Below are positions 1 to 64,000 of a stretch of 64,000 nt of DNA, one piece after another (the first letter of the stretch is position 1; every line of letters starts with the position of its first letter). A model generated the notes under the pieces. The model had not been told where the DNA came from. It did no database searches and saw nothing but the letters and a program-made list of their open reading frames with translations. The stretch comes from Methylomagnum ishizawai (GTDB lineage: Bacteria; Pseudomonadota; Gammaproteobacteria; Methylococcales; Methylococcaceae). Location of the stretch: NCBI RefSeq assembly GCF_019670005.1, contig NZ_AP019783.1, positions 2,754,150 to 2,818,149 on the forward strand, in the 5' to 3' direction. A program made the position numbers and the translations under genes.

Positions 1-539
1 ATTTTAAGAGCGCCACTAAGGAATCCTTGCACATTCGACACAATGGCCTGTCTCGATTCCGCTTCGGCTTGGCGCTCAAGCGCTTCCGCGTGGGCTTGCG
101 CCGAGAGCGCCTTACTTGTCGCTTCGCGCCTCAAAACCATTCGCCGCCTATTCGCTTCACCCCAGGTTATTTTTCTCTGTATCAAATCGGCGAGAATCAG
201 GTCGCTAACCTGATAACCCTCGACAGCAGCGGGAATCATCGCGGGGATGATTTGGGAGAAGTCTTCGATTGCTCGCTCGCGGCAAGGCGCAATGTCGTTA
301 TGAACGGCGATGAGGGCTTGAATATCCTCGGGGGAGGGTATGGTCTCATCGGCCAGCTGTTCAGGAGTGGAATCGATTCTCCCATCAAGCGGGATGTGTT
401 TCATTATTCCTTGATAAGCAGGGTTTGCCCGGATGTCGGCGACACAGTTCTGAGCGTTTTGCGCGGCACGTATGGTTCTAATGGTCTGGCATCCCATTAA
501 TAAAATGCAGAACGAAACAAGCATTATGATACGACTCAT
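1..539 (-). CDS. Putative lipoprotein, C-terminus beyond the left edge
   Basis: The minus-strand reading frame is open from position 539 to the window edge. It begins MSRIIMLVSFCILLMGCQTI, a signal peptide ending in a clear lipobox (LLMGC). The mature protein would therefore be lipidated at Cys17 and anchored in a membrane. The remainder is helical and charged, and becomes Ala/Glu/Arg-rich near the edge (SAQAHAEALERQAEAESRQA), which suggests a coiled coil. An in-frame ATG at 560 would place seven residues before the signal peptide, so 539 is preferred. No family was recognised. It diverges from the KilA-N module; a shared operator-like palindrome lies about 60 bases upstream. Confidence 0.7.
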   Translation of the reverse strand, partial: MSRIIMLVSFCILLMGCQTIRTIRAAQNAQNCVADIRANPAYQGIMKHIPLDGRIDSTPEQLADETIPSPEDIQALIAVHNDIAPCRERAIEDFSQIIPAMIPAAVEGYQVSDLILADLIQRKITWGEANRRRMVLRREATSKALSAQAHAEALERQAEAESRQAIVSNVQGFLSGALK

Positions 540-600
540 CGGTGTTTCTCTTGTTTCCATTATGGGCGGAAACCTGAAGGCTGACCCAACCCACAATGCC

Positions 601-628
601 TTGCAACGTAAATATTCACCATTGACAA
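601..628. promoter_or_regulatory. Operator-like palindrome, copy 1
   Basis: The segment opens with TTGCAACGTAAATATTCACC and continues to CATTGACAA. It is an imperfect inverted repeat centred on AAATATTC. The first 20 bases recur exactly at 10365-10384, and the 12-base core recurs inverted at 30111-30122. Its right arm overlaps a TTGACA box (622-627). It is therefore probably a repressor site controlling the leader of the KilA-N gene. The cognate repressor is not identified. Confidence 0.55.
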
Positions 629-651
629 CCGCCAGAAAACGCGCCTACCCT
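622..651 (+). promoter_or_regulatory. Candidate sigma-70 promoter of the KilA-N leader
   Basis: TTGACA at 622-627 is followed after 18 bases by TACCCT at 646-651. The second leader (minus strand, 30109-30080) has the same layout: TTGACA, 18 bases, TACGCT. Each lies just downstream of the shared palindrome. The -10 matches are modest and the start point is not determined. Confidence 0.45.
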
Positions 652-652
652 A

Positions 653-740
653 CCCACGCCCCGCATTGCTGGGGTCGGGTGTCGAAACCCGGTTGATTAC
701 TCGGCGCACAGCCCCCAATTTTCGCGCATCGGGCTTTTTT
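653..740 (+). ncRNA. C4-like antisense RNA ending in an attenuator
   Basis: The leader contains a hairpin around CCCCGC..GCTGGGG, a segment GTCGAAACCCGG (681-692), and a terminator-like stem AGCCC..GGGCT followed by six T residues (735-740). GTCGAAACCCGG is complementary at 11 of 12 positions to 809-820. CCCACGC (653-659), or alternatively GCCCCGCA (658-665) with a bulge, can pair with 771-779. In phages P1 and P7 the C4 RNA is cut from the leader of the icd-ant transcript and represses it by such pairing. The second module at 29988-30080 has the same architecture with different but still complementary pairing segments. Confidence 0.7.
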
Positions 741-895
741 CATGCCCGTGCGCCCGAGTTATGACGGCGGTGCGTGGGCACCCTCACGGGTGGCCGGTTT
801 CCGAGTTGCCGGTTTTCGACCCCACGCGCCGTCCGTCACCCTTTCTCGTCGAAAAGAAAGATGACGGCCTCAATCCGCCCAACTCGGAGGCCATC
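741..895 (+). promoter_or_regulatory. Target leader of the KilA-N gene with icd-like start
   Basis: After the attenuator comes GAGTTATGACGG, with an ATG at 761 that could start an icd-like leader peptide. The two C4 pairing targets lie just behind it, at 771-779 and 809-820. The frame from 761 is open into the KilA-N gene, so the leader ORF would be in frame with it. A good ribosome site (CGGAGG, 885-890) precedes the KilA-N ATG at 896, which is taken as the true start. Confidence 0.6.
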
Positions 896-1387
896 ATGGC
901 TAACCTCATCATCGCGAACACCCGCATCCATCAAGACGCCGAAGGGAGTTACTCCCTCAACGATCTTCACAAAGCCAGCGGCGGCTTGGCCCGACACAAG
1001 CCCGGCAACTGGCTGATGCTAGAACAAACCAAAAGCCTAATTGCCGAAATCGAAAAAGATGATGCTGGAATCCCAGCATCAAAAACCGTGCGAGGTAAAG
1101 GCAAGGTCCAAGGCACCTTCGTCGTCAAGGAACTGGTCTACGCCTACGCCATGTGGATCAGCGCTTCGTTCCACCTCAAGGTCATCCGTGCCTACGACGC
1201 GCTGGCGACCCAACCGCGCAACGCCCTGCGATACCTCCCCGACGCCCCCGCGCCCTTCGTGGACATCCCGCCCGACCTGGAAACCCGCATCGCCGCCCAC
1301 GTCGCCGGGCTGGCCTACGTCTCGGTGCGCGACCTCATCGCCATGTTCGGAAGATTTCAATGTAGTTGTCGCCTCGCCGTTGTGGGT

Positions 1388-2470
1388 TCAGGCCGCTTTT
1401 GGAGGCGTGGCGTGAACCTCGGATTGGGTCTTGGCTGGCGCGGCTGATCGTTCCGGGTTCAGGTGTACGGCCGGGATCGGCCGCCAATTGCGGAGGCCAC
1501 CGGTCCATCGTTGCGGATGCCGTGCGCGGGCGGCCTCATAGACGGCTCGGCGCCGCTTCAGGAGGTCGGCGTCCTGGCCGGCATGCCGCTCGGCGGGGGT
1601 GACGAAGCGGATCGCGCCGTGGCGGTGCTCGTGGTTGTACCACCGGACCAGGCCTTCGGCCCAACGGCGCGCCGCCGCCAGGTCGTCGAACGGCCGAACC
1701 GGATGGTCGGGCCGGTATTTCAGGGTCTTGAACACCGCCTCGGCATAGGGGTTGTCGTTGCTGACGGCGGGCCGGCTGAAGGACGCCGCGACGCCGAGGG
1801 ATTGCAAGGTCGCGAGCATGGTCGAGCCTTTCATGGGCCCGCCGTTGTCCGAATGTAGGACGACCTGGCCCGGGGCCACGCCCTCGCGCCGACATACGTC
1901 GCGCAGGAGTTCGCCGGCCAGGGCGCTGCTTTCCTCGCCGTAGACCTGCCAGCCCACGACCTTGCGGCTGAACAGGTCGAGGAACAGATAGAGGTAGAAG
2001 AACTGGCCCCGGATCGCGGCGGGCAAATAGGTGATGTCCCAGCAGTAGACTTGATTGGGAGCCGTGGCGCACAGGGCCCTGGGCTTGCCGCGCGGCTGTC
2101 CCGGCCGTTCGGCCCGGCGGTGCGCCAACTGGTTTTCGGCCTTGAGGATGCGGTGGAAGGTCGATTCCGAGGCCAGGTATTCCCCCCGGTCCGCCAGCCG
2201 GGGCACGATCTGGCACGGCGGCAAATGGCCGAACTCGGGGGAGTTGGCCACCGCCAGCACCTTGGCCCGCTCGGCCTCGCTCAGCTTGTGGGGTGGAACG
2301 TACACCCGCGCGGGCCGCCGGTCGGCCTGGACGCCGTCCCCGGATCGCCAGCGCTGGACGGTGCGGGCGGACAACCCCAGCACCCCGCAGGCCCGCTCCA
2401 GGCGCGCGCCGGCGGCGGTGGCCTCGTCGATCAGGGCGGTCACGGTTTCGCGCTCTTGCGGCGGGGTCAT
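1388..2470 (-). CDS. IS3-family transposase OrfB (DDE integrase core)
   Basis: This 360-residue protein starts with a helix-turn-helix segment (LGLSARTVQRW) and continues with an rve-type integrase core. The catalytic acidic residues can be seen in CWDITY, LHSDNGG and YAEAVFKTLK. It cuts and joins the IS ends. The start overlaps the orfA stop as ATGA (2467-2470), the usual coupling in this family. The copy is intact, unlike its homologue at 6308-8713. Confidence 0.9.
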   Translation of the reverse strand: MTPPQERETVTALIDEATAAGARLERACGVLGLSARTVQRWRSGDGVQADRRPARVYVPPHKLSEAERAKVLAVANSPEFGHLPPCQIVPRLADRGEYLASESTFHRILKAENQLAHRRAERPGQPRGKPRALCATAPNQVYCWDITYLPAAIRGQFFYLYLFLDLFSRKVVGWQVYGEESSALAGELLRDVCRREGVAPGQVVLHSDNGGPMKGSTMLATLQSLGVAASFSRPAVSNDNPYAEAVFKTLKYRPDHPVRPFDDLAAARRWAEGLVRWYNHEHRHGAIRFVTPAERHAGQDADLLKRRRAVYEAARARHPQRWTGGLRNWRPIPAVHLNPERSAAPAKTQSEVHATPPKAA

Positions 2471-2964
2471 TCTTCCCCTCCCCCCAAGAGCGCCCGGTAC
2501 TTTTTTTGAAGGACCAGCAACGCCGCCGCCTCCGCCAGCGCCTTGTCCTTACGCGCCAATTCCCGTTCGAGGCTCTGGTTGCGCTCCTTGAGGACCCGCA
2601 GTTCCCGGGCGTTCGTCGATGCCTCTCCCGTGCCCCCTGGATCCCGGCAAAAGTCCCGCTTCCAACCGTCCAGCTGGTGGGCGAACAGGCCGCGCTCCCG
2701 GCACCAGGCGTTCAGGGCTTCCCCTTCCAAGCCATGGCTCTCCTGCAACGCCGCCAACCGTTCCTCCGGGCGCCAGTCCCCGGGACGCCTCTCCCGCTTC
2801 ACCGCGCCGCGTACCGCCTCGGGTAATTTCTTTTTCATCCAGCCCTTCAAGGTCAAGTGGTTCATGTTCAGTTCCTCGGCCACCTCTTTTATCGACCGGC
2901 GGCCACGCGCAAACACCTTCCGAAGCGCTTGCTCTTTGAACTCTGCGGAATACGTCGTAATCAT
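2467..2964 (-). CDS. IS3-family transposase OrfA
   Basis: This 165-residue protein has an N-terminal helix-turn-helix (EFKEQALRKVF, SIKEVAEELNMNHLTLKGWMKK) and a C-terminal leucine-zipper-like coiled coil (LRVLKERNQSLERELARKDKALAEAA in outline). OrfA proteins bind the IS ends and pair with OrfB. The start is the ATG at 2964; an upstream start at 3015 would lie inside the terminal repeat. Full length, so this copy could still be active. Confidence 0.88.
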   Translation of the reverse strand: MITTYSAEFKEQALRKVFARGRRSIKEVAEELNMNHLTLKGWMKKKLPEAVRGAVKRERRPGDWRPEERLAALQESHGLEGEALNAWCRERGLFAHQLDGWKRDFCRDPGGTGEASTNARELRVLKERNQSLERELARKDKALAEAAALLVLQKKYRALLGGGEE

Positions 2965-3455
2965 GGGCAATTGTCCTCTTCTTTCCTCTTTCATTCGGAA
3001 AATTAGAGGCGACAACTATTCTGACGCCGGGGGTGTTCCTCGGCGACCCCGACACCGACCCCCACCGCCGCGCCCACGCCCCCATGGGCAAGCTGCTCCA
3101 CCGGCTCGGCTTCGTCCGCAAGAAGGCCGTCTGCCGCGAAGGCCGCGACGGACCCCGCGACTACTACCTGCTCCGCGCCGCCGCCCAAACCGCGCGGGCC
3201 GCGCCTCCGGCAACCGCCGGGTGGGTCACGCTGACCGAAGAAGAACTGAACACCCTCTGCGCCCAGGTCCGCACGGCGGAAATCGGCGTCGCGGCGGCGA
3301 TGGACGCCGTCCACGCCCTCGAAGCCCGCACCGGCCGCCCCTGGTACGGCAGGAGCCAAGCCCGCTGATCCAACACCGCACAGGGGGTCTAACCGCCCCG
3401 TGCTTCGCCTCGCGGGGGCACGCCGCCCCCGCCCGATCCACCCCAGGAGAACCCC

Positions 3456-4310
3456 ATGGACCCCACCACACCCCCCCCCTTGCTGGCGACCCTGCGCCGC
3501 CAATACCCCCAAGCCTTCCCCGACGACCCGGACGCCGTGATGCCCCTCGCCATCGGCATCCGCGAAGCCCTCGCCGCCGAGGGCCACGACCTCGAAGCCG
3601 TCCGCGCCGCGCTGGCCCACTACACCGGCAGCGCCGCCTACCAACGCGCCCTGGCCGAGGGCACCAAGCCCCGCATCGGCCTCGACGGCCAGCCGGTCGG
3701 CCCGGTGTCGCACGCCGAACGCCAAAAAGCCGCTCACTACCTCGAACACCCCGGCAAGCCCTACCGCCGCCGCCGCCAGCGCCACGGCAAGAAGGCCCAC
3801 GCCCGCATCCTGGAGACCCTCCACATGAAAGCCGTCCAAACCAAGCTCGCCATCACCCTGCAAAACGATTCGTTCCGGCAATGCCTGGACCACGCCACCG
3901 AGGGCGCGGCCACCGTGCCCATCGCCGTCGATATCAACGGGCGCGAATTCACCGCCCACCTGAACCCCGCCAGCTTCCGCAAGGCGGTCGCGGCCTTCCG
4001 CGAGGCCGGGCAACCCGTGGTCGTGGTCGAAGGCGTCATCAACCTGGACGCCCAGGAACCCCGGATCGATTCGGCCCATGTCCGGGTCAAGGACAAGAAG
4101 CCGCCCAACCGGCCCAAACCCCAAGCCACGCCCGCCCCGGCCCCGGACCCAAAGCCCGCCCCGGCCACCTCCGGGAAACCCGCTCCGGTGGTCACGGTCG
4201 CCAAGTCCCGCGCCCCGGCGCAGCCGCAGCCCCCGGCGGAACCGCCCCAACCCACCCCGTCCCCGCTCGGAAAACCAAAGCTGAGCCTGAAACCCAAGCC
4301 CAAACCCTAA
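3456..4310 (+). CDS. ProQ/FinO-family RNA-binding protein with Pro-rich tail
   Basis: This 284-residue protein has a ProQ/FinO domain over residues 5-95 (LLATLRRQYPQAFPD, PLAIGIREAL, ALAHYTGSAAYQRAL). Proteins of this family bind structured RNA and can act as sRNA chaperones. A middle region (residues 125-200; NDSFRQCLDHA, TVPIAVDINGREF, LNPASFRKAVAAFREAG) is not recognised. The last 70 residues are a basic Pro/Lys/Ala tail, probably disordered. AGGAGAA precedes the ATG. Its stop overlaps the stop of the convergent polyvalent gene by four bases. An RNA chaperone next to RNA-controlled leaders is suggestive but not evidence of a link. Confidence 0.8.
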   Translation: MDPTTPPPLLATLRRQYPQAFPDDPDAVMPLAIGIREALAAEGHDLEAVRAALAHYTGSAAYQRALAEGTKPRIGLDGQPVGPVSHAERQKAAHYLEHPGKPYRRRRQRHGKKAHARILETLHMKAVQTKLAITLQNDSFRQCLDHATEGAATVPIAVDINGREFTAHLNPASFRKAVAAFREAGQPVVVVEGVINLDAQEPRIDSAHVRVKDKKPPNRPKPQATPAPAPDPKPAPATSGKPAPVVTVAKSRAPAQPQPPAEPPQPTPSPLGKPKLSLKPKPKP

Positions 4311-5743
4311 GCCGCCACGCACCGCGCCACCCGCCGCCGCAGCGTCTCCAAGGCCCGGATGTCCCGGTCCAGCCGCGCCAGGGCGGTTTCCCGGCCTTCC
4401 CATGGAACGGGCCTATCCCCAGCCCCCGCGCCGGACGCGCCCCCGCCCAGCTCCGCCGGGGTGCCCCCGCTTGCCACGCCATCGCCCGCCACTTCGGGCC
4501 GCTCTGCGGCGGCGGCGCTGGATGGGGTGGCTGGTTCATCGGTTCGCCCCTGGGTTTTGTCCGGCCCGGCGACCGGCGCCGCTTCCGCCGCCACCGCCCC
4601 ACCCGCCCCACCCGCCGCATCCTGTACCGGCCCGGCCACGGCCTCGGGCGCGACGGCTTCGCCCACACCGCCCCCCTCCGGCAAAACCCCGGACGGAGGC
4701 GGAACCACAGCCCCGCCTTCCCCATCGCTCCGCCGCCCCGGCCCGGCCCCTTCACCGGAGCCGGGTTCGCCGACGCTCCCCCCGGTCGGCACCGGATCGT
4801 CGGGCCGCGCCCCCTCGGGCCCGGATTCCGCCGCCGGACGCCGGGTCTTACCGCTCGCCAACCAGGACTTGAACCCGTCCGGCGACATCTCGGTCATCGC
4901 GCCCAGCCCCTTCCAGCCGCGAGCGTAATTCCGCAGATAGGCGCGTTCGGCCTCCTGGCGGCTGGAATACCCGGCCATCACCTTGTGTTCATCGAACCGG
5001 CCATCCCCGTCCATCTGATCGACCACGAACAGCGGCCCCCCAGGGTCCGGCGACGTGCCCGGCTTGATGAACAGGTCGATGGGGTCCTTGTCCTTGCCCA
5101 CGGTCCCCTTGATATATCCATAATGGTCGCGCATCCGCACCGACCAGGGCTTGCCCCCCGGATCGACCCCCTTGCGCTCCGAGCCCTCGGGGTTCTCGAT
5201 GCTCAAATCCAGGCCGAACGCCCGCACATGGCCTTTTGGGTAATTGCCCGCCTCTTTCTGGGCCTGCGAAGGTTCCGGTAGCGGATTGCGCGGCGAGGTC
5301 GCGGCGGTATGCGCCGCTTGATCGATAGGGCTTGCGGGCCTTTCAGCGATGATCCGCAACGCCCCGGCGGCGGGATCGCCCGCCTTCGCCATGGCCTTGA
5401 CCCGCTCCCGGATACTTGCCCCATACGCCCGGACAGCGGGTCCGTCCCAGCCGGTATGGTCCTGGACGAACCGCAGATAATCCGCATCCCGCTTCGATTT
5501 CGTCGCCTGCGCCGTGATATACGCCGCCTTGTCCAGGTCGGACTCGAAATCCAACCCGAACCCCTGGCCCCGATACCCGAACCGGGGTTTCGCCCCCGCC
5601 AAATCCGCCGGGAGCTTGGCGTCGGGGCTTTGCGCCGCCGGGCCTGCCGGGGCCGCGACCGGAGCTTGCGCCGGGCCGGGCACCGCGGTCGATGGCCCGC
5701 CGCCGCCGGTCGGCCAGGATAGCGGCACATCCTCGTCATAGGG
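4307..5743 (-). pseudogene. Polyvalent phage protein with pyrophosphatase-like domain, 5' end removed by IS
   Basis: The frame is open up to the IS border at 5743 and reads PYDEDVPLSWP there, with no start of its own. GTG 5728 is only an internal codon. About 478 codons remain. A segment roughly 160-260 residues in resembles the inorganic-pyrophosphatase-like domain of large phage polyvalent proteins (HVRAFGLDLSIENPEG, DKDPIDLFIKPG, VVDQMDGDGRFDEHKVMAGY). A long Gly/Pro/Ala/Glu linker follows, then a short helical C-terminus. Composition and style match the two giant polyvalent genes at 49352-60636, so it is probably a fragment of a similar protein. The missing N-terminus was not found in the window. 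Confidence 0.72.
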
Positions 5744-5812
5744 CCCCCGGCGTCAGAATAGTTGTCGCCTCTAATTTTCCGAATGAAAGAGGAAAGAAGA
5801 GGACAATTGCCC

Positions 5813-6311
5813 ATGATTACGACGTATTCCGCAGAGTTCAAAGAGCAAGCGCTTCGGAAGGTGTTTGCGCGTGGCCGCCGGTCGATAAAAGAGGTGGCCG
5901 AGGAACTGAACATGAACCACTTGACCTTGAAGGGCTGGATGAAAAAGAAATTACCCGAGGCGGTACGCGGCGCGGTGAAGCGGGAGAGGCGTCCCGGGGA
6001 CTGGCGCCCGGAGGAACGGTTGGCGGCGTTGCAGGAGAGCCATGGCTTGGAAGGGGAAGCCCTGAACGCCTGGTGCCGGGAGCGCGGCCTGTTCGCCCAC
6101 CAGCTGGACGGGTTGGAAGCGGGACTTTTGCCGGGATCCAGGGGGCACGGGAGAGGCATCGACGAACGCCCGGGAACTGCGGGTCCTCAAGGAGCGCAAC
6201 CAGAGCCTCGAACGGGAATTGGCGCGTAAGGACAAGGCGCTGGCGGAGGCGGCGGCGTTGCTGGTCCTTCAAAAAAAGTACCGGGCGCTCTTGGGGGGAG
6301 GGGAAGAATGA
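5813..6311 (+). pseudogene. IS3-family orfA with a one-base insertion
   Basis: Identical to the intact orfA (2467-2964) until codon 100. There the run GACGGTTGG has become GACGGGTTGG (about 6108-6114), which shifts the frame so that the coiled-coil C-terminus is lost. The out-of-frame product would end near 6229. The original stop would be at 6309-6311, overlapping the orfB start. Confidence 0.85.
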
Positions 6312-6603
6312 CCCCGCCGCAAGAGCGCGAAACCGTGACCGCCCTGATCGACGAGGCCACCGCCGCCGGCGCGCGCCTGGAGCGGGCCTGCGGGGTGCTG
6401 GGGTTGTCCGCCCGCACCGTCCAGCGCTGGCGTTCCGGGGACGGCGTCCAGGCCGACCGGCGGCCCGCGCGGGTGTACGTTCCACCCCACAAGCTGAGCG
6501 AGGCCGAGCGGGCCAAGGTGCTGGCGGTGGCCAACTCCCCCGAGTTCGGCCATTTGCCGCCGTGCCAGATCGTGCCCCGGCTGGCGGACCGGGGGGAATA
6601 CCT

Positions 6604-7915
6604 CTTACAGGTGTAGGTTTATTCATACCGCCCCCGTGAGGATCGCCACGGTTGCCCCTGGGGTTGGGATTGGCACCGATGGCCAGGGTTCTGGGCGGGC
6701 CTTCCCCACCGGCAAGGCGCGGCGCTCGAAGAGGGCGGCCAGGATCAGGGAACGGCCATGGCGGAAAATCCCCACCAGCCGCCAGCGGTGGGCCTGTTGG
6801 CGGGGAGAGCCCGGAATGGCCGGGAAGGTGGCGGCGGCCATTCCGGCCTCGGCCTCCCCGCCCACCGAGAGCAGCCACCAGGTGGCGATGGCGATCGCCA
6901 ACCAGAGGCGCTCCGCCCGCTCGGGATCGTCCATGCGGGTGTTCTGCCATTGCCAGCCGCCGCCCTTGATTTTCTTGAAGCTTTGCTCGATCCAACCGCG
7001 CAATCCGTACCAGCAGGCGTTGGCGGCTTCCGGCGGCAGGTCCGTCAGGACGAGCCAGGGGTCCTTGTGGCCTTCCCCCCAATAGGCCAACAGGGTGCAG
7101 TCCAGGCGGGTCCGCTTGCCGCCGAACGCCGTCCCCCGGCCTTGCCAGCGGTCGCCCACCTTCGGCACCAGGCGGGTGAACGGCCGCCAGTGCCGCCATC
7201 CCCGGGGGCGGAAGGTGCCGCCCGAGTTCACCCGCAGCATCGGGTGCCAGCCCAGCGCTTGGATCCCCTCGAACAGCCACTTGGCGTACAGCCCCCGGTC
7301 CGCCAGCACCAGGACGGTCCACGACGCGGGCGCGACGTCCTTAAAATGCCTCAGCAAGGCCAGCCATTCGGGCTTCCACGGATGCTTCCGTTCCGCCCTC
7401 AGCACCTTCCAGGCCACCGGCACCGCGCAGCCCCGGTAAAGTACGCTGACCGCCAGGACCACGAACCGCTGCCCCAGGCTCGTCGCGTCCAAGGCGACCG
7501 CCAACTGGTTTCCATCCCAGCCCTCCAAAACCCAGCCCAGCCAGGGGGCCCGGCACGCCTCCACGTCGAGTTCGCGGCGCTCCTTCCCGGCCTTGGCCTC
7601 CTTCCCACGGTAGACGTCGCGCAGGCGCTCCCGCACCGCGTCGCCCTTCTGCCCCAGCCGACACGACCACCAGTCGGTCAGCGCCGAAAGGCTGCAAGCG
7701 CCGACCACGACCATGCCCAGGCTCCACAGGGCCAAGCCCATCACCATCGGCTTCGAAAGGCCGGGAAAGTGGATGGCGATCTCCCGGTTCCATTGGTACA
7801 GTTCTGGAGGGCGAGGCATGGCGGTTCCTCCGGTACAGGGTGTTTGTCGTTACTCACCAATGTACCTTAACCCTTTGTCTCGCCTCCGGTTTTTTCAAAA
7901 ACCTACACTTGTAAG
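6604..7915 (-). mobile_element. IS4-family insertion sequence nested in copy 2
   Basis: The element is 1312 bp. Its ends are CTTACAGGTGTAGGTTT and, at the other end reverse-complemented, CTTACAAGTGTAGGTTT: 17-bp inverted repeats with one mismatch. The 11-bp direct repeat GGGGAATACCT flanks it (6593-6603 and 7916-7926). An 11-bp duplication is in the range known for the IS4 family. One transposase gene fills the element. Confidence 0.88.
6623..7819 (-). CDS. IS4-family DDE transposase
   Basis: 398 residues. The catalytic DDE residues are visible in ALDATSL (first Asp), LADRGLY (second Asp) and GWIEQSFKKIKGGGW (Glu in a YREK-like setting, here IEQSFKKIK). The N-terminus is helical (MPRPPELYQWNREIAIHF) and the C-terminus is Pro/Gly-rich. 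The ATG at 7819 is preceded by GGAGGAACCGCC, a strong ribosome site. The gene is full length and the element may be functional. Confidence 0.88.
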   Translation of the reverse strand: MPRPPELYQWNREIAIHFPGLSKPMVMGLALWSLGMVVVGACSLSALTDWWSCRLGQKGDAVRERLRDVYRGKEAKAGKERRELDVEACRAPWLGWVLEGWDGNQLAVALDATSLGQRFVVLAVSVLYRGCAVPVAWKVLRAERKHPWKPEWLALLRHFKDVAPASWTVLVLADRGLYAKWLFEGIQALGWHPMLRVNSGGTFRPRGWRHWRPFTRLVPKVGDRWQGRGTAFGGKRTRLDCTLLAYWGEGHKDPWLVLTDLPPEAANACWYGLRGWIEQSFKKIKGGGWQWQNTRMDDPERAERLWLAIAIATWWLLSVGGEAEAGMAAATFPAIPGSPRQQAHRWRLVGIFRHGRSLILAALFERRALPVGKARPEPWPSVPIPTPGATVAILTGAV

Positions 7916-8752
7916 GGGGAATACCTGGCCTCGGAATCGACCTTCCACCGCATCCTCAAGGCCGAAAACCAGTTGGCGCACCGCCGGGCCGAACGGCCGG
8001 GACAGCCGCGCGGCAAGCCCAGGGCCCTGTGCGCCACGGCTCCCAATCAAGTCTACTGCTGGGACATCACCTATTTGCCCGCCGCGATCCGGGGCCAGTT
8101 CTTCTACCTCTATCTGTTCCTCGACCTGTTCAGCCGCAAGGTCGTGGGCTGGCAGGTCTACGGCGAGGAAAGCAGCGCCCTGGCCGGCGAACTCCTGCGC
8201 GACGTATGTCGGCGCGAGGGCGTGGCCCCGGGCCAGGTCGTCCTACATTCGGACAACGGCGGGCCCATGAAAGGCTCGACCATGCTCGCGACCTTGCAAT
8301 CCCTCGGCGTCGCGGCGTCCTTCAGCCGGCCCGCCGTCAGCAACGACAACCCCTATGCCGAGGCGGTGTTCAAGACCCTGAAATACCGGCCCGACCATCC
8401 GGTCCGGCCGTTCGACGACCTGGCGGCGGCGCGCCGTTGGGCCGAAGGCCTGGTCCGGTGGTACAACCACGAGCACCGCCACGGCGCGATCCGCTTCGTC
8501 ACCCCCGCCGAGCGGCATGCCGGCCAGGACGCCGACCTCCTGAAGCGGCGCCGAGCCGTCTATGAGGCCGCCCGCGCACGGCATCCGCAACGATGGACCG
8601 GTGGCCTCCGCAATTGGCGGCCGATCCCGGCCGTACACCTGAACCCGGAACGATCAGCCGCGCCAGCCAAGACCCAATCCGAGGTTCACGCCACGCCTCC
8701 AAAAGCGGCCTGAACCCACAACGGCGAGGCGACAACTACATTGAAATCTTCC

Positions 8753-10182
8753 GCATCCACGCGGGCCGTGCTGACATCCTCCTCCTGGAAGGACTCGACC
8801 GCCTCAGCCGCGACATGGTGGAGCAGGAAACCATCATCCGCGACATCGAAGCGCGGGGCGTCCGCATCGTCGGCCTGTCCGATGGCTACGACTCCAAAGC
8901 CACCCGCGCCGCCCGCACCCTACAGCGCGGCCTACGCGGAATGCTCAACGAGCTATACCTGATCGACCTCGCCGCCAAAACCCACCGTGGCCTCTCCGGC
9001 CAAGTCCAGCGCGGCCACCACGCGGGCGGCTTGGCCTATGGCTACCGCACCGTCCGCGAGGCCGACAACTCCCGCCTCGAAATCCACCCCGAACAAGCCG
9101 CCATCATCCGCGAAATCCACCGCCGCTACGCCGCCGGGGAAAGCTGCCAACGCATCGTCGCCGACCTCAACCGCCGCCACGTCCCCTCCCCCCGAGGCAC
9201 CACCTGGGCCGTCAGCGCCCTCTACGGCTCCCCCAACAAAGGCACCGGCATCCTCAACAACGAAACCTTCACCGGGCGCTACCTCTGGAACCGCTCCCAA
9301 TGGATCAAAGACCCCAAGACCGGAACCCGCCAACGCATCGAACGCCCCCGCGCCGAATGGCAAATCCAAGACCGCCCCGACCTCCGCATCGTGGACGCCG
9401 AAACCTGGGCAGCCGTCCGCCAACGCATCGACACCCCCCGCCTCGCGGGCGGCACTCGGGGCAAAGGCGGCAAGCCCACCACGCTTTTCGGTGGACTGCT
9501 CACCTGCGGCCACTGCGGCGGAGCCGTGGTCGCCATCAACGACCGCCTTTACGGCTGCGCCGCCCGCAAAGACCGCGGGCGCTCCGTCTGTCCCGGCATC
9601 TATGTTCCCCGCGACATCCTCGACAAGAAACTCCTGGGCCTGATCCGCGAACACCTCACCAGCCCCGACGCCCTGGCCGAAATGCACACCCTCGTCCGCG
9701 AAGCCCTGCACGAACAGCGCCGCCAGGCCGACGCGCACGGCGCGACCGCCCAGGCGCGGCTGATCGAACTGGAAAAGGAAATCGGGAATCTGGTCGGCGC
9801 GATAGCCCAGGTCGGCCTATCCGCCGCCCTGCAAAGCCGACTGGCCCAGGCCGAACGCGAACGCGAAGCCCTGCACGCCGTGAAATTCAGCGCGGCCAAT
9901 ATCGGCAAGGTGGAAGATGTGATGGCGCAATACCGCCGCCGGATTCTGGATTTGCGGACGACGCTATCCAAATCCCCGACCAACGCCAGGATGATTTTGA
10001 AGGAGTATCTGAAGGAAATTCGGCTGGAAGCCGACCAGGAAGGAATTTACGCGCAGATAAAAGAAAGCCCCGCCAGCCTACTGAGTTCGGCTGGCGGGGC
10101 GTTTCTGGGATTGGTAGCGGGGGCAGGATTCCACAATCAGAGTACAGGCGGTACCCCCCACGCGGTCATTCCCCTGCGATAG
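8753..10182 (+). pseudogene. Large serine recombinase, N-terminus and catalytic Ser missing
   Basis: The frame starts directly at the IS border with IHAGRADILLLEGLDRLSRD, which is the second conserved block of the serine resolvase domain. The roughly 60 residues before it, including the catalytic Ser and first Arg, are gone. The recombinase domain follows (GGLAYGYR, LEIHPEQAAIIREI, FTGRYLWNRSQW), then a zinc ribbon (FGGLLTCGHCGG, YGCAARKDRG..CPGIYV) and a long coiled coil ending in LKEIRLEA. Such enzymes integrate phages and ICEs. The 8593 start belongs to IS sequence and is not real. The last 35 codons run over a strong hairpin (10067-10100), so the natural end may be slightly earlier. Inactive as it stands. 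Confidence 0.88.
10067..10100 (+). terminator. Strong hairpin at the recombinase 3' end
   Basis: GCCCCGCCAGCC (10067-10078) pairs perfectly with GGCTGGCGGGGC (10089-10100) around a ten-base loop, followed by GTTTCTGGG. The T tract is poor, but the 12-bp GC-rich stem is what a terminator of the recombinase transcript would look like. It lies inside the last codons of the open frame. Confidence 0.5.
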
Positions 10183-10487
10183 TCTGTCCTGCCCCGCGTG
10201 AAGCCTTGCCAGACTGTGCCAGCCGCCGCCGCCCTTTGCCCGCCTGCTTTCACGTTCTTTCACGCTGCCCTCCCCTCCCCTGCCGCCTCAGCCCGCCACA
10301 CCATGAACCGCCGTGCGCGATGTTGTGAGCTTCTAGAGAAGGAATATGCAGAAGTCCGCCGGAATTGCAACGTAAATATTCACCTTGCAAACTAGCAAGG
10401 TTATATGTCACAAATTGAGCGGGAATATTGCCCACGTCCACTAACAGCGCACTCCCGCCCCCTGTCCATCTTTCGAGGAATCCGCGT
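10183..10487. other. Intergenic region before the Rhs gene
   Basis: About 300 bases with no convincing gene. It contains the operator-like palindrome at 10365-10390 and a weak candidate -35 (TTGCAA, 10385-10390). GAGGAA precedes the Rhs start. No clear -10 box was seen. Confidence 0.5.
10365..10390. promoter_or_regulatory. Operator-like palindrome, copy 2
   Basis: TTGCAACGTAAATATTCACC followed by TTGCAA gives a near-perfect inverted repeat with arms TTGCAACGT and ACCTTGCAA around AAATATTC. Its first 20 bases are identical to 601-620. It lies about 100 bases before the Rhs start. It may control that gene, or it may be the relic of another phage regulatory module. Confidence 0.55.
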
Positions 10488-13400
10488 ATGTCGTTCCGTC
10501 TTTCGCAATCGATGAACCGTGCCTTGCTGGCTCATTCAGGCACTTCCCGCAATGCTGGAACGCAAATACCGTGGCATTGGGTAGGGCTATGGCTAGGAAT
10601 TTTAGTTCTGTTTGGACTCCCAAACAGAAGTTATGCGAATATTGACTGCAACGATCCATTGACGACTTGCGCAGAACCGATTTCTGGGAGTTGGAGTTAT
10701 TTTTATGCTAACACACATTTTTTAGGGTTTAGCTCACCTGAGGAGGCCGCTCAAGCAGGTCAAGAATACTTAAGGCTTCAAGGTTGTCCCACCACTTTTT
10801 CGCTTGGCAGCTTTACTGATGACATATATCAAGGTTATGGACATGCAAATATATCTCCATCTCCATGCGCATACCTAACAACAATAGGGCCTTCAGTACA
10901 ATGGTCTCTTGGATTAGAATTCAGCCAATATATTTGCGCTGACTACACGACACAGCAATGTAATCCACCGGCTGGTAGCCCTCCTTCGATAACACATAAC
11001 TCACTGCTAGTCGGTAGATACCGTGTCGTGAATTGCCCAGATGGATATAGGGCTGACTCCGATATCGATAATTTTGGAACCTACTTCAACGGACATATTT
11101 GTTACAAACAGAACACAAATACCCCCCGCTTCTATCTCACCGCCCCCCACAAACCCCAATGCGGCGGCGACCTCAACAAATCCAACCCCTGCAACCCCGC
11201 CACCGGCGAGAAATTCCAGGCAGAAACCGATATCCGCCTGCCGCTGTCGGGCCTCGCCTTCACCCGCTATTACTCCTCCCACGGCCTGGGCGAAAACCCC
11301 GCCGGGATGGGCGTCAACTGGTCCCACAGCTTCGCCCAGCGGCTGGACCGCTTCTACGCCGCGCCAACCCAAGCGCCCGGCACGCCCACCTCGGCGATGT
11401 ACGCCGGCCGCGACACGGCTTGCACTAGCGGTTGGAACGACATCAAAGCCCAAGCCTTCGGCGGTGCCTTCCAAGGCGCGACCGCCACCTACACCGCCGG
11501 ACTCTGCCAAGCGAGCCTGAACGGCGTCACGGTCATGCTGGAAATCCATTCCAGCGAGGGCGCGGTCTATTCCGCCGAAAGCTCCGGCTACGCCAACCCC
11601 GACGACGAATGGCACGTGGTCGAGCGGCCCAACGGCGTGCGCTATTTGTTCCGCAACCAGGGCGGGCGCTGGAATCCCGACGCTTCCGGCATCGGCGTCG
11701 CCTGGACCGATGGCACCTGGGCCGAACAGAACCACCGCCCGGTCAAGCTGGCCCGGCCCGACGCCAACACCTGGCGCTTCACCGACGAGGACGGCACGGT
11801 CGAGACCTACGACCGCGACGGCCATCTCCAAACCGCCACCGACCGGGCCGGGCGGGTCACGGCCTACGCCTACCTGGATGGCAAGCTGGACCATATCACC
11901 GACCCCTTCGGGCGCGTCCTGCAATTCGCCTACGACGCCGGCGGGCAACTGCTGCAAAGCGTGACCGGCCCGGACGGCACGGTGAGCTACCAATACGACG
12001 CCGGCAACCGCCTCACCACCGTCGTCTACCCCGACGACACCCCGGCGGACCCGAACGACAACCCGCGCCGGACCTACCTCTACGAAAAACCCGCCCTGCC
12101 CTACCACCTGACCGGCATCACCGACGAGAACAACCAGCGCTACGCCACCTGGGACTACGACGGCCTGGGCCGGGCGGTCCTCGGCACCCACGCGGGCGAC
12201 GCCGACAAGACCCTTTTCACCTATAACGCCAACGGCACCACCACCCTCACCAACGCCCTGGGCGGCACCCAGACCTACCGCTACACCGTGGCCGGGGACG
12301 GCGTGCGCTTCGGCGGCGTGGTCGATGGCGCGACGCCCGCCGTCCTCTGCCCGGCCTGCGGCGACAGTTCCAACCACGACCTCAAGTACGACGCCAACGG
12401 CAACGTCACCGAGCGGCGCGATTTCAAAGGCAATGGCACCTGCTACAAATACGACGGCACGGACCGCAACCTGGAAACCGTCCGCATCGAAGGCTTCGGC
12501 CCCGGCGAGGCCTGCCCCGCCGACCCCGCCGCCTACACCATCCCCGCCAACAGCGCCAAGCGCAAGTTCACCACCGACTGGCATCCCACCGAGCGGCTGC
12601 CGGTCCGCAGCGCCGGGCCGCGCCTCCTGACCCTGTTCCACTACCAGGGCGACACCGTGAACGGCGTCGCGGTCGATTGCGGCGGGACCGGCCCCGTCCT
12701 CTGCGACACCTCCCGGCAAAGCACCAACGATCCCAGCGGCACCAAGGCCTTCACCGCCACCCCGCAAGGCAGGGTCCGCGCCTGGCATTACACCTACAAC
12801 GGCCTGGGCCAGCCGACCGTGATCGACGGCCCGCGCATCAATGTGGCCGACACCACCACCCTGGAGTATTACCCGCTGGACGCCGCCTGCCCGGCGGGCA
12901 CCGACGGCAATGGCTGCCGGGGCGCGTTGAAGACCGCCACCAACGCCCTGGGCCACGCCACGGCCTACCAGAACCACGACGCCAATGGCCGCCCGCGCCG
13001 GATCGTCGATCCCAACGGCCTCGTCACCGACCTGCTCTACGACCGCCGGGGCCGCTTGACCCAGAAGACCGTGGGCGGCAACCCCACCCTCTACGGCTAC
13101 GACGGCGTGGGCAACCTCGTCAAGACCACCCTGCCGACCCTGGGCTATTACAGCTACACCTACGACGCCGCCCACCGGCTGACCGATATCACCGATTCGC
13201 TCAACCAGCGCATCCATTACACCCTGGACGCCGCCGGGAACCGCGCCCAGGAAGACATCTACAACGCCAACAACGCCCTGGCCACCACCCACCGCCGCGT
13301 ATACGACCCCCTGGGCCGCTTGTTCCAGGAATTCCGCCGCGCCGACGACAACAGGACGGAACGCGCCCTGCAATTCGGCTACGACGCCAACGCCAACACC

Positions 13401-15614
13401 GCGACCCTCGCCGAGCCGCTGGACGCCGTCAACAACCGCGTCACCACCTGGACCTACGACAGCCTGGACCGTCCCACCCGGCGCGACGTGGCGGCGGGCG
13501 GCCAGTTGGAAACCACCCTGTTCGGCTACGACGCCCTCGACCACCTGACCCAGGTCACGGACGCCAACAACCAAACCACCCGCTATGTCTACGACGGCCT
13601 CGGCAACCTGACCAGCGCGACCAGCCCCAACACCGGCACCACCACCTACGGCTACGACGAGGCGGGCAACCTCGGCAACCACACCGACGCCAACACCGCC
13701 GCGCTGAACGCCGCCAACGGCACCGCCCTCAAGACCAGCACCCGCACCTACGACGCCCTCGACCGCCCGACCTCGATCGGCTTCGGCGATCCCGCCAACC
13801 TGGATATCACCTACACCTACGACCCGGCGGGCGGCCTGGGGCGGCTGGGCACGGTGGCGCAGGGCGGGGCCAGCACCGCCTACGGCTACGACCCGCGCGG
13901 CAACGTCACCGCCATCGCCGCCCAGCGGCCCGGCTACGACGCCGCCCACGACTGGATCGGCTACGCCTACAACAGCCTGGACCAAGCCATCCGGGTCGAT
14001 TTCGGCCAGCCCACCGCCGAGCGCAAGGTCTACTACGACCGCAACGCCCTGGGCCAGGTCACGCGGGTCCGGCTGAACCAGAACGGCGCCACCCAGAATT
14101 TGGCGACCGGATTCCAATACCGGCCGTCCGGCCCGCTGCTGGGGCTGACCTACGGCAACGGCCTGACCTACAAGCGGACCTTCAACCTCGACGACCGCAT
14201 CACCGATGTCGATGTGCCGGGCGTGATCGACAGCCACTACGGCTACGACGCCTACCGGGTCGATCTGGTGGCGTCCCTGTCCGACCCGGCCCTGCACGCC
14301 GGGGGGGCCTGGGGGCTGGGCTACGACGCGACCGGCGACCGCCTGACCACGGCGCAGGGGGATTTCGGGGCGCTGGCCTATGGCTACGACGGGGTGGGCA
14401 ACCGCCTGAACGAGACCCGCGACGGCCTCGCCACCCTGTATGGCTACGACCCGGCCAGCCAGCGCCTGCTGAACCTCGGCCAGGGTGGGACCACGGTCAA
14501 GGCCTACGGCTACGACGCCAACGGCAACGCCACCGCCCAGGGCGGCCTCGCCTTCGACTTCGGGGCCGACAACCGGCTGCGGCGGGTGCGCTCCGGGAGC
14601 CAGGAGGTCGCCCGCTACGCCTACGACGGCCAGGGCCAACGCATCACCAAGACGGTGGGCGGCGTGGCGCGGCAGTTCTACTATGGGCTGGACGGGGGCT
14701 TGCTGCGGGAAACCGGCCCGGACGGCGACCGCATCCACTTGGCGGTGGACGGCACGCCGCTGGCACTGGTGAACAACGGCACGGTGTACTACCCGCACCC
14801 CGACCGGCTCGGCACGGTCCAGCGCATCACCGACGCGGGCCAGCAGGTCGTGTGGTCGGCGCGGTACGAGCCGTTCGGCCAGGCCGTCATCGCTTCCGGC
14901 ATCGAGTACAACCCGCGCTTCCCCGGCCAGTACTACGACGCGGAGACGGGGCTGTACTACAACCACTTCCGGGATTACGATGCGGGGGTGGGAAGGTATG
15001 TGGAGAGCGATCCGATTGGGTTGCGGGGCGGGGTTAATACTTATGCTTATGTTGGTGGAAATCCAATCAGTTGGACCGATCCTCTTGGGTTGACGAATGC
15101 AGCGACGTATACTTGTTTAGCAGACCCGGCTCAACCGGTATGTTGGGTAGGGGTCGCATTTACTGCCTATACCATTCAAGGGATACTTAACGGAACCAAA
15201 AAATCCGGGAATTCCAACGATTGTGATTGTTCTGCTCCGGCGACATCGACTCCGGCATCGCCAGACCCTTTTGGAGAAGAGCCACCAGAGGTTAGGGGTA
15301 CCCAAATTGGTTTAAAAAACCCAGAATCAGTCGATCAAATAAAATCAGATATGCTAAATGGGCGTTATAATTACGAAACCCCAAGTGGGCAGATAGGCGG
15401 TTATGTTGATACCCGAGGGGTATATCACGTCGGAGAGGGGCATCATAGAATATGTGCTGCTCGTGAGATTTACCTTGAGACCGGCAACCCAAGACCGCTA
15501 AATAAATTGATAGCGAATGGTCGGTGGACGCCTAGAATCGATCCGCCTCAGGACAGCAGACCTCTTCCCTCACGCAATTTTTGGGACAATTTACGGAATC
15601 ATTTCGGGTTTTAA
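10488..15614 (+). CDS. Rhs/YD-repeat protein with ParB-like C-terminal toxin tip
   Basis: 1708 residues. A hydrophobic segment (WVGLWLGILVLFGL..SYA) near residue 30-50 looks like a signal peptide or anchor. From about residue 235 comes a DUF6531-like start (NPATGEKFQAETDIRLPLSG, RYYSSHG) and then many YD repeats (YGYD, YTYD). The conserved Rhs junction follows (FPGQYYDAETGLYYNHFRDY, GRYVESDPIGLRGG, NPISWTDPLGLT). The variable tip after it includes YVDTRGVYHVGEGHHRICAA, resembling ParB-type nuclease folds, and ends LRNHFGF. The core is GC-rich, while the N-terminal 200 codons and the tip are AT-rich, the usual sign of tip exchange. ATG 10488 has GAGGAA upstream; the frame is open earlier but lacks a ribosome site. 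Role: contact-dependent or secreted polymorphic toxin. Confidence 0.85.
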   Translation: MSFRLSQSMNRALLAHSGTSRNAGTQIPWHWVGLWLGILVLFGLPNRSYANIDCNDPLTTCAEPISGSWSYFYANTHFLGFSSPEEAAQAGQEYLRLQGCPTTFSLGSFTDDIYQGYGHANISPSPCAYLTTIGPSVQWSLGLEFSQYICADYTTQQCNPPAGSPPSITHNSLLVGRYRVVNCPDGYRADSDIDNFGTYFNGHICYKQNTNTPRFYLTAPHKPQCGGDLNKSNPCNPATGEKFQAETDIRLPLSGLAFTRYYSSHGLGENPAGMGVNWSHSFAQRLDRFYAAPTQAPGTPTSAMYAGRDTACTSGWNDIKAQAFGGAFQGATATYTAGLCQASLNGVTVMLEIHSSEGAVYSAESSGYANPDDEWHVVERPNGVRYLFRNQGGRWNPDASGIGVAWTDGTWAEQNHRPVKLARPDANTWRFTDEDGTVETYDRDGHLQTATDRAGRVTAYAYLDGKLDHITDPFGRVLQFAYDAGGQLLQSVTGPDGTVSYQYDAGNRLTTVVYPDDTPADPNDNPRRTYLYEKPALPYHLTGITDENNQRYATWDYDGLGRAVLGTHAGDADKTLFTYNANGTTTLTNALGGTQTYRYTVAGDGVRFGGVVDGATPAVLCPACGDSSNHDLKYDANGNVTERRDFKGNGTCYKYDGTDRNLETVRIEGFGPGEACPADPAAYTIPANSAKRKFTTDWHPTERLPVRSAGPRLLTLFHYQGDTVNGVAVDCGGTGPVLCDTSRQSTNDPSGTKAFTATPQGRVRAWHYTYNGLGQPTVIDGPRINVADTTTLEYYPLDAACPAGTDGNGCRGALKTATNALGHATAYQNHDANGRPRRIVDPNGLVTDLLYDRRGRLTQKTVGGNPTLYGYDGVGNLVKTTLPTLGYYSYTYDAAHRLTDITDSLNQRIHYTLDAAGNRAQEDIYNANNALATTHRRVYDPLGRLFQEFRRADDNRTERALQFGYDANANTATLAEPLDAVNNRVTTWTYDSLDRPTRRDVAAGGQLETTLFGYDALDHLTQVTDANNQTTRYVYDGLGNLTSATSPNTGTTTYGYDEAGNLGNHTDANTAALNAANGTALKTSTRTYDALDRPTSIGFGDPANLDITYTYDPAGGLGRLGTVAQGGASTAYGYDPRGNVTAIAAQRPGYDAAHDWIGYAYNSLDQAIRVDFGQPTAERKVYYDRNALGQVTRVRLNQNGATQNLATGFQYRPSGPLLGLTYGNGLTYKRTFNLDDRITDVDVPGVIDSHYGYDAYRVDLVASLSDPALHAGGAWGLGYDATGDRLTTAQGDFGALAYGYDGVGNRLNETRDGLATLYGYDPASQRLLNLGQGGTTVKAYGYDANGNATAQGGLAFDFGADNRLRRVRSGSQEVARYAYDGQGQRITKTVGGVARQFYYGLDGGLLRETGPDGDRIHLAVDGTPLALVNNGTVYYPHPDRLGTVQRITDAGQQVVWSARYEPFGQAVIASGIEYNPRFPGQYYDAETGLYYNHFRDYDAGVGRYVESDPIGLRGGVNTYAYVGGNPISWTDPLGLTNAATYTCLADPAQPVCWVGVAFTAYTIQGILNGTKKSGNSNDCDCSAPATSTPASPDPFGEEPPEVRGTQIGLKNPESVDQIKSDMLNGRYNYETPSGQIGGYVDTRGVYHVGEGHHRICAAREIYLETGNPRPLNKLIANGRWTPRIDPPQDSRPLPSRNFWDNLRNHFGF

Positions 15615-15631
15615 ATTTTAATGGTAAGTTT

Positions 15632-15979
15632 ATGTTGTCGAGAAAGCAGGAGTTGCTAAGGGACTTGCTCTGCCAATCATTGTCTTTTATTAGGAATAGG
15701 CAAACTTTGCCATGGTGGAGGAAAGCTTTTGATAAAGCTGTATACTTTGAATCAGAACTGGTTCATAATATTTCGCCATCAATATTTAATAGCGATTTCA
15801 CAGACCATGATATATGGTTTATAAATCATCAAGCAAAGTGGTACATAGAGAATTGCACGCCGGAAATTTCTCCGAATTACGATTTTGTAAAAAAGACTGT
15901 GGAGGAATTAATTGGGTTGGTTCCGCCATCTCTGGCTCACAAAATTCAAAACCAGTGTAACCCGTATAAGGCGCAATAG
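15632..15979 (+). CDS. Putative immunity protein for the Rhs toxin
   Basis: 115 residues, AT-rich, starting 17 bases after the toxin stop. It is a small helical, soluble protein (SRKQELLRDLLCQSLSFIR, KTVEELIGLVPPSLA) with no recognised family. Position directly behind an Rhs tip, matching base composition and size are those of a cognate immunity gene; this is inference. Starts upstream of 15632 would overlap the toxin gene. Confidence 0.65.
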   Translation: MLSRKQELLRDLLCQSLSFIRNRQTLPWWRKAFDKAVYFESELVHNISPSIFNSDFTDHDIWFINHQAKWYIENCTPEISPNYDFVKKTVEELIGLVPPSLAHKIQNQCNPYKAQ

Positions 15980-15980
15980 C

Positions 15981-16055
15981 ACGTAGGGTGGGGTGAACTG
16001 AGGGAACCGCATCGTTCGTGAACGGTGCGGTTCCTATCGTCACCGCACCCTACGG
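15981..16055. repeat. Palindromic intergenic repeat (REP/MITE-like)
   Basis: The outer arms ACGTAGGGTG and CACCCTACGG pair across 75 bases. Inside, GGAACCGCA pairs with TGCGGTTCC around a short loop. Nested stems of the 'cgtagggtg..caccctacg' type are dispersed repeats in many proteobacteria. No coding potential. Confidence 0.6.
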
Positions 16056-16085
16056 CGCTGGTCCACAACTACCGGCTCAGTAACC

Positions 16086-16340
16086 ATGTGGAAATTGATT
16101 CCTTGGCAACTTGTGTTCCTGATGATGTGCTTGCTTTTGGGAGCCTTTCTCTCAATCGGGCAAGCAATCACGTTCGCATGGCTTTCAACATTCCCGGAAC
16201 GAGCGTCGCAGATCGAATCATTGGAAATCAAATTCTGGAGCTATGCGGCGATTGCATTAGTTTTTGTGATTATCGATTTGGGATTGCTTGTTCGTCTGAT
16301 ACGGCACATCAAAAGAGAGAAGGGCCGTAAGGCGGAATAG
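16086..16340 (+). CDS. Small two-helix membrane protein
   Basis: 84 residues with two transmembrane helices (WQLVFLMMCLLLGAFLSIGQ and YAAIALVFVIIDLGLLVRLI) and a basic C-terminal tail (RHIKREKGRKAE). Family not recognised. It lies between two palindromic repeats downstream of the Rhs locus; its stop is embedded in the hairpin at 16331-16363. Confidence 0.6.
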   Translation: MWKLIPWQLVFLMMCLLLGAFLSIGQAITFAWLSTFPERASQIESLEIKFWSYAAIALVFVIIDLGLLVRLIRHIKREKGRKAE

Positions 16341-16363
16341 CCGATACTCCGGCGTATTCCGCC
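16331..16363. repeat. Hairpin GGCGGAATA / TATTCCGCC
   Basis: A perfect 9-bp stem (16331-16339 with 16355-16363) around the loop GCCGATACTCCGGCG. A degenerate copy (ATCGCCGGTATCCTGGCG then TATTCCGCC) follows the stop of the gene ending at 34090. Both lie directly at gene ends, so they may terminate transcription or be REP elements. Confidence 0.5.
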
Positions 16364-16392
16364 GCATGAGAGCCTGCCCGCCACCTCCGCAA

Positions 16393-16527
16393 TCACAGCG
16401 GACCGGGAACCCAAAACACCACCACCACCGAACCCAACGCCGGTGCCTCGCCCCTGACCTCCCCGGCCTGGACGAAGGCGTTCGCGCCGACCCCCACGCC
16501 CTGCCCCCGGACCCGCAACACCGCCAT
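16393..16527 (-). CDS. Possible small protein or 3' fragment
   Basis: A 44-codon frame (MAVLRVRGQGVGVGANAF.., ending FWVPGPL) with high GC at third positions and a Gly/Val-rich beta-like composition. It points away from the tail operon and lies between a repeat and the phage element at 16552. It could be the remnant of a structural gene. No ribosome site, so support is weak. Confidence 0.25.
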   Translation of the reverse strand: MAVLRVRGQGVGVGANAFVQAGEVRGEAPALGSVVVVFWVPGPL

Positions 16528-16551
16528 CACCCGGCCGATCCCGCCGTGCCC

Positions 16552-16560
16552 GGTCGTGAC
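16552..16560 (+). promoter_or_regulatory. GGTCGTGAC phage element 1
   Basis: GGTCGTGAC lies 14 bases before the first gene of the tail operon (ATG 16575). There is no Shine-Dalgarno sequence in between. One of eight copies placed upstream of phage transcription units; every copy has T at the eighth base after GTGAC. Confidence 0.65.
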
Positions 16561-16574
16561 GCCACCATACCCGC

Positions 16575-17771
16575 ATGGCGCTCACGACCCCCACCCCCAC
16601 ATCCCAGGCCGACAAGAACATCGGCTTCATCCTGGACCCCGGCCCGTTCGGCGGGCCGGTGGAATTCCATAACCTCGCCATCCGCCCGGAAGACCTGACC
16701 CGGACGGAACCCTCGCGCACCGTGGTCCAACAAACCCTGGGCGGTGCCTTCGTGGATTCCTTCGGGCGCGGCCTGGGGCAGATCACCCTTGCCGGGAACA
16801 CCGGGTGGAAGCGGAAATTCCCCACCCACCGGGATTGGCTGGAGGAGTACCTGCAACTGCGGGAGCGGGTCTACGCCGGTTGGCATTATCATCGGGAATT
16901 CCTCGCCCTCGCGGGTAAAGACCCCGACGAGGTGAAGTTGGTCTTTGTCGATACCCTGGACCGGATTTGCTCGGTGGTGGTGCCGTCCCAGTTCGTCATC
17001 AAGCGTTCGAAATCCCGCCCGCTGCTCATCGCCTACCACATCGTGCTGACGGTGGTGGAACCCGAGGCCGGGAACGCCTATGTCAAGGAGTTCAAGGATT
17101 TCACGGATCAAGAGCGCTGGTTCGCGAGCCAGGCCTCGCTGGGCGACGGCATCGATGCGATCGCCGCGTTCCTGGACGACCTCATCAACGACATCGACGG
17201 CATCGCCACGGCGATCACCCGGTTCGTCGATACCTACATCGTCGGCCCCATGAAGGCGTTCGTCGGCCTGACGGCCCGGGTGTTGGGGGTGGTGAACTCG
17301 GTCAACCGGGTGGTGGACGCCGTGTTCTCGGTGCCGATGACCTTGGCCCAGGGATTGACCCAGGCCGCCACCAACATCTTCCGCACCGTGGCGAACGTCG
17401 CCAACCTGCCGGACCGGGTGAAGGCCCGCTACATGGAAGTGGCCGGCGCGTTCCAGAACGCCTATTGCATCCTGACCAAGCTGGCCCGCAGGGCCCCGGC
17501 CACCCTGCCGAACTACCAGGATATCTACGGCGCGTCCAACTGCTCCTCGACCGTGCCGGGCACCGCGCCCCTGAGCCCACTGCGCGGCGTGAATCCCTTC
17601 TATTCGCTGACCACGCCGGTCGCCACCGCGCCGGTCGCGTCGGTATCGCCCGAGGCCCAGGCCGGCATCGACGACATGGCGAAGAACGACCCGGTGCTCT
17701 TCCCGCGCACCGGGGCCAACCTGCGGCGGGTGCTGGACACCATTTCCTCCGGCGTGGGGCTGGCCGCATGA
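16575..17771 (+). CDS. Phage tail/baseplate protein
   Basis: 398 residues, first gene of the plus-strand tail operon. The N-terminal 160 residues are a mixed-fold domain (LDPGPFGGPVEFHNLAIRPE, QTLGGAFVDSFGRGLGQIT, HRDWLEEYLQLRERVY). The middle is helical (residues 190-290) and the C-terminus less ordered. Such N-terminal domains occur in baseplate-associated proteins next to LysM/gp25 genes. The stop overlaps the next start (ATGA), so the two are probably translationally coupled. Exact role not recognised. Confidence 0.7.
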   Translation: MALTTPTPTSQADKNIGFILDPGPFGGPVEFHNLAIRPEDLTRTEPSRTVVQQTLGGAFVDSFGRGLGQITLAGNTGWKRKFPTHRDWLEEYLQLRERVYAGWHYHREFLALAGKDPDEVKLVFVDTLDRICSVVVPSQFVIKRSKSRPLLIAYHIVLTVVEPEAGNAYVKEFKDFTDQERWFASQASLGDGIDAIAAFLDDLINDIDGIATAITRFVDTYIVGPMKAFVGLTARVLGVVNSVNRVVDAVFSVPMTLAQGLTQAATNIFRTVANVANLPDRVKARYMEVAGAFQNAYCILTKLARRAPATLPNYQDIYGASNCSSTVPGTAPLSPLRGVNPFYSLTTPVATAPVASVSPEAQAGIDDMAKNDPVLFPRTGANLRRVLDTISSGVGLAA

Positions 17772-18394
17772 CCGCCACGATCTACGACCAACCGATCCCG
17801 GGCGTCCGCCTCGTCGAACTGCGCCACGGGGAAAGCCTGCAACGGCTGGCCCTGCGCGAACTCGGCGACATGGGCCGATGGGTGGACATCGCCAACCTCA
17901 ACGGCTTGAAGCCCCCCTACACCAGCGACGATCCCAACGACGCCGGGCCGGGCATCGCCATCGCGGGGGACAAGCTGTCGTTGCCGTCGCCCACCGCCCA
18001 GGTGTCGGCCTCCGACGCGCCGGACGAGGTGTTCTTCCGCGATTTCGACCTGGGCGCCGACGGCCTGCTCCGCGCCGACGACGCGGGCGACCTCGCCATC
18101 CTGTCGGGGGTGCCCAACCTCCGGCAAGCCTTGCGGCACGCCCTCGTCACCGATCCCGGCGAACTCATGCTCCACCCGGATTATGGATGCCGCATCCGGC
18201 GGCTGATAGGCCGGACCAATGCCCCCACCATCGCCCTGCTGGGCGGCCAGTATGTGCGCGGCACGCTGTTGTCGGATTCGCGCATCGCGGCGGTGGATAA
18301 CGTCCAGGTCGGGGCGTCGGGCGATGTCCTGGCGATCATGGCGGACGCGCGGACCGTCGCCGGGCGCACCATCACCACGGGGGCGGCGCTGTGA
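17768..18394 (+). CDS. LysM-gp25 (GPW) baseplate wedge fusion
   Basis: 208 residues. Residues 10-75 resemble a LysM repeat (VELRHGESLQRLALRELGD, WVDIANLNGL, GDKLSLPS). Residues 85-205 resemble the gp25/GPW lysozyme-like baseplate wedge (DLAILSGVPNLRQALRHAL, PGELMLHPDYGCRIRRLIG). Both functions are normally separate genes beside the J gene; here they form one polypeptide. It overlaps both neighbours by four bases. ATG 17768 is supported by the ATGA overlap with the previous stop. Confidence 0.8.
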   Translation: MTATIYDQPIPGVRLVELRHGESLQRLALRELGDMGRWVDIANLNGLKPPYTSDDPNDAGPGIAIAGDKLSLPSPTAQVSASDAPDEVFFRDFDLGADGLLRADDAGDLAILSGVPNLRQALRHALVTDPGELMLHPDYGCRIRRLIGRTNAPTIALLGGQYVRGTLLSDSRIAAVDNVQVGASGDVLAIMADARTVAGRTITTGAAL

Positions 18395-19530
18395 CCTTCC
18401 AGATCAAGGACGCCGTTTCCATCGCGGCCAGCCATATCAACCTCGCCCGGTCCATGCAGGACCGGGTGACGGATTTCGGCGTCGGCAGCAAGGCCCGCAC
18501 ACTGCTGGAAGCCCCGGCCATCGAGCTGGATATGCTCTACCAGGCCATGTTCCACGGCCTCGTGGACGCCATCGAGGTCTCGGTCTACCAGAGCTTCGGT
18601 TTCGGCCAGCTTCCGGCCTCGGCGGCCTATAACTTCGTGCGCTTCGCGGTCGATACCGCGCCGGATACGCCCATCGCCGTCCCGGCGGGCACCCAGGTCC
18701 AGGTGTCGGGCGGGACCGTGAAATACGTCACGCGGACCGGGGCCACGATCGTCGCGCCCGCCACCGATGTGTCGGTGCTGGCCTATTGCGACACGGCGGG
18801 CAGCGTGGGCAACACGGCGGCCGATACCATCACCGAATGGGCCGACACGCCGGTCGATGGCATCGCCGCCATCACCAACCCCGCCGCGTTCGTCAATGGC
18901 GCGGACTTGGAAACCCCGGATGCCCGCAAGGCCCGGTTCCAAGCCTACATCCAATCGCTCGGCAAGGGGCAGGTGGCCGCCCTCCGCTATGCGGCCCTGC
19001 AATGCGCCCTGGCCGACGACACCGGGACCGTGATCGAGCGCGTGGCCTATGCCTATGTGGATGAGCCGTGGGAAGCCGAGCCGGATACCTATCCCATCGG
19101 CCTGGTGAACGTGTACATCCACAACGGGGCCGGGGCCACGTCCGCCGAGCTGGTGGCCTTGGTGAAGCGGACCCTCGACGGCTATTGGGCCGACGCCGAC
19201 ACGCCGGTCATGGGGTGGAAGGCCGCGGGGGCGCATGTCGATGTCTATGCCGCCTCCGAGATAGGCGTGAACGTCGCGGGCGCCCTGGTTATCGCCGATG
19301 GCTACGCCGCGGCCTCGGTCATCGCCGCCGCCAGCGCCGCCGCCACCGCCTATATCCAGTCCATCCCGCAGGGCGGCACATTCGTCCTGTCCGAACTCGT
19401 CGCCCGCCTCAAGCGCGATGTCGCCGGGGTGGCCTCCGTGATCATCTCCCTCCCCGACAACACGGATATCGGGTTCGCCCCCGGCCAGAAGCCCATGCCG
19501 GGCACGATCGCCTTGACGGTAGGCCCATGA
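18391..19530 (+). CDS. Baseplate J-like protein (gp47 family)
   Basis: 379 residues. Hallmarks of the baseplate J family are seen: an N-terminal helix (FGVGSKARTLLEAPAIELDMLYQAM), the central beta domain (PIAVPAGTQVQVSG, GSVGNTAADTITEW), the signature ADLETPDARKARFQAYIQSLGKG (shown in part), and a C-terminal domain ending NTDIGFAPGQKPMPGTIALT. It forms the baseplate wedge with the gp25-like protein. It starts with GTG at 18391, overlapping the preceding stop. Confidence 0.88.
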   Translation: MTFQIKDAVSIAASHINLARSMQDRVTDFGVGSKARTLLEAPAIELDMLYQAMFHGLVDAIEVSVYQSFGFGQLPASAAYNFVRFAVDTAPDTPIAVPAGTQVQVSGGTVKYVTRTGATIVAPATDVSVLAYCDTAGSVGNTAADTITEWADTPVDGIAAITNPAAFVNGADLETPDARKARFQAYIQSLGKGQVAALRYAALQCALADDTGTVIERVAYAYVDEPWEAEPDTYPIGLVNVYIHNGAGATSAELVALVKRTLDGYWADADTPVMGWKAAGAHVDVYAASEIGVNVAGALVIADGYAAASVIAAASAAATAYIQSIPQGGTFVLSELVARLKRDVAGVASVIISLPDNTDIGFAPGQKPMPGTIALTVGP

Positions 19531-20534
19531 CCCAGGTTCAAGTCCTCGACAACGCCGTTTCCCAACTCCAAAGCAAGGTCGCCGCCGGGGCCGTGGCCCT
19601 GGCGCTGCTGCCCGGCATGGGGACCCGGTTCCCGCTTCGGGCGGGCTATCACTCCTACGTGCGCCTGGGCACCGACAACGCCAACGAGGTGGTGAGGTTC
19701 ACCGCCCGGAACGGCGATGTGCTGGCCTGCGAACCCACCGCCCGGGCGTGGCCGGCCGGCACCCATGTCATCGCGACGATTTGCTCGGCCCTGTTGAACG
19801 ACCTCAAGCTCGACGGCCAGGGCGATATCCTGGCGGCGGCGAACGCCTATACCGACGCGGCGGTAGCGGACCTCTCTTTGGACACGATCGCCGCCGACCA
19901 TGTGACCTACGCCAATGCCGGGCACCCTGGGATCGCCAACGTCCAGCAGGCGCTGGACACCCTGCTGTATGTGGCCCCCCAGGCATCCATCACGAACAGC
20001 GTCGGCACGGTCGAGATCGGCTCGACGGTCGCCGCCGTCACGCTGGACTGGACCGTCAACAAGGCGGTCGTCGCCCAGTCCATCGCCGCGCCCGGCCCCG
20101 GCGCCATCGACCCGGCCCTGCGGACGCTGGCCCTGTCCGGGCTGCGCCTCACGGCGGACACCACGTTCACCCTGGCCGTGGACGACGGCGCCCACGCCGC
20201 CAGCGCCTCGACCCAGGTGCTGTTCCGCCACCGGCGGCGCTGGGGCGTGTCGGCCCGGGCGGTGCCGGACGCGGCCTTGATCGACGCCCTGGCCGGGGCC
20301 GAATTCGCGGCGGGGCGGGCGCAATCGCGGTCGTTCTCGCCGTCCGGCCAGTACGTCTATTTCGCCTGGCCGTCGAGCTTCGGCACGCCGACCTTCCTGG
20401 TCAACGGCCTGCTCAACACCGCCTGGGTCAAGACCACGGTGGGCTATACCAACCCCAGCGGCTACACCGCCGATTTCGACGTGTACCGCAGCCAGTTCCT
20501 CCAATCCGGCGGCCAGCAGGTGGTGGTCCAATGA
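19527..20534 (+). CDS. Phage tail structural protein
   Basis: 335 residues, coupled to the J gene (ATGA at 19527). Beta-rich, with a Thr/Ala-rich C-terminal half (TTFTLAVDDGAHAASASTQV, SFGTPTFLVNGLLNTAWV). It lies where P2-like phages keep tail fibre or baseplate-tip genes. No family recognised. Confidence 0.65.
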   Translation: MTQVQVLDNAVSQLQSKVAAGAVALALLPGMGTRFPLRAGYHSYVRLGTDNANEVVRFTARNGDVLACEPTARAWPAGTHVIATICSALLNDLKLDGQGDILAAANAYTDAAVADLSLDTIAADHVTYANAGHPGIANVQQALDTLLYVAPQASITNSVGTVEIGSTVAAVTLDWTVNKAVVAQSIAAPGPGAIDPALRTLALSGLRLTADTTFTLAVDDGAHAASASTQVLFRHRRRWGVSARAVPDAALIDALAGAEFAAGRAQSRSFSPSGQYVYFAWPSSFGTPTFLVNGLLNTAWVKTTVGYTNPSGYTADFDVYRSQFLQSGGQQVVVQ

Positions 20535-22237
20535 GCGCTATCCAGGGCACCCACGTCGCCGCGCCCATCGTGCCGGGCGATACGGCGGATATCTTCCCCA
20601 GCCATGTCGATATTTACGGCCAGGGCGGCTACCGGGCGGTGGCGGACGACGCGGCGCGGGACGCCATCCCCGCGCCCCGCCGCAGCGCCGGGATGTTGAT
20701 CTGGCACGGCCAGGACCAACTTTTCTATCGCCTCGACGCCGATCTGGCCACTTGGTTGCCCGCGTTCGACTTCATCCCCGCGCCGGCGCTGGACACCGAT
20801 TCGACCATGGCCGCGAACTCGGATAGCCGGGTTCCGAGCCAGAAGGCCGTCAAAACGGCGCTGGATCTGAAGCTGGACGCATCGGCCTATAACGACCGCT
20901 TCAAGGGGCTCTATTCCACGCTATCGGCGCTACAAGCCGCCCGCCCCACGGGCGCGGCGGGCGACTATGCGCAAGTGGATTCAGGGCTGGGCGGGGCACC
21001 GCATATCTATTCGTGGGACGTGAGCGACGATGCGTGGGCGTTGACCAGCGCGGGCGGCACCGGGGCGGCGAACACGGACCAGCTTCCCGAGGGTTCGACC
21101 CACCTCTATTTCACGGCGGCGCGGGCCGTCGCGGCCTGTACCGGGGTGTTCCAGGCGGCCTCCGGCCTGCTGACGGCCCTCGCCGGGCTGTCCGGGACGG
21201 GATGGCTCAAATTCACGTCCGGCACGCCTTCGGTGGCGGGCATCACCGCTTCGGACGTGTCCGGCCTGGGCAGCGCCGCCACCCGAGACGTGGGCGCCGG
21301 ACCGGGCGAAGTGGCGGCGGGGGACGCCCCGAATGCGGCGGTCGCGGCCCATGCCGCGGCTACCGATCCCCATGGGGACCGCGCCTATGCCGACGCCATC
21401 GTGGCGGCCAAGGCGCCCCTGGCCTCCCCCGCGCTGACCGGCATCCCGACCGCGCCCACGGCGGCGCTTGGCGCCAATACCAACCAAGTCGCCACCATGG
21501 CCGCCGTGAAGGCCGCCATCGACGCGCTGGTGGCGGGAGCGCCGGGAGCGCTCGACACCCTCGACGAAATCGCCACGCAGCTTGCCAACGACGAAAGCGC
21601 CGTCGCCGCGCTGACGGCGGTGGTGGCGGATAAGCAGCCGCTGGACGCCACCCTGACCGCGCTGGCCGCCCTCGTGACGGCGGCGGATAGGCTGGTCTAT
21701 GCCGATGGGGTGGATTCCTTCGCCACCACCGACCTCACCGCCTTCGGGCGGACCTTGGCCGGGTTGGCCAATGTGGCGGCGCTGAAAACCCTGCTCGGCC
21801 TGGCCGTGGGGGATATTGCCGGCCTGGGCAGCGCCGCCACCCACGCCGCCGACGACTTCGCCACCGCCGCCCAGGCCGCGGCGCTGGCGGGCTACGACCT
21901 GCCGTTTTGCTTCGAGGGGTCGCCGGGGGCCGGGGCGCGGCTCGCCGCCATCCTCCTGGTCCGGCCCGTGTGGCTGCCCTTCGACCTGGACGGGTCGATA
22001 TTCCGGGTGGACGGGGCGGCGGGGGATTACGCGCTGGCCGTCCAGCACCTCCGCGACGGGGAGGTGCTGGTCGCGGGCACGGCCACCCTGCACCCCGACG
22101 GCACGGCGACGCTGGCCCTGGACGGCGACGTGGACGGCCAGCCGGGCGACGAGCTTTGGATATCCGCCCCGGCCACGCCCGATGCGGGCGTGACCTCGGT
22201 CCGGGGCACGATCAAGGCGGAGGCCGTCTTGCCATGA
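20531..22237 (+). CDS. Tail fibre-like protein
   Basis: 568 residues, coupled to the previous gene. It has the low-complexity Ala/Thr/Asp/Leu pattern of phage fibres: DTDSTMAANSDSRVPSQKAV, STHLYFTAARA, GLGSAATRDVGAGPGEVAAG and GLGSAATHAADDFA. The segment with KAPLASPALTGIPTAPTA is common in fibre shafts. The N-terminus probably attaches to the baseplate and the C-terminus (EVLVAGTATLHPDGTATL) is beta-rich. Confidence 0.8.
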   Translation: MSAIQGTHVAAPIVPGDTADIFPSHVDIYGQGGYRAVADDAARDAIPAPRRSAGMLIWHGQDQLFYRLDADLATWLPAFDFIPAPALDTDSTMAANSDSRVPSQKAVKTALDLKLDASAYNDRFKGLYSTLSALQAARPTGAAGDYAQVDSGLGGAPHIYSWDVSDDAWALTSAGGTGAANTDQLPEGSTHLYFTAARAVAACTGVFQAASGLLTALAGLSGTGWLKFTSGTPSVAGITASDVSGLGSAATRDVGAGPGEVAAGDAPNAAVAAHAAATDPHGDRAYADAIVAAKAPLASPALTGIPTAPTAALGANTNQVATMAAVKAAIDALVAGAPGALDTLDEIATQLANDESAVAALTAVVADKQPLDATLTALAALVTAADRLVYADGVDSFATTDLTAFGRTLAGLANVAALKTLLGLAVGDIAGLGSAATHAADDFATAAQAAALAGYDLPFCFEGSPGAGARLAAILLVRPVWLPFDLDGSIFRVDGAAGDYALAVQHLRDGEVLVAGTATLHPDGTATLALDGDVDGQPGDELWISAPATPDAGVTSVRGTIKAEAVLP

Positions 22238-22650
22238 TGGGACATCGCGTCATCACCGGGACCGCGCCGCACGGTGGCGGCGGCGGCGGCGAAGGGGCGC
22301 CGGTCCCGGTGTTCCAGGTCGCCGCTTATTTCGGCGGCGAGGGCAGTTCGTGGTCGAGCGTGTTCCAGGATGGGGAGGGGGGCTGGGTGGTCAACGTGGG
22401 CATATCCGGGAGTTCGGTGTTGGTCCGCCTCGACGCCACCGGTTCCTACGATCCCGCCGGCGGGACGCTGGAGTTCCTGTGGAGCTTCCCGCCGCCCTTC
22501 ACCCTCGACGACCCCACCGCGTCCGCGCCCAGCGGCCTCTGGCCCGCCAATAGCGGGCAATATTCCGGGGTGACGTTCTTGACGATCACCTCGACCGCCA
22601 GCGGGTTGTCCACCGTCCTGACCGGCACGTTGCAGATCAATTGGTTCTGA
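22234..22650 (+). CDS. Small phage structural protein
   Basis: 138 residues, coupled to the fibre gene through ATGATG. It has a Gly-rich N-terminus and then an Ig-like beta pattern (VGISGSSVLVRLDATGSYDPAGGTLEFLWSF in outline), which resembles PKD/Ig modules. It may decorate the fibre. Function not established. Confidence 0.6.
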   Translation: MMGHRVITGTAPHGGGGGGEGAPVPVFQVAAYFGGEGSSWSSVFQDGEGGWVVNVGISGSSVLVRLDATGSYDPAGGTLEFLWSFPPPFTLDDPTASAPSGLWPANSGQYSGVTFLTITSTASGLSTVLTGTLQINWF

Positions 22651-22676
22651 CCGTCCCCTTTTCACCGGAGGTTTCC

Positions 22677-23591
22677 ATGGCGCTAGAAGGCGCGGGCGCA
22701 TGGTCGACGATGCAAGCCCGGATGCTGGACTCCCTGCACCGGGTCTTCAACAAAGACCCCCTTCCGGTCTTGGCCTTCCGCTTGCGCTACGACGGCGACG
22801 CCATGGCTTGGGCCGTCCGGGATGGCGTGCTGGCGCTGACCGTCGCGGGCGGGACCGGCGCGGGCGGGGCCATCGACCTGCGCGGCCATACCCTCGCCAC
22901 CCTGGCCGATTTCCTGGCCGCGCAGGCGGGCTACACGGTCCTGGATGAAAACCCCGCCGTGGGCCATCTCTCGGCGCTGACGCTGTTCGGCGCGGGCGAC
23001 CCGGCGGCCAGCGATGGCGACCACCTCTACGCCTTCACCAACCTGCTGTGGGCCTTTTTGGCGGCCTACGCGGTCGAGTTGGGCGCGGCGCGGGACCGGA
23101 TCGCGGCGGCGCTGGCGCAAATGGTGTTGCAAACCGCCGATTTGGATTGGCTGCAAGAGCACAATACCTATTATGGGATCGCCTGGATTCCCGGCGAGGC
23201 GCCGGTCGATTATGCCAACCGCACCGTGGCGGAGGTATTGCAGCAGCGCGGCAATAACGTCGCCCTGGAATCCCTGATACTCAACGCCACCGGGATGCGC
23301 TGCGATGTCGTGGATGTGGGCGATGGCAGCATCTATTGGGATGGGGTGGAATCCTTCGATGGGGATGTGCCGTTCTCTGGCTATCCAGCGGCCTATGGGC
23401 TATTCGATGTGATCATCCCGAACATTCCTTCCACGCCGGACCAAGACGCCATGTTGGTGGCGACGATCCGCCGGATCGTGGACGAAAACCGATGCGCTGG
23501 GTTCCACGTCCGCCAGATAGGCCGGGTCGTGGCGTGGAATGGCTCGTATTCATTCGATGGGGCTATCGCTTTCGATAGCGTCCCCGCTTAG
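22677..23591 (+). CDS. Phage tail protein
   Basis: 304 residues. The N-terminal half is Ala/Leu-rich and helical (LLWAFLAAYAVELGAARDRI). The second half (NRTVAEVLQQRGNNVALESL, VVDVGDGSIYWDGVESFDGD) resembles P2 gpI-type tail proteins only loosely. GGAGG lies eight bases before ATG 22677. Placed between fibre-type genes, so a baseplate-fibre connector is plausible. Confidence 0.55.
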   Translation: MALEGAGAWSTMQARMLDSLHRVFNKDPLPVLAFRLRYDGDAMAWAVRDGVLALTVAGGTGAGGAIDLRGHTLATLADFLAAQAGYTVLDENPAVGHLSALTLFGAGDPAASDGDHLYAFTNLLWAFLAAYAVELGAARDRIAAALAQMVLQTADLDWLQEHNTYYGIAWIPGEAPVDYANRTVAEVLQQRGNNVALESLILNATGMRCDVVDVGDGSIYWDGVESFDGDVPFSGYPAAYGLFDVIIPNIPSTPDQDAMLVATIRRIVDENRCAGFHVRQIGRVVAWNGSYSFDGAIAFDSVPA

Positions 23592-23612
23592 CTCTTTATA
23601 GGGGTTATCCAA

Positions 23613-24539
23613 ATGACAAACTTCACTGGGACCGCATCGTTCGATCCCGTCCGCCGGATCGAAATCTCCGACCGCGTCCTCGGGGGCGATCCCGCATCGT
23701 CGCCGATCAATGGCACCCTGCAATCCCTGGTCAACCGCGACACCTACCTGCAAAGCGTGGCGGCGGCGGCGGCGGGCTTGGCGATCCGCTACGCCCGCCT
23801 GGCCGTGACGGGCAATGTGTCGGCGCTGTCGGGGTTGTCCACCCGCGATGGCGTGACCCCGGGCGCGGGCGATATCATCCTGTTGACGGCGCAAACCACC
23901 GCCGCGCAGAACGGCCTGTGGGTGGCGGCCTCCGGGGCGTGGACCCGGTTCGCCAACGCGAACGGCGATACCGGCCTCCCGCCGGGGTGCTTGGTGTCGG
24001 TGTCGGAGGGCGCGATCAATGCCGGTACCCTGTGGCTATTGAATACGCCCGCGCCCATCGTCGTGGGCACCACGGGCTTGGCTTTCGGCCTATACCAGCC
24101 CCGCGCCATGGTGGCGATGGTGGGTAAGTCGGTATCCCAGGATATTCCCGGCGGGGCAGGCAACGATACCAAGATAACATTCAATCCAAGTCCAGATTTC
24201 GACGCCTTTGCCCTGTGGAACGCCAGTGGCAACCGCTTTATCGCCAAGCAGGCGGGAATCCATGAAGTGGGCGGAGGTATATATTTCGATCACCCCGGCA
24301 TAAATACCCCTTGCCTGCTCACGGTCTGGAAAAATGGAGCGCCCTATAAACGGGTGCTGGAAATCGGAGGATCGAACGCGAATGTCACGGCGGGATTCGG
24401 CGGGTTGCCGGTCGCGCTGAATGTCGGGGATTATGTCGAGCTCTACGCGGCGGTGGTTGATGACGGCACATGGACGATAGGCGCGGATGGCGATGCCAAA
24501 TCGGCGTATTTCCATATCAGGTATGCCGGGCGGGGGTAA
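23613..24539 (+). CDS. Putative receptor-binding protein with C1q-like C-terminus
   Basis: 308 residues. Residues 35-165 look like a shaft or attachment segment (GVTPGAGDIILLTAQTTAAQNGLWV, in part). From about residue 205 the pattern HEVGGGIYFDH, CLLTVWKNGAPYKRVLEI, PVALNVGDYVELYAAV fits the jelly-roll C1q/TNF-like heads seen at the tips of phage fibres. This would be the adhesin. Assigned by fold pattern only. Confidence 0.6.
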   Translation: MTNFTGTASFDPVRRIEISDRVLGGDPASSPINGTLQSLVNRDTYLQSVAAAAAGLAIRYARLAVTGNVSALSGLSTRDGVTPGAGDIILLTAQTTAAQNGLWVAASGAWTRFANANGDTGLPPGCLVSVSEGAINAGTLWLLNTPAPIVVGTTGLAFGLYQPRAMVAMVGKSVSQDIPGGAGNDTKITFNPSPDFDAFALWNASGNRFIAKQAGIHEVGGGIYFDHPGINTPCLLTVWKNGAPYKRVLEIGGSNANVTAGFGGLPVALNVGDYVELYAAVVDDGTWTIGADGDAKSAYFHIRYAGRG

Positions 24540-24545
24540 CGGTCC

Positions 24546-27500
24546 ATGGCCGGCGTCAAAATCCCTGTCGAAGCCGAGTTGGGCGATATTTCCAAGGCGG
24601 TCGAACAACTCGTCGCCCGCGTCCGGTCGGCGACGGACGACCTGCGGCGCGGCCTCGAAGTCACCCTCGACACCGGCCGCGCCCAGCGGGACATCGACGC
24701 GCTCATCGCCAAGCTGGGCGAACTGGACGCCAAGATCGGACAGGCCCGGTCCGTCGGCATCGACACGGCGGGCGCGGCCGCGCGGTCCACCGAGGCCCGG
24801 CAGGCCCAGGGCGCGTACCAAGCCGAACTGGACCGGGCCGAGCGGGACATGGAGGCATGGCAAAAGTCCATCGGCGGCGGCCCCATGGCGTCGTGGCAGG
24901 CCAACCTGTCCGGCGCGGGCGGCGGCGCGTTCGACTTCCGCCCGGCGGTCCAGATGGCCGAAGCCCTCACGGGCAGGGTGGCGGCGGCGACCACCCACAC
25001 CGACCGGCTCAGGCGGGCGCAGCGCGAATACCGCGAGGAGGTGCGCGGCACGGCGGAAGAATGGGCGAAGCTCACGGGACAAGGCTTCACCGAGCGGCAG
25101 GCCGAGGCGGCGAATACATGGCTGGGCCAGCACATCGCCAGCGAGGGCCGGTTCGCGCCGTTCATGCGCGGCTTCGGGGTCGGCGACGTAGGCTCCGACG
25201 GGTGGCGGGAACAATTCGGCACGCCCGGCGCGGCCAAGCGCATCGCCCAGGGCATCGCCGCCGGCGGTATGGGGGCGGCGGGGATGGAAGCGCCCGGCCA
25301 CCAGTGGGCGGAAAGATTCGCCAAGGGCGCGACCGGCGTCGCGGCCAACGCCATCCTGAACGGGGGCGACGGCGGCGCGATGGGGATGGCCGGGGGCGCC
25401 CTGGGCGGCTTGTTGCCCGGCGTGGGCGGCGTCGCCGGGGCCGTGGTGGGGGCCGCCGTGGGCGGCGCGGTGGACCGGGGCATGGAAAAGGCCCTGGCCG
25501 AAGCCCTGGAGACCTCGGCGCTCAGGAAGAACCTGGGCGGCCTGTCGGAGGAATTCGACCAATTGCGGGCCGTGGCGCGGGCGGCGTCGGACGGCCTGGG
25601 CATGACCGCCACCGAATTCATGGGGGCGGAGCGCCGCTTCGCCGGGATGGCGGGCACGCGCCCCGAGGAGGCCCGCAACCTCGTGGCCGAGACCCGCGGC
25701 GCTTCGCAGTTCGCCCGCTCGCTGGGCACCGGGCCGGATTCGGCCATCGCCTTCTTCGCCAGCCAACGCCAGTTCGGCGTCACCCGCGACGAGGAAGGCT
25801 CGCGCCGGATGGCCCTCGCCATCGCCGAAGCCCTCAACAAGGGCGGCCTGTTCGCCAAGGCCGACGAGCTCATGCAGGCCGTGGCCGAGTTCACGGCCCA
25901 GGCGGCGCGCACCGGCAGGACCGCGCCCGACGTGGGCGGCTATGTGGACCTGCTGGGGACGCTGACGGCGCGGGGCGGCCCCTACGAGCGGGACATCCAG
26001 GGCGCGGTGTCGTTGTTCCAGAGGATGGACGCCGGGTTCCGGGGGCCGGGCAGCGAGGGCTGGAACAATTTCCTGCTGGGCCAATATCAGGGCGCGGCGG
26101 GTCGGAATTTCGACGCCTTCGACCTGCAAGTCATGAAGGAGGGCGGCTTGTTGGGGACGCTGCGGGGCGGCTGGAACAGCGTCGCCAAAGGCGCTGATGC
26201 GGCGACGGCGGCGCACTGGAAATCGATGATGGGCGGGGGCGCGGATGTCGCCACCCTGGACCTCATCATGCCCGGCATCATGCGCGAGGCGGGCGGGAAC
26301 CGGCGCATGGCCGCGCAGATGCTCCACGAGAACATGGGCATCGGTTCACGGGAAGCGTACGACTGGCTGGGGCTCGCCAAGCAGCCCGGCGGCGCGACCG
26401 GCATCCTGAAGCGGTTGCAGGGCTTGAAGGTGGACACGGACAACGTGCCCATGGGCAACCTGCTGGCCCTGGCCCAACTCGCCACCGGCAACCGCGAAGA
26501 CCTGATGAAGCAGGCCCGGCGCTTGATGTCGGGCGATGGCTACGAGGCCGTGGCCGGGACCGACCGCGACCGGCTGGAAAAGGCCATGGGCGGCTCGGAT
26601 GCCGACCTCCGGCAAACCGTCATCGACCTGACCAAGGACCGCGAGATGAAGGACCTCGCGGAATCGAGCCTCGACACGCAAAAGCGGATCGAACAGGGTA
26701 TCGCCTCCATATCCTCGAACCTGCTGGAACTCAAAGCCGCCGCGCTCGCCAAGATGTTCGGTTCGCCGGGGACGTATGCCCAGACTATGAAGGATTGGGC
26801 ATTGGCGGGGGATGTCGCGGATCGGGATAGCGTGGTGGACCCCGCGTTGACCCGGATGAAAGAGCGGGGCGACCGTATCGCCTTCCTGCGTAATGCGTTG
26901 GCACATGGGGAATATCCGAATGGCCCCCATGGAACGCATGTGCCGCCGGAAACCTTGCAGGGTTATAAGACCGAATTGGATCGGTTGCTGGCGGAGCATC
27001 AGCGGGATTCGGCGCTCGTCAAGGGGGCGTTTGAGCGATACACCAGCAAGGAACAATCCTACGACCGCCAGGAATTCATCCGCCGGATCCAACCGGCGGC
27101 GGAGCGTGCCGCTGAGAAGCACCACATTCCCGCCGATGTGCTGATGGCGCACGCCGCCCAAGAGACCGGCTGGGGTAAACATGTCCACGACAACAACCTA
27201 TTCAATATCACCGGCAGCTATCACGGCCAAAGCGTGGTGCGCGGCGATACCGATGCCACCGGAAAGCGCATCGGCCAGCGTTTCAAAGTCTACGGGTCCA
27301 TCGACGAGAGCTTCGAGGACTTGGCCGACCTGTTGAGCCGCAAATATCCGGGCGCGGTCGGCGCGAAGTCGGCCTACGAATATGGCGCTGCCTTGAAGAA
27401 GGGAGGGTATGCCGCCGACCCTGGGTATGCCAAGCATATTGACGAGCGGGCGCAGGAGGTACGTCGCATCACGGGAACCCCGCTCCCGCCCGGCACGGCG

Positions 27501-27665
27501 CAATACGGCGCGGATGGGCGCATCAGTGTGGACCCCATGAGGATCGAGGTCACGCATACCCATACCGACCCTTCCGGTGTCCCCATCGCGCCGCCGCAAA
27601 TCCAGACCTACACCGCCAAGCCCCGCTTGAATCCGGGGCGTCCGCCGCTTTCGGGGCTTTTCTAG
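24546..27665 (+). CDS. Tape measure-like protein with C-terminal GH73 glucosaminidase
   Basis: 1039 residues. The N-terminus is coiled coil (SKAVEQLVARVRSATDDL..). A hydrophobic Gly/Ala helix region lies near residues 280-315 (MAGGALGGLLPGVGGVAGAV), and long helices follow to about 800. These are tape-measure traits, setting tail length and passing DNA. Residues 850-985 match the FlgJ/GH73 N-acetylglucosaminidase fold (EKHHIPADVLMAHAAQETGW, NNLFNIT, SFEDLADLL); the Glu in QETGW is the expected catalytic acid. The lytic domain would open the peptidoglycan during DNA entry. Confidence 0.82.
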   Translation: MAGVKIPVEAELGDISKAVEQLVARVRSATDDLRRGLEVTLDTGRAQRDIDALIAKLGELDAKIGQARSVGIDTAGAAARSTEARQAQGAYQAELDRAERDMEAWQKSIGGGPMASWQANLSGAGGGAFDFRPAVQMAEALTGRVAAATTHTDRLRRAQREYREEVRGTAEEWAKLTGQGFTERQAEAANTWLGQHIASEGRFAPFMRGFGVGDVGSDGWREQFGTPGAAKRIAQGIAAGGMGAAGMEAPGHQWAERFAKGATGVAANAILNGGDGGAMGMAGGALGGLLPGVGGVAGAVVGAAVGGAVDRGMEKALAEALETSALRKNLGGLSEEFDQLRAVARAASDGLGMTATEFMGAERRFAGMAGTRPEEARNLVAETRGASQFARSLGTGPDSAIAFFASQRQFGVTRDEEGSRRMALAIAEALNKGGLFAKADELMQAVAEFTAQAARTGRTAPDVGGYVDLLGTLTARGGPYERDIQGAVSLFQRMDAGFRGPGSEGWNNFLLGQYQGAAGRNFDAFDLQVMKEGGLLGTLRGGWNSVAKGADAATAAHWKSMMGGGADVATLDLIMPGIMREAGGNRRMAAQMLHENMGIGSREAYDWLGLAKQPGGATGILKRLQGLKVDTDNVPMGNLLALAQLATGNREDLMKQARRLMSGDGYEAVAGTDRDRLEKAMGGSDADLRQTVIDLTKDREMKDLAESSLDTQKRIEQGIASISSNLLELKAAALAKMFGSPGTYAQTMKDWALAGDVADRDSVVDPALTRMKERGDRIAFLRNALAHGEYPNGPHGTHVPPETLQGYKTELDRLLAEHQRDSALVKGAFERYTSKEQSYDRQEFIRRIQPAAERAAEKHHIPADVLMAHAAQETGWGKHVHDNNLFNITGSYHGQSVVRGDTDATGKRIGQRFKVYGSIDESFEDLADLLSRKYPGAVGAKSAYEYGAALKKGGYAADPGYAKHIDERAQEVRRITGTPLPPGTAQYGADGRISVDPMRIEVTHTHTDPSGVPIAPPQIQTYTAKPRLNPGRPPLSGLF

Positions 27666-27676
27666 CCGTTCCGCCC

Positions 27677-27685
27677 GATCGTGAC
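27677..27685 (+). promoter_or_regulatory. GGTCGTGAC phage element 2 (GATCGTGAC)
   Basis: GATCGTGAC, one change from the consensus, lies 14 bases before ATG 27700. This is the same spacing as element 1. No ribosome site is visible in between. Confidence 0.5.
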
Positions 27686-27699
27686 ATAGGCATACGATC

Positions 27700-29130
27700 A
27701 TGACCACCACCCACAACCCCCAAATCTCCGTCAAGCTCATCAAGGTCGTGAACCGCTCGGCCATCGCGCCCGGCCTCGCCGTCGCCGGGCGCTACCGGAA
27801 CCTGCTGGAGATCGACCTCACGCCCTACCTGGGCGATATGGGCGGCGTCCGCACCGTCAAGGGCGTGCGGGAACCGGCGGGTGGCTTCTCCATGACCTTC
27901 GCCGACCAGGCCACCGACCGGAGCGAATCGCTCTACGGCCTGATCGAGCCCATGGACCTCGTGGAAATCCGCATGGCCCGGAATCCTTCGGATTATCCCG
28001 GCGGGCGGTTGCCCATCGTCATGCGGGGCTTCGTGTCCCAGGTGTCGAGGCCGGAACAGGTGGCGCACGATGGCCGGGTCCACCGCTCGGTGGTGGTCCA
28101 GGGCCAGGACTTCGGCAAGCTGTGGCAGATATTCCAGATCGTCTACCTCAATAACACGGCGCTGGGCGAATACGTGCTGACGGCGTTCAAGTTCTTCGCC
28201 AAATACCAGATCGATGTGACCAAACCCATGCCGGTGGCCCGGTTCGTGGCGGATTTGAATGGCGGCGTGCTGTTGCCCCTTCTGCGGGGGATGCGGTGGT
28301 GGGATAAGCCATTGTCCGACACCTACACCATCGCGCCCGATGTGAGCGCCACAGGGACCGTGGCCCATACCGTAGTGAACAACTGGCCCGGGAACCAACC
28401 CATCTACAACCTGCTGGCCCTGGCCTGCGATGTGCAGAACGGCTTCAACGAGATGTTCATGGAAGACCGCGAGGCTGGCGTGGCCCTGGTCCTGCGCCCC
28501 ACGCCCTGGAAGCGCCCGGATGGCACCTATATCCAGACCGGCGTGCCGGACATCCCGACGATCAAGTTGGATGCGGCGGATGTGGTGGCGCTGGCGGCCT
28601 CCCGGTCGGATGAGTGCGTGGCGAACCTGTTCTGGGTTTACACGCCGCCCTTCGCGGGGTTGGCGAACGAGTCCATGCGGCTCTGGAAACAGCCCGCGCC
28701 CGTGACCGATTACCCGAACAACGCCCCGGCGCTCTACGGCACCCGCATGATGGAGCAAATCACCTATCTGGGGCCGCCGGGCTGGGGGGCGAGCGATACC
28801 GATAGCCAAGGGCGGCAGAAGGATATATGGCCCACCATGGCCGATTGGATGGCGACGAGGGCGGCGGTCATGCAGGCCGCCTCGCAGGACGCCGCGGTGT
28901 TCGAGCAAGGCCATCTGCGGGTGAAGGGGAACGAGAAGATCAAGGCCGGGAACTTCGTCGGCCTGACCCGGAATTCGATGGTGGCCGAGTATTACGCCGC
29001 CCGGGTGGAGCACGAATTCGCCTTCGGCCGGCCCTTCATGACCACGGTGCATTTCGAGCGGGGGACCGGGTTCATCCAGCGGGCGCAGTGGGCGAAGGGG
29101 CCGTATTGGGCGGAGATGACGCCGACGTAG
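27700..29130 (+). CDS. Tail hub / late control-like protein
   Basis: 476 residues, last gene of the plus tail group. The beta-rich N-terminal part (VAGRYRNLLEIDLTPYLGDMGGV, SLYGLIEPMDLVEIRMAR) and its place behind the tape measure match gpD-type tail hub proteins. They sit under the tube and guide baseplate assembly. Similarity is by layout and pattern, not by a unique motif. Followed after 11 bases by the repeat at 29142-29172. Confidence 0.6.
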   Translation: MTTTHNPQISVKLIKVVNRSAIAPGLAVAGRYRNLLEIDLTPYLGDMGGVRTVKGVREPAGGFSMTFADQATDRSESLYGLIEPMDLVEIRMARNPSDYPGGRLPIVMRGFVSQVSRPEQVAHDGRVHRSVVVQGQDFGKLWQIFQIVYLNNTALGEYVLTAFKFFAKYQIDVTKPMPVARFVADLNGGVLLPLLRGMRWWDKPLSDTYTIAPDVSATGTVAHTVVNNWPGNQPIYNLLALACDVQNGFNEMFMEDREAGVALVLRPTPWKRPDGTYIQTGVPDIPTIKLDAADVVALAASRSDECVANLFWVYTPPFAGLANESMRLWKQPAPVTDYPNNAPALYGTRMMEQITYLGPPGWGASDTDSQGRQKDIWPTMADWMATRAAVMQAASQDAAVFEQGHLRVKGNEKIKAGNFVGLTRNSMVAEYYAARVEHEFAFGRPFMTTVHFERGTGFIQRAQWAKGPYWAEMTPT

Positions 29131-29141
29131 GGTGGGGGCGG

Positions 29142-29172
29142 GGCCGCGTCCTTGCGGCGGGGGTTGGTCAGC
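29142..29172 (+). terminator. Operon-end repeat, copy 1
   Basis: A 31-bp sequence beginning GGCCGCGTCCTTGCGG lies just after the stop of the plus tail operon. Its complement at 41612-41642 follows the stop of the capsid operon on the minus strand, with one difference in 31. CCGC pairs with GCGG around GTCCTT. Its place behind two phage operons suggests a terminator or processing site. Confidence 0.5.
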
Positions 29173-29824
29173 AGGCTTGGTTCCCGGCCTCTATTCTGTT
29201 GATCATCTTCCCCATCCTGGCTATGCAATGGATGGCGGCGAAGGGGAGGAGGTCGGGGGCGACGTGCTTGTCGAGGAAGCGCGTGATTTCATCCTCGTTG
29301 GCCGTATCGACCACCACCGCGCCCTCGCCGACCACCTCGACGTGAACGACGCGCCCGCTTTCGATAGTCACCAACAACCGGGTGTTGGGTAGTGAGAATG
29401 GGATTTCCACTTGTTCGGGGTGGGTGGGCTTGGGGCTGGGCGCGGCGGGTTCGCGGTGCCAGTGCCGGTACAGCACGTCGTAGCATTCGCACTGGTAGGC
29501 GAGGATGGTTTCCCGCAATGCCGGCTTGACGCGGTTCACGTCCACGCCGAACAGCCAGCCGTTCAGGAGCTTGAGTGGGAGGGCGATGACTTCGCGGCGC
29601 TGGTCGTCGCCGGGCATCTGAATGTCCATCATGGACATGCAGGTCGAAAGAATCGGATTGCGCTTGATGCGCTTTTCTTGTGCCGCCCATTGAAGGCCCA
29701 TGCCTTCAACAATAGGCTTCATGGCGGCATAAGGTTCGCCGTTGTAGAGAAAAGTGATCAGAGGTTGACCGTGAAAATTGACGGTCGCGGGGACGCTAGG
29801 CGCGACTTGGGCATGTGCGTTCAT
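29168..29824 (-). CDS. Phage antirepressor (P22 AR N-terminal domain)
   Basis: 218 residues. The N-terminal 125 residues carry the P22 AR-type antirepressor domain (NFHGQPLITFLYNGEPYAAM, IVEGMGLQWAAQEKRIKRNP, IALPLKLLNGWLFGVDVNRV, LAYQCECYDVLYRHW). Such proteins bind and inactivate the phage repressor. The C-terminus (PNTRLLVTIESGRVVHVEVV) is a separate unknown domain. ATG 29824 has AAGGAG eight bases upstream and is preferred to 29863. The gene lies behind a C4-like leader that would hold it silent in the lysogen. Confidence 0.85.
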   Translation of the reverse strand: MNAHAQVAPSVPATVNFHGQPLITFLYNGEPYAAMKPIVEGMGLQWAAQEKRIKRNPILSTCMSMMDIQMPGDDQRREVIALPLKLLNGWLFGVDVNRVKPALRETILAYQCECYDVLYRHWHREPAAPSPKPTHPEQVEIPFSLPNTRLLVTIESGRVVHVEVVGEGAVVVDTANEDEITRFLDKHVAPDLLPFAAIHCIARMGKMINRIEAGNQAC

Positions 29825-29987
29825 GGGACGGACTCCTTGACTGAGGTTGGAAACCGTCTCCAAACTGGGTGATAATCAGCAAATTGGAGACGGGTTGCGC
29901 GAGGTTATCACCACCGGGTCAAGGAACCGGCCCGTCCGAAGACGGCCCCACGCAGCCCGCCATAACTTGTTAGGGACGCCACGGGCA
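29825..29987 (-). promoter_or_regulatory. Target leader of the antirepressor with icd-like ORF
   Basis: Downstream of the attenuator the minus strand reads AGTTATGGCGGGCTGCGTGG. The ATG opens a 14-codon ORF, an icd-like leader peptide. GTGGGGC (29951-29945) and CCGGTGGTGATAA (29917-29905) are complementary to segments of the upstream RNA. The order of elements matches 741-895. Confidence 0.6.
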
Positions 29988-30080
29988 AAGAAAAAGCCCA
30001 GGGGCGCGAGAATTGGGGCTGTGCGCCTTGATCATACCGGGGGTGATAAGTCCCGGCCCCAGCACTGTGGGGCGGGGGTA
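29988..30080 (-). ncRNA. C4-like antisense RNA of the antirepressor
   Basis: On the minus strand the leader has GCCCCAC (30073-30067), a GTGCTGGGG hairpin arm, TTATCACCCCCGG (30049-30037), and the attenuator AGCCC..GGGCT with TTTTCTTT (ending about 29988). GCCCCAC is exactly complementary to GTGGGGC at 29951-29945. TTATCACCCCCGG pairs with 29917-29905 at 12 of 13 positions. Upstream, TTGACA, 18 bases and TACGCT form a promoter overlapped by the palindrome at 30105-30128. P1/P7 C4 RNA regulates ant in this way. Confidence 0.72.
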
Positions 30081-30104
30081 GCGTAGGCGGATTTTTAGAT
30101 CGGT

Positions 30105-30128
30105 GTCAATGTGAATATTTACATTGAC
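30105..30128. promoter_or_regulatory. Operator-like palindrome, copy 3
   Basis: A 24-base inverted repeat with arms GTCAATGT and ACATTGAC around GAATATTT. It is perfect apart from one mismatched pair in the centre. Read on the minus strand it contains GTAAATATTCAC as in copies 1 and 2, and it abuts the TTGACA box of the antirepressor leader. It probably binds the phage repressor. It also lies upstream of the plus-strand HEPN-like gene. Confidence 0.6.
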
Positions 30129-30231
30129 GGGGGGCTGTGAGGTGTTGAAGGATTGGCGGGTTGAGTAACAGCTTAGATCGCTGATTTTGGTTCTGATACA
30201 GAAGTCGCTCAAAGTGAGAGGTTTGCCTTAT

Positions 30232-30846
30232 ATGTGGATAAATACATTAAGACAGTGGACTCAAACTATGTATGGATTGATCCATTCTGTTAAATTGAGT
30301 TCAGATATAAATATGGGCAACATAAACCGTATTAATGAAAGCATCAATGAGTCGCTTCAATGGTGTACTGATGCGAAGCAATTTAGCTCAAATGTTGAAG
30401 AGCGAAATCTAAATGATCAAAGAATCAGAATGGATGACAACGATGTTGAAGGCATTTCTGAAAATTTAAAAAAAAGGTTGCTTGAACTGCTAATTGTTGA
30501 TTTAGCCTCTCTAACAGACGAATTGCTGTGTGAAATTCTTAGTATTCATGGTAAATTGCCTGAAGACTATAGATACTTAAGAGATAAAGTTAAATTGGTT
30601 TCATGCAGCAATGACACTAAATGGGCCCAAAAGGGCGTACTTGAACTAAATGCCTTGAGAAATTGTATAGTTCATAATGAAGCTCGATGGAATGATGGGG
30701 CATTTAATGAAATTAATGATTTATGTAATAGTGGTGTCCTTGCTCAAATTGGAGACCCTGTAGCTTTAAGTTATGAAGATATTTTTCGCTATAAGCGCGC
30801 TGTTAGAACTCTTTTAAATCAAGCAAGCCAGAATGGGTTTATTTAG
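30232..30846 (+). CDS. HEPN-like domain protein (AT-rich cargo)
   Basis: 204 residues, strongly AT-rich compared with the phage genes. All-helical, with the R-x4-H motif LRNCIVHNEARW near residue 150 in the setting typical of HEPN domains (ELNALRNCIVHNE). HEPN proteins are often RNases in defence and toxin systems; whether this one cuts RNA is unknown. The ATG at 30232 has GAGAGG upstream. The track of open frame from TTG 30187 lacks such a site. First of three cargo genes on the same strand. Confidence 0.65.
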   Translation: MWINTLRQWTQTMYGLIHSVKLSSDINMGNINRINESINESLQWCTDAKQFSSNVEERNLNDQRIRMDDNDVEGISENLKKRLLELLIVDLASLTDELLCEILSIHGKLPEDYRYLRDKVKLVSCSNDTKWAQKGVLELNALRNCIVHNEARWNDGAFNEINDLCNSGVLAQIGDPVALSYEDIFRYKRAVRTLLNQASQNGFI

Positions 30847-30943
30847 CCTATGACCATAAATGTAATTAGCGCAAAATGGCATGGTTCATGCCTTTAGATT
30901 ATGCTGCGCCAACGGGGCTACGCGAACCAGGGGGGGTTACAAT

Positions 30944-31819
30944 ATGTCTCTTAATGGATTCAAATGGAATCAAGCAGAACTTGAAGAATTTCACCCTCTT
31001 AATGATAACTTGGTTTCAATAATTTCTTCTAAAGAAAATATATTAAAACCAATTGGCACTGGTTTTATAGTGGGGGCTTATGGCGGGTTCTCGATTGCTA
31101 TAACAGCAGCTCATAACTTTGAGGAAGTTAAGAACATTCAGAATCCAAGACTACGCTACCACTCAAGCGCATTATCAGAGTTTATTCCAAATTTAGAAGT
31201 AATTAATATCGATAAAAAATCATTAAGGGTTTTCTGTACAAATAGGGAAGAGGTAGAAGCATGTATTATAGGTTGGGCAGCATGGAATAAAAAATCAGAC
31301 ATCGCGATTTTTTCCCTTCATCATCAAGATAAAGCTAATTCATCTTTTTTTCGGAACGAATTACTTCTTGATGATTGCATTCCAAAAGTTGGGGATGAAG
31401 TTGGCCTTTTTGGCTATTATGATATGGATATAAAAATTGAAAAATATTCAAATCAAAATTTGATAGATTTTAAGTTTAAAAGGCAGTTAATTCTTAGATG
31501 CGGAATAATAAAAAATATATACAATGAAGGACATATTTTATGCAGAGGTCCATGCATAGAAACATCAATACCAGTTTTTCCTGGAATGAGCGGAGGACCG
31601 GTTGCTAAACTTGGTAGAGAAGGCGAGCCAATTAAGCCATTTGGAATCATATCCTCCGATCCAGAGGATGCTCACCAAAATAAATTTAATAGAAGCATCT
31701 CTGGTGCTTCAATTGTTGCTTTGCTTGGCTCTAGCATTAATTTTAGTCTTGATGGGCAAAGAAAAGCTTTTTTAAAGTTAAAAGATGCTTTTTTTGTTAA
31801 AAACGAAGATTTTTTATGA
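30944..31819 (+). CDS. Trypsin-like serine protease (cargo)
   Basis: 291 residues, AT-rich. A complete chymotrypsin-fold triad is readable: His in IAITAAHNF, Asp in KKSDIAIFSL and Ser in PGMSGGPVAK, with GTGFIVG starting the fold. There is no signal peptide, so the enzyme is probably cytoplasmic. Cytoplasmic trypsin-like proteases are frequent effectors in bacterial defence islands. A purine-rich GGGGGG lies before ATG 30944; the frame from 30881 is less likely. The two flanking genes both carry HEPN-like motifs, so a three-gene system is likely. Confidence 0.78.
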   Translation: MSLNGFKWNQAELEEFHPLNDNLVSIISSKENILKPIGTGFIVGAYGGFSIAITAAHNFEEVKNIQNPRLRYHSSALSEFIPNLEVINIDKKSLRVFCTNREEVEACIIGWAAWNKKSDIAIFSLHHQDKANSSFFRNELLLDDCIPKVGDEVGLFGYYDMDIKIEKYSNQNLIDFKFKRQLILRCGIIKNIYNEGHILCRGPCIETSIPVFPGMSGGPVAKLGREGEPIKPFGIISSDPEDAHQNKFNRSISGASIVALLGSSINFSLDGQRKAFLKLKDAFFVKNEDFL

Positions 31820-31847
31820 ATTTATAATTTTATTAGCGGCTGAAATT

Positions 31848-32429
31848 ATGCTATCTGAACAACAAGCTGAATTAAATCAAAAAATCTATACAGGGCTTGG
31901 AAAATTTGTTGTTTGCTTCTCATATTTGCTTAACTCGCTTGAGGAATCTACCATTTTTTTATTTGGAATTGGCCCTGATGGGAAGCGTATGATGCTAATC
32001 AAAGCCGCTCTCGCGGATAGAACCGCATCTCCAATCTCCTCTGCATTTTTTTCTGTTTTTTTTGAGCATTGGAAAGGAAAAGCTACAAATGAAGATTCCA
32101 AAATAATTAAATGCTTACGAAAAGAAATAGATGCGCTTATCCAAACAAGAAATAGAATTATGCATGATGCATGGATGAGCAAAATAGTAGGCGGCAATCC
32201 TGGCCCGCACTCAATGAGTCTGGTTCGTATCCGAGCTCATGGAGGTGGTGTTGAATACGATTCAGTAGACTATGGACTGGATGAGATATTAAGTGTTGCA
32301 GATGACGCAGAGCGGTTAGGAAATATTATTAATCATATCGTTTTCTACATGAGGCCTGGGCAAATAGGACCAGAAGTGGCAGAGAGATTTGAAATCCGTG
32401 AAAATAAGGTTTACTCAAAAGATATTTAA
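31848..32429 (+). CDS. Second HEPN-like protein (cargo)
   Basis: 193 residues, AT-rich, helical. An R-x4-H motif is present in LIQTRNRIMHDAWM (about residue 100). The preceding helices (YTGLGKFVVCFSYLLNSLEE) fit small HEPN-like proteins found beside prophage defence genes. The start at 31848 follows 28 bases after the protease stop; the frame from 31785 overlaps the protease gene. No other domain seen. Confidence 0.55.
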   Translation: MLSEQQAELNQKIYTGLGKFVVCFSYLLNSLEESTIFLFGIGPDGKRMMLIKAALADRTASPISSAFFSVFFEHWKGKATNEDSKIIKCLRKEIDALIQTRNRIMHDAWMSKIVGGNPGPHSMSLVRIRAHGGGVEYDSVDYGLDEILSVADDAERLGNIINHIVFYMRPGQIGPEVAERFEIRENKVYSKDI

Positions 32430-32547
32430 GAACGCATATAGAAATACATTATACCATGGGCCTATTCCACCACACAGGCGGCCAACATCCGTCCACAAGC
32501 TTCAAAATTGACACCGGCCCTAAATAATCCAACCCACTCATCCTCCC

Positions 32548-33018
32548 ATGAAAACCGCAGACCTCAAGCGCTTGGTGGACGAGGCGCTGGCCTCCCTTCC
32601 GACCCCCCACTCCGAACACATCATCGACGAGGTGTTCCACGCCATCGAAACCCACGCCCCCTGGCGGCAGGAATACGAGCGCATCCGCCAGGACTTGGGC
32701 ACGGCGGTCGCCAATACCTGGGGCGGCCATTGGATAGGGAACAAACTGGGGAAATGCGGCCAGCGTCAAGTCCCGGCCAGGAAGAGCACGCTCATCGGTT
32801 CCTATTCCATCCTCGACACCGACTTCCCGCCGCGCAAGCCCACCGAAGCGGAAGCGCGGGAACTGATGGCCGCGTACTACCAAGCGCACAAGTCGGAGCT
32901 AACCGCCAGTATCCGGGCGCAGCGCGACCGGATCATCCAACTGATCGTGGAAGGCATGTCGGCGCACGATGCCTTCGCGCTTGCCGGGGGTTTTGTTATA
33001 CGTCATGGTGGCGTCTAA
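32548..33018 (+). CDS. Phage-associated protein of unknown function
   Basis: 156 residues, GC-rich again. Helical, with an Arg/His-rich middle (HAPWRQEYERIRQDLG) and a conserved-looking core (TWGGHWIGNKLGKCGQRQVP, STLIGSYSILDTDFP). The last residues become AT-rich, so the C-terminus may be altered by recombination. Its first 26 codons recur as a short duplicate at 34169-34249. Confidence 0.6.
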   Translation: MKTADLKRLVDEALASLPTPHSEHIIDEVFHAIETHAPWRQEYERIRQDLGTAVANTWGGHWIGNKLGKCGQRQVPARKSTLIGSYSILDTDFPPRKPTEAEARELMAAYYQAHKSELTASIRAQRDRIIQLIVEGMSAHDAFALAGGFVIRHGGV

Positions 33019-33051
33019 ATCCAGTTATTCAACCCATCGGAGAATATATAG

Positions 33052-33432
33052 ATGAAAGATATTTCCATGAAGGGGATTTTCATTGCAGTTATTGTTTCCT
33101 TGGCGCTGGATACGCTTGGAGGAGTAGTGGGTGTCCCACTATTTGCCGAGTCTATAACCGAAGAAGGTTTATGGGCTATGGACGAACAAACGGACTTTCT
33201 GTTGTATTCGCTGGCGATAGGGCTATTAACAACTGTTTTAGGCGGTCATATAGTCGCAAAGTATGGCAAGTCGGCCCCTTATAAAAACGCGGTGATTTAC
33301 GGCTCGATCGGTGCGATTCTTGGCCTAATGCTCGCTGGAAATTATCCTTTTTGGTTCAACATTATAGGGTTTATCACCATCATCCCGGCATCGGTTTTGG
33401 GCGCTTACTTTGCTGCGATGAAAAGGGCATAA
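33052..33432 (+). CDS. Small polytopic membrane protein
   Basis: 126 residues with about four transmembrane helices (GIFIAVIVSLALDTLGGVVG, FLLYSLAIGLLTTVLGGHIV, AVIYGSIGAILGLMLAG, IIGFITIIPASVLGAYFA). No family recognised. It is an accessory gene between the two copies of the duplicated 5' segment. Confidence 0.6.
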   Translation: MKDISMKGIFIAVIVSLALDTLGGVVGVPLFAESITEEGLWAMDEQTDFLLYSLAIGLLTTVLGGHIVAKYGKSAPYKNAVIYGSIGAILGLMLAGNYPFWFNIIGFITIIPASVLGAYFAAMKRA

Positions 33433-33616
33433 AGCCGACCCGCTCCCACTATGTCCCATCGGGCTAAACCGCCATCCGGCGGAATGCGCCGCGCTCTTCC
33501 GCCCTTGGATTACCCGGCTAAACTTGGTGGACGGCCTTTGAAGAAGCCGCATCGATATGGGGCCGGACATCGGACCCGCCAGTTCCGCCCATGCTCACTG
33601 AACACGGGATCAGAGT
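33433..33616. other. Intergenic region
   Basis: About 180 bases with GC-rich patches (GCCATCCGGCGGAATGCG). No promoter, RNA or gene was recognised with confidence. Confidence 0.3.
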
Positions 33617-34090
33617 ATGAATAAATTGCGCTCGTGCATCGCCAATAGCTGTTTGGCCGGCTTCCTCTTGATCGCCCCGATGGCGGTGGTCGCCGATGAG
33701 GACGACGACGCCATCAATGCTTGCCTGAAAGCCTGGGGCACCCATCCATTCGGGAAAAATCCCACTTACCGAACGCTGGGAGCCACGGTCAAATTATTCG
33801 GTATCGGGCAGGATGCCGAGGATACCACAGCCACCGAAACCCCGGCATTAATCATGGTTGATCCGGGGGTTAATATCATGGGAGGATCGACCATCAAACT
33901 GTTGAACCCGAATGGCTGGTACTGCCTGCGGGCCAACGTGAACGTCATGGGCGGCGTAACCATCAAAGCCCACTGCAAGGCCCATATCGCATCGGCCACG
34001 GATGGCGTGACGGTGCTGGGCTCGAATTCGAGCAGCAAGGGCGTTACCGTCATGGGCAAAACCAGCATCGAACTTGAAGGGTGCAAATAG
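33617..34090 (+). CDS. Exported repeat-containing protein
   Basis: 157 residues with a cleavable signal peptide (NSCLAGFLLIAPMAVVADE, cut after VVA). The mature part carries repeats of the type VNIMGGSTIK, VNVMGGVTIK, VTVLGSN, VTVMGKTSI that suggest short beta strands. Four Cys residues could form disulfides. Periplasmic or secreted. No family recognised. A degenerate copy of the 16331-16363 hairpin follows the stop. Confidence 0.6.
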   Translation: MNKLRSCIANSCLAGFLLIAPMAVVADEDDDAINACLKAWGTHPFGKNPTYRTLGATVKLFGIGQDAEDTTATETPALIMVDPGVNIMGGSTIKLLNPNGWYCLRANVNVMGGVTIKAHCKAHIASATDGVTVLGSNSSSKGVTVMGKTSIELEGCK

Positions 34091-34168
34091 CGGGATCGCC
34101 GGTATCCTGGCGTATTCCGCCGCACGATTGCCTCGCCAAGCCAGAATCCACCGAATCCGCATACCCCC

Positions 34169-34249
34169 ATGAAAACCGCAGACCTCAAGCGCTGGGTGAA
34201 CGAGGCGCTGGCCTCCCTTCCGGCCCCCTGCTCCGAACACATCACATAA
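34169..34249 (+). pseudogene. Truncated duplicate of the 32548 gene start
   Basis: 26 codons reading MKTADLKRWVNEALASLPAP then CSEHIT and a stop. These match the first 26 codons of the gene at 32548 (MKTADLKRLVDEALASLPTP..SEHII) at protein and DNA level. The match starts at the ATG and ends abruptly before the GIY-YIG gene, so the copy looks like a recombination scar. Confidence 0.7.
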
Positions 34250-34252
34250 CCC

Positions 34253-34891
34253 ATGCCAAATATAATCTATGTACTTACCAATGAAGCCATGCCGAATATG
34301 GTTAAAATTGGGTTAACCAATGACAGCGTGGAAACACGAATTGCTCAACTCAGCTCGCATTCAGGTGTTCCGTTGCCGTTTGAGTGTTATTTCGCCGCTG
34401 AAGTCAATGACTGCGTCAAACTGGAAAAAACCCTCCATCAGCTTTTCTCGGAAAACCGTGTCAATCCAAAGAGGGAGTTTTTCAAAATCGACCCGGAAAA
34501 AGTGGTGCTTGCCATAAGCATCGGGGATTTTACGGAAGTCACCCCCGGAGTGGCCGAATTCGATAAGGAAGAACAAGCCGCCCTTGAAAAGGCAAAGGCG
34601 CGTCGCCCCCGGCTCAAGCTCGACGCTTTGGGCATCAAACCTGGGGATGTCCTTACCTGCTCGCGGGATGAAATGCTTACTGCCACGGTGGTCGATGGCG
34701 GAAAAGTAGACTTCCAAGGGGAAACCCTTAGTCTTTCAGCGGCGGCCCTTAAGGCGCTCCATAGTCTGGGTTACAAAACACCTTCCGCAAGTGGTTCGGA
34801 TTATTGGATATTCGATGGCGAATTGCTTGATGAAAGGCGTCGTCGTATGGAAGCGGAGCAATTCGACGAAACTTTGCCAGCCAGTGTCTGA
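34253..34891 (+). CDS. GIY-YIG nuclease-like protein with RAMA-like C-terminus
   Basis: 212 residues. Residues 1-85 fit the Mug113/T5orf172 type of GIY-YIG domain (IIYVLTNEAMPNMVKIGLT, ETRIAQLSSHSGVPLPFE, KLEKTLHQLF). The GIY motif is modified to IYVLTN..VKIG, with Arg and Glu positions present. Residues 120-195 resemble a RAMA-type domain (IKPGDVLTCSRDEMLTATVV, GETLSLSAAALKAL), often linked to modified DNA recognition. Possible anti-invader or homing-type nuclease. It begins four bases after the truncated duplicate. Confidence 0.68.
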   Translation: MPNIIYVLTNEAMPNMVKIGLTNDSVETRIAQLSSHSGVPLPFECYFAAEVNDCVKLEKTLHQLFSENRVNPKREFFKIDPEKVVLAISIGDFTEVTPGVAEFDKEEQAALEKAKARRPRLKLDALGIKPGDVLTCSRDEMLTATVVDGGKVDFQGETLSLSAAALKALHSLGYKTPSASGSDYWIFDGELLDERRRRMEAEQFDETLPASV

Positions 34892-35103
34892 CTGGACATA
34901 GGCCGATATGGGGGACGCATTTTTCCTGTGCGTCGTTATCGCCGGTCCGTTGCTATTACACCGATACCGCTTGGCGGGCTTGATTATGTGGCATTGGAGG
35001 CGAGGCTAGGCGGCTCAGTTTTTTTTAGCCTTTCCTGTCATGAGCAAGGTTTCGCCACCCGTCAGCGGTTTTGAAGACTTGTTTTCACATTGAAGGGATC
35101 AAC
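34892..35103. other. Intergenic region with a possible 33-codon ORF
   Basis: About 210 bases. A 33-codon frame starting MGDAFFLCVVIAGPLLLHRY (ATG near 34910) could be a small membrane peptide, but it has no ribosome site. Nothing else recognised. Confidence 0.25.
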
Positions 35104-35565
35104 ATGCAGGATGGAAAACATGCTGGAAATGTCGTATTACTCCGGGGCGCTACATTATGGATATTGATGGCTTTATTGCTGGCGTGGTGCATGGTGGGGC
35201 TATATCACCAAGCACCCTACCTTGATGTGATATTCGCTGGTAAATTCATGAGGCTATTGCAGGCGCACATCGATTTTCTGCTGATGAGCGCTCTAATTCT
35301 GGGGTTTTATGCCGCTAAAGTGCCACTGCCCTGGCATGTGTGCTGGGCCATGGTGGTAGGTGGATTCACCAATTCCAGCCTGTTTCTGTTGCAAGCCATT
35401 TTCCCCGCACTTGATCCTACAATGGCCGCTCAAGTGCCTTCGATCGGCATCTGGTCGCAGGTGTTCGAAGTCTACCTCTTTGCCAGTCTCATCACGACCA
35501 GCTATGGCTTTGGCAAAGGGGCTGTGGTTATTTTTCGATCCACGCTCAAGAGCAATACCCATTAA
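35104..35565 (+). CDS. Four-helix membrane protein
   Basis: 153 residues with four transmembrane helices (ATLWILMALLLAWCMVGLY, HIDFLLMSALILGFYAA, HVCWAMVVGGFTNSSLFLLQ, VFEVYLFASLITTSYGF). Its layout and the conserved-looking QAHIDF and GGFTNSS segments recall the styrene oxide isomerase-like membrane family, but the match is weak. AAGGGA lies before ATG 35104. It is followed by another membrane gene after 21 bases, probably in the same transcript. Confidence 0.6.
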   Translation: MQDGKHAGNVVLLRGATLWILMALLLAWCMVGLYHQAPYLDVIFAGKFMRLLQAHIDFLLMSALILGFYAAKVPLPWHVCWAMVVGGFTNSSLFLLQAIFPALDPTMAAQVPSIGIWSQVFEVYLFASLITTSYGFGKGAVVIFRSTLKSNTH

Positions 35566-35586
35566 AAATTACCGAAAGGAAAAAAT

Positions 35587-35979
35587 ATGATAGGTATTTT
35601 TGGAGACCATTCTGGCCAATTTTTATCAATCGTGGGCTGGTTGATTATGGTGGCTTTTGCCATACCTATCACCCTCTGGCCATTTCAGTGGGCAAAAGTG
35701 GTGGGATGGGAGATTCCGAATCAAACCGATTTAGCCCTATACTTCGGGCGATGTTTGGGTTGCGTGGGAGGCGCCGTTGCGTTATTTAGCATTTTGGCTG
35801 CGAACAACCCATTGGTGCAGCCGTTCTATTTTAAACTCTTACTTACAATCTGGGCTTCAATGGTCATACTCCATATTTATGGAGCCATTAAGCAAATCCA
35901 GCCAGCTCTTGAAACCTATGAGATTGGTTTCTGGTTTGGATTGTTTTTACTCACGTTATGCTTTTTCCCAATCGGGTAA
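35587..35979 (+). CDS. Four-helix membrane protein
   Basis: 130 residues, four predicted helices (FLSIVGWLIMVAFAIPITLW, CLGCVGGAVALFSILAA, LLLTIWASMVILHIYGAI, FWFGLFLLTLCFFPIG). GAAAGGAAAAA precedes the ATG. No family recognised. Probably functions with its upstream neighbour. Confidence 0.6.
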   Translation: MIGIFGDHSGQFLSIVGWLIMVAFAIPITLWPFQWAKVVGWEIPNQTDLALYFGRCLGCVGGAVALFSILAANNPLVQPFYFKLLLTIWASMVILHIYGAIKQIQPALETYEIGFWFGLFLLTLCFFPIG

Positions 35980-36104
35980 TCAACAGGATGCCGGTGGATG
36001 GCAGGCCTGGAGCCTGGATTTTCCTCATGGGGTATCGGCCTCGCCTCACGGGCCGTTCCAGGGGACCCCGCTATCGCTCCCCCCTGAACTCGGTCGTTAG
36101 ACAC

Positions 36105-36431
36105 ATGGAAACATCCCTCGTCCAAGCCGCCAAGCTTGCCATTGTTAGCGCAACCGGGCTCTCGAAAGACGCGCTCCATATCTACGTCGGCCTGACGGTG
36201 TATTGGGTTACTACACTGGCGCTTGGCAAGCATGCACGCGCGTTCCACCCTCTTCTGATCGTCGTGTTCATCGCCTGTGCCGGTGAAGTGCTGGACATGC
36301 GCGACGACATTAGCAGCCTGGGGTATTGGCGGTGGAGCGCGAGCCTACACGACGTCGTCAACACTTCATTTTGGCCCTTCGTTCTATACCTCATCGGGCG
36401 CAGAACTTCGGCTTTTTCTCGCCACGATTAG
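36105..36431 (+). CDS. Small membrane protein
   Basis: 108 residues with two to three hydrophobic helices (IYVGLTVYWVTTLALG, HPLLIVVFIACAGEVLDM, TSFWPFVLYLIGRR). The pattern recalls short VanZ-like or lysis-associated proteins, not more. ATG 36105 is chosen because the upstream part of the frame is not membrane-like. Its 3' end overlaps a possible minus-strand small gene. Confidence 0.5.
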   Translation: METSLVQAAKLAIVSATGLSKDALHIYVGLTVYWVTTLALGKHARAFHPLLIVVFIACAGEVLDMRDDISSLGYWRWSASLHDVVNTSFWPFVLYLIGRRTSAFSRHD

Positions 36432-36554
36432 AGCGGCTCTCATATCACTGTAGGGAATAGCCGCAATGCGCGACCAATAGCGGGCGTCGGCGAGGGCGCT
36501 GGCGCACCGGGCCAGCGATGCCAAACCGCCGGGGTTCCAGCATGCGTCAAGCAC
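36384..36554 (-). CDS. Possible small phage protein behind the chaperone gene
   Basis: A 56-codon frame starting with GTG (VLDACWNPGGLASLARCASA, then DARYWSRIAAIPYSDMRAAL) and ending SSAPDEV. Its composition looks coding. It follows the tail chaperone on the same strand, where many phages hold a short gene before the tape measure. It overlaps the plus-strand gene end by 48 bases, so one of the two calls may be wrong. Confidence 0.35.
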   Translation of the reverse strand: MLDACWNPGGLASLARCASALADARYWSRIAAIPYSDMRAALIVARKSRSSAPDEV

Positions 36555-36646
36555 CTATCCGGCGCTGGCGCCCAGGATACGGATTTGTTCCCTGGGATAC
36601 CGCCGATCCGGGGGTATCCGATGTCTGCGGACAGGCCAATCCACGC

Positions 36647-37277
36647 TCAAACCTCCTCGAAATCATCCGGCATTTCCTCTTCCCCGCCGGAGGCTTCCCC
36701 TTCCTCGCGGTCCATTTCCGCGAATTCCGCTTCCAGCGCATCCGCGTCGAACTCCTCGTCCTCATGGATCTCGATGCCCTGCCCGGCATCGAGCCTTCCG
36801 GTGAATTGGTGGGCGTAGAACTCGGTGAGGATTTCTTCCGGCGTAAGGGCCAGGAAACGCGGATCGTTGGGCGGGATGCGGTAGAACGCCCGGAACCAAA
36901 CCTCAGCCGTGCCCGCCAGCTTCAGGGCTTTCCGCTTCGCCTGGGCGTCCTGCCTCCGGCGGAAAAAAGGCTTCCTGCGCCTCGATCAACGCCCAGAGTT
37001 CCAACACCTTGGCGTTGAACCGGCTGTCCCGGCGCGGGAACCGCTCATGGCCCTCCCAGCCCTTCGGCGTCTTCACCGCGCACACCTCGATCCAGGCGGC
37101 GACCTGGGCCATGCGGCCATGCCCGACCGAGGGCACCCTGTAGCCCACGAGGTTGTTGACGAGCGTTTCCATCTGGGCCTGATCGCCCCACCCCGGTCGC
37201 CGGAAGATGAAGTCGCCCACGCCGGGCAGGGCGACTAGGAACTGGTTTTCGGAGAGTTGCGCGTGCTGTGGGGCCAT
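36647..37277 (-). CDS. Tail assembly chaperone made by ribosomal frameshift
   Basis: The zero-frame protein (123 residues) runs from ATG 37277 to a stop at 36903 (MAPQHAQLSENQFLVALPGV.., ending PEAGGHG). A second frame overlaps it. It continues RRRQDAQAKRKALKLAGTAE, FRAFYRIPPNDPRFLALTPE and an acidic tail to the stop at 36647. It has no good start of its own. Switching at GCC TTT TTT C (36970-36962) by +1 (or -2) gives a 209-residue fusion. Two overlapping chaperone frames joined by a frameshift are a conserved trait of long-tailed phages. The gene starts within the 3' end of the preceding membrane gene. Confidence 0.75.
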
Positions 37278-37561
37278 GCGGGGTACGGACGTGAAGGGTG
37301 GGAATTGGCCCGGCGGCGGTCCACGAGGCCGTGGAGCACCGCGCCGAGCAGGAGTGGATAGACGTGCCAGGGAATCCGGGCGAAACCGTCGAAACAGGGC
37401 GAGGCGGCCACGATGAACGCGCCCACGGCCATCAAGAGGCCAGCCATGCGGATCATGGGGCTGGTTCCCCCATCGGCCCGGTTGAGCTGGGCCAAGGCCC
37501 GGAGCATCAGCGGCAGGCCGACGATCTCGGCCAGGGCGATGTGCAGCCAATCAGCGCCCAC
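37235..37561 (-). CDS. Small membrane protein, holin-like
   Basis: 108 residues with three hydrophobic helices (HIALAEIVGLPLMLRALAQL, MIRMAGLLMAVGAFIVAAS, WHVYPLLLGAVLHGLV) and a basic, Ser/Pro-rich tail. It overlaps the upstream membrane gene by 11 bases and the chaperone start by 43. Paired small membrane proteins in phages are often holin and antiholin, but here they sit inside the tail operon rather than beside the endolysin. Confidence 0.55.
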   Translation of the reverse strand: MGADWLHIALAEIVGLPLMLRALAQLNRADGGTSPMIRMAGLLMAVGAFIVAASPCFDGFARIPWHVYPLLLGAVLHGLVDRRRANSHPSRPYPAWPHSTRNSPKTSS

Positions 37562-37895
37562 GGTGCCCCTCCGCCTTGGACGGCGGTCTCCAGGCCGCCG
37601 AACCGGCCACGATGCGCCGGGCGAGGTTGTGCCCGACCAAGCCGATCAAGAAGGCCACGCCCAGGTCCGAATGCGGCGGGACGACGATATGGGTACCCAC
37701 CAGCCTTTCCAGGTTGGCCGTCACCAGCGGCGTGAAATAGCAGGCGCTGAGATACCCGGACGAGATGCTGGGCACCCAGCCCCACCGGCCCTGGAACGGC
37801 GATAGCGTGAGGGCCACCGCCGCGCCCAAGAAGGCGGCGATGGCAACCCCATACTTGACGCCCAGGACGCTGTTGACGCCTTCCATATCCATCAT
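37551..37895 (-). CDS. Small membrane protein, holin-like
   Basis: 114 residues. Helices at VAIAAFLGAAVALTLSPF, YLSACYFTPLVTANLERLVG and GVAFLIGLVGHNLARRIV; basic C-terminus (RPPSKAEGHRGR). It follows the tube gene by three bases and overlaps the next membrane gene. See the neighbouring entry for possible roles. Confidence 0.55.
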   Translation of the reverse strand: MMDMEGVNSVLGVKYGVAIAAFLGAAVALTLSPFQGRWGWVPSISSGYLSACYFTPLVTANLERLVGTHIVVPPHSDLGVAFLIGLVGHNLARRIVAGSAAWRPPSKAEGHRGR

Positions 37896-37898
37896 GGG

Positions 37899-38324
37899 CT
37901 AGAGGCCGGTGCCCGCGGTCGTGAGGCAGCGGAAACTGGCCCGGCTCGATATGACGCTGCTTGCCCGGACATCGACGCTGCCGGATTCGAAAGTGGCACC
38001 GCGATGGACAAGCAACGGTTCCCCGGTCTCCTTATCCAAGACCACGATGTCGAACACCACCCCTTGCAGCGCCGCCGCCCCGTTCTCGGGTTGCAGCCCC
38101 TGGTCCTTCAGGCTGGTCCGGCGCAGGACCATCTGCTCGACGCTGACCCGGTATTCGGCGCGGTTCGGGATGTTCTCCACGGGATCGATGTCGCCGATCT
38201 GGTATTGCCCCTCGACGCCGAAATTGGTGTCCAGCGTGACGGAGCGGAAGCCGCCCACGAGTTTGCCGTCCAGCAAAATCTGGTGGGTATTGGCGTGGCG
38301 GAAAATGCGGTTGGTCTGTGCCAT
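37899..38324 (-). CDS. Tail tube protein
   Basis: 141 residues, directly behind the sheath gene. Beta-rich (HQILLDGKLVGGFRSVTLDT, YQIGDIDPVENIPNRAEYRV, GVVFDIVVLDKETGEPL) as expected for Mu/P2-type tube subunits, which stack inside the contractile sheath. Size fits the family. Confidence 0.8.
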   Translation of the reverse strand: MAQTNRIFRHANTHQILLDGKLVGGFRSVTLDTNFGVEGQYQIGDIDPVENIPNRAEYRVSVEQMVLRRTSLKDQGLQPENGAAALQGVVFDIVVLDKETGEPLLVHRGATFESGSVDVRASSVISSRASFRCLTTAGTGL

Positions 38325-38341
38325 GGTGATGATTGCCCCCT

Positions 38342-40333
38342 TCAGGCGGCCAGCGTGCCGCTATAGGCCCGTGCGTGGACGACGATGGTGATGTAGTTGA
38401 TCGGGATGCCGACCGCCGCATCGACCTGGATCGCCAGCACATCGCCGGAAAGGTCCAGCCGCAGGTTCTTCCAGGGCGGGTTTTCCGCATCGCCCACCAG
38501 GAGGCCGATACCGTTCGGCTCGGGCTTCGAGAGTTCGTCCAGCACCGCCGCGCAGCGTGTGCGGGCGTCGGCCATGCGGAACGGGCTCCCGGTGCGGCCG
38601 ATGATGGGCTGCAAGGCTTCGCGCAGGTTGCGGGCCAGGAAGTCGTAGCCCGCGCCGACCGAGATTTCCACCTTGTCGTAGTTGTCGTTGACGAGCCAGG
38701 CGCTGATCGACTTGCAGACGAAGTAGCCGGTGGGGCGGTTTTCCAGCGGGATGACGCCGCCCCGGATGAGCGGGTCGGTATCGGTGGGCACGCGCAGCTT
38801 GCGCTCCACGCCCTCGACATTCAGGGCGCGGTTGGTCATGGCCTGGCCGGGGTTCTGCCCGGCGAAGCCGGCGGCGATCATCGCGGCGGCGACATAGGCC
38901 GGGTACAGCGTCAGCGCGCCGTTGGCGTTGTAGAGGTAGACCCCGAGGTGGACGAGCGCGGTGCGGTCGGAGTTCAGCGCCTTGGCGGCGGCGATGGCGG
39001 CGGCATCCGTGGTGCCCGTGGCGGCACCCACGAAATTCCGGCGCTCGCTGCGCGCCACCTTGCTCATGTAGGCGCAATGCGCGTCGGCCATATCCCAGAC
39101 CGCGGGGTTGGACGACAGCGGCGCGACCCACTGCACATCCTCCGCTTGCAGGGCGGTGAAGGCCGCCGTCCAGTCCTGCACGGTGGCCGATCCGTTCGAG
39201 CCGCCGGCCAGGTAGGTCCAATCCTGGTTGGCGGGGGGTAGCGTGCCGGCGCGGCGGGCGTTGACGAAGCCCTCGCTGCCCGAATTGAACCAATCCACGC
39301 ACGCCTGTAGGTCGCCGGTCACGGTCACCGGGGTGAACCCGACGATCGCGTAGGCCAAGGTTTTCACATCGTGCTGGAGGGTTGCCCTGAGTTGGTACGC
39401 GGCCGTGAACGCCCCGAGCGATCCCGATACGGAGGCGGTCCAGCCCCCCAGGGCGTCGATGGCCGCCACCACATCGGCGATGGTCGGGTTGTCGGCCACG
39501 AGGTCCAGGGTGGCGACCGTGGTGCCCACCGGGGCTTCCAGCACGATTTGCGTGCCCGTGATCGTAATCGCCGCCGATGCCGCCCCTCCCGTGAACTGGA
39601 CGTTGGCGACCGTGGCGGAGGCCAGGGTTTGGTTGGTCAGGGCATCCAAACCATTGAGGGCGGGCTTGTCCTCGTTGCCGTCCAATACGGTGGCGAGCCA
39701 GCCCGGGGTCACGCTGATGCGGTCGGCCAGCGCCTGCACGGTGCCGAAATCGTTCAGGCCGATGGTCGCCACCGCCGTGCCCATGGGGGCCTCCAGCGTG
39801 ACCTGGGTATCCGTCACCGACAGCCGGGCGTCGGCCATCATGCCGTGGTACTGCACCGACAGCGCATCCCGGTGGATGTCGTCCTGGGTGTAGTAGCGGG
39901 TCCCGACCTGGGTGGTGATCTTCTTGCCCTTGTGGGTGCCGGACTCGACCTTCACCTTGTCGGCGTTGCCGCCCAGCCCGTACCGGGTGGCGGCCAGGGC
40001 GATGGCGTTGCCCGAACCGGCATCCAGCAGCGTCAGCGCCGCCTGGGTGGACGGGGCCGGGCTCATGAACACGATGGTCGCGGGAGCGCCGGTTTCGGGG
40101 CTGGGGTCGAAACAGGCCGTGACCGCCACCAGGGCCTCGCCATCCACGCCCGCGTCGATGGCGTCCTGCGGGCCGCCGAAGCGATAGGCGGCCTTGGGTT
40201 CGAGGGCCGGGGCCGATCCCAGGATGGCAAGCACGTTGCCGACGGTCAGGTTGCGGTTTGCCAGCGCCGTATCGTCGATCCTGGAAACGACGGTAGGGGT
40301 TTCGTATAGCTGGCCGTCAAAAAAAAGCGCCAT
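38342..40333 (-). CDS. Contractile tail sheath protein
   Basis: 663 residues. The C-terminal third has the conserved sheath features (LGVYLYNANGALTLYPAYVA, AMTNRALNVEGVERKL, GGVIPLENRPTGYFVCKSIS, GYDFLARNLREALQPIIGR). The middle holds a repeated beta module: VTDTQVTLEAPMGTAVATIG (about 170-190) recurs as ITGTQIVLEAPVGTTVATLD (about 260-280), probably surface-exposed insertions. These make it longer than common sheaths of 400-500 residues. It marks the phage as a myovirus. Confidence 0.87.
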   Translation of the reverse strand: MALFFDGQLYETPTVVSRIDDTALANRNLTVGNVLAILGSAPALEPKAAYRFGGPQDAIDAGVDGEALVAVTACFDPSPETGAPATIVFMSPAPSTQAALTLLDAGSGNAIALAATRYGLGGNADKVKVESGTHKGKKITTQVGTRYYTQDDIHRDALSVQYHGMMADARLSVTDTQVTLEAPMGTAVATIGLNDFGTVQALADRISVTPGWLATVLDGNEDKPALNGLDALTNQTLASATVANVQFTGGAASAAITITGTQIVLEAPVGTTVATLDLVADNPTIADVVAAIDALGGWTASVSGSLGAFTAAYQLRATLQHDVKTLAYAIVGFTPVTVTGDLQACVDWFNSGSEGFVNARRAGTLPPANQDWTYLAGGSNGSATVQDWTAAFTALQAEDVQWVAPLSSNPAVWDMADAHCAYMSKVARSERRNFVGAATGTTDAAAIAAAKALNSDRTALVHLGVYLYNANGALTLYPAYVAAAMIAAGFAGQNPGQAMTNRALNVEGVERKLRVPTDTDPLIRGGVIPLENRPTGYFVCKSISAWLVNDNYDKVEISVGAGYDFLARNLREALQPIIGRTGSPFRMADARTRCAAVLDELSKPEPNGIGLLVGDAENPPWKNLRLDLSGDVLAIQVDAAVGIPINYITIVVHARAYSGTLAA

Positions 40334-40350
40334 GTCGGCTTACCTCTCGC

Positions 40351-40632
40351 TCAGGCCGGGGTTTGCATGAAGGCATCGAAGCGGGCGCCATACGCCGCTT
40401 CGGTATCGCGCAGCCGTCCCGCGCGTTTTTCCACGCCATAGAAGGCGGACACCGCCTCCGGGGCGTGCCTGCGGGATAGCGCCCGGCACGCCTCTTCCAG
40501 CGACGTGGCGAACCGCGCCGGAACCGCCGGCGTGGACGGCGGCGGCGCGGGCGCGGGGGGCGGCGCCGTCGGCCCGGCGGGTTGCGCCGCGGGAAGTGGG
40601 GGGGTCTTTGCCATATCTGGGTCGTCGCTCAT
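40351..40632 (-). CDS. Small phage protein
   Basis: 93 residues with a Pro/Ala-rich N-terminus (residues 10-40) and a helical C-terminus (SLEEACRALSRRHAPEAVSA). Its start overlaps the stop of the upstream gene (ATGA). Function unknown; it may be a neck or sheath accessory factor. Confidence 0.6.
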   Translation of the reverse strand: MSDDPDMAKTPPLPAAQPAGPTAPPPAPAPPPSTPAVPARFATSLEEACRALSRRHAPEAVSAFYGVEKRAGRLRDTEAAYGARFDAFMQTPA

Positions 40633-41549
40633 GATGTGTAAACGTGGTTGATGGCGGTGCCGGCGCGGAGATCGTCGATGCCCGAGAACACGAGGCCGCC
40701 CAGGGTTCCGGCGATGGTGTAGACCGGGGCGTCGTATTCGCCTTCCAGGTACTCGATGGCGGCGGGGCTCCAGGCCGCGCCCTGTAATCCGGCGGCCTCG
40801 AACACCGGCAGGTTGCCGACCATCAGCGCCCGCAAGGCCCGGTGCAGGGCCATGCGCTCATCCGGGTTGAGGCTCCACGCGCCGACCTCGATGGCGATAT
40901 TCGAAAGCCAGCCGGTGCGTCCGGTGAATTCGTCCTCGCCGGACGCCGCGTACCACTCGGAGCCCATGTCGCAGCCGATGGCGTATTCCGCGGGCGTCTC
41001 CGAGGCGAGTTTTACCGTCACGACCGGCCAGCGGGTGTCCTTGGATTGCGGGGGGCCGATCAGCACGTCGATATGGGTGGTTTGGAGCGTCCCGGCCTGG
41101 GGCAGGAGTTCATGGCGGGCCACGTAGACGGCCAAGCCCTCGTCCAGGCGGTCGCGGACCAGGGCGATGGGGTCGGGCGAGGTGTCGCGGAAGGTCGCGC
41201 GGGGGATGGCGACGGTGGTTTCGGCGTCCAGGGTCCACAGGAGGCCGTTCCAGTAGTAGGCCCGGTAGTAATAGGTGACGCCGTTCAGCAGGGCTTGGTA
41301 GTCCAGCGCGGCCCGTTCGTCGCCGTCGTAGACGACCGAGGCGGCGGGGTCCACGGGCAGCGGGTCGCCGACATAGAAGGCGTTCGGGGCGTAGGTGTTG
41401 GACGCGCCCCAGTCGCCGGTTTCGGGCGGGTCCAGCCAGTCGTCGGTGGTCTTGCGGAGGACGATCCAGCGCCACGCGCCCGCCGGGGGCGCGATGTATA
41501 GGCGGATGGCGTTGCCTATGGCGAGGGGTTCGGCGCGGGTGATGCTCAT
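40629..41549 (-). CDS. Phage neck or tail-completion-like protein
   Basis: 306 residues, first gene behind the GGTCGTGAC element at 41564. Beta-rich N-terminus (AIRLYIAPPAGAWRWIVLRK) and a helix-sheet domain later (RDRLDEGLAVYVARHELLPQ, MALHRALRALMVGNLPVFEA). The second part recalls tail terminator proteins that join tail and connector. Assigned from position and pattern only. Confidence 0.5.
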   Translation of the reverse strand: MSITRAEPLAIGNAIRLYIAPPAGAWRWIVLRKTTDDWLDPPETGDWGASNTYAPNAFYVGDPLPVDPAASVVYDGDERAALDYQALLNGVTYYYRAYYWNGLLWTLDAETTVAIPRATFRDTSPDPIALVRDRLDEGLAVYVARHELLPQAGTLQTTHIDVLIGPPQSKDTRWPVVTVKLASETPAEYAIGCDMGSEWYAASGEDEFTGRTGWLSNIAIEVGAWSLNPDERMALHRALRALMVGNLPVFEAAGLQGAAWSPAAIEYLEGEYDAPVYTIAGTLGGLVFSGIDDLRAGTAINHVYTS

Positions 41550-41563
41550 GCGCCTAGGATGGC

Positions 41564-41572
41564 GTCACGACC
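41564..41572 (-). promoter_or_regulatory. GGTCGTGAC phage element 3
   Basis: GGTCGTGAC on the minus strand, 14 bases before ATG 41549. Separates the sheath operon from the capsid operon upstream. Confidence 0.65.
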
Positions 41573-41611
41573 CGGCATTGGGATTGCGGGCGGTGCGCCC
41601 TGGATTCAAGC

Positions 41612-41642
41612 GCTGACCCACCCCCGCCGCAAGGACGCGGCC
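41612..41642 (-). terminator. Operon-end repeat, copy 2
   Basis: The 31-bp repeat of 29142-29172 with one difference, lying six bases behind the stop of the capsid operon (41648) and before element 3. Stem CCGC..GCGG. Confidence 0.5.
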
Positions 41643-41647
41643 ACGCC

Positions 41648-42490
41648 TTACGCCTCCTCCACCGACCGGCCCATCGCCTCCCGGAACGCCACCTCCGCCA
41701 AAGGCCGCAACCGGTCCGCCACGCCCTGGGCGATATTGAGGCCGGGCCGGGCCGGGATGATCCACTTCGAGGAACCTTCCCTCATGGTGCGGAAGGTCAA
41801 ATATTTCGAGGATCGCTGCTTGCCGCTTGAGGTTTCCATCCTCACCATCCCGGCGTAGATGTCCACGGCATGATGAGGCTTCATCTTCTCTTTCAGCCCG
41901 GCGGGCAGGCGGTCTCCCCACACATATTTCCGGGTCGCCACGCGCACCACTTCGCCCTTCGTCTGGTTGTGGCCGCGCCGCGTTTGGGTGGAGAGCGCCC
42001 CCGTGCCGGAGTTGCGCCAGCCGACGCCCGTGATGAGCGACTTCCCAAAACCCTTCTTCCCCACGATTTTGTAGATGTCCTGGGGCATCGGGCGGGCCAG
42101 GGCTTCGTTGCCCGGCGTGTTGTGCCGGAACGGGATGATGAGGTAGCGCCGCCCGTCCTTGGTCCGGCGGACCTTGGGCGAGGAATCCAGCATCCGCTTG
42201 AGGTCGTAGGCCGGACGCCCGGTTTCGATTTCCCCGGCCAGTTTGAGGTCGCTGAACACCTCGTAGGAGAATGGCCCGAGTTGGCGGGATTGGATGGAGG
42301 CGGCATACTGTTTTTTGTGGCCGATCCAGACGCCGTGGGCTTGCAGAACATCCTCTTTCCAGTCCAGTTCAGCTTGCTCGGCAAATTTACGGACGGCTAG
42401 GGCCAGGCGCGGCAGCACGCTTTCATCGATGACACCGGGGAGGGCTTCGATTAGGGCGGACAGGTCCACCCGGATAGCGTAGGTTGGCAT
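41648..42490 (-). CDS. Phage head-tail connection protein
   Basis: 280 residues; the start at 42490 (MPTYAIRVDLSALIEALPGV) leaves four bases to the upstream stop. Basic protein with a virion-morphogenesis-like pattern (LALAVRKFAEQAELDWKEDV, GRPAYDLKRMLDSSPKVRRT, HHAVDIYAGMVRMET). The longer frame upstream of 42490 overlaps the preceding gene and is not used. Role not certain. Confidence 0.55.
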   Translation of the reverse strand: MPTYAIRVDLSALIEALPGVIDESVLPRLALAVRKFAEQAELDWKEDVLQAHGVWIGHKKQYAASIQSRQLGPFSYEVFSDLKLAGEIETGRPAYDLKRMLDSSPKVRRTKDGRRYLIIPFRHNTPGNEALARPMPQDIYKIVGKKGFGKSLITGVGWRNSGTGALSTQTRRGHNQTKGEVVRVATRKYVWGDRLPAGLKEKMKPHHAVDIYAGMVRMETSSGKQRSSKYLTFRTMREGSSKWIIPARPGLNIAQGVADRLRPLAEVAFREAMGRSVEEA

Positions 42491-42494
42491 CGCG

Positions 42495-43127
42495 TCACCG
42501 CCCGAACAAATCGAAAGCCCGCAGCACGACCTTCCTCGGCAAATCCCGCCCCCCATGATGCGCCCGGTCCTGCGGCAGCGGTCCCCAGCAGAAATATTCC
42601 GGCCTGCGCCGCCCGGTGATGCTGTAGACCATGCCCGGCGGAGGTTCGCCGCCGGACAGCCACGCCGGCACGCCATCGTCGCCCACATCCGGGATACCGC
42701 CCTCGACCACCTCCCCATCCACCAGCCAGAACACCCGTTCGATGCTGACATTCGGGTAGCGCAGCAGCACATCGTCCCGCCCACGGATGAACTTGTCCGA
42801 GAACGGCGCGGACGAATCCAGCATCGCCACCCGGTCGAACTCGCCCATGTCATAGATTGGCGAATCGGACGGCAGGGTCAGCACCACGTCGCCCGGTTCG
42901 TAGAGGCCCATCTTGGCCCACCGGAGTTGGAGTTGTTGGCCGGAGATGCCCGCCACGCCCTCGACCGGATCATCCCAGGCGCGCCCCTTGCCGCCGCACA
43001 GCGGACAGGTCGGCAGGGCCGCGCCGCTATTCGGGTTCAGGCAGGGGCAGGCGTAGGACTTGCGCCAGCCGAAGTTCTGGCCCATCCGGGCGAGGAAGGC
43101 GTTGAATTGGAGTGGATTGAGGAGCAT
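42495..43127 (-). CDS. Phage protein with zinc-ribbon-like Cys motif
   Basis: 210 residues. CPCLNPNSGAALPTCPLCGG near residues 28-47 is a four-Cys cluster that probably binds zinc. The rest is beta-rich (PGDVVLTLPSDSPIYDMGEF, VLLRYPNVSIERVFWLVDGE). It lies in the connector section between endolysin and sheath operon. Confidence 0.6.
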   Translation of the reverse strand: MLLNPLQFNAFLARMGQNFGWRKSYACPCLNPNSGAALPTCPLCGGKGRAWDDPVEGVAGISGQQLQLRWAKMGLYEPGDVVLTLPSDSPIYDMGEFDRVAMLDSSAPFSDKFIRGRDDVLLRYPNVSIERVFWLVDGEVVEGGIPDVGDDGVPAWLSGGEPPPGMVYSITGRRRPEYFCWGPLPQDRAHHGGRDLPRKVVLRAFDLFGR

Positions 43128-43174
43128 GGCCTAAGCTGGATGGGCAGCCCCCTGATCGGCAACGCTCTTTTCCT

Positions 43175-43330
43175 TCAGACCCGCCGCCACGGCGCCGCAA
43201 ATGAGCGCCCCGCCTGCAATCCGGGAATCGCCGCGCACGCGGCGGCCAGCCCGGCCCAAGTGCTGGCTTCTTTCAGGCGTTCCCAAAGGAAGGCGACCGC
43301 GTTCTGTAAGAATGAAGTAGCGCTTTTCAT
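43175..43330 (-). CDS. Short lysis-type protein
   Basis: 51 residues (MKSATSFLQNAVAFLWERLK, then STWAGLAAACAAIPGL). One moderately hydrophobic helix, downstream of the endolysin by 28 bases. It resembles the N-terminal half of phage holins (ERLKEASTWAGLAA) and may be truncated. ATG 43330 follows AGATCGACC. Confidence 0.5.
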   Translation of the reverse strand: MKSATSFLQNAVAFLWERLKEASTWAGLAAACAAIPGLQAGRSFAAPWRRV

Positions 43331-43358
43331 GGTCGATCTCCGTTCGTTGAACAAAAAA

Positions 43359-44087
43359 TCATAGCCCCAAGGCCCGCATGGTCTGCGGCCCGGCGATACC
43401 ATCCGCCACCAAGCCCTGCGATGCCTGGAAGCCCCGCAACGCCGCCTCGATGGCGGGGCCGAAAATGCCGTCCACATCCACCCGCACGCCCCGCGCCGCC
43501 AACGCCTTTTGCAGGGCCAGCACACCGGGACCGGAATCCCCGCGCCGCAACACCGGGGGCGAATCCAGCCCGAGCGCCGTCCGTGCCGCCTTGCGCCGCT
43601 CCAGGCGGTCCGCCGCGCCGTTCGTGCCGCCGTTGATCCGGCGGGTGATCCGGTCGAAGTCGCCCAGGTCGGACAGTTCGTTCAGCCCCTTGGAACGCCA
43701 GAACCACGCCGCCGACAGCGCCGCGAACTCGGGTTCTTCCAGGCGCTCGGGATTCGCCAACAGGTCGATCCCCAGCGCCGATCCGGCGGCGGCGTAATTG
43801 GCCCGGCCCGTAATCTGGATCAGGCCGCGCCCCTTGAAGCGCTTGCCGTCGCCGGGCCGGGTGTTGCCCAAGTCCTTGCGCCCCTCGTAGGCCGCGCCGC
43901 TGGCGATCTCCTCCACGTAGGCCAGCGACCCGCTCTCATGGCCGAGTTGGGCCAGGAAGTCGGCCATCCGGGATGGCGTGTCGATGCCATAGCGGGCCAT
44001 GGCCTGCACGAGGGGGCCGAGCCAGCGCCGGGCGACCGATAGGCGGCAACCGCAGGCGGCGGCGAGTTGTTCGGGAGAGATATTCAT
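43359..44087 (-). CDS. Endolysin, GH19-type with peptidoglycan-binding domain
   Basis: 242 residues. The N-terminal 165 residues match GH19 chitinase-like lysozymes (MADFLAQLGHESGSLAYVEE with the catalytic Glu in HESG, NTRPGDGKRFKGRGLIQITG, NYAAAG). Residues 175-242 are a PG_binding_1 domain (RRGDSGPGVLALQKALAARG, IFGPAIEAALRGFQASQGL). It would cut cell-wall glycan at lysis. Its start overlaps the stop of the small Cys-rich gene (ATGA). Confidence 0.85.
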   Translation of the reverse strand: MNISPEQLAAACGCRLSVARRWLGPLVQAMARYGIDTPSRMADFLAQLGHESGSLAYVEEIASGAAYEGRKDLGNTRPGDGKRFKGRGLIQITGRANYAAAGSALGIDLLANPERLEEPEFAALSAAWFWRSKGLNELSDLGDFDRITRRINGGTNGAADRLERRKAARTALGLDSPPVLRRGDSGPGVLALQKALAARGVRVDVDGIFGPAIEAALRGFQASQGLVADGIAGPQTMRALGL

Positions 44088-44266
44088 GGAATGCGACCTT
44101 CGGGAAGCGGCGATTGATGCAACACACCCAGCCCCTCATCATTCCCGAAGCGCTTGATGAGCGGGGTTTCCATGGGTTTCGCCGCTTTTTTGTTTTGCTT
44201 GCCCAGCGGGCGGCATTCTGGCTTGCCGCAGGATGGGGTTCGGAGGTCCGGGGTACACCAGCACAT
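44084..44266 (-). CDS. Small Cys-rich phage protein
   Basis: 60 residues starting MCWCTPDLRTPSCGKPECRP. Four to five Cys residues in 18 positions suggest a zinc knuckle. Similar short 'CTPxxRTPxCG' proteins occur in lysis regions of other phages, as far as recalled. Overlaps both neighbours (TGATG with the upstream stop, ATGA with the endolysin start), which fixes the start at 44266 rather than 44293. Confidence 0.65.
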   Translation of the reverse strand: MCWCTPDLRTPSCGKPECRPLGKQNKKAAKPMETPLIKRFGNDEGLGVLHQSPLPEGRIP

Positions 44267-45033
44267 CACAAAACACCCACTCGGACGCCCCACAGGGCAT
44301 CCTTCAAAGTCGAGATTTTCTTGTCGATCATGTCCGAATACTTCGAAGTATCCACCGAGGCCGATTGCGACAGGCCATCCGCCGAGATCGAAGCCGATTG
44401 CGCCGGGAAGGCTCCCTCAATCAGCCTTAGCACCGCCATCTTCTTCACGGTGTCCACCACGTCCGGCCAGAGGCCGTGCGCGTCCGTGAGGCCCGCCGTG
44501 TAGCGGACCTCGATCATCATGGGCACCGTCTTGCGCCCGGTCAGGGCTTGCAGCACGAAGGCGTTCATGGGGCCGTAGGACGCCAGCCCCGTGGGAATCA
44601 GGTGGATCAAGCCGTACTTGAGTTCCGGCCTGATCCACTCGGCAGGCACCTCGAACACCGCCGTTCCGGGGCCGGGATAGACGAAACGGATCGAGGTGAT
44701 GGAGCCCCGGACGATGGGCCGCTGTTTGGTTTCGACGCAGCCGAAGAACGTGTTGGAGAAGGTTTCCGCCTCGTACTCGCTCGGGGCCTCCAAGGCGTAC
44801 TTGGTCCCGGCGTTTTCCAAGGCGTCGATTTCCGGCGGCGGCGCCTGCGAGGGCACCATGACCGTGGGTTCCAGGAACACGCGCAGACGGCGCTGCGCGT
44901 CGGCCTCGGCGGCCAGCAGCGCGGCCCACACTTCATCTTCGGAGGGCAACACGCCCGAAAAGGCCGGGTGCGTCTTGAACACCGACATCGCCAGGAGGCT
45001 GGCCACGTCGTCGGGGTTGGTGAAGATGCTCAT
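44266..45033 (-). CDS. Phage head completion / connector-like protein
   Basis: 255 residues, mixed helices and strands (SEDEVWAALLAAEADAQRRL, YEAETFSNTFFGCVETKQRP, ELKYGLIHLIPTGLASYGPM). Position after the capsid genes fits a connector or DNA-packaging adaptor. No unique motif. Confidence 0.55.
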   Translation of the reverse strand: MSIFTNPDDVASLLAMSVFKTHPAFSGVLPSEDEVWAALLAAEADAQRRLRVFLEPTVMVPSQAPPPEIDALENAGTKYALEAPSEYEAETFSNTFFGCVETKQRPIVRGSITSIRFVYPGPGTAVFEVPAEWIRPELKYGLIHLIPTGLASYGPMNAFVLQALTGRKTVPMMIEVRYTAGLTDAHGLWPDVVDTVKKMAVLRLIEGAFPAQSASISADGLSQSASVDTSKYSDMIDKKISTLKDALWGVRVGVL

Positions 45034-45052
45034 GGCCCGGTGTGATCGGCGA

Positions 45053-45658
45053 TCAACGCTCGTTCAATGCCGCCAAATCCGCCGAAGCCAGCGCGGCGGC
45101 GAAAGCCGTCATGCCGATGGCGTTGTAATAGGTCACGGTCAGGCTGGCGGTGTCCAGCGCCGTGGTGCCGCCCACGAAATTGGAGCCGGTGGCGTTGTCG
45201 ATGACCACGAAGCCCACCAGCGCCTTGTTATCTGGGTTGGCCGGGAGCAAGGCCAATGCCGCATCGTGCGAGTTGGCATTGGCGGTCTTGGCGGACACCG
45301 ACAGCGTGCCGGACTCGTCGATATAGAACGCCCAGGCCGCGCTCTTGGCGGTCGCCAGCGTACCGGCCAGGGCGGGCATGTCGCCCGCGGTCTTACGGAT
45401 CGGCACGCCCGCGACAATGGCGGAAATGGTGCCGGTGTACTTGACCACGGCGGAACTGGATGTCTTGATCGCCAGCCCGGCGGATACCAGGGAAACCGTG
45501 TTCATGCGCGTGCGGAGCGCGGCCACATCGGCCCGGAGCGCATTGAACTGGGTGATGATGTCGTTGAGCAGGGTACCGAGTTGCACGTCGCGGGCGGCGA
45601 GTATGGCGCGGTTCAATTGCTGGATGAGGAGCGGAATCCGCTTGGTGGTGCTTCCCAT
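45053..45658 (-). CDS. Phage structural protein
   Basis: 201 residues. The N-terminal helix (IQQLNRAILAARDVQLGTLL, NALRADVAALRTRMN) may form a coiled coil, followed by a Ser/Thr/Ala-rich beta part (TYYNAIGMTAF). It may be a head fibre or decoration protein. Function not recognised. Confidence 0.55.
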   Translation of the reverse strand: MGSTTKRIPLLIQQLNRAILAARDVQLGTLLNDIITQFNALRADVAALRTRMNTVSLVSAGLAIKTSSSAVVKYTGTISAIVAGVPIRKTAGDMPALAGTLATAKSAAWAFYIDESGTLSVSAKTANANSHDAALALLPANPDNKALVGFVVIDNATGSNFVGGTTALDTASLTVTYYNAIGMTAFAAALASADLAALNER

Positions 45659-45669
45659 GCTGGCTTACC

Positions 45670-45894
45670 TTACTTGGATTTAGCGGGTTTCTGGGGCGAC
45701 GGGGCGGCCACGGGCTCGGGGGCCGATCCACCCGCCGGGGCCACCAGCGAATAGCCTGGGATGGCCAGGAAATTGGCGGCCACATCCTCCGGCAGATCGT
45801 CGGCGCTGACCATGCCACCACCCGGATGGGGGACAAATGGGAATCCGTTGATGTTGTCCGAGGCGTTCGGACGGGTACACAGCACGTAGGGCAT
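45670..45894 (-). CDS. Small phage head protein
   Basis: 74 residues (MPYVLCTRPNASDNINGFPF, PEDVAANFLAIPGYSLV) with a Pro/Ala/Lys tail. Placed two positions behind the capsid gene, where many phages keep small head-stabilising proteins. It comes after the hairpin at 45923-45943. Confidence 0.6.
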   Translation of the reverse strand: MPYVLCTRPNASDNINGFPFVPHPGGGMVSADDLPEDVAANFLAIPGYSLVAPAGGSAPEPVAAPSPQKPAKSK

Positions 45895-45922
45895 CGCGCG
45901 GTCCTTCCGGTGGTTAAAGAGG

Positions 45923-45943
45923 GGGCGGGGGCAAGCCCCGCCC
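45923..45943 (-). terminator. Hairpin behind the capsid gene
   Basis: GGGCGGGG (45923-45930) pairs with CCCCGCCC (45936-45943) around a five-base loop, 27 bases after the capsid stop. There is no T tract. It could be a partial terminator or an RNA-stabilising stem that raises capsid expression relative to downstream genes. Confidence 0.5.
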
Positions 45944-45970
45944 GCAAGGTCCGACGGTGGCCAGAACCGG

Positions 45971-47479
45971 TTACTCGTCCGTGTGCGGGCGCCAAGCCGC
46001 GTTGGCCGGGAGTATGTTCTTGATATACCCGTGCCGCTTCGGATTGGTGATCCGCAGATAGCCGAACAAGAATTGGAACCAGGAATAGACCGGCATCAGC
46101 CCGATACCGAACGGCAGCGGAATCTTGATCATCGGCTGGAATTGCCGCCAGCCGATGGCGTCGGAGGCCCGCTCCAAATCCACGATGGGCGCGGAGAAGG
46201 TGCCGGGGATATCGCGGTCCAGGTCCGCGTAGGCCGTGGTGGAGCCCGCTTTCGGGACCACGGCCACGAGGCGCATATCGCTGGTGGTGTTGGCGGCGTC
46301 CTGGCGGGACCGGAAGATGCGGTAGCCGGTTTCGGTCCCGGCGCTGCTGGCCGTGATGGTCAACGTGCATTTCTGCCCGGCGGAAATGGCGGTCTGCGTG
46401 GTCTTCACCACCGGGCTGTAGCCCTGGCCCTGCGCGTCGATGGCCTCGACCGCGTAGTAGTAATTGCCGGCGCGCCCCGCGGTGAAGCGCGAGGACGCAT
46501 CGGAGGCGCAGGCGGCGGCCACGCCTTGCGGGGTGATCGCGGACAACGCGCTCGCGTAGGCCGGGTAGGTCGCTTCGAATGGCTTGATCATCGGCATGTT
46601 CGCGTCGTGCAGGAACGTGTCGATGTGGGTTTTCAGCACGCCATGGGTCAAGCGGATGCCCGGCACATGGCCGCCGATCATCGGTTGGTTCTGGTTGTCC
46701 GGGTTCCAGCGGTAGGAGGGGTCCAACCCACTGTTGAGGTCGCCTTGGACGCTGGAAGGCAGGTACACGTCGGTGGGCGTGCCCCAGGAGCCATAGCCGA
46801 TGATGGCCGAGTTGATGGCGTTGAACGCCTCCACATCGGTCAGGCTGGCGCCCTGCATGTCGTAGACATGCTCGCCGGAGATGTAGCCGCTGGCGATGCT
46901 ATCGTCGATCTGCTTGAAAATGCCATCGAACTGCACCGGACAGGCGGCGGAATTACCGTAGAACAGGGCGTATTCCAAATCCTGCAAGATGGACAGGGCG
47001 CCGTTGTTTTCCTCGACCGACATGGCGTCGGCGATGTTGTTCGTGATGTTGGTCACGAACCCGACCTGGCGGAGCTGCATGATGAACTTCACCATGCCGA
47101 CCTCGCGCTGGTAGTCGCCGGTCGCCGAGCGGACCGTACCCATTTGCGCGTTGAAGCTACCGCCGGGAAATCCACCCACCGAGTTCATGCGGGTGTATTC
47201 GTCCACGATGTTGGTGGCGTTGGTGGACATCAAGTCCTTGAAGAACACGATATGCTTCTGGTCGAACACCGTGGACTTCATGACGCGGTCGAGCGATTGG
47301 ATGCCCAGGGCCGCGCCGCCGGTCAACTGCGACACATCCGACTGCGCCGAGGCGGAGTCCAGCGCTTTGAACAGGTCGCCGAAATCGGACAGCGAACCGG
47401 AAGCCGATCCGTGCCCCCCCATACCGCCGAGCGAGCCGGCGGCCAAGCCCTGCAATTGGGCGATGACGGTAGGATTCAT
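45971..47479 (-). CDS. Major capsid protein with internal Ig/FN3-like domain
   Basis: 502 residues. The N-terminal part and core (SVGGFPGGSFNAQMGTVRSA, MSVEENNGALSILQDLEYAL, GYGSWGTPTDVYLPSSVQGD) look like HK97-fold capsid proteins of large phages. An insertion at about residues 330-430 (AGNYYYAVEAIDAQGQGYSP, GYRIFRSRQDAANTTSDMRL) has the FN3/Ig pattern. After it the capsid sequence resumes (MPVYSWFQFLFGYLRITNPK). Such modules project from the shell. It lies between scaffold and small head genes. Confidence 0.8.
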   Translation of the reverse strand: MNPTVIAQLQGLAAGSLGGMGGHGSASGSLSDFGDLFKALDSASAQSDVSQLTGGAALGIQSLDRVMKSTVFDQKHIVFFKDLMSTNATNIVDEYTRMNSVGGFPGGSFNAQMGTVRSATGDYQREVGMVKFIMQLRQVGFVTNITNNIADAMSVEENNGALSILQDLEYALFYGNSAACPVQFDGIFKQIDDSIASGYISGEHVYDMQGASLTDVEAFNAINSAIIGYGSWGTPTDVYLPSSVQGDLNSGLDPSYRWNPDNQNQPMIGGHVPGIRLTHGVLKTHIDTFLHDANMPMIKPFEATYPAYASALSAITPQGVAAACASDASSRFTAGRAGNYYYAVEAIDAQGQGYSPVVKTTQTAISAGQKCTLTITASSAGTETGYRIFRSRQDAANTTSDMRLVAVVPKAGSTTAYADLDRDIPGTFSAPIVDLERASDAIGWRQFQPMIKIPLPFGIGLMPVYSWFQFLFGYLRITNPKRHGYIKNILPANAAWRPHTDE

Positions 47480-47512
47480 AAGTGTCGTTCCTCTCTATGG
47501 GATCGGTTCTGG

Positions 47513-48133
47513 TTAAAGCGGGGTGGCCACGATCTTGCGGAGCAATTTGGCGTCGGGTTGGATGCCGTTGCGGGCGCAGGCGTCCAACTGGCGGTATTCC
47601 GGGCTACCCAGCTTGCCCGCCTCGAACAGCGCGTCGGCCTTCGCCATCACGTCGTCCAGGGTCAACTGCCCGTCCCCCAGGCTCTTGGCGAGCGGGTCCA
47701 CGGACTCGCGCCCATGCACGGCCACGGCGGACTTGCGCCCCTTGCCCTGGCCCGACAGGTCGGCGACCTTCGCCCGGAGGGACGCGAGTTCCGCGCCCTG
47801 GCTCTTCAGGAGGTCGGTCTGCGCCTGGAGCAGGGCCGCGACCTGGCCGAAGCCTTTCTGCATTTCGTCGGCGATGCCCGCCTGCCGGTCCTGCAAGGAC
47901 TTGACGAGCGCGGTGGCGTCGAAGCCGCGGACCTTTTCGCCGTCCACCTCGAACTCGAAGGACTTGCCCATGGGGTCGTCGTCCCCGCTGCCATCGCCGT
48001 AGCTGCCGTCCTCGTCGCCATCCAGTTCCTCGTGGCCTTCTTCGGCGGCTTTCTTGATCTTGCCGTCGCCGTCGCCGCGCCGGGACTTGAGCAGGTCCAG
48101 TTCTTCCATCATCGCGTTGAAATCGAAGTTCAT
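47513..48133 (-). CDS. Capsid scaffold-like protein
   Basis: 206 residues. Acidic N-terminus (GDGDGKIKKAAEEGHEELDG), central coiled coil (QKGFGQVAALLQAQTDLLKS, ELASLRAKVADLSG) and helical C-terminus. The location between protease and capsid and the composition are those of scaffold proteins. Start overlaps the protease stop (ATGA). Confidence 0.7.
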   Translation of the reverse strand: MNFDFNAMMEELDLLKSRRGDGDGKIKKAAEEGHEELDGDEDGSYGDGSGDDDPMGKSFEFEVDGEKVRGFDATALVKSLQDRQAGIADEMQKGFGQVAALLQAQTDLLKSQGAELASLRAKVADLSGQGKGRKSAVAVHGRESVDPLAKSLGDGQLTLDDVMAKADALFEAGKLGSPEYRQLDACARNGIQPDAKLLRKIVATPL

Positions 48134-49020
48134 TGCCGTTTCTCTCTCGCTGTCTTCCAGTCGTGCATGAAGCGCTCAACGAACTCGGAAGCCAGGTCGT
48201 CGTCGAGGCCGTACTTGTGGGCCGCATGGCGCACCATATCGGCGTGGGTCTTGAATCTGCGGTGGTCCTCGCCGAGGTCGCCCGCGAAGGCGTCCCGGAA
48301 GTCCCAATAGCCGCGCGCCTTCCGGTCCAAGGACTGCCGCCCAAGGGCCGCGCCGCCGGTCAGGCTGGCTGTATTCGTGGTTGCGCCCGTGGAATCCAGG
48401 GCTTTCGATAGGTCGTATCCGAGGCCCGGCACCCAACTTTTCGCCAGGGTGTCGAAGGGCACCGTGGACACCATGGGGACATCCTGGTTGACGGGGTTCT
48501 TAGAGAACCCGATATTGGTCCAGCGCACTTTCCCGATCATCGCCTTCTTCATGCCGGTTTCCGGGTCCACCGCGATGGATTTTTCCAGTACCGCGCCACC
48601 GACCGAGGGCTTCCAGCGGGCCGGGGGATTGATATCGGTCAGGCTGGACCAGAAATAATTGGCGCGTTCCGCCGCCGGCCCCTGGCCGGAATAAATCTCG
48701 CCCTTGACGAAGGTTTTCACGCCATGGAACGAAACCTCGCGGGGCTGGCCGATCTCGAACAACATGTAATCGGGGATGCCGGCCTTCGCGCCGATCAGGC
48801 TGTAGTGGTCGATGTCGAGATTGCCGAACCGGGAATACCAGTCCGATGAGTCCCGTAAAGCCTTTTGCAGCACCACCTCGCCCTGTTGATCCATGGCCTC
48901 GTTGCTAGCCTCGATGTACACGAAGCGCTTTTCGCCTTCGGTCGCGAGTTCAGCCTTGAGCATCAGGTCGATGCTCAAGAAATCGGGGCAGGCTGCAAGG
49001 AGTTGTTGTGCGGTTGACAT
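48130..49020 (-). CDS. Prohead protease-like protein
   Basis: 296 residues from ATG 49020. The region 25-170 (EKRFVYIEASNEAMDQQGEV, GNLDIDHYSLIGAKAGIPDY, SFHGVKTFVKGEIYSG) fits phage prohead proteases, with a plausible catalytic His in DIDHYS. The C-terminal part (LTGGAALGRQSLDRKARGYW) shares the phrase LTGGAALGxQSLDR with the capsid N-terminal region (LTGGAALGIQSLDRVMKS), which may reflect a common delta or cleavage segment. The longer frame from 49056 overlaps the small upstream gene. Confidence 0.72.
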   Translation of the reverse strand: MSTAQQLLAACPDFLSIDLMLKAELATEGEKRFVYIEASNEAMDQQGEVVLQKALRDSSDWYSRFGNLDIDHYSLIGAKAGIPDYMLFEIGQPREVSFHGVKTFVKGEIYSGQGPAAERANYFWSSLTDINPPARWKPSVGGAVLEKSIAVDPETGMKKAMIGKVRWTNIGFSKNPVNQDVPMVSTVPFDTLAKSWVPGLGYDLSKALDSTGATTNTASLTGGAALGRQSLDRKARGYWDFRDAFAGDLGEDHRRFKTHADMVRHAAHKYGLDDDLASEFVERFMHDWKTAREKRQ

Positions 49021-49035
49021 GTCGCCGATTCTGGC

Positions 49036-49044
49036 GTCACGACC
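49036..49044 (-). promoter_or_regulatory. GGTCGTGAC phage element 4
   Basis: GGTCGTGAC on the minus strand, 15 bases before ATG 49020 of the protease-scaffold-capsid operon. It is just past the stop region of the small gene ending at 49056. Confidence 0.65.
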
Positions 49045-49055
49045 GGGGCGGGACA

Positions 49056-49274
49056 CTACATCGCGGCGATGCGGCCACGCTCGAAGACCAGGGCTTGGTA
49101 CTCGTCGGCGGCTTCGGGGTCGGCCAGGGCGATGGGGCGCAGGACATCCAAGCGCTGGTTGATGGCGGCGAGGCGATCCCGTCCGGCACGGTCGATCTTC
49201 GCCAGTGTGGTGGAGGTATGGACGCGGTGGTGGGCGTTTTGGGCGAGGGCTTGGCGGAGGGTGTCGGGGGTCAT
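49056..49274 (-). CDS. Small phage protein
   Basis: 72 residues, helical and basic in the middle (LAQNAHHRVHTSTTLAKIDR, GRDRLAAINQRLDVLRPIAL). It stands alone between two GGTCGTGAC elements, 39 bases behind element 5. Function unknown. Confidence 0.6.
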   Translation of the reverse strand: MTPDTLRQALAQNAHHRVHTSTTLAKIDRAGRDRLAAINQRLDVLRPIALADPEAADEYQALVFERGRIAAM

Positions 49275-49313
49275 GGCCGGAAGCTATGGCGGTTGGTTTC
49301 CGGGTAGGGTGAT

Positions 49314-49322
49314 GTCACGACC
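49314..49322 (-). promoter_or_regulatory. GGTCGTGAC phage element 5
   Basis: GGTCGTGAC on the minus strand, 39 bases before ATG 49274 and about 30 bases behind the stop of the helicase gene. Confidence 0.65.
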
Positions 49323-49351
49323 TGGGGGGTGGGGAACTATCGGGATGGGAC

Positions 49352-52300
49352 TTACCCGCCCTGCTCCGCCCGCCTCCGCCCGAGGAAATAGCCCAGGCCA
49401 CTATCATCCAGCCCCTCCATCGGCGAAGTCATCAACTCCCGCAAACCATACTTGGTCTTGAGCCGTTCCCGCGCCGCCCGTTCCGCGGGGTGGTTCGCCA
49501 CGAGGTCGATCAACTCCACATCGTTCCTTTGGCCCACCCGGTCGATCCGGCCCGACCTTTGCGCGTGGGTCCGGGCCGTGTCGGGTACGTCGCTATGCAC
49601 GAGCCATTGTCCGCGCTGCAAGTTCACCCCCGCCGCCGCCGCGTCCGACGCCACCAGGATATCCACTTTCGCCTCCCCGGCCTCCGGTTGGAACGCCAAG
49701 CGCTTGGCGTCCTTGTCCTTGCCGGAATCCGCCCCGGTCAGCGTCACCACGCGGTGGCCTTCCCGCCTGAGCCGGTCGGCGATGGCGTTCACGGCGTCCA
49801 GGCTATGCGCGAACACCACGCCCGGCTTGCCTTTGCGCTCCTTCGCCAACTGCGCGATGCGCTCGACCTTCGCCCCCTGGGGATGCGCGTCGATGATCCG
49901 CCGCATGGCCGCCGACTTCACCATGCCCAGCCCGGCCTGTAATTGCTTGGAAAGCGCCTCGTGACGGTCCTCCGGCACGCCTTCGAACGAATTGGGCGAT
50001 AACCGCCTGACCGCGTCCACATCCACCTTGCCTTCCATACGGGCGATCCTGGCCCGCGCCGCCAATTTCGACACGTCCTTGAGGGCGGCATGCTGGTCCG
50101 GCGTCAACTCGACCTGTTCTTCCCGCTTATCCGCCTTCACGCCGGATTCCACCGAGGCCGGGAACCAGTAGCGGGCCATCTCGCGCCTCAAGCCCTCCTG
50201 CGCGGCTTCCGTGTTCGGGCCGTAGCGGCGCAGGAATGCGGCGCGGTCGTTGTAGCGCTCGGGGTCCATCTTCGCCAACAAGTCGAACGACTCCGACACG
50301 TCGTTCTTCACCGGGTCCGCCGAGGCCGATACATAGTAGGGGGTGTGCGCCGACACCGAGTCCACCACGTTGGCGAGGGCGGAATTTTCTTTCCCGCGCC
50401 GGTTGAGGAGGTTGTCCCCCTCGTCCACGTTCAGGTAATCGAAATTGATCCCTTCCTTGTCCATCACGCCCTTGGCCCAAGCCCGCCGTTCCACCGACTT
50501 CATCGCGCCCAAGCGCTCGGACATGGCCTTTTCGTCGATGCCGGCGTGCTTCGCGCCCAGGTGGATCATGTCGTCGCGGAAACCGGCATGGGTCATCACG
50601 GCGAAATGGGTATCGGGGTCCTTGTAGGCCGCGATGCGTTCGGCCTGGCTGGCACCGGGTTCGATGTGCCAATTGAACCGGCCAGGTTCGAGGTAGCGCA
50701 GGGCTTCCCCGGAAAACTGCGACTGCACCGCCGACGGCACGAGGAAAAGTCCCCGCTTGGCCTTGCCCTGGCCGCGCAGATGGGTGAACGCGCCCAGGCC
50801 CACGAGCGTCTTGCCGGTGCCCACCCCGGCGGCCAGCACCGTGCGCTTGTTCGCGACGATGTGCTTGATGGCCCGCTGCCGCACGAAATCCTTGTTCTTC
50901 CCACCTTCCGCATCGCGGCTCCCCATCACGGGCCGCCAAATCTTGGTGGGCTTCCCTGGCCGAAAATTCGGGCCCACAATCGACATCATCCGGGCGATTT
51001 GCGACTCGGCGGCATGGCCCAGGCTGTGGCGCTCATCGGCCCCGAGTGGTTTCGCCTTCGTCGCGGGCGAAGTATCGCCGAACAGGTCGTCCTCCCCGCC
51101 GAACATGCCGATTTGCGCCTGTCCGAACGCCTCCTGCCGTTCCCGCGCCGCATCCAGCTTGTCGGCCACCGACCCCGCCGCGTATTTGCCGCCCTCGCGG
51201 TTCCGCAGGGAATCCACCAGGGCGCGTTCCTGCCGGATGCGCTCGTCGCGGGCTTTCGGGTCCACGGCGTCCAGGTGGTTCAGGTTGCCGCGGATCACCT
51301 CCCGACCCAGTTTGAGCGGCGCGTCGGGGCGCAGGCGGTTGTGTTCCTCGGCGAACTTCTGCGCGACGTTCGACCGGATCAAATCCTGGATCGAGGCATA
51401 GGCGTGGGTGTGGCCGCGCATCATCTTGGCGTACTTGTGCCACGTCAGGGAGGCCGCATTGACCTTTTCGGCGAGTTGGTCCCGGTGCGCTTTCCATTCC
51501 CTCCAGTCGGGGTTCTCGGAAATCTCCCCGAACATATCCTCGACTTCCTTTTCGGGTTCTTCGCCCTGGACTCGCTCCAACTGGTGCCGCAAGTCCGCCG
51601 CGTCCACGTCCTCCTTGGCGATGTTGGCATGGAAGAATTCCCGTAGCGCCCGCTGATCCTGATTTGTGAGTTCCCCGATGGGCTTGTAGGCGGCCACGCC
51701 TTCGGGATGCGCGGCCAGCGCCCGGTGGAGGGCGTCCACCGCCTTCTGGTCCACCTCGAACCGTTGCCGGTGCAGTGGGGCCAGGGTGCCGCCATGGCGC
51801 GACGCCGTGAACTCGTCGGCCATCTTTTCGAGTTCCGGCTTGAGTGCTTCCACGGGCCGGAATTTGCCGGTCTCCGGGTCTTTGAGCGGCATCACCCGGT
51901 CCAGGGCATCCAGGTATTCCCGGTAGCGGTCGGCCCCGGCCTTGTCGATCATCGGTTGCGATTGCAGGTCCGCCAGGATATCCGCCGGGCTGTCGCCATC
52001 AGCGATCCGCCCGCCGATGTAGTCGCGCATGGACCGCGCAAGGTCCGGGCCGGGCCGGAAAGGTTCCGCCAAGGTGGGCGCGATGCCCGGCTTCAAATCC
52101 GGCATCCCGAGGTCGGGCCGGTTGGCCACCCCCATCGGTAGCCAGTCGTCCTCGTCGTGCTTACCCTCGATGATGTCCAGGTTCCGCCGGACGCGGGTCA
52201 ACTCGTCACGGGCCATCGGCTTCGACAACCGGTCCAGCCCTGCCGGCATCACCGTCAACACGGTGTTGGTGCCAACCTTGTCGATGCTGTAGTCGCCCGG

Positions 52301-54019
52301 CCTCAGCCCAATGGCGCGGGCTTGCCGGATGGCGTCCTCGTCGCCGACGCCGCCCAAGGGCGCCTCGAACGGCTTGTCGGCCCGGCCCTGCCGTAGCGCC
52401 ATCACCAGGGCGGCGTTCGCCTCCATCTCGCCCAGGGCGGTACCGAGTATCTTGTCGGATTCGGCCAGGGCGGCCAGCTTGCGCCGCATGACTTCCTTCC
52501 CGGCGGCGAGGTCATGGCCATCATGGGCCTCATCCAGAGTCGTTTCCCCCGCCTGCTTTTGTAGTTCCTTGGCCTGATCCAACGCGGCGCGGCTGGTCTC
52601 CATGTAATGGTTTACGTGCCAATCCTCAAAGCCTTGTTGTAGTTGTTCGATTTCCGCCTTGGACATATCGGCGTGCAGCCGCCGGGCCAAGACTTGCGCC
52701 GCACCAGCGATGCCCAACACATCCACCACGGAGCGGTCCACCAGCGCATCGCCCCCGGCGGCCAGGGCCAGGGAATTGATCGAATTGAACGCGCCGACAC
52801 CGATATGCCGCCGGAGTTGTTGTTCGTCCTTGTCGGCGACTTCCGCCAAGAATGAACGGGTGGCGGCGGTGCGCAGGTTGTTTTCCAGGTCTTCGGCGAC
52901 CTTGGTATCAAGGTCGGGATCATCGGCGGACACTTCAAGGTTGTACGCCTTGATGCGGTCGGATTTGTCGATGTCCTTGTTGGCGTCGACCGCGGCTTTT
53001 TCCGTGAGTTTGAGCGCCTTCTGCGCCTTCATCAGCTTCACGGCGGTCTTGGCGTCCACCAGTTTCTTCAAGGGCGCCGTGTCGGGTTCCTCGCGGAGGG
53101 TTTCCAACGCCTGGGCGATCTTCCCGGCGGTCCCCTTGGGTTTGGCGGTACCCCCACCTCCACCGGCGGCGGTTTTCTTGCCACCACCCTCCTCTTCCGC
53201 CTTCCTGGGCTTCCCGGCTTCCCGTTCGGCCTTGACCTGGGCGGCTTCGGTCTTTACGGCTTCGTCGGTCGCCCCCATGGCCTCGGCGCGGGCCTTGAAA
53301 TCGGTGGAATAACCCAGACCCCCCGCGCCCTCGGGCTTCACCGGGTCGATGTCGGCGACGGATAGTTTGTCGGGGTCCTCGGTGGTCAGCGGCACACCGC
53401 CCAGACCGGCCTCGGCGCGGGCCTCCTGATCCGATACCAGCCGGTCGCGTTGCAGGTTCACGGCTTCGTGGGCGCGCTTGAGCATTTCCCGGTGATGCTG
53501 TTCGCGGGCCTTCTTCTGCGCGGCCTCGGGTAGGTCGGCGTGGTCGGCTTCGTTGAACTCGTGGTCCTTCCAGCCCATGGCCTGGGCCACGGTATTGATG
53601 AACTCGCCCTGCTTCTGTCGCTTGCGGTCCAGGACACCGGCCTTGGCCGCTTTCTTGGCCTCGGCCATGCCGCTTTCCTGGTCGCGTTTGCGCTGTTCCT
53701 TGGCGACGAGTTGCTTTTCCTTCAAGCGCTCGCGGGATTGTTGCTTGTAGTCGGACTGCGGCTTGAGGCCGCGCAGGCGTAGGTGATTGAGTTTGCCGCC
53801 CGCGCCGCCGATGACGTGGTACACGCCGGAGCCGGGTTTGTGTTCCTGGACGAGGACGGGCACGCCCTTTTCGTCGTGCCCATTGGGATGGACGGTGATC
53901 CAGCGACTTCCCGCCGGGATTGAACCATACGCCCCTTTGGTCAGGTTGGCGTCAAAGCGGTAATGCTCGGGTGGGAGGGCGTAGCGGTTGCCGGAGGGGA
54001 AAACCAGCGTGATGGTCAT
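49352..54019 (-). CDS. Giant polyvalent protein with SF2 helicase domain
   Basis: 1555 residues from ATG 54019 (overlapping the upstream stop as ATGA; GGAAGGGTGG precedes). Residues 1-90 include a beta domain (ITLVFPSGNRYALPPEHYRF). A highly charged helical linker follows, then several hundred helical residues. From about 1030 a helicase core appears: Walker A GVGTGKT (about 1063), Walker B NVDEGDN (about 1200), motif V-VI VASDAAAAGVNLQRGQW and QRSGRIDRVGQR (about 1486). This is the Snf2/strawberry-notch-like SF2 type found in long phage polyvalent proteins, which may be injected with DNA to shield it. Part of the same series as the methyltransferase protein upstream. Confidence 0.82.
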   Translation of the reverse strand: MTITLVFPSGNRYALPPEHYRFDANLTKGAYGSIPAGSRWITVHPNGHDEKGVPVLVQEHKPGSGVYHVIGGAGGKLNHLRLRGLKPQSDYKQQSRERLKEKQLVAKEQRKRDQESGMAEAKKAAKAGVLDRKRQKQGEFINTVAQAMGWKDHEFNEADHADLPEAAQKKAREQHHREMLKRAHEAVNLQRDRLVSDQEARAEAGLGGVPLTTEDPDKLSVADIDPVKPEGAGGLGYSTDFKARAEAMGATDEAVKTEAAQVKAEREAGKPRKAEEEGGGKKTAAGGGGGTAKPKGTAGKIAQALETLREEPDTAPLKKLVDAKTAVKLMKAQKALKLTEKAAVDANKDIDKSDRIKAYNLEVSADDPDLDTKVAEDLENNLRTAATRSFLAEVADKDEQQLRRHIGVGAFNSINSLALAAGGDALVDRSVVDVLGIAGAAQVLARRLHADMSKAEIEQLQQGFEDWHVNHYMETSRAALDQAKELQKQAGETTLDEAHDGHDLAAGKEVMRRKLAALAESDKILGTALGEMEANAALVMALRQGRADKPFEAPLGGVGDEDAIRQARAIGLRPGDYSIDKVGTNTVLTVMPAGLDRLSKPMARDELTRVRRNLDIIEGKHDEDDWLPMGVANRPDLGMPDLKPGIAPTLAEPFRPGPDLARSMRDYIGGRIADGDSPADILADLQSQPMIDKAGADRYREYLDALDRVMPLKDPETGKFRPVEALKPELEKMADEFTASRHGGTLAPLHRQRFEVDQKAVDALHRALAAHPEGVAAYKPIGELTNQDQRALREFFHANIAKEDVDAADLRHQLERVQGEEPEKEVEDMFGEISENPDWREWKAHRDQLAEKVNAASLTWHKYAKMMRGHTHAYASIQDLIRSNVAQKFAEEHNRLRPDAPLKLGREVIRGNLNHLDAVDPKARDERIRQERALVDSLRNREGGKYAAGSVADKLDAARERQEAFGQAQIGMFGGEDDLFGDTSPATKAKPLGADERHSLGHAAESQIARMMSIVGPNFRPGKPTKIWRPVMGSRDAEGGKNKDFVRQRAIKHIVANKRTVLAAGVGTGKTLVGLGAFTHLRGQGKAKRGLFLVPSAVQSQFSGEALRYLEPGRFNWHIEPGASQAERIAAYKDPDTHFAVMTHAGFRDDMIHLGAKHAGIDEKAMSERLGAMKSVERRAWAKGVMDKEGINFDYLNVDEGDNLLNRRGKENSALANVVDSVSAHTPYYVSASADPVKNDVSESFDLLAKMDPERYNDRAAFLRRYGPNTEAAQEGLRREMARYWFPASVESGVKADKREEQVELTPDQHAALKDVSKLAARARIARMEGKVDVDAVRRLSPNSFEGVPEDRHEALSKQLQAGLGMVKSAAMRRIIDAHPQGAKVERIAQLAKERKGKPGVVFAHSLDAVNAIADRLRREGHRVVTLTGADSGKDKDAKRLAFQPEAGEAKVDILVASDAAAAGVNLQRGQWLVHSDVPDTARTHAQRSGRIDRVGQRNDVELIDLVANHPAERAARERLKTKYGLRELMTSPMEGLDDSGLGYFLGRRRAEQGG

Positions 54020-54240
54020 GCCGTCCACCCTTCCAGCCGCACAAACTCATGGAAAGCGCATGGCCCACCGCAAACCACGCTAGGCGTTACCGCACCGTCA
54101 TCGGAAACCACATGGGGGTTTAGGTGGATTCTGCGTTCACAGTCGGGGCAGACAATGAATGCGGTCTTACGCCCGCTTCCGGTGCGGCAGGGTTTGTAAG
54201 TGCCGGGTTCGCGGGTTTCGCTCAGGGTGAAGGTCTTCAT
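54016..54240 (-). CDS. Small zinc-finger-like protein
   Basis: 74 residues with two Cys pairs (CPDCERRIHLNP and CGGPCAFHEF) and His residues, so probably a zinc-binding protein. It overlaps the helicase start by four bases. A perfect 9-bp hairpin sits just before its ATG. Confidence 0.65.
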   Translation of the reverse strand: MKTFTLSETREPGTYKPCRTGSGRKTAFIVCPDCERRIHLNPHVVSDDGAVTPSVVCGGPCAFHEFVRLEGWTA

Positions 54241-54242
54241 GC

Positions 54243-54269
54243 GCGGGCAGTCCGTGGGAAACTGCCCGC
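54243..54269 (-). promoter_or_regulatory. Hairpin immediately before the zinc-finger gene
   Basis: GCGGGCAGT (54243-54251) pairs perfectly with ACTGCCCGC (54261-54269) around nine bases, ending three bases from ATG 54240. In the RNA it would occupy the ribosome-binding region. It may control translation of the zinc-finger and helicase genes. Confidence 0.45.
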
Positions 54270-54277
54270 ATTCTCAA

Positions 54278-54286
54278 GTCACGACC
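54278..54286 (-). promoter_or_regulatory. GGTCGTGAC phage element 6
   Basis: GGTCGTGAC on the minus strand, 37 bases before ATG 54240 and four bases behind the stop of the preceding gene (54290). Confidence 0.65.
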
Positions 54287-54289
54287 GGT

Positions 54290-54643
54290 TCAGCCCTCGA
54301 TTTCCGACGCGGCCTTGATGATGGCGTAGGGGTCGAGATCGAGGGCACCAGCCGCCGCCACGACAAAGGGATCGGTGTTGAGGAAGGCCGAAGCGGCCGC
54401 CCACCCATCCTGGATGTCCTGGTCCGCCGCCGCCACATAGGCGTCCACCGCGGTCCTCAACCCGCTCTGATTGAGGTAGCGGCGCAACTGCCAGGGCGAA
54501 CAGGCCGCTACCGGCGCGGGGAGCGGCATGGGCGGCAATTCATCCCCTGGCAGATAGCAATCCCAGGAATCATCCGCCTCCACATGGACGGCCAGGACCG
54601 GGGTGAGGGCGTCGCGGGCTTGGAGGGTCTTGACGTTCTGCAT
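54290..54643 (-). CDS. Phage protein, tail-fibre-assembly-like
   Basis: 117 residues. The stretch PVAACSPWQLRRYLNQSGLR, then AVDAYVAAADQDIQDGWAAA, recalls short phage proteins encoded next to fibre genes. It follows the fibre-like gene after five bases. Function not established. Confidence 0.55.
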   Translation of the reverse strand: MQNVKTLQARDALTPVLAVHVEADDSWDCYLPGDELPPMPLPAPVAACSPWQLRRYLNQSGLRTAVDAYVAAADQDIQDGWAAASAFLNTDPFVVAAAGALDLDPYAIIKAASEIEG

Positions 54644-54648
54644 GGCGG

Positions 54649-55290
54649 CTAGGGTCCGGGGTGGTGGGTGATCGTCAATTCCTTGATGGTCAGGGTTTCC
54701 CCCGCCGACCCGGAATTCTTGTTGAAGGTGATGCTGAGATAGTTGGCATTCGCGGCGATGTCCGGGATGGTCGTGTCGGACGCGCCCACGGCGGACGTGC
54801 CGCCGCTGAACGAGGTCGTCGAGCCGATGGTCGTGACCCGGATAGCCGTGGCCGAAGCGATCTTGAGGCGCGGGTTCTCGGCGGTATGGGTATTGGTGGA
54901 CCCATACCCCAGCGAGAAGACGCTGCTATCGACGCCGATATCCCCGGTGCCGCCGAACCGGATATTCCGGGCGAACGCATCGGCGGTCCCCGATTTCAAC
55001 GTGCGGATGACCAGCCCCAGCGCATCGCCCACCCGCAACAGGCCCGCCGGGAACACGACCTGGGCCACCAGCGTGGCCCCGGCGTAGGTGCCGACGACAT
55101 CGGTCGTGGTGTTGTAGACCTCCGTGGGGCCGACCAAGCGCCAGGCCGAACCATCGGAGAACCACAGGGAGCCGTGGCCCACGCCGTAGTCGGTGACGCG
55201 GATCAACCGTCCCGCGTAAAGCGAGGCCGGGGGCCGGGTGGCCCACGCGAAGGCCGGTAGCGCCGCCATCCTGGAAGCCCACCCATTCAT
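54649..55290 (-). CDS. Fibre/decoration-like phage protein
   Basis: 213 residues from ATG 55290, overlapping the upstream stop. Beta-rich and Ser/Thr/Gly-rich (YAGRLIRVTDYGVGHGSLWF, NTTTDVVGTYAGATLVAQVV, GGTSAVGASDTTIPDIAANA). It looks like a virion surface protein. Confidence 0.6.
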   Translation of the reverse strand: MNGWASRMAALPAFAWATRPPASLYAGRLIRVTDYGVGHGSLWFSDGSAWRLVGPTEVYNTTTDVVGTYAGATLVAQVVFPAGLLRVGDALGLVIRTLKSGTADAFARNIRFGGTGDIGVDSSVFSLGYGSTNTHTAENPRLKIASATAIRVTTIGSTTSFSGGTSAVGASDTTIPDIAANANYLSITFNKNSGSAGETLTIKELTITHHPGP

Positions 55291-55745
55291 GCCAGCACCT
55301 CGTAGGTGTCGGTGGCGGACCCGGTGACGCGGGTGAACCGCAGCGCCGCCAGCCGCCCCAGGAAGACATCGGTGGCGATGGCGGAGACGGTGCCGGGGGG
55401 CCACGCCTGCCAGTTCGCGGCACCGGGGTGGGTGGCCGCGCCCGGCGTGGTCGAATATTCGGCCTTGCTGGTGTTGCCCGCGCCTGGAATCAGGGTGGCG
55501 GTGACCGGGCCGGGCGAGCCGGACACATCGACCACGACGGGCGTGGAGGCGACGGCCCCCGAGGTGGCAATGCCGCCGCCGCCCATCAGCGCCACCGGCA
55601 ACGGATTATCAGCCGATACGTCGGCCGTGCCGTCCACGCCCTCGAATTGGCAGAGGGTCCGTAGGTGCATCACACCGGCCACGAACTTCGCGGCGAACTT
55701 GAACCCCCCGTTCAGCGGAGCGTTATCCCGTGGCGAGTCGGACAT
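55287..55745 (-). CDS. Phage structural protein
   Basis: 152 residues, first gene behind element 7. Beta-rich (LRTLCQFEGVDGTADVSADN, ATSGAVASTPVVVDVSGSPG), with GGGAGA before the ATG. It probably works with the following fibre-like gene; function unknown. Confidence 0.6.
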   Translation of the reverse strand: MSDSPRDNAPLNGGFKFAAKFVAGVMHLRTLCQFEGVDGTADVSADNPLPVALMGGGGIATSGAVASTPVVVDVSGSPGPVTATLIPGAGNTSKAEYSTTPGAATHPGAANWQAWPPGTVSAIATDVFLGRLAALRFTRVTGSATDTYEVLA

Positions 55746-55783
55746 TGGAAGGGTCTCCCGTGCGAAATTGGAGCCAGCGTAAT

Positions 55784-55792
55784 GTCACGACC
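55784..55792 (-). promoter_or_regulatory. GGTCGTGAC phage element 7
   Basis: GGTCGTGAC on the minus strand, 38 bases before ATG 55745 and only two bases after the stop of the giant upstream gene (55795). Confidence 0.65.
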
Positions 55793-55794
55793 CG

Positions 55795-58700
55795 CTAGGC
55801 GGCTTTCAGCAGCCCAAACGCCTTCGCCAGCGTCCCGGTATCCCGCAGCGCCGCCATCAATCCATCCAACGCCGCATTGATGCGCTCGCGCTCCTCGCCT
55901 TCCGGGAAAGGCCGTTGGTCCAATAGGCGGTAATAACGGTTATCCGCCATCGAGGACAGGTAATCGTTGCGCCTGCCCTGCCCGGCCAGCCGGTCCTCGC
56001 ACCATCCTTGGAACGCCCTGGCCGCCATCTCGCGGGGCTTGCTCCAATATTTGCCGTGGTCGCCGCCATCCAGCCTGGCGGCCTCGAAGGCGAATTCCGA
56101 CATGGATGGCCCGGACTCAACCAGGGCTTCCCCTCCGGCGGGCTTGGCGTCGTAATAGGCGGCGGCCATCTTGCGCCAGTCCTTGCGGTTCTTCTCGGAC
56201 ATCTTGTCCGTGCGCCCGGCGAAATGGGCATCCACCGCCCGCACGGCGGCGTGGATATCGCCCGCGGCCTTGATGATCCCGGCCACGCCCCGCGCGATGG
56301 ATCGGTCGATGTTGTAGCGGGCCGTCTTCACGTCCTTGTCGGTGTACCTGATCTTCTCGCCCAGCCGGTGCGGGCCGTCCAGCATGGCCCGGCGGAATGC
56401 GATCATGGCATCGCGCAATTCCCCCTCTGGGAGTAGCGCAGGGTCTTCGCTGGCATATACGTCCTTGCCGCTGGCCTGCCCGGTTTCGACCTCGCCGACG
56501 AGGTTGTCGATGGCGTGGAAGATTTCGTGGCCCAGCGAACCGCCGCCCCCCAACTTCGTGAGGTTGATGGTGCGATAGATGGGCTCGTAATGCGCCCGCG
56601 CCGCCATTCCGCCCGCGCTGCCATGCCCCCGAGCCCCGAAAGCCAGGGCCACGCGGCCATTCATCGCGATCTGGCCGGGGTCCACGCCCAACAGGTCGGC
56701 CAAGTCGGACAGCGCTTCCGCCGACTTCTGGACATGGAAGGATGCCGCCGCCGGGTCGGACAACACCCAGTTCCCGGACTGCACATCGCGCAGGTTGAAC
56801 ATCGCCTTGAGCGCCGCCGTGGAAGCCACCTTGACCGGCTGGCCGCCCTTGCGCTCGAAGGTTTCGGCGACCTGTAGCTGGAACCGGACTTGGCCCTTCG
56901 TGGCCCTGGGCGCATCGACCGTCTTGCGCTCCTTTTCGGCCCAGGACCAGTCCTCGATCTTGCCGATTTTGGCTGCGGCCAGGTGTTCGCGGAAGGCGTC
57001 CGCGCCGTCGCGCCGCCGGTAGTTGAGGATGCCGAGGAAGCGCGGCCCCATGAGCTTCCAAGCGCGGTGGACCGGATTTTCTTCCCTGTTGCGGGCCTTG
57101 GCCTTTTCGACGATGGAGCGCATCACACCGTAGGCTTGGCCCACGGCCTGCGCCATCGGGCTGTCGGTGCGGCCCTTCGCCACCTCGGGGTGCCGGGCAT
57201 CCCACTCTTCCAGGTCGGCCCGCGCTTGCTCGGCAGCGGCCTTGAGTTGGCGGATTTGCCCCTCCAAGGCCGGGTCGGCCTTCCAGCCCTTATCCAATCG
57301 GCGTTGTTGCTTATACCCCAGGGCGCTGGCCTCGTGGCCGGGGTTGATCATGGCCTGCACCAGCGCATCGCGCTCTTTGGAAAGCGCCCATCGCCGGTCG
57401 GCGATCCCCCGGTAAATCCCCTGCGCCTTCTGGTAGTCCGCCGCTTCCTGGGCATTCAGGATCGCACCCTCGTATTCGTCGCGCAGGGTGTTGAGGGCAT
57501 CCGTCACCGCGTCGGGGGTTTTGCAGGCTTCAAGGCGGGTACGGAGGCTTTCCAGGCCGACGGCATAATCCCGCCGGGCCTGGGCGCTGTCTTCGGGGGG
57601 TTCGGGCGCAAGGCTGGCATAAACGCGGTCCACAAGGAACCCGGCCCCCGGTTCCATGCCACCCGCCTTGAGCGCATCCCAATCGACGGCGCCGAACAGG
57701 TTGCTCTTGGTGATGAGTTCCTTGGCCTCGCGGGGGTTTTGTTCGATCTCCTGCCAATCAATATCGGTGGCGCGGAGTTGCCGTCCCTCGCGACCCGCCT
57801 GCCGGATCATCTGCGCGGCCAGTTCCTTGCGGCTGCCGCCGATATAGCCGGTATCGCGGAAACGATAGTTGGGCGAATTGGGATCGTCGTCGGAAAAGTC
57901 GCCGCCGGTCTCAAGGGTGTTCTTGGGTTTGGGGGCGCGGACCTTGCCTTTCTTGGCGTCGAACCCATCCGCCACCTTCCGCGCCAACTCCGCCGCCCGT
58001 TCGCTGTCGGGGTTGGTCAGGAGTTCGTCGGCGAGGTCTTGCTTGGCTTCGGCGTGGGCCACTGGGTCATGCGCTGGTTCAGTGCTTTCCGGTTCTGCGC
58101 CCGCGCCACCTTCCGATGGAACGCCAGATACCCCGTCCGCAGTTCCGCCCGTACCAGCCGATGCACCTTGTTCTTCATCACCGTGGGTAGGTCCAGTAGC
58201 TTCATCCGTAGATTCCTCGTCGATCCGATGCCAACGCCCGCCGCGCAGGACGTAGCGCCGGCCGCTTTCTTCCTTCGTGTCGCCTTCCTGTGGGCCATCA
58301 CCGGCACGGCTTGGCGTAGCATCATGGGGGCTGGCTTCGCCGTTCAATTCCTCGCCCGTCAGCACCGGCTTCTGGATCGCCACCAACCGCGCATTGGCCC
58401 CGGTCGTAGCGGCCAGGGCCTTATCCTGGAACGTGCCCTCGGGCAGTTTCTCGACCTCGGCACCATGCTCGTCCAGCCATTCCCGGAAGCCCGCGGCTTT
58501 TTTATCGCCCCGGAAGAACACGCCTTCCCCGGCTATCGCCACCAGCTTGCCGCCGGGTTTGAGCAGGTCGTAGGCGCGTTGGATGTGGTCGGCGTCTTGG
58601 CCGTTGGAGAAGGGCGGATTCATTACGATGGCGTCGTAACCGCTATCGGTGCCGCGCTTCTCCAACGGGGTCAACTCATCGCGGTTGTACCAACCCAGTG

Positions 58701-60636
58701 GATCGCCGCTTTCGTTCACGAGGCCCACCCGGTTGCTGCCTATGCCACCGCTCCCGCGCATGATGCCCTCGGTGCCGTCCTTGGCCCTGAATTTGTCGCC
58801 GAACGTGAAGGACCGTGGCTTCATGTCCATGAAATCCCGGCCCACGAGGTTGTGTTTCTTGGCTTCCAACACATTCCGCAGGGCATCCGAAACCTCGACC
58901 ACATCCACATCCCCGCCAGCCTCCCGCGCCGCGTCGGCCAGGTGCCCGTTCCCGGCGGAAGGTTCCAATACCTTCATGCCGGGCTTGATGCCCGCCAGGG
59001 CGGCCATGCGCGCGGCGAGGGACTTGGGGGTGGGAAAGAAATCGATGCCGACCTTCTGGCCGACCAGGGCGCGTTCCGCCACCTTTACCGGGTCTTCGGC
59101 CTTCCTCCCGGCGCGGACATCGAGATATTCGGCCAATGCGGCGCGGAGGTCGTCGGCGTTTTCGATGCCCGCCCGGATGAGGCGCTTGGCGTTGGCCTGC
59201 TGCTCCACCGCATACCAGCCCACGGCGTTTCTCATGGCGTCCTTGCCAATGGCGGCTTCGAGCTTGTCGAAGTCGTCGGGCTGGATGTAGTGACCACTGC
59301 GGCGGACGATGGCCGCTAGGCCGACCGACCCACGCTGACCGTTGATAGCCCGCAACAGGCGTTCTTTTGCCCCATCAATATTCAAGGCCGGGGCTGGATA
59401 GCGCACATGGTTGAGGTCGGCATTCTCGGCGGGACGGCCTTTGCGCTTTTCCTGTTCGCGGTAGGGCAGGTTCCGGTCGCGCTCGAACATTGCGCTCCGC
59501 AGGATACGGTCCAGCAATTCCACCATGGTTCGGCTATTCACCCCGGCAAGCCGATTGGCCTCGCCCGCCTCGATGGCGTCGGCGATGTTGTGCATGGTCC
59601 TGGCGATGGCTTCGTCGCGCAGGGCATCGCCGATGGCGCCTGCGGCCATCCGCGCCCGCCGGGCGGTGTTGGTTTGGCGGTCCCGGCTTTGCGCCTCCTG
59701 GGCCTTGCCCATCAGGCCGTCGGCCACCTTGCGGAGCTTGTCGGCCTGGGCCTTGCGCTTGTCGGCCTCGGTCTTTTGGAGGGATTCCATCGCCGCGGCC
59801 GGACCGCCGGACGCCAGGGCTTGTTTGGCCTCCTCATGCTGTTCGGGCGTGATGGCCCCGGATGCCTTGCCCCGGTCCAGCGCGGCCAGGGCTTCCAGAT
59901 GCTTGTCGCGGATGAAGTAGCCGCCATCCTTCTTGAAGGTGAATTCGTCGATGGCTTTGGCCTGTGGATAGGTCAAGTCCGTGCGGATGACACCCCGGAT
60001 GGTTTTGCCCTTTTTGGTGACATGATCGATGGTTTCCGGCTGATCGGTGGCGGGCAAGGCCGGTGTGGTGGGGCTATCGGCGGGTTTGGGCGGGATGGCA
60101 TAGCCGTTGGGTTCCCCGGCTTCGCGGACGGTGACGGGTTCTTCGATGTGCGGTGCTGACGTGCTTACCCCTTTTGCATCACCTGCACCTTCACGCCGCT
60201 CCTGCACCCCCTGTGGTTTGTCCGCCACGAACAAATCCCCCTGCTGCGCCGGTGCTTCATGCTTCGCCCCCAGCACCAGAAATTCCCGCACCATCGCCAC
60301 CGGCTTGCGGGCGACTTCGGCCATGCTCTCGTAGAGCTTGTCGCGCTGCGGCTCGGGCAGGCCCGCCAGGATCGACAGCAGCCGCCGATAGCCGCCGTGC
60401 TTGTGGACGAACTGGCCCAGCCGCCCCAATTTGTGGGCTTCGGTCCTGGGCTCGGCATGGCCGAATAGGTCGTGCTGTCCGCCTTGCGGATGCAGGCGCT
60501 TTTTCTGCAAGCGGATGTGCGGCGCGACGACCGCGCCGTCCTTGCGGGTGTGGGCGCGGACCTGGGTGGGCATGTCGAAGAGGCCGAGTTGTTCGGCCTT
60601 CAGGAGGTCGGCGGGCGTGAACAGCAGGTAGAGCAT
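55795..60636 (-). CDS. Giant polyvalent protein with methyltransferase and zincin-like domains
   Basis: 1613 residues. An N-terminal helical part precedes a Rossmann methyltransferase: LEPSAGNGHLADAA (about residue 557, SAM-binding motif I) and VMNPPFSNG (about 671, the NPPF catalytic motif of N6-adenine or N4-cytosine methylases). An acidic Gly/Ser linker (about 775-870) follows, then a helical region. The C-terminal domain has GHEIFHAIDN (about 1369), the HExxH zinc-protease motif of the LPD1-type domain. Such proteins are thought to protect or process phage DNA after injection. Separate enzymes fused into one chain fit the polyvalent class. It starts its own unit behind element 8. Confidence 0.82.
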   Translation of the reverse strand: MLYLLFTPADLLKAEQLGLFDMPTQVRAHTRKDGAVVAPHIRLQKKRLHPQGGQHDLFGHAEPRTEAHKLGRLGQFVHKHGGYRRLLSILAGLPEPQRDKLYESMAEVARKPVAMVREFLVLGAKHEAPAQQGDLFVADKPQGVQERREGAGDAKGVSTSAPHIEEPVTVREAGEPNGYAIPPKPADSPTTPALPATDQPETIDHVTKKGKTIRGVIRTDLTYPQAKAIDEFTFKKDGGYFIRDKHLEALAALDRGKASGAITPEQHEEAKQALASGGPAAAMESLQKTEADKRKAQADKLRKVADGLMGKAQEAQSRDRQTNTARRARMAAGAIGDALRDEAIARTMHNIADAIEAGEANRLAGVNSRTMVELLDRILRSAMFERDRNLPYREQEKRKGRPAENADLNHVRYPAPALNIDGAKERLLRAINGQRGSVGLAAIVRRSGHYIQPDDFDKLEAAIGKDAMRNAVGWYAVEQQANAKRLIRAGIENADDLRAALAEYLDVRAGRKAEDPVKVAERALVGQKVGIDFFPTPKSLAARMAALAGIKPGMKVLEPSAGNGHLADAAREAGGDVDVVEVSDALRNVLEAKKHNLVGRDFMDMKPRSFTFGDKFRAKDGTEGIMRGSGGIGSNRVGLVNESGDPLGWYNRDELTPLEKRGTDSGYDAIVMNPPFSNGQDADHIQRAYDLLKPGGKLVAIAGEGVFFRGDKKAAGFREWLDEHGAEVEKLPEGTFQDKALAATTGANARLVAIQKPVLTGEELNGEASPHDATPSRAGDGPQEGDTKEESGRRYVLRGGRWHRIDEESTDEATGPTHGDEEQGASAGTGGTADGVSGVPSEGGAGAEPESTEPAHDPVAHAEAKQDLADELLTNPDSERAAELARKVADGFDAKKGKVRAPKPKNTLETGGDFSDDDPNSPNYRFRDTGYIGGSRKELAAQMIRQAGREGRQLRATDIDWQEIEQNPREAKELITKSNLFGAVDWDALKAGGMEPGAGFLVDRVYASLAPEPPEDSAQARRDYAVGLESLRTRLEACKTPDAVTDALNTLRDEYEGAILNAQEAADYQKAQGIYRGIADRRWALSKERDALVQAMINPGHEASALGYKQQRRLDKGWKADPALEGQIRQLKAAAEQARADLEEWDARHPEVAKGRTDSPMAQAVGQAYGVMRSIVEKAKARNREENPVHRAWKLMGPRFLGILNYRRRDGADAFREHLAAAKIGKIEDWSWAEKERKTVDAPRATKGQVRFQLQVAETFERKGGQPVKVASTAALKAMFNLRDVQSGNWVLSDPAAASFHVQKSAEALSDLADLLGVDPGQIAMNGRVALAFGARGHGSAGGMAARAHYEPIYRTINLTKLGGGGSLGHEIFHAIDNLVGEVETGQASGKDVYASEDPALLPEGELRDAMIAFRRAMLDGPHRLGEKIRYTDKDVKTARYNIDRSIARGVAGIIKAAGDIHAAVRAVDAHFAGRTDKMSEKNRKDWRKMAAAYYDAKPAGGEALVESGPSMSEFAFEAARLDGGDHGKYWSKPREMAARAFQGWCEDRLAGQGRRNDYLSSMADNRYYRLLDQRPFPEGEERERINAALDGLMAALRDTGTLAKAFGLLKAA

Positions 60637-60674
60637 GGGCGTGGCGCGGCTGGATAGAGGGTCGGGATTTTCAA

Positions 60675-60683
60675 GTCACGACC
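60675..60683 (-). promoter_or_regulatory. GGTCGTGAC phage element 8
   Basis: GGTCGTGAC on the minus strand, 38 bases before ATG 60636. It begins the long minus-strand series of units. Confidence 0.65.
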
Positions 60684-60689
60684 GGGGCC

Positions 60690-60940
60690 GGCGCATCTTG
60701 CGGCGGGAACCTACCACTGGCTGGCATCCTGGTGGGCCGGGAATAATACCGACCCACTCTACCGGGCTGTGGATCGAACTCAAGGCACCCAAAGGGCCGG
60801 GCCTGGAACCCGGCAGGCTGGAACCCGGACAACTCGACTGGCTCGACGCCCTCAACGCCCATGGCTACAAGGCCGTGGCCCGCTGGGGCTGGGAGGCCGC
60901 GAGGGAAACCCTCATCGACTACCTGGAAGGCAAACCATGA
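60690..60940 (+). pseudogene. VRR-NUC nuclease remnant
   Basis: The frame carries the C-terminal half of a VRR-NUC domain (TGLWIELKAPKGPGLEPGRL, WLDALNAHGYKAVARWGWEA, IDYLEGK). The E-x-K catalytic pair is present. The upstream Asp expected in a G-V-P-D motif is replaced (HPGGPGI), and the N-terminal half is missing. The frame reaches back to 60635 through sequence that overlaps the giant gene on the other strand, so no real start exists. Its stop overlaps the next ATG. Confidence 0.6.
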
Positions 60941-61305
60941 CCCAGACCCAGACCCAGACCCAAGCCAAACACCCGCCCACGGCCCCCCTGCGCCCCATCG
61001 GCCAAGCTGGCCGCGATGATCGACCGGGTGGGAAGGTGAGCGACCGCGGGCCGGATATTATTATCCTGGACCTGCTGGCGCGGCTCAGGGCGCGGGGCGT
61101 GGAGATTCCGCCAGAGGTGTCCTGGGAGGTGGAGCGGGGGATGCGGGCCGAATATGGCAACGATGCCGTGTGGGTGGGCAAGCGCCCGCCGGATTTGCGC
61201 GAGCGTATCCGCGCCTTGCTCGCAGCCAGGGTTTCGCGGCAGGACGCGGCGCGGCGGTTCGGGGTGTCCAAGGCCACGGTACGCCGGGCGGTGTCGGTGC
61301 GGTAG
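60937..61305 (+). CDS. Mor-like phage transcription activator
   Basis: 122 residues. The C-terminal part (LARLRARGVEIPPEVSWEVE, MRAEYGNDAVWVGKR, ERIRALLAARVSRQDAARRF, GVSKATVRRAV) has the dimerisation and helix-turn-helix pattern of the Mor/C family, which switches on middle or late genes in Mu-like phages. The first 30 residues are Thr/Gln/Pro-rich and less likely to be folded. A GTG at 61036 (VSDRGPDIII) is an alternative start. It is the best candidate in the window for recognising the eight GGTCGTGAC elements; this link is inference. Confidence 0.68.
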   Translation: MTQTQTQTQAKHPPTAPLRPIGQAGRDDRPGGKVSDRGPDIIILDLLARLRARGVEIPPEVSWEVERGMRAEYGNDAVWVGKRPPDLRERIRALLAARVSRQDAARRFGVSKATVRRAVSVR

Positions 61306-61488
61306 CGGGGCGCGGTGGTGGGTAGGAAATGCCGCTGTATCCAGTTTGTCAGCGGTTTGGGATATCCCAGCGCAACGCCATATAGGATCAACGGAAACCC
61401 TGCCTACCGGATTTTTAGTTAAAAAGCCGGATTCTACCCTAACTTTAAATGGTTAAATTTCGGCTAGAACAGCGATTAAAAGCATATG
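61306..61488. other. Intergenic region at the right prophage border
   Basis: About 180 bases where GC-rich phage sequence changes to AT-rich DNA. It contains the hairpin at 61407-61430. No gene or att repeat recognised. Confidence 0.4.
61407..61430. terminator. Hairpin between convergent genes
   Basis: CCGGATTTTTAGTTAAAAAG followed by CCGG forms a stem (CCGG/CCGG and TTTTT/AAAAA with one mismatch) with a four-base loop. It lies between the Mor-like gene and the converging AT-rich gene, so it may terminate both. Confidence 0.45.
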
Positions 61489-64000
61489 CTATTTAGATTT
61501 CTCCTCATCTAATTCTTCAATAAAAAAGATAAGCTCAGCGATAGATGGATTTGATTTACGTTCTGTTAAAGGTCGGGTTGGCACGATATTATACGCTTCA
61601 GTTGCGAAGGATTCAATTTCTGCTTCAATCATGCTTGGTCTAATGACAAAATAAGATGCCCATTTTAAGAAGCCTAAAATCCATATAATTACAAAGAATG
61701 ATGAATCCCATTTTGCCCAGTTTTGAGTGCTAGCAAGCGGTTGTTGCACTGTTCTCCGTGCGGTACTAAATATATTTCGAAGGAATTTGAGGATTGTTTC
61801 TTGTTTTTTAATGCCACTATGGGCGAGAAAATATGCAGTTGTCTTAGTGACGCGACCTTCCCTATCTCGGTTAAAAATACTGACATGGCTATTCAAACTT
61901 TCTTTGAAATAGGCGGTCATATCTTTAAACCAAATTTCACAGAGATCGTCTATCGAAACTCGAGATTGCTCTAAAAGGGGGCTTATAACATCCTGAACAA
62001 GCCATGGCTCGCAATAACCCAATTGGCCCATATGCCCGCGCAAGGAATCTACTAAAAGGTTTGTATCAGTTGAATTTAATTGCTGCGGCAGAGTTTGATG
62101 GAGTGAATCAATCAAACTACGGTAAATATCTATTTTATCTGAGGGATTTGCTAGGTTATTGATCATCCACCCTAGAAATTGAATTTTCTCTCGATAGCTG
62201 AAACGAGACAGATATCCAACAATATTATGCACATCATCTGGCTTCTTGAGTTGAGATTTAAGTGCATTTAACCCCATCCACTTTAGAAATCCATTTGCAT
62301 TTAAAATTAGATAATCTCTCTGCGCGTCGCGAATGCCATATTCTATTGTAAGTGCAATTTCATTGATTATCTGGCTAAGTAAAGACAGCTTGACTGCATC
62401 TTTTTGTTGAGGTTCCTCTGATAATGTTACCACGCAGTTTTCTGTTAAAAACAGCAAAGTATTTGGGCTATATAGCCATAGAATTTTTACGGCAAAATAC
62501 TCTGCCCAAGTAAGAACAGCATACTTCACTGGGTGAAGGAAATTATGAGATGAGTCTGGTTTAGTTAATAGGTTGTCAAAGGTCTCCTGAAAATAAGAAG
62601 TAGCGATGTGCGTAATTGGTGCATCGACTTCTTCGGTATGTATTCGGCTAAATGATTCGCATAAAAAGCCTGCCAAAGAATCTAGGAATACTGTTTCCGA
62701 TGATAACTCAGCTATGTCTAACATATCGCCAGCAGGAGTATTTGCTAAAACCTCACCAATTACATCCCATTTCGCTTTGAAATTTTCAAAGTCGTTCGGC
62801 TGCTGATCAATACAGCCTTTAAGACCAGGTGAATCCTTTAGAAAAAGCGACTCCTTATTTAATAAGCCTAATTCCCGCATTCGTTGCTTTAATGCCTCAT
62901 CTTTCAATCCTTTAAGTGATCGTTCACCTGTCCATTCAGCTAAAACCCTCCCTGCAAGAGGCTTTTTGAGGAATCCTAAAGGCTCAAAGTACCTGCGAGC
63001 TGATTCGCGAGTTTGTTCTGAATCAAAAATTAGACTTATCTTTAAATCTTTGGGATCATCAGATAATTCATCTGATGCCCGTCTTACAAGTTCAGATGCG
63101 TATTTACATACTTTTAATAAAACATCTGCTGGTATTGGTGTAATTAGTAATGGATAGTTCTCATTAGCTTTTTGAATAGAATTTGACCAGTTAAATCCAG
63201 AAACTGGTAATCCATCTTTTCCAATTATTATAAAATATCGGTCATGAAGCGCGCCATTTTTCAAGCCATAAACTCTCAATCTAACTTTTTTTAAAAGCGG
63301 TTTGAGTTGCTTGCAAGCTGCGAGCAGATTATTGATGCGATTCCTTCGATCCTTGTTAATGGGTGGGGTTTCTAGTAAAAAAAAACTTTTTAAAGTTAGG
63401 AATAGTGAATTATACCAAGACTCATTTTTAGGAGATTTGGGTAAAGTTGTAAAAACAATATAGTCACTTTGAGCGCCTGCATTCGGAACAATTAGGCCAA
63501 TTCCAGCATCTTCAAAATATGGATCAAAAATTAAGACTTGATGATTTTGATGCCTAACTAACTGGTCTTTAATCCATTCCACGAACTCTAATCGCCCTTG
63601 ATCATTACCATCATTTAATCGCTCAAAAAAGCGTCCTTCTGAACGTGGGGGATATAGCTTAGCAAATAAGGTTTTAATCTCCCTATTGATAGGAACCCAT
63701 AAGTCAGTTTTTCGGCCACCGGCGCGGCTTGAAAACACAGGGTTCCCTTGATTAATTGTTTGAGCCGCCTTCAATCGCTCTAAAGAAGCGGTCGATTTGG
63801 TAACTCGTTCAAGCCAATCCATTTGGACCGAGCCACCGCTATTATTTCCTGATTGGACATTAATAAGCACTTCCCGCCAGAAAGTATTGCTCCATTTGCA
63901 ACACAGTGTGCTTGTGCATATATTATCTATTTCGAATCCATATATCTCGACCTCTATTCCATCTGAAATTTCAGCTATTTGTCCGGGTATTTTAAACTCG
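61489..64000 (-). CDS. Large AT-rich protein with PLD-like motif, N-terminus beyond the right edge
   Basis: The frame is open to the window edge and reads EFKIPGQIAEISDGIEVEIY there; the GTG at 63870 is an internal codon. At least 837 residues. The segment GALHDRYFIIIGKDGLPVSG, then FNWSNSIQKANENYPLL, is the His-x-x-Tyr/Phe and G-(F/W)-N-x-S-N pattern of phospholipase D-like families in prokaryotic defence genes. From memory it resembles the VPA1262 family; this could not be checked. The C-terminal part is helical, with one hydrophobic stretch (FFVIIWILGFLKWASYFVI). Low GC and its place beside a prophage end suggest horizontally acquired cargo. Confidence 0.6.
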   Translation of the reverse strand, partial: EFKIPGQIAEISDGIEVEIYGFEIDNICTSTLCCKWSNTFWREVLINVQSGNNSGGSVQMDWLERVTKSTASLERLKAAQTINQGNPVFSSRAGGRKTDLWVPINREIKTLFAKLYPPRSEGRFFERLNDGNDQGRLEFVEWIKDQLVRHQNHQVLIFDPYFEDAGIGLIVPNAGAQSDYIVFTTLPKSPKNESWYNSLFLTLKSFFLLETPPINKDRRNRINNLLAACKQLKPLLKKVRLRVYGLKNGALHDRYFIIIGKDGLPVSGFNWSNSIQKANENYPLLITPIPADVLLKVCKYASELVRRASDELSDDPKDLKISLIFDSEQTRESARRYFEPLGFLKKPLAGRVLAEWTGERSLKGLKDEALKQRMRELGLLNKESLFLKDSPGLKGCIDQQPNDFENFKAKWDVIGEVLANTPAGDMLDIAELSSETVFLDSLAGFLCESFSRIHTEEVDAPITHIATSYFQETFDNLLTKPDSSHNFLHPVKYAVLTWAEYFAVKILWLYSPNTLLFLTENCVVTLSEEPQQKDAVKLSLLSQIINEIALTIEYGIRDAQRDYLILNANGFLKWMGLNALKSQLKKPDDVHNIVGYLSRFSYREKIQFLGWMINNLANPSDKIDIYRSLIDSLHQTLPQQLNSTDTNLLVDSLRGHMGQLGYCEPWLVQDVISPLLEQSRVSIDDLCEIWFKDMTAYFKESLNSHVSIFNRDREGRVTKTTAYFLAHSGIKKQETILKFLRNIFSTARRTVQQPLASTQNWAKWDSSFFVIIWILGFLKWASYFVIRPSMIEAEIESFATEAYNIVPTRPLTERKSNPSIAELIFFIEELDEEKSK

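Follow-up and report, generated by a model that had tools for sequence, protein, structure and literature searches.

C4-type antisense RNA modules with cognate-specific complementarity in Methylomagnum ishizawai and their apparent relation to the IsrK RNA

The stretch of Methylomagnum ishizawai DNA analysed here (64,000 nucleotides, hereafter the window) contains two leaders, module 1 on the plus strand and module 2 on the minus strand, that a preliminary description read as C4-type antisense leaders in which complementarity was kept while the sequences changed, and this raises the questions of what kind of RNA the leaders encode, which of their segments pair, and whether each RNA is private to its own targets. 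The assignment to C4 was borne out by matches to Rfam family RF01695, whose covariance model is matched end to end (1-87 of 87) by both modules, and by the canonical fold, which in minimum-free-energy predictions comprises an outer stem and two inner hairpins, with the segment a' in the junction and b' in the second loop. We put at roughly 0.9 the probability that the locus is a prophage immunity module built on a C4-type antisense RNA, a textbook kind of immunity RNA of phages, here in a new host; the family match, the layout, and the cognate-specific complementarity given below are observations.

Module 2, read along the minus strand, opens with an operator-like palindrome of putative function, GTAAATATTCAC (30111-30122), which adjoins the −35 element of a promoter-like pair of hexamers read by eye (30080-30109; TTGACA at 30109-30104 and TACGCT at 30085-30080, spacer 18). 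A 5' leader hairpin containing the string GCCCCAC, GCCCCACAGTGCTGGGGC, is predicted at 30056-30073. It is followed by two putative upstream C4-binding sites, a1 (TTATCACCCCCGG, 30037-30049, with the core TTATCACC), which is complementary to a', and b1 (TCAAGG, 30026-30031), which is complementary to b', and then by three helices: H0 (GGC/GCC, 30017-30027), which has only 3 bp here and overlaps b1 by 2 nt; the terminator-like H1 (AGCCC/GGGCT, 29995-30020, then a U-rich run at 29995-29987), which is weak here, with a predicted probability of about 0; and H2 (29976-30007), a predicted hairpin that competes with H1 and holds the U-run inside its loop. The C4 RNA itself spans 29883-29967 (67 bits, cut-off 45) and includes the b' loop TTCCTTGAC (29926-29918) and a' CCGGTGGTGATAA (29917-29905), as well as an ATG in its 5' end (29963-29961) that opens a 14-codon frame; of the 117 loci compared below, 96 have an ATG within the initial 12 bases of C4. 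Downstream lie two further putative C4-binding sites, a2 (TTATCACC, 29868-29875), complementary to a', and b2 (GTCAAGGA, 29834-29841), complementary to b' and positioned over the ribosome-binding site, and then the antirepressor-type gene (29168-29824, 218 aa), which has a P22_AR_N domain (PF10547, E 3.3e-34). A BLAST comparison of the leader and gene region with phage records returned no match.

The leader sites of module 1 (681-704, plus strand) are a1 at 681-692 and b1 at 699-704; its C4 RNA lies at 757-843 (RF01695, 66.3 bits, and the fold; b' loop 798-808, a' 813-820), and a2 (848-855) and b2 (880-888) precede a KilA-N gene (896-1447; PF04383, E 6.3e-20) that appears to be truncated next to an rve-type transposase gene (1391-2470, minus strand). 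This apparent truncation, together with the weakness of the terminator-like element in both modules, would suit a decayed and functionless remnant of a C4 module, but in module 2 the P22_AR_N gene is intact and no pairing with the module's own sites has been lost, and we consider decay improbable. An ATG inside the module 1 C4 RNA begins a frame without a stop that continues into the KilA-N gene (761-1447). Between the two modules, prophage-type genes occupy 8593-27662 (integrase, virion structural protein, baseplate wedge, tail fibre, and endolysin), and an RHS-repeat frame of 1728 codons lies at 10428-15614.

The record of phage P1 (AF234172) is annotated in the order putative a1, putative b1, c4, a2, b2, icd. 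The order a1-b1-c4-a2-b2 recurs in module 2, so that the upstream segment of the leader is a P1-type a1 and the segments that the preliminary description had called targets belong to C4, within which the Rfam model also places them. The module order it had proposed for both leaders stands as regards the −35- and −10-like hexamers (by eye), the 5' hairpin, the U-run element, the ATG, and the complementary segments, but the roles it assigned were swapped. The strings that it quoted were found on the minus strand where it had placed them, and in the longer pair, TTATCACCCCCGG (30049-30037) with CCGGTGGTGATAA (29917-29905), which is a1 with a', 12 of 13 positions pair. The shorter pair, GCCCCAC (30073-30067) with GTGGGGC (29951-29945), had been offered as functional and was rejected, having shown no cognate preference over 85 loci (z = 0.3); in the predicted fold, GCCCCAC forms one side of the 5' leader hairpin, and GTGGGGC is part of the C4 stem. 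Three pairings had been overlooked: b' with b2 before the antirepressor start, b' with b1, and a' with a2. The reading of the U-run element ('attenuator') as a plain terminator was dropped for module 2, because its U-run is looped within the stronger H2 and H1 has 5 bp.

Pairing was compared across 117 oriented C4 loci, made up of 71 from the family, P1, 28 from the class (the class search lists 63 C4 matches, nine of them in the M. ishizawai genome, and 28 new loci were used), and 17 from the named genomes within a set of 35 antirepressor relatives. Similar loci were collapsed to 97 or 85 representatives. A U-run between b1 and C4 was found in 112 of the 117 leaders, and the five leaders without one (L010, L022, L036, L119, and L140) were dropped. 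Each C4 was scored by ungapped complementarity against its own sites and those of all other loci, and z values were obtained from permuted partners, with kinship among the loci ignored. This scoring replaced one by duplex energy over wide windows, which was noisy and swamped by G+C content (ranks of 69/99 for a'-a2 and 85/99 for b'-upstream in module 1, and of 33/99 and 50/99, respectively, in module 2).

Complementarity is maintained through sequence change across C4 loci, as the preliminary description had proposed from two modules. Among the 97 non-redundant loci, cognate partners stood out from permuted ones at z = 28.0 for b'-b2, 21.5 for a' with the upstream site, 14.0 for a'-a2, and 9.0 for b' with the upstream site, and 11 control comparisons fell between −1.3 and 1.4. 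When windows were set by the U-run in 85 leaders, the values were 29.1 for b'-b2 (own site in the best tenth for 76 of the 85), 22.3 for b'-b1 (72 of 85), 20.4 for a'-a1 (68 of 85), and 15.6 for a'-a2 (52 of 85), beside controls of 0.2 and −1.4. Fixed windows did not confirm that the 5' hairpin is conserved (z = 1.6), the position of the hairpin being variable. These figures bear on the view that the upstream hairpin region is itself the antisense RNA and that it acts on targets at 29951 and 29917 within an icd-like frame. The strings on which that view was built are indeed complementary, but the C4 model covers both supposed targets, the pair GCCCCAC/GTGGGGC shows no preference for its own partner, and the pairing at the ribosome-binding site is b'-b2 (z = 29.1); we regard the view as very improbable indeed.

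Ten C4 matches are present in the M. ishizawai genome, nine of them above the Rfam cut-off. The module's own a2 and b2 together were the best target for all ten C4s, the own C4 was likewise best for all ten targets, and own a1 and b1 were best for seven of the ten; the nearest cross-match was that of the L005 C4, which scored 43.0 on the L009 target and 45.0 on its own. Within the window, scores on the own a2 and b2 were 43.0 (module 2) and 49.0 (module 1), against 24.5 and 27.5 on each other's, so that the two modules, judged by their sequences, look target-specific, in agreement with what had been proposed for them, and are likely to be independent switches. About ten sequence-distinct antisense switches in one genome would be natural material for orthogonal RNA regulation.

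At the level of transcription, both window promoters carry GTAAATATTCAC beside the −35 hexamer (three of the ten own-genome modules do so in total), and possibly they therefore answer to one common regulator; the window modules may share a transcriptional regulator yet keep private RNAs. The 12-base palindrome GTRAATATTYAC occurs in the window at 608-619, 10372-10383, and 30111-30122, where 0.12 sites would be expected (at most one mismatch). Genome-wide it has 12 sites, several of which adjoin TTGACA, the reversed control pattern has no site in the same genome, and we treat the palindrome as a candidate shared operator.

The transcription, processing, and repression of the C4 module, and its roles in lysogeny and as a decoy, we infer to run as follows. 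A single promoter would give a transcript carrying the leader (a1, b1), the C4 RNA, a2, b2, and the antirepressor gene, in that order, from which C4 would presumably be excised as in P1; passages of PMC5320573 describe processing of the P1/P7 C4 by RNase P to about 77 nt. The junction segment a' would then bind a2, and b', the loop segment, would bind b2 over the ribosome-binding site, whereupon the antirepressor would not be made and lysogeny would be maintained, by analogy with what is reported for P1. C4 would also be able to bind upstream, at a1 and b1, which probably serve as a decoy or a feedback element, and a short leader RNA could sequester C4; in relatives with a strong terminator, C4 may also drive the leader into termination. 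Because each module has a private code in a'/b' and in its sites, the modules of one genome should act largely independently.

Like the C4 of P1/P7 (RF01695) with its c4-a1b1 leader (RF03163), the modules combine the order a1-b1-C4-a2-b2-gene with the C4 fold and cognate pairing. Unlike P1/P7, a P22_AR_N antirepressor gene follows b2 here without an intervening icd gene, the a'/b' code is new, and the module 2 leader falls under the detection of the c4-a1b1 model (no match at E ≤ 1; module 1 reaches 24.1 bits, below the cut-off of 46.7); sites complementary to a' and b' are present upstream in both modules. Many C4-type RNAs per genome, with a variable a', are also a feature of the Group 1 C4-like sRNAs of Acinetobacter baumannii, one strain of which has 21 C4-like RNAs; in the relevant passages of PMC5320573 these are read as possibly adapted to host targets, whereas here a matching target adjoins each RNA. 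The layout further resembles that of phage P4 CI RNA with seqA and seqC, an antisense RNA cut from a transcript and complementary to sites on both of its sides (main text of PMC4825925); the P4 CI RNA acts by premature termination, a step that in C4 leaders is only predicted.

The part of this analysis that may be new to specialists concerns IsrK, an RNA of a Salmonella prophage on which genetic work has been published. Across 369 class genomes (E ≤ 1e-5), 37 of 38 matches to isrK (RF01394), nine of the 38 being above the Rfam cut-off, lie 7-55 nt upstream of a C4 on the same strand, and 37 of the 63 C4 matches have an isrK match upstream; 14 control genomes gave no isrK match. In Gifsy-1, the source of IsrK, a C4 (69 bits) lies 25 nt after isrK and is followed by an antirepressor-like gene, and the leader also matches c4-a1b1 (RF03163). 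When bases are numbered from nt 1 of IsrK, 12 of 12 checked bases agree with those named in the main text of Hershko-Shalev et al. 2016 (PMC4825925), C4 occupies nt 103-186, and the AUG of orf45 (nt 107) falls within it and opens a frame of 45 codons, as published there. For IsrK and orf45 the same text reports two compensatory pairs, G31/C159 and G28/C162, in each of which the first base belongs to a1 (nt 25-32) and the second to a' (nt 158-165); as described there, they are independent experimental support, in a relative, for the a1:a' pair. Since isrK lies directly upstream of C4 and the compensatory pairs fall on a1:a', IsrK appears to be a terminated C4-operon leader; and since C4 at nt 103-186 contains the orf45 AUG and its 45-codon frame is found, STnc1160, described in that text as an RNA of ~80 nt processed from orf45, is very probably C4.

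The window modules resemble IsrK/orf45 (STnc1160)/anrP of Gifsy-1 in having C4 and then an antirepressor-like gene, and in the a1:a' pairing. The Gifsy-1 work treated IsrK as an activating sRNA and orf45 (45 aa) as translated; unlike orf45, the C4 ATG here gives 14 codons (module 2) or an in-frame run into the gene (module 1). With the isrK model, module 2 has no match at E ≤ 1 and module 1 reaches 32.5 bits (E 0.002), below the cut-off of 50, while module L005 of the same genome reaches 53.3 bits. In the main texts of the open-access literature searched, a link between IsrK and C4 operons was not found stated, and the only co-mention of 'isrK' and 'C4 antisense' found there was a Xylella table listing the two side by side; the main text of PMC4825925 contains 'phage P1' 0 times, and passages of a 2025 review give IsrK and c4 as separate RNAs. 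Should IsrK indeed be a C4-operon leader, a single system has been described in two separate literatures: the compensatory mutations of Gifsy-1 already test a1, a site labelled 'putative' in the P1 record, and the P1 C4 explains the identity of orf45/STnc1160.

Three competing helices recur in the leaders: H0, formed by a segment that overlaps b1 and a second segment; H1, formed by segments 2 and 3 before the U-run and terminator-like; and H2, formed by segment 3 and a segment beyond the U-run. Each favoured its own partner in 85 leaders (z = 7.8, 9.1, and 11.0; controls −1.3, −0.6, and −0.6), and within the genus only (16 leaders) H2 gave 4.7 and H1 3.6 beside a control of −0.1. From models of these helices comes a tentative addition to the C4 module, possible in our judgement though short of even odds, in which the leader would be both an attenuator and an anti-antisense RNA. 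H0 with H2 would permit read-through and H1 would be the terminator; C4 pairing at b1, which overlaps H0, would free the terminator, so that C4 stops its own operon early, and the short terminated leader (an IsrK-type RNA), with its a1/b1, would titrate C4. The first 2-3 nt of H0 lie under b1 in 60 of the 82 H0-bearing leaders, P1 included (1-5 nt in 71); 77 of the 82 scored a b1/H0 overlap, and in six the end of b1 lies 8-30 nt past the start of H0, where overlap is not necessary. Detection of H0 demanded overlap with H1, and hence these counts arise partly by construction, from which the cross-locus test is free.

Folding predictions, which left out leaders with b1 past the start of H1 (81 or 80 of the 85 kept), pointed both ways. 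With b1 blocked, the predicted H1 was 0.75 instead of 0.49 (of 80 leaders, 43 rose and three fell), and with an equal block further upstream it was 0.55 (a rise in 23 leaders, a fall in 14), the two blocks differing at Wilcoxon p 7e-7; but the effect of the b1 block was smaller in a longer transcript (0.40 to 0.53), and in P1 the control block was stronger (0.53) than the b1 block (0.37). The isrK matches, all but one directly upstream of C4, speak for such an attenuator, as do two statements in the main text of PMC4825925: IsrK supplied in trans in Gifsy-1 raised an anrP translation fusion 139-fold and a transcription fusion 8-fold, of which the former would fit C4 soaked up by leader RNA, and its authors proposed, by analogy with P4 CI RNA, a possible influence of STnc1160 on how transcription ends at the IsrK terminator. 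The same text reports, however, that constitutive STnc1160 in Gifsy-1 made IsrK toxicity stronger, not weaker. As for a terminator of the short RNA in the window modules, the U-run is present, but the H1 stem is weak and predicted not to form: H1 was 0.00 free and 0.04 with b1 blocked in module 2, and in module 1 it moved in the wrong direction, from 0.23 free to 0.02 blocked. Modelled folding lends no support to C4-controlled early termination in these two modules. That C4 operons, including that of P1, carry an attenuator operated by an RNA in trans, with the stopped leader (the IsrK class) as a decoy that inactivates C4, strikes us as somewhat unlikely; were it true, a single antisense/anti-antisense feedback switch would unite IsrK, c4-a1b1, C4, and perhaps sRNA-Xcc1, and would occur in as many as about ten copies in a genome, each specific with respect to the others.

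One or more C4 matches were obtained from 18 of the 38 genomes of the family and from 24 of the 369 of the class. Antirepressor-type domains encoded downstream of C4 include P22_AR_N, KilA-N, AntA, and ORF6N, and three of six further downstream proteins that were searched had no Pfam family. In 35 related loci, the place before P22_AR_N-type genes is taken by C4 in 17 and by sRNA-Xcc1 (RF02221) in six (L057, L062, L068, L073, L075, and L083, near 2857-2961), where leader and ribosome-site complementarity was noted by eye. Cognate preference of sRNA-Xcc1 was weak over these only six loci (own best in 2, 2, and 3 of 6), and it may be a variant of C4. One congener has thirteen C4 matches, and a congener array places three C4 modules (L018, L014, and L023; G001:C1:3357899-3359924) on one strand within ~2 kb.
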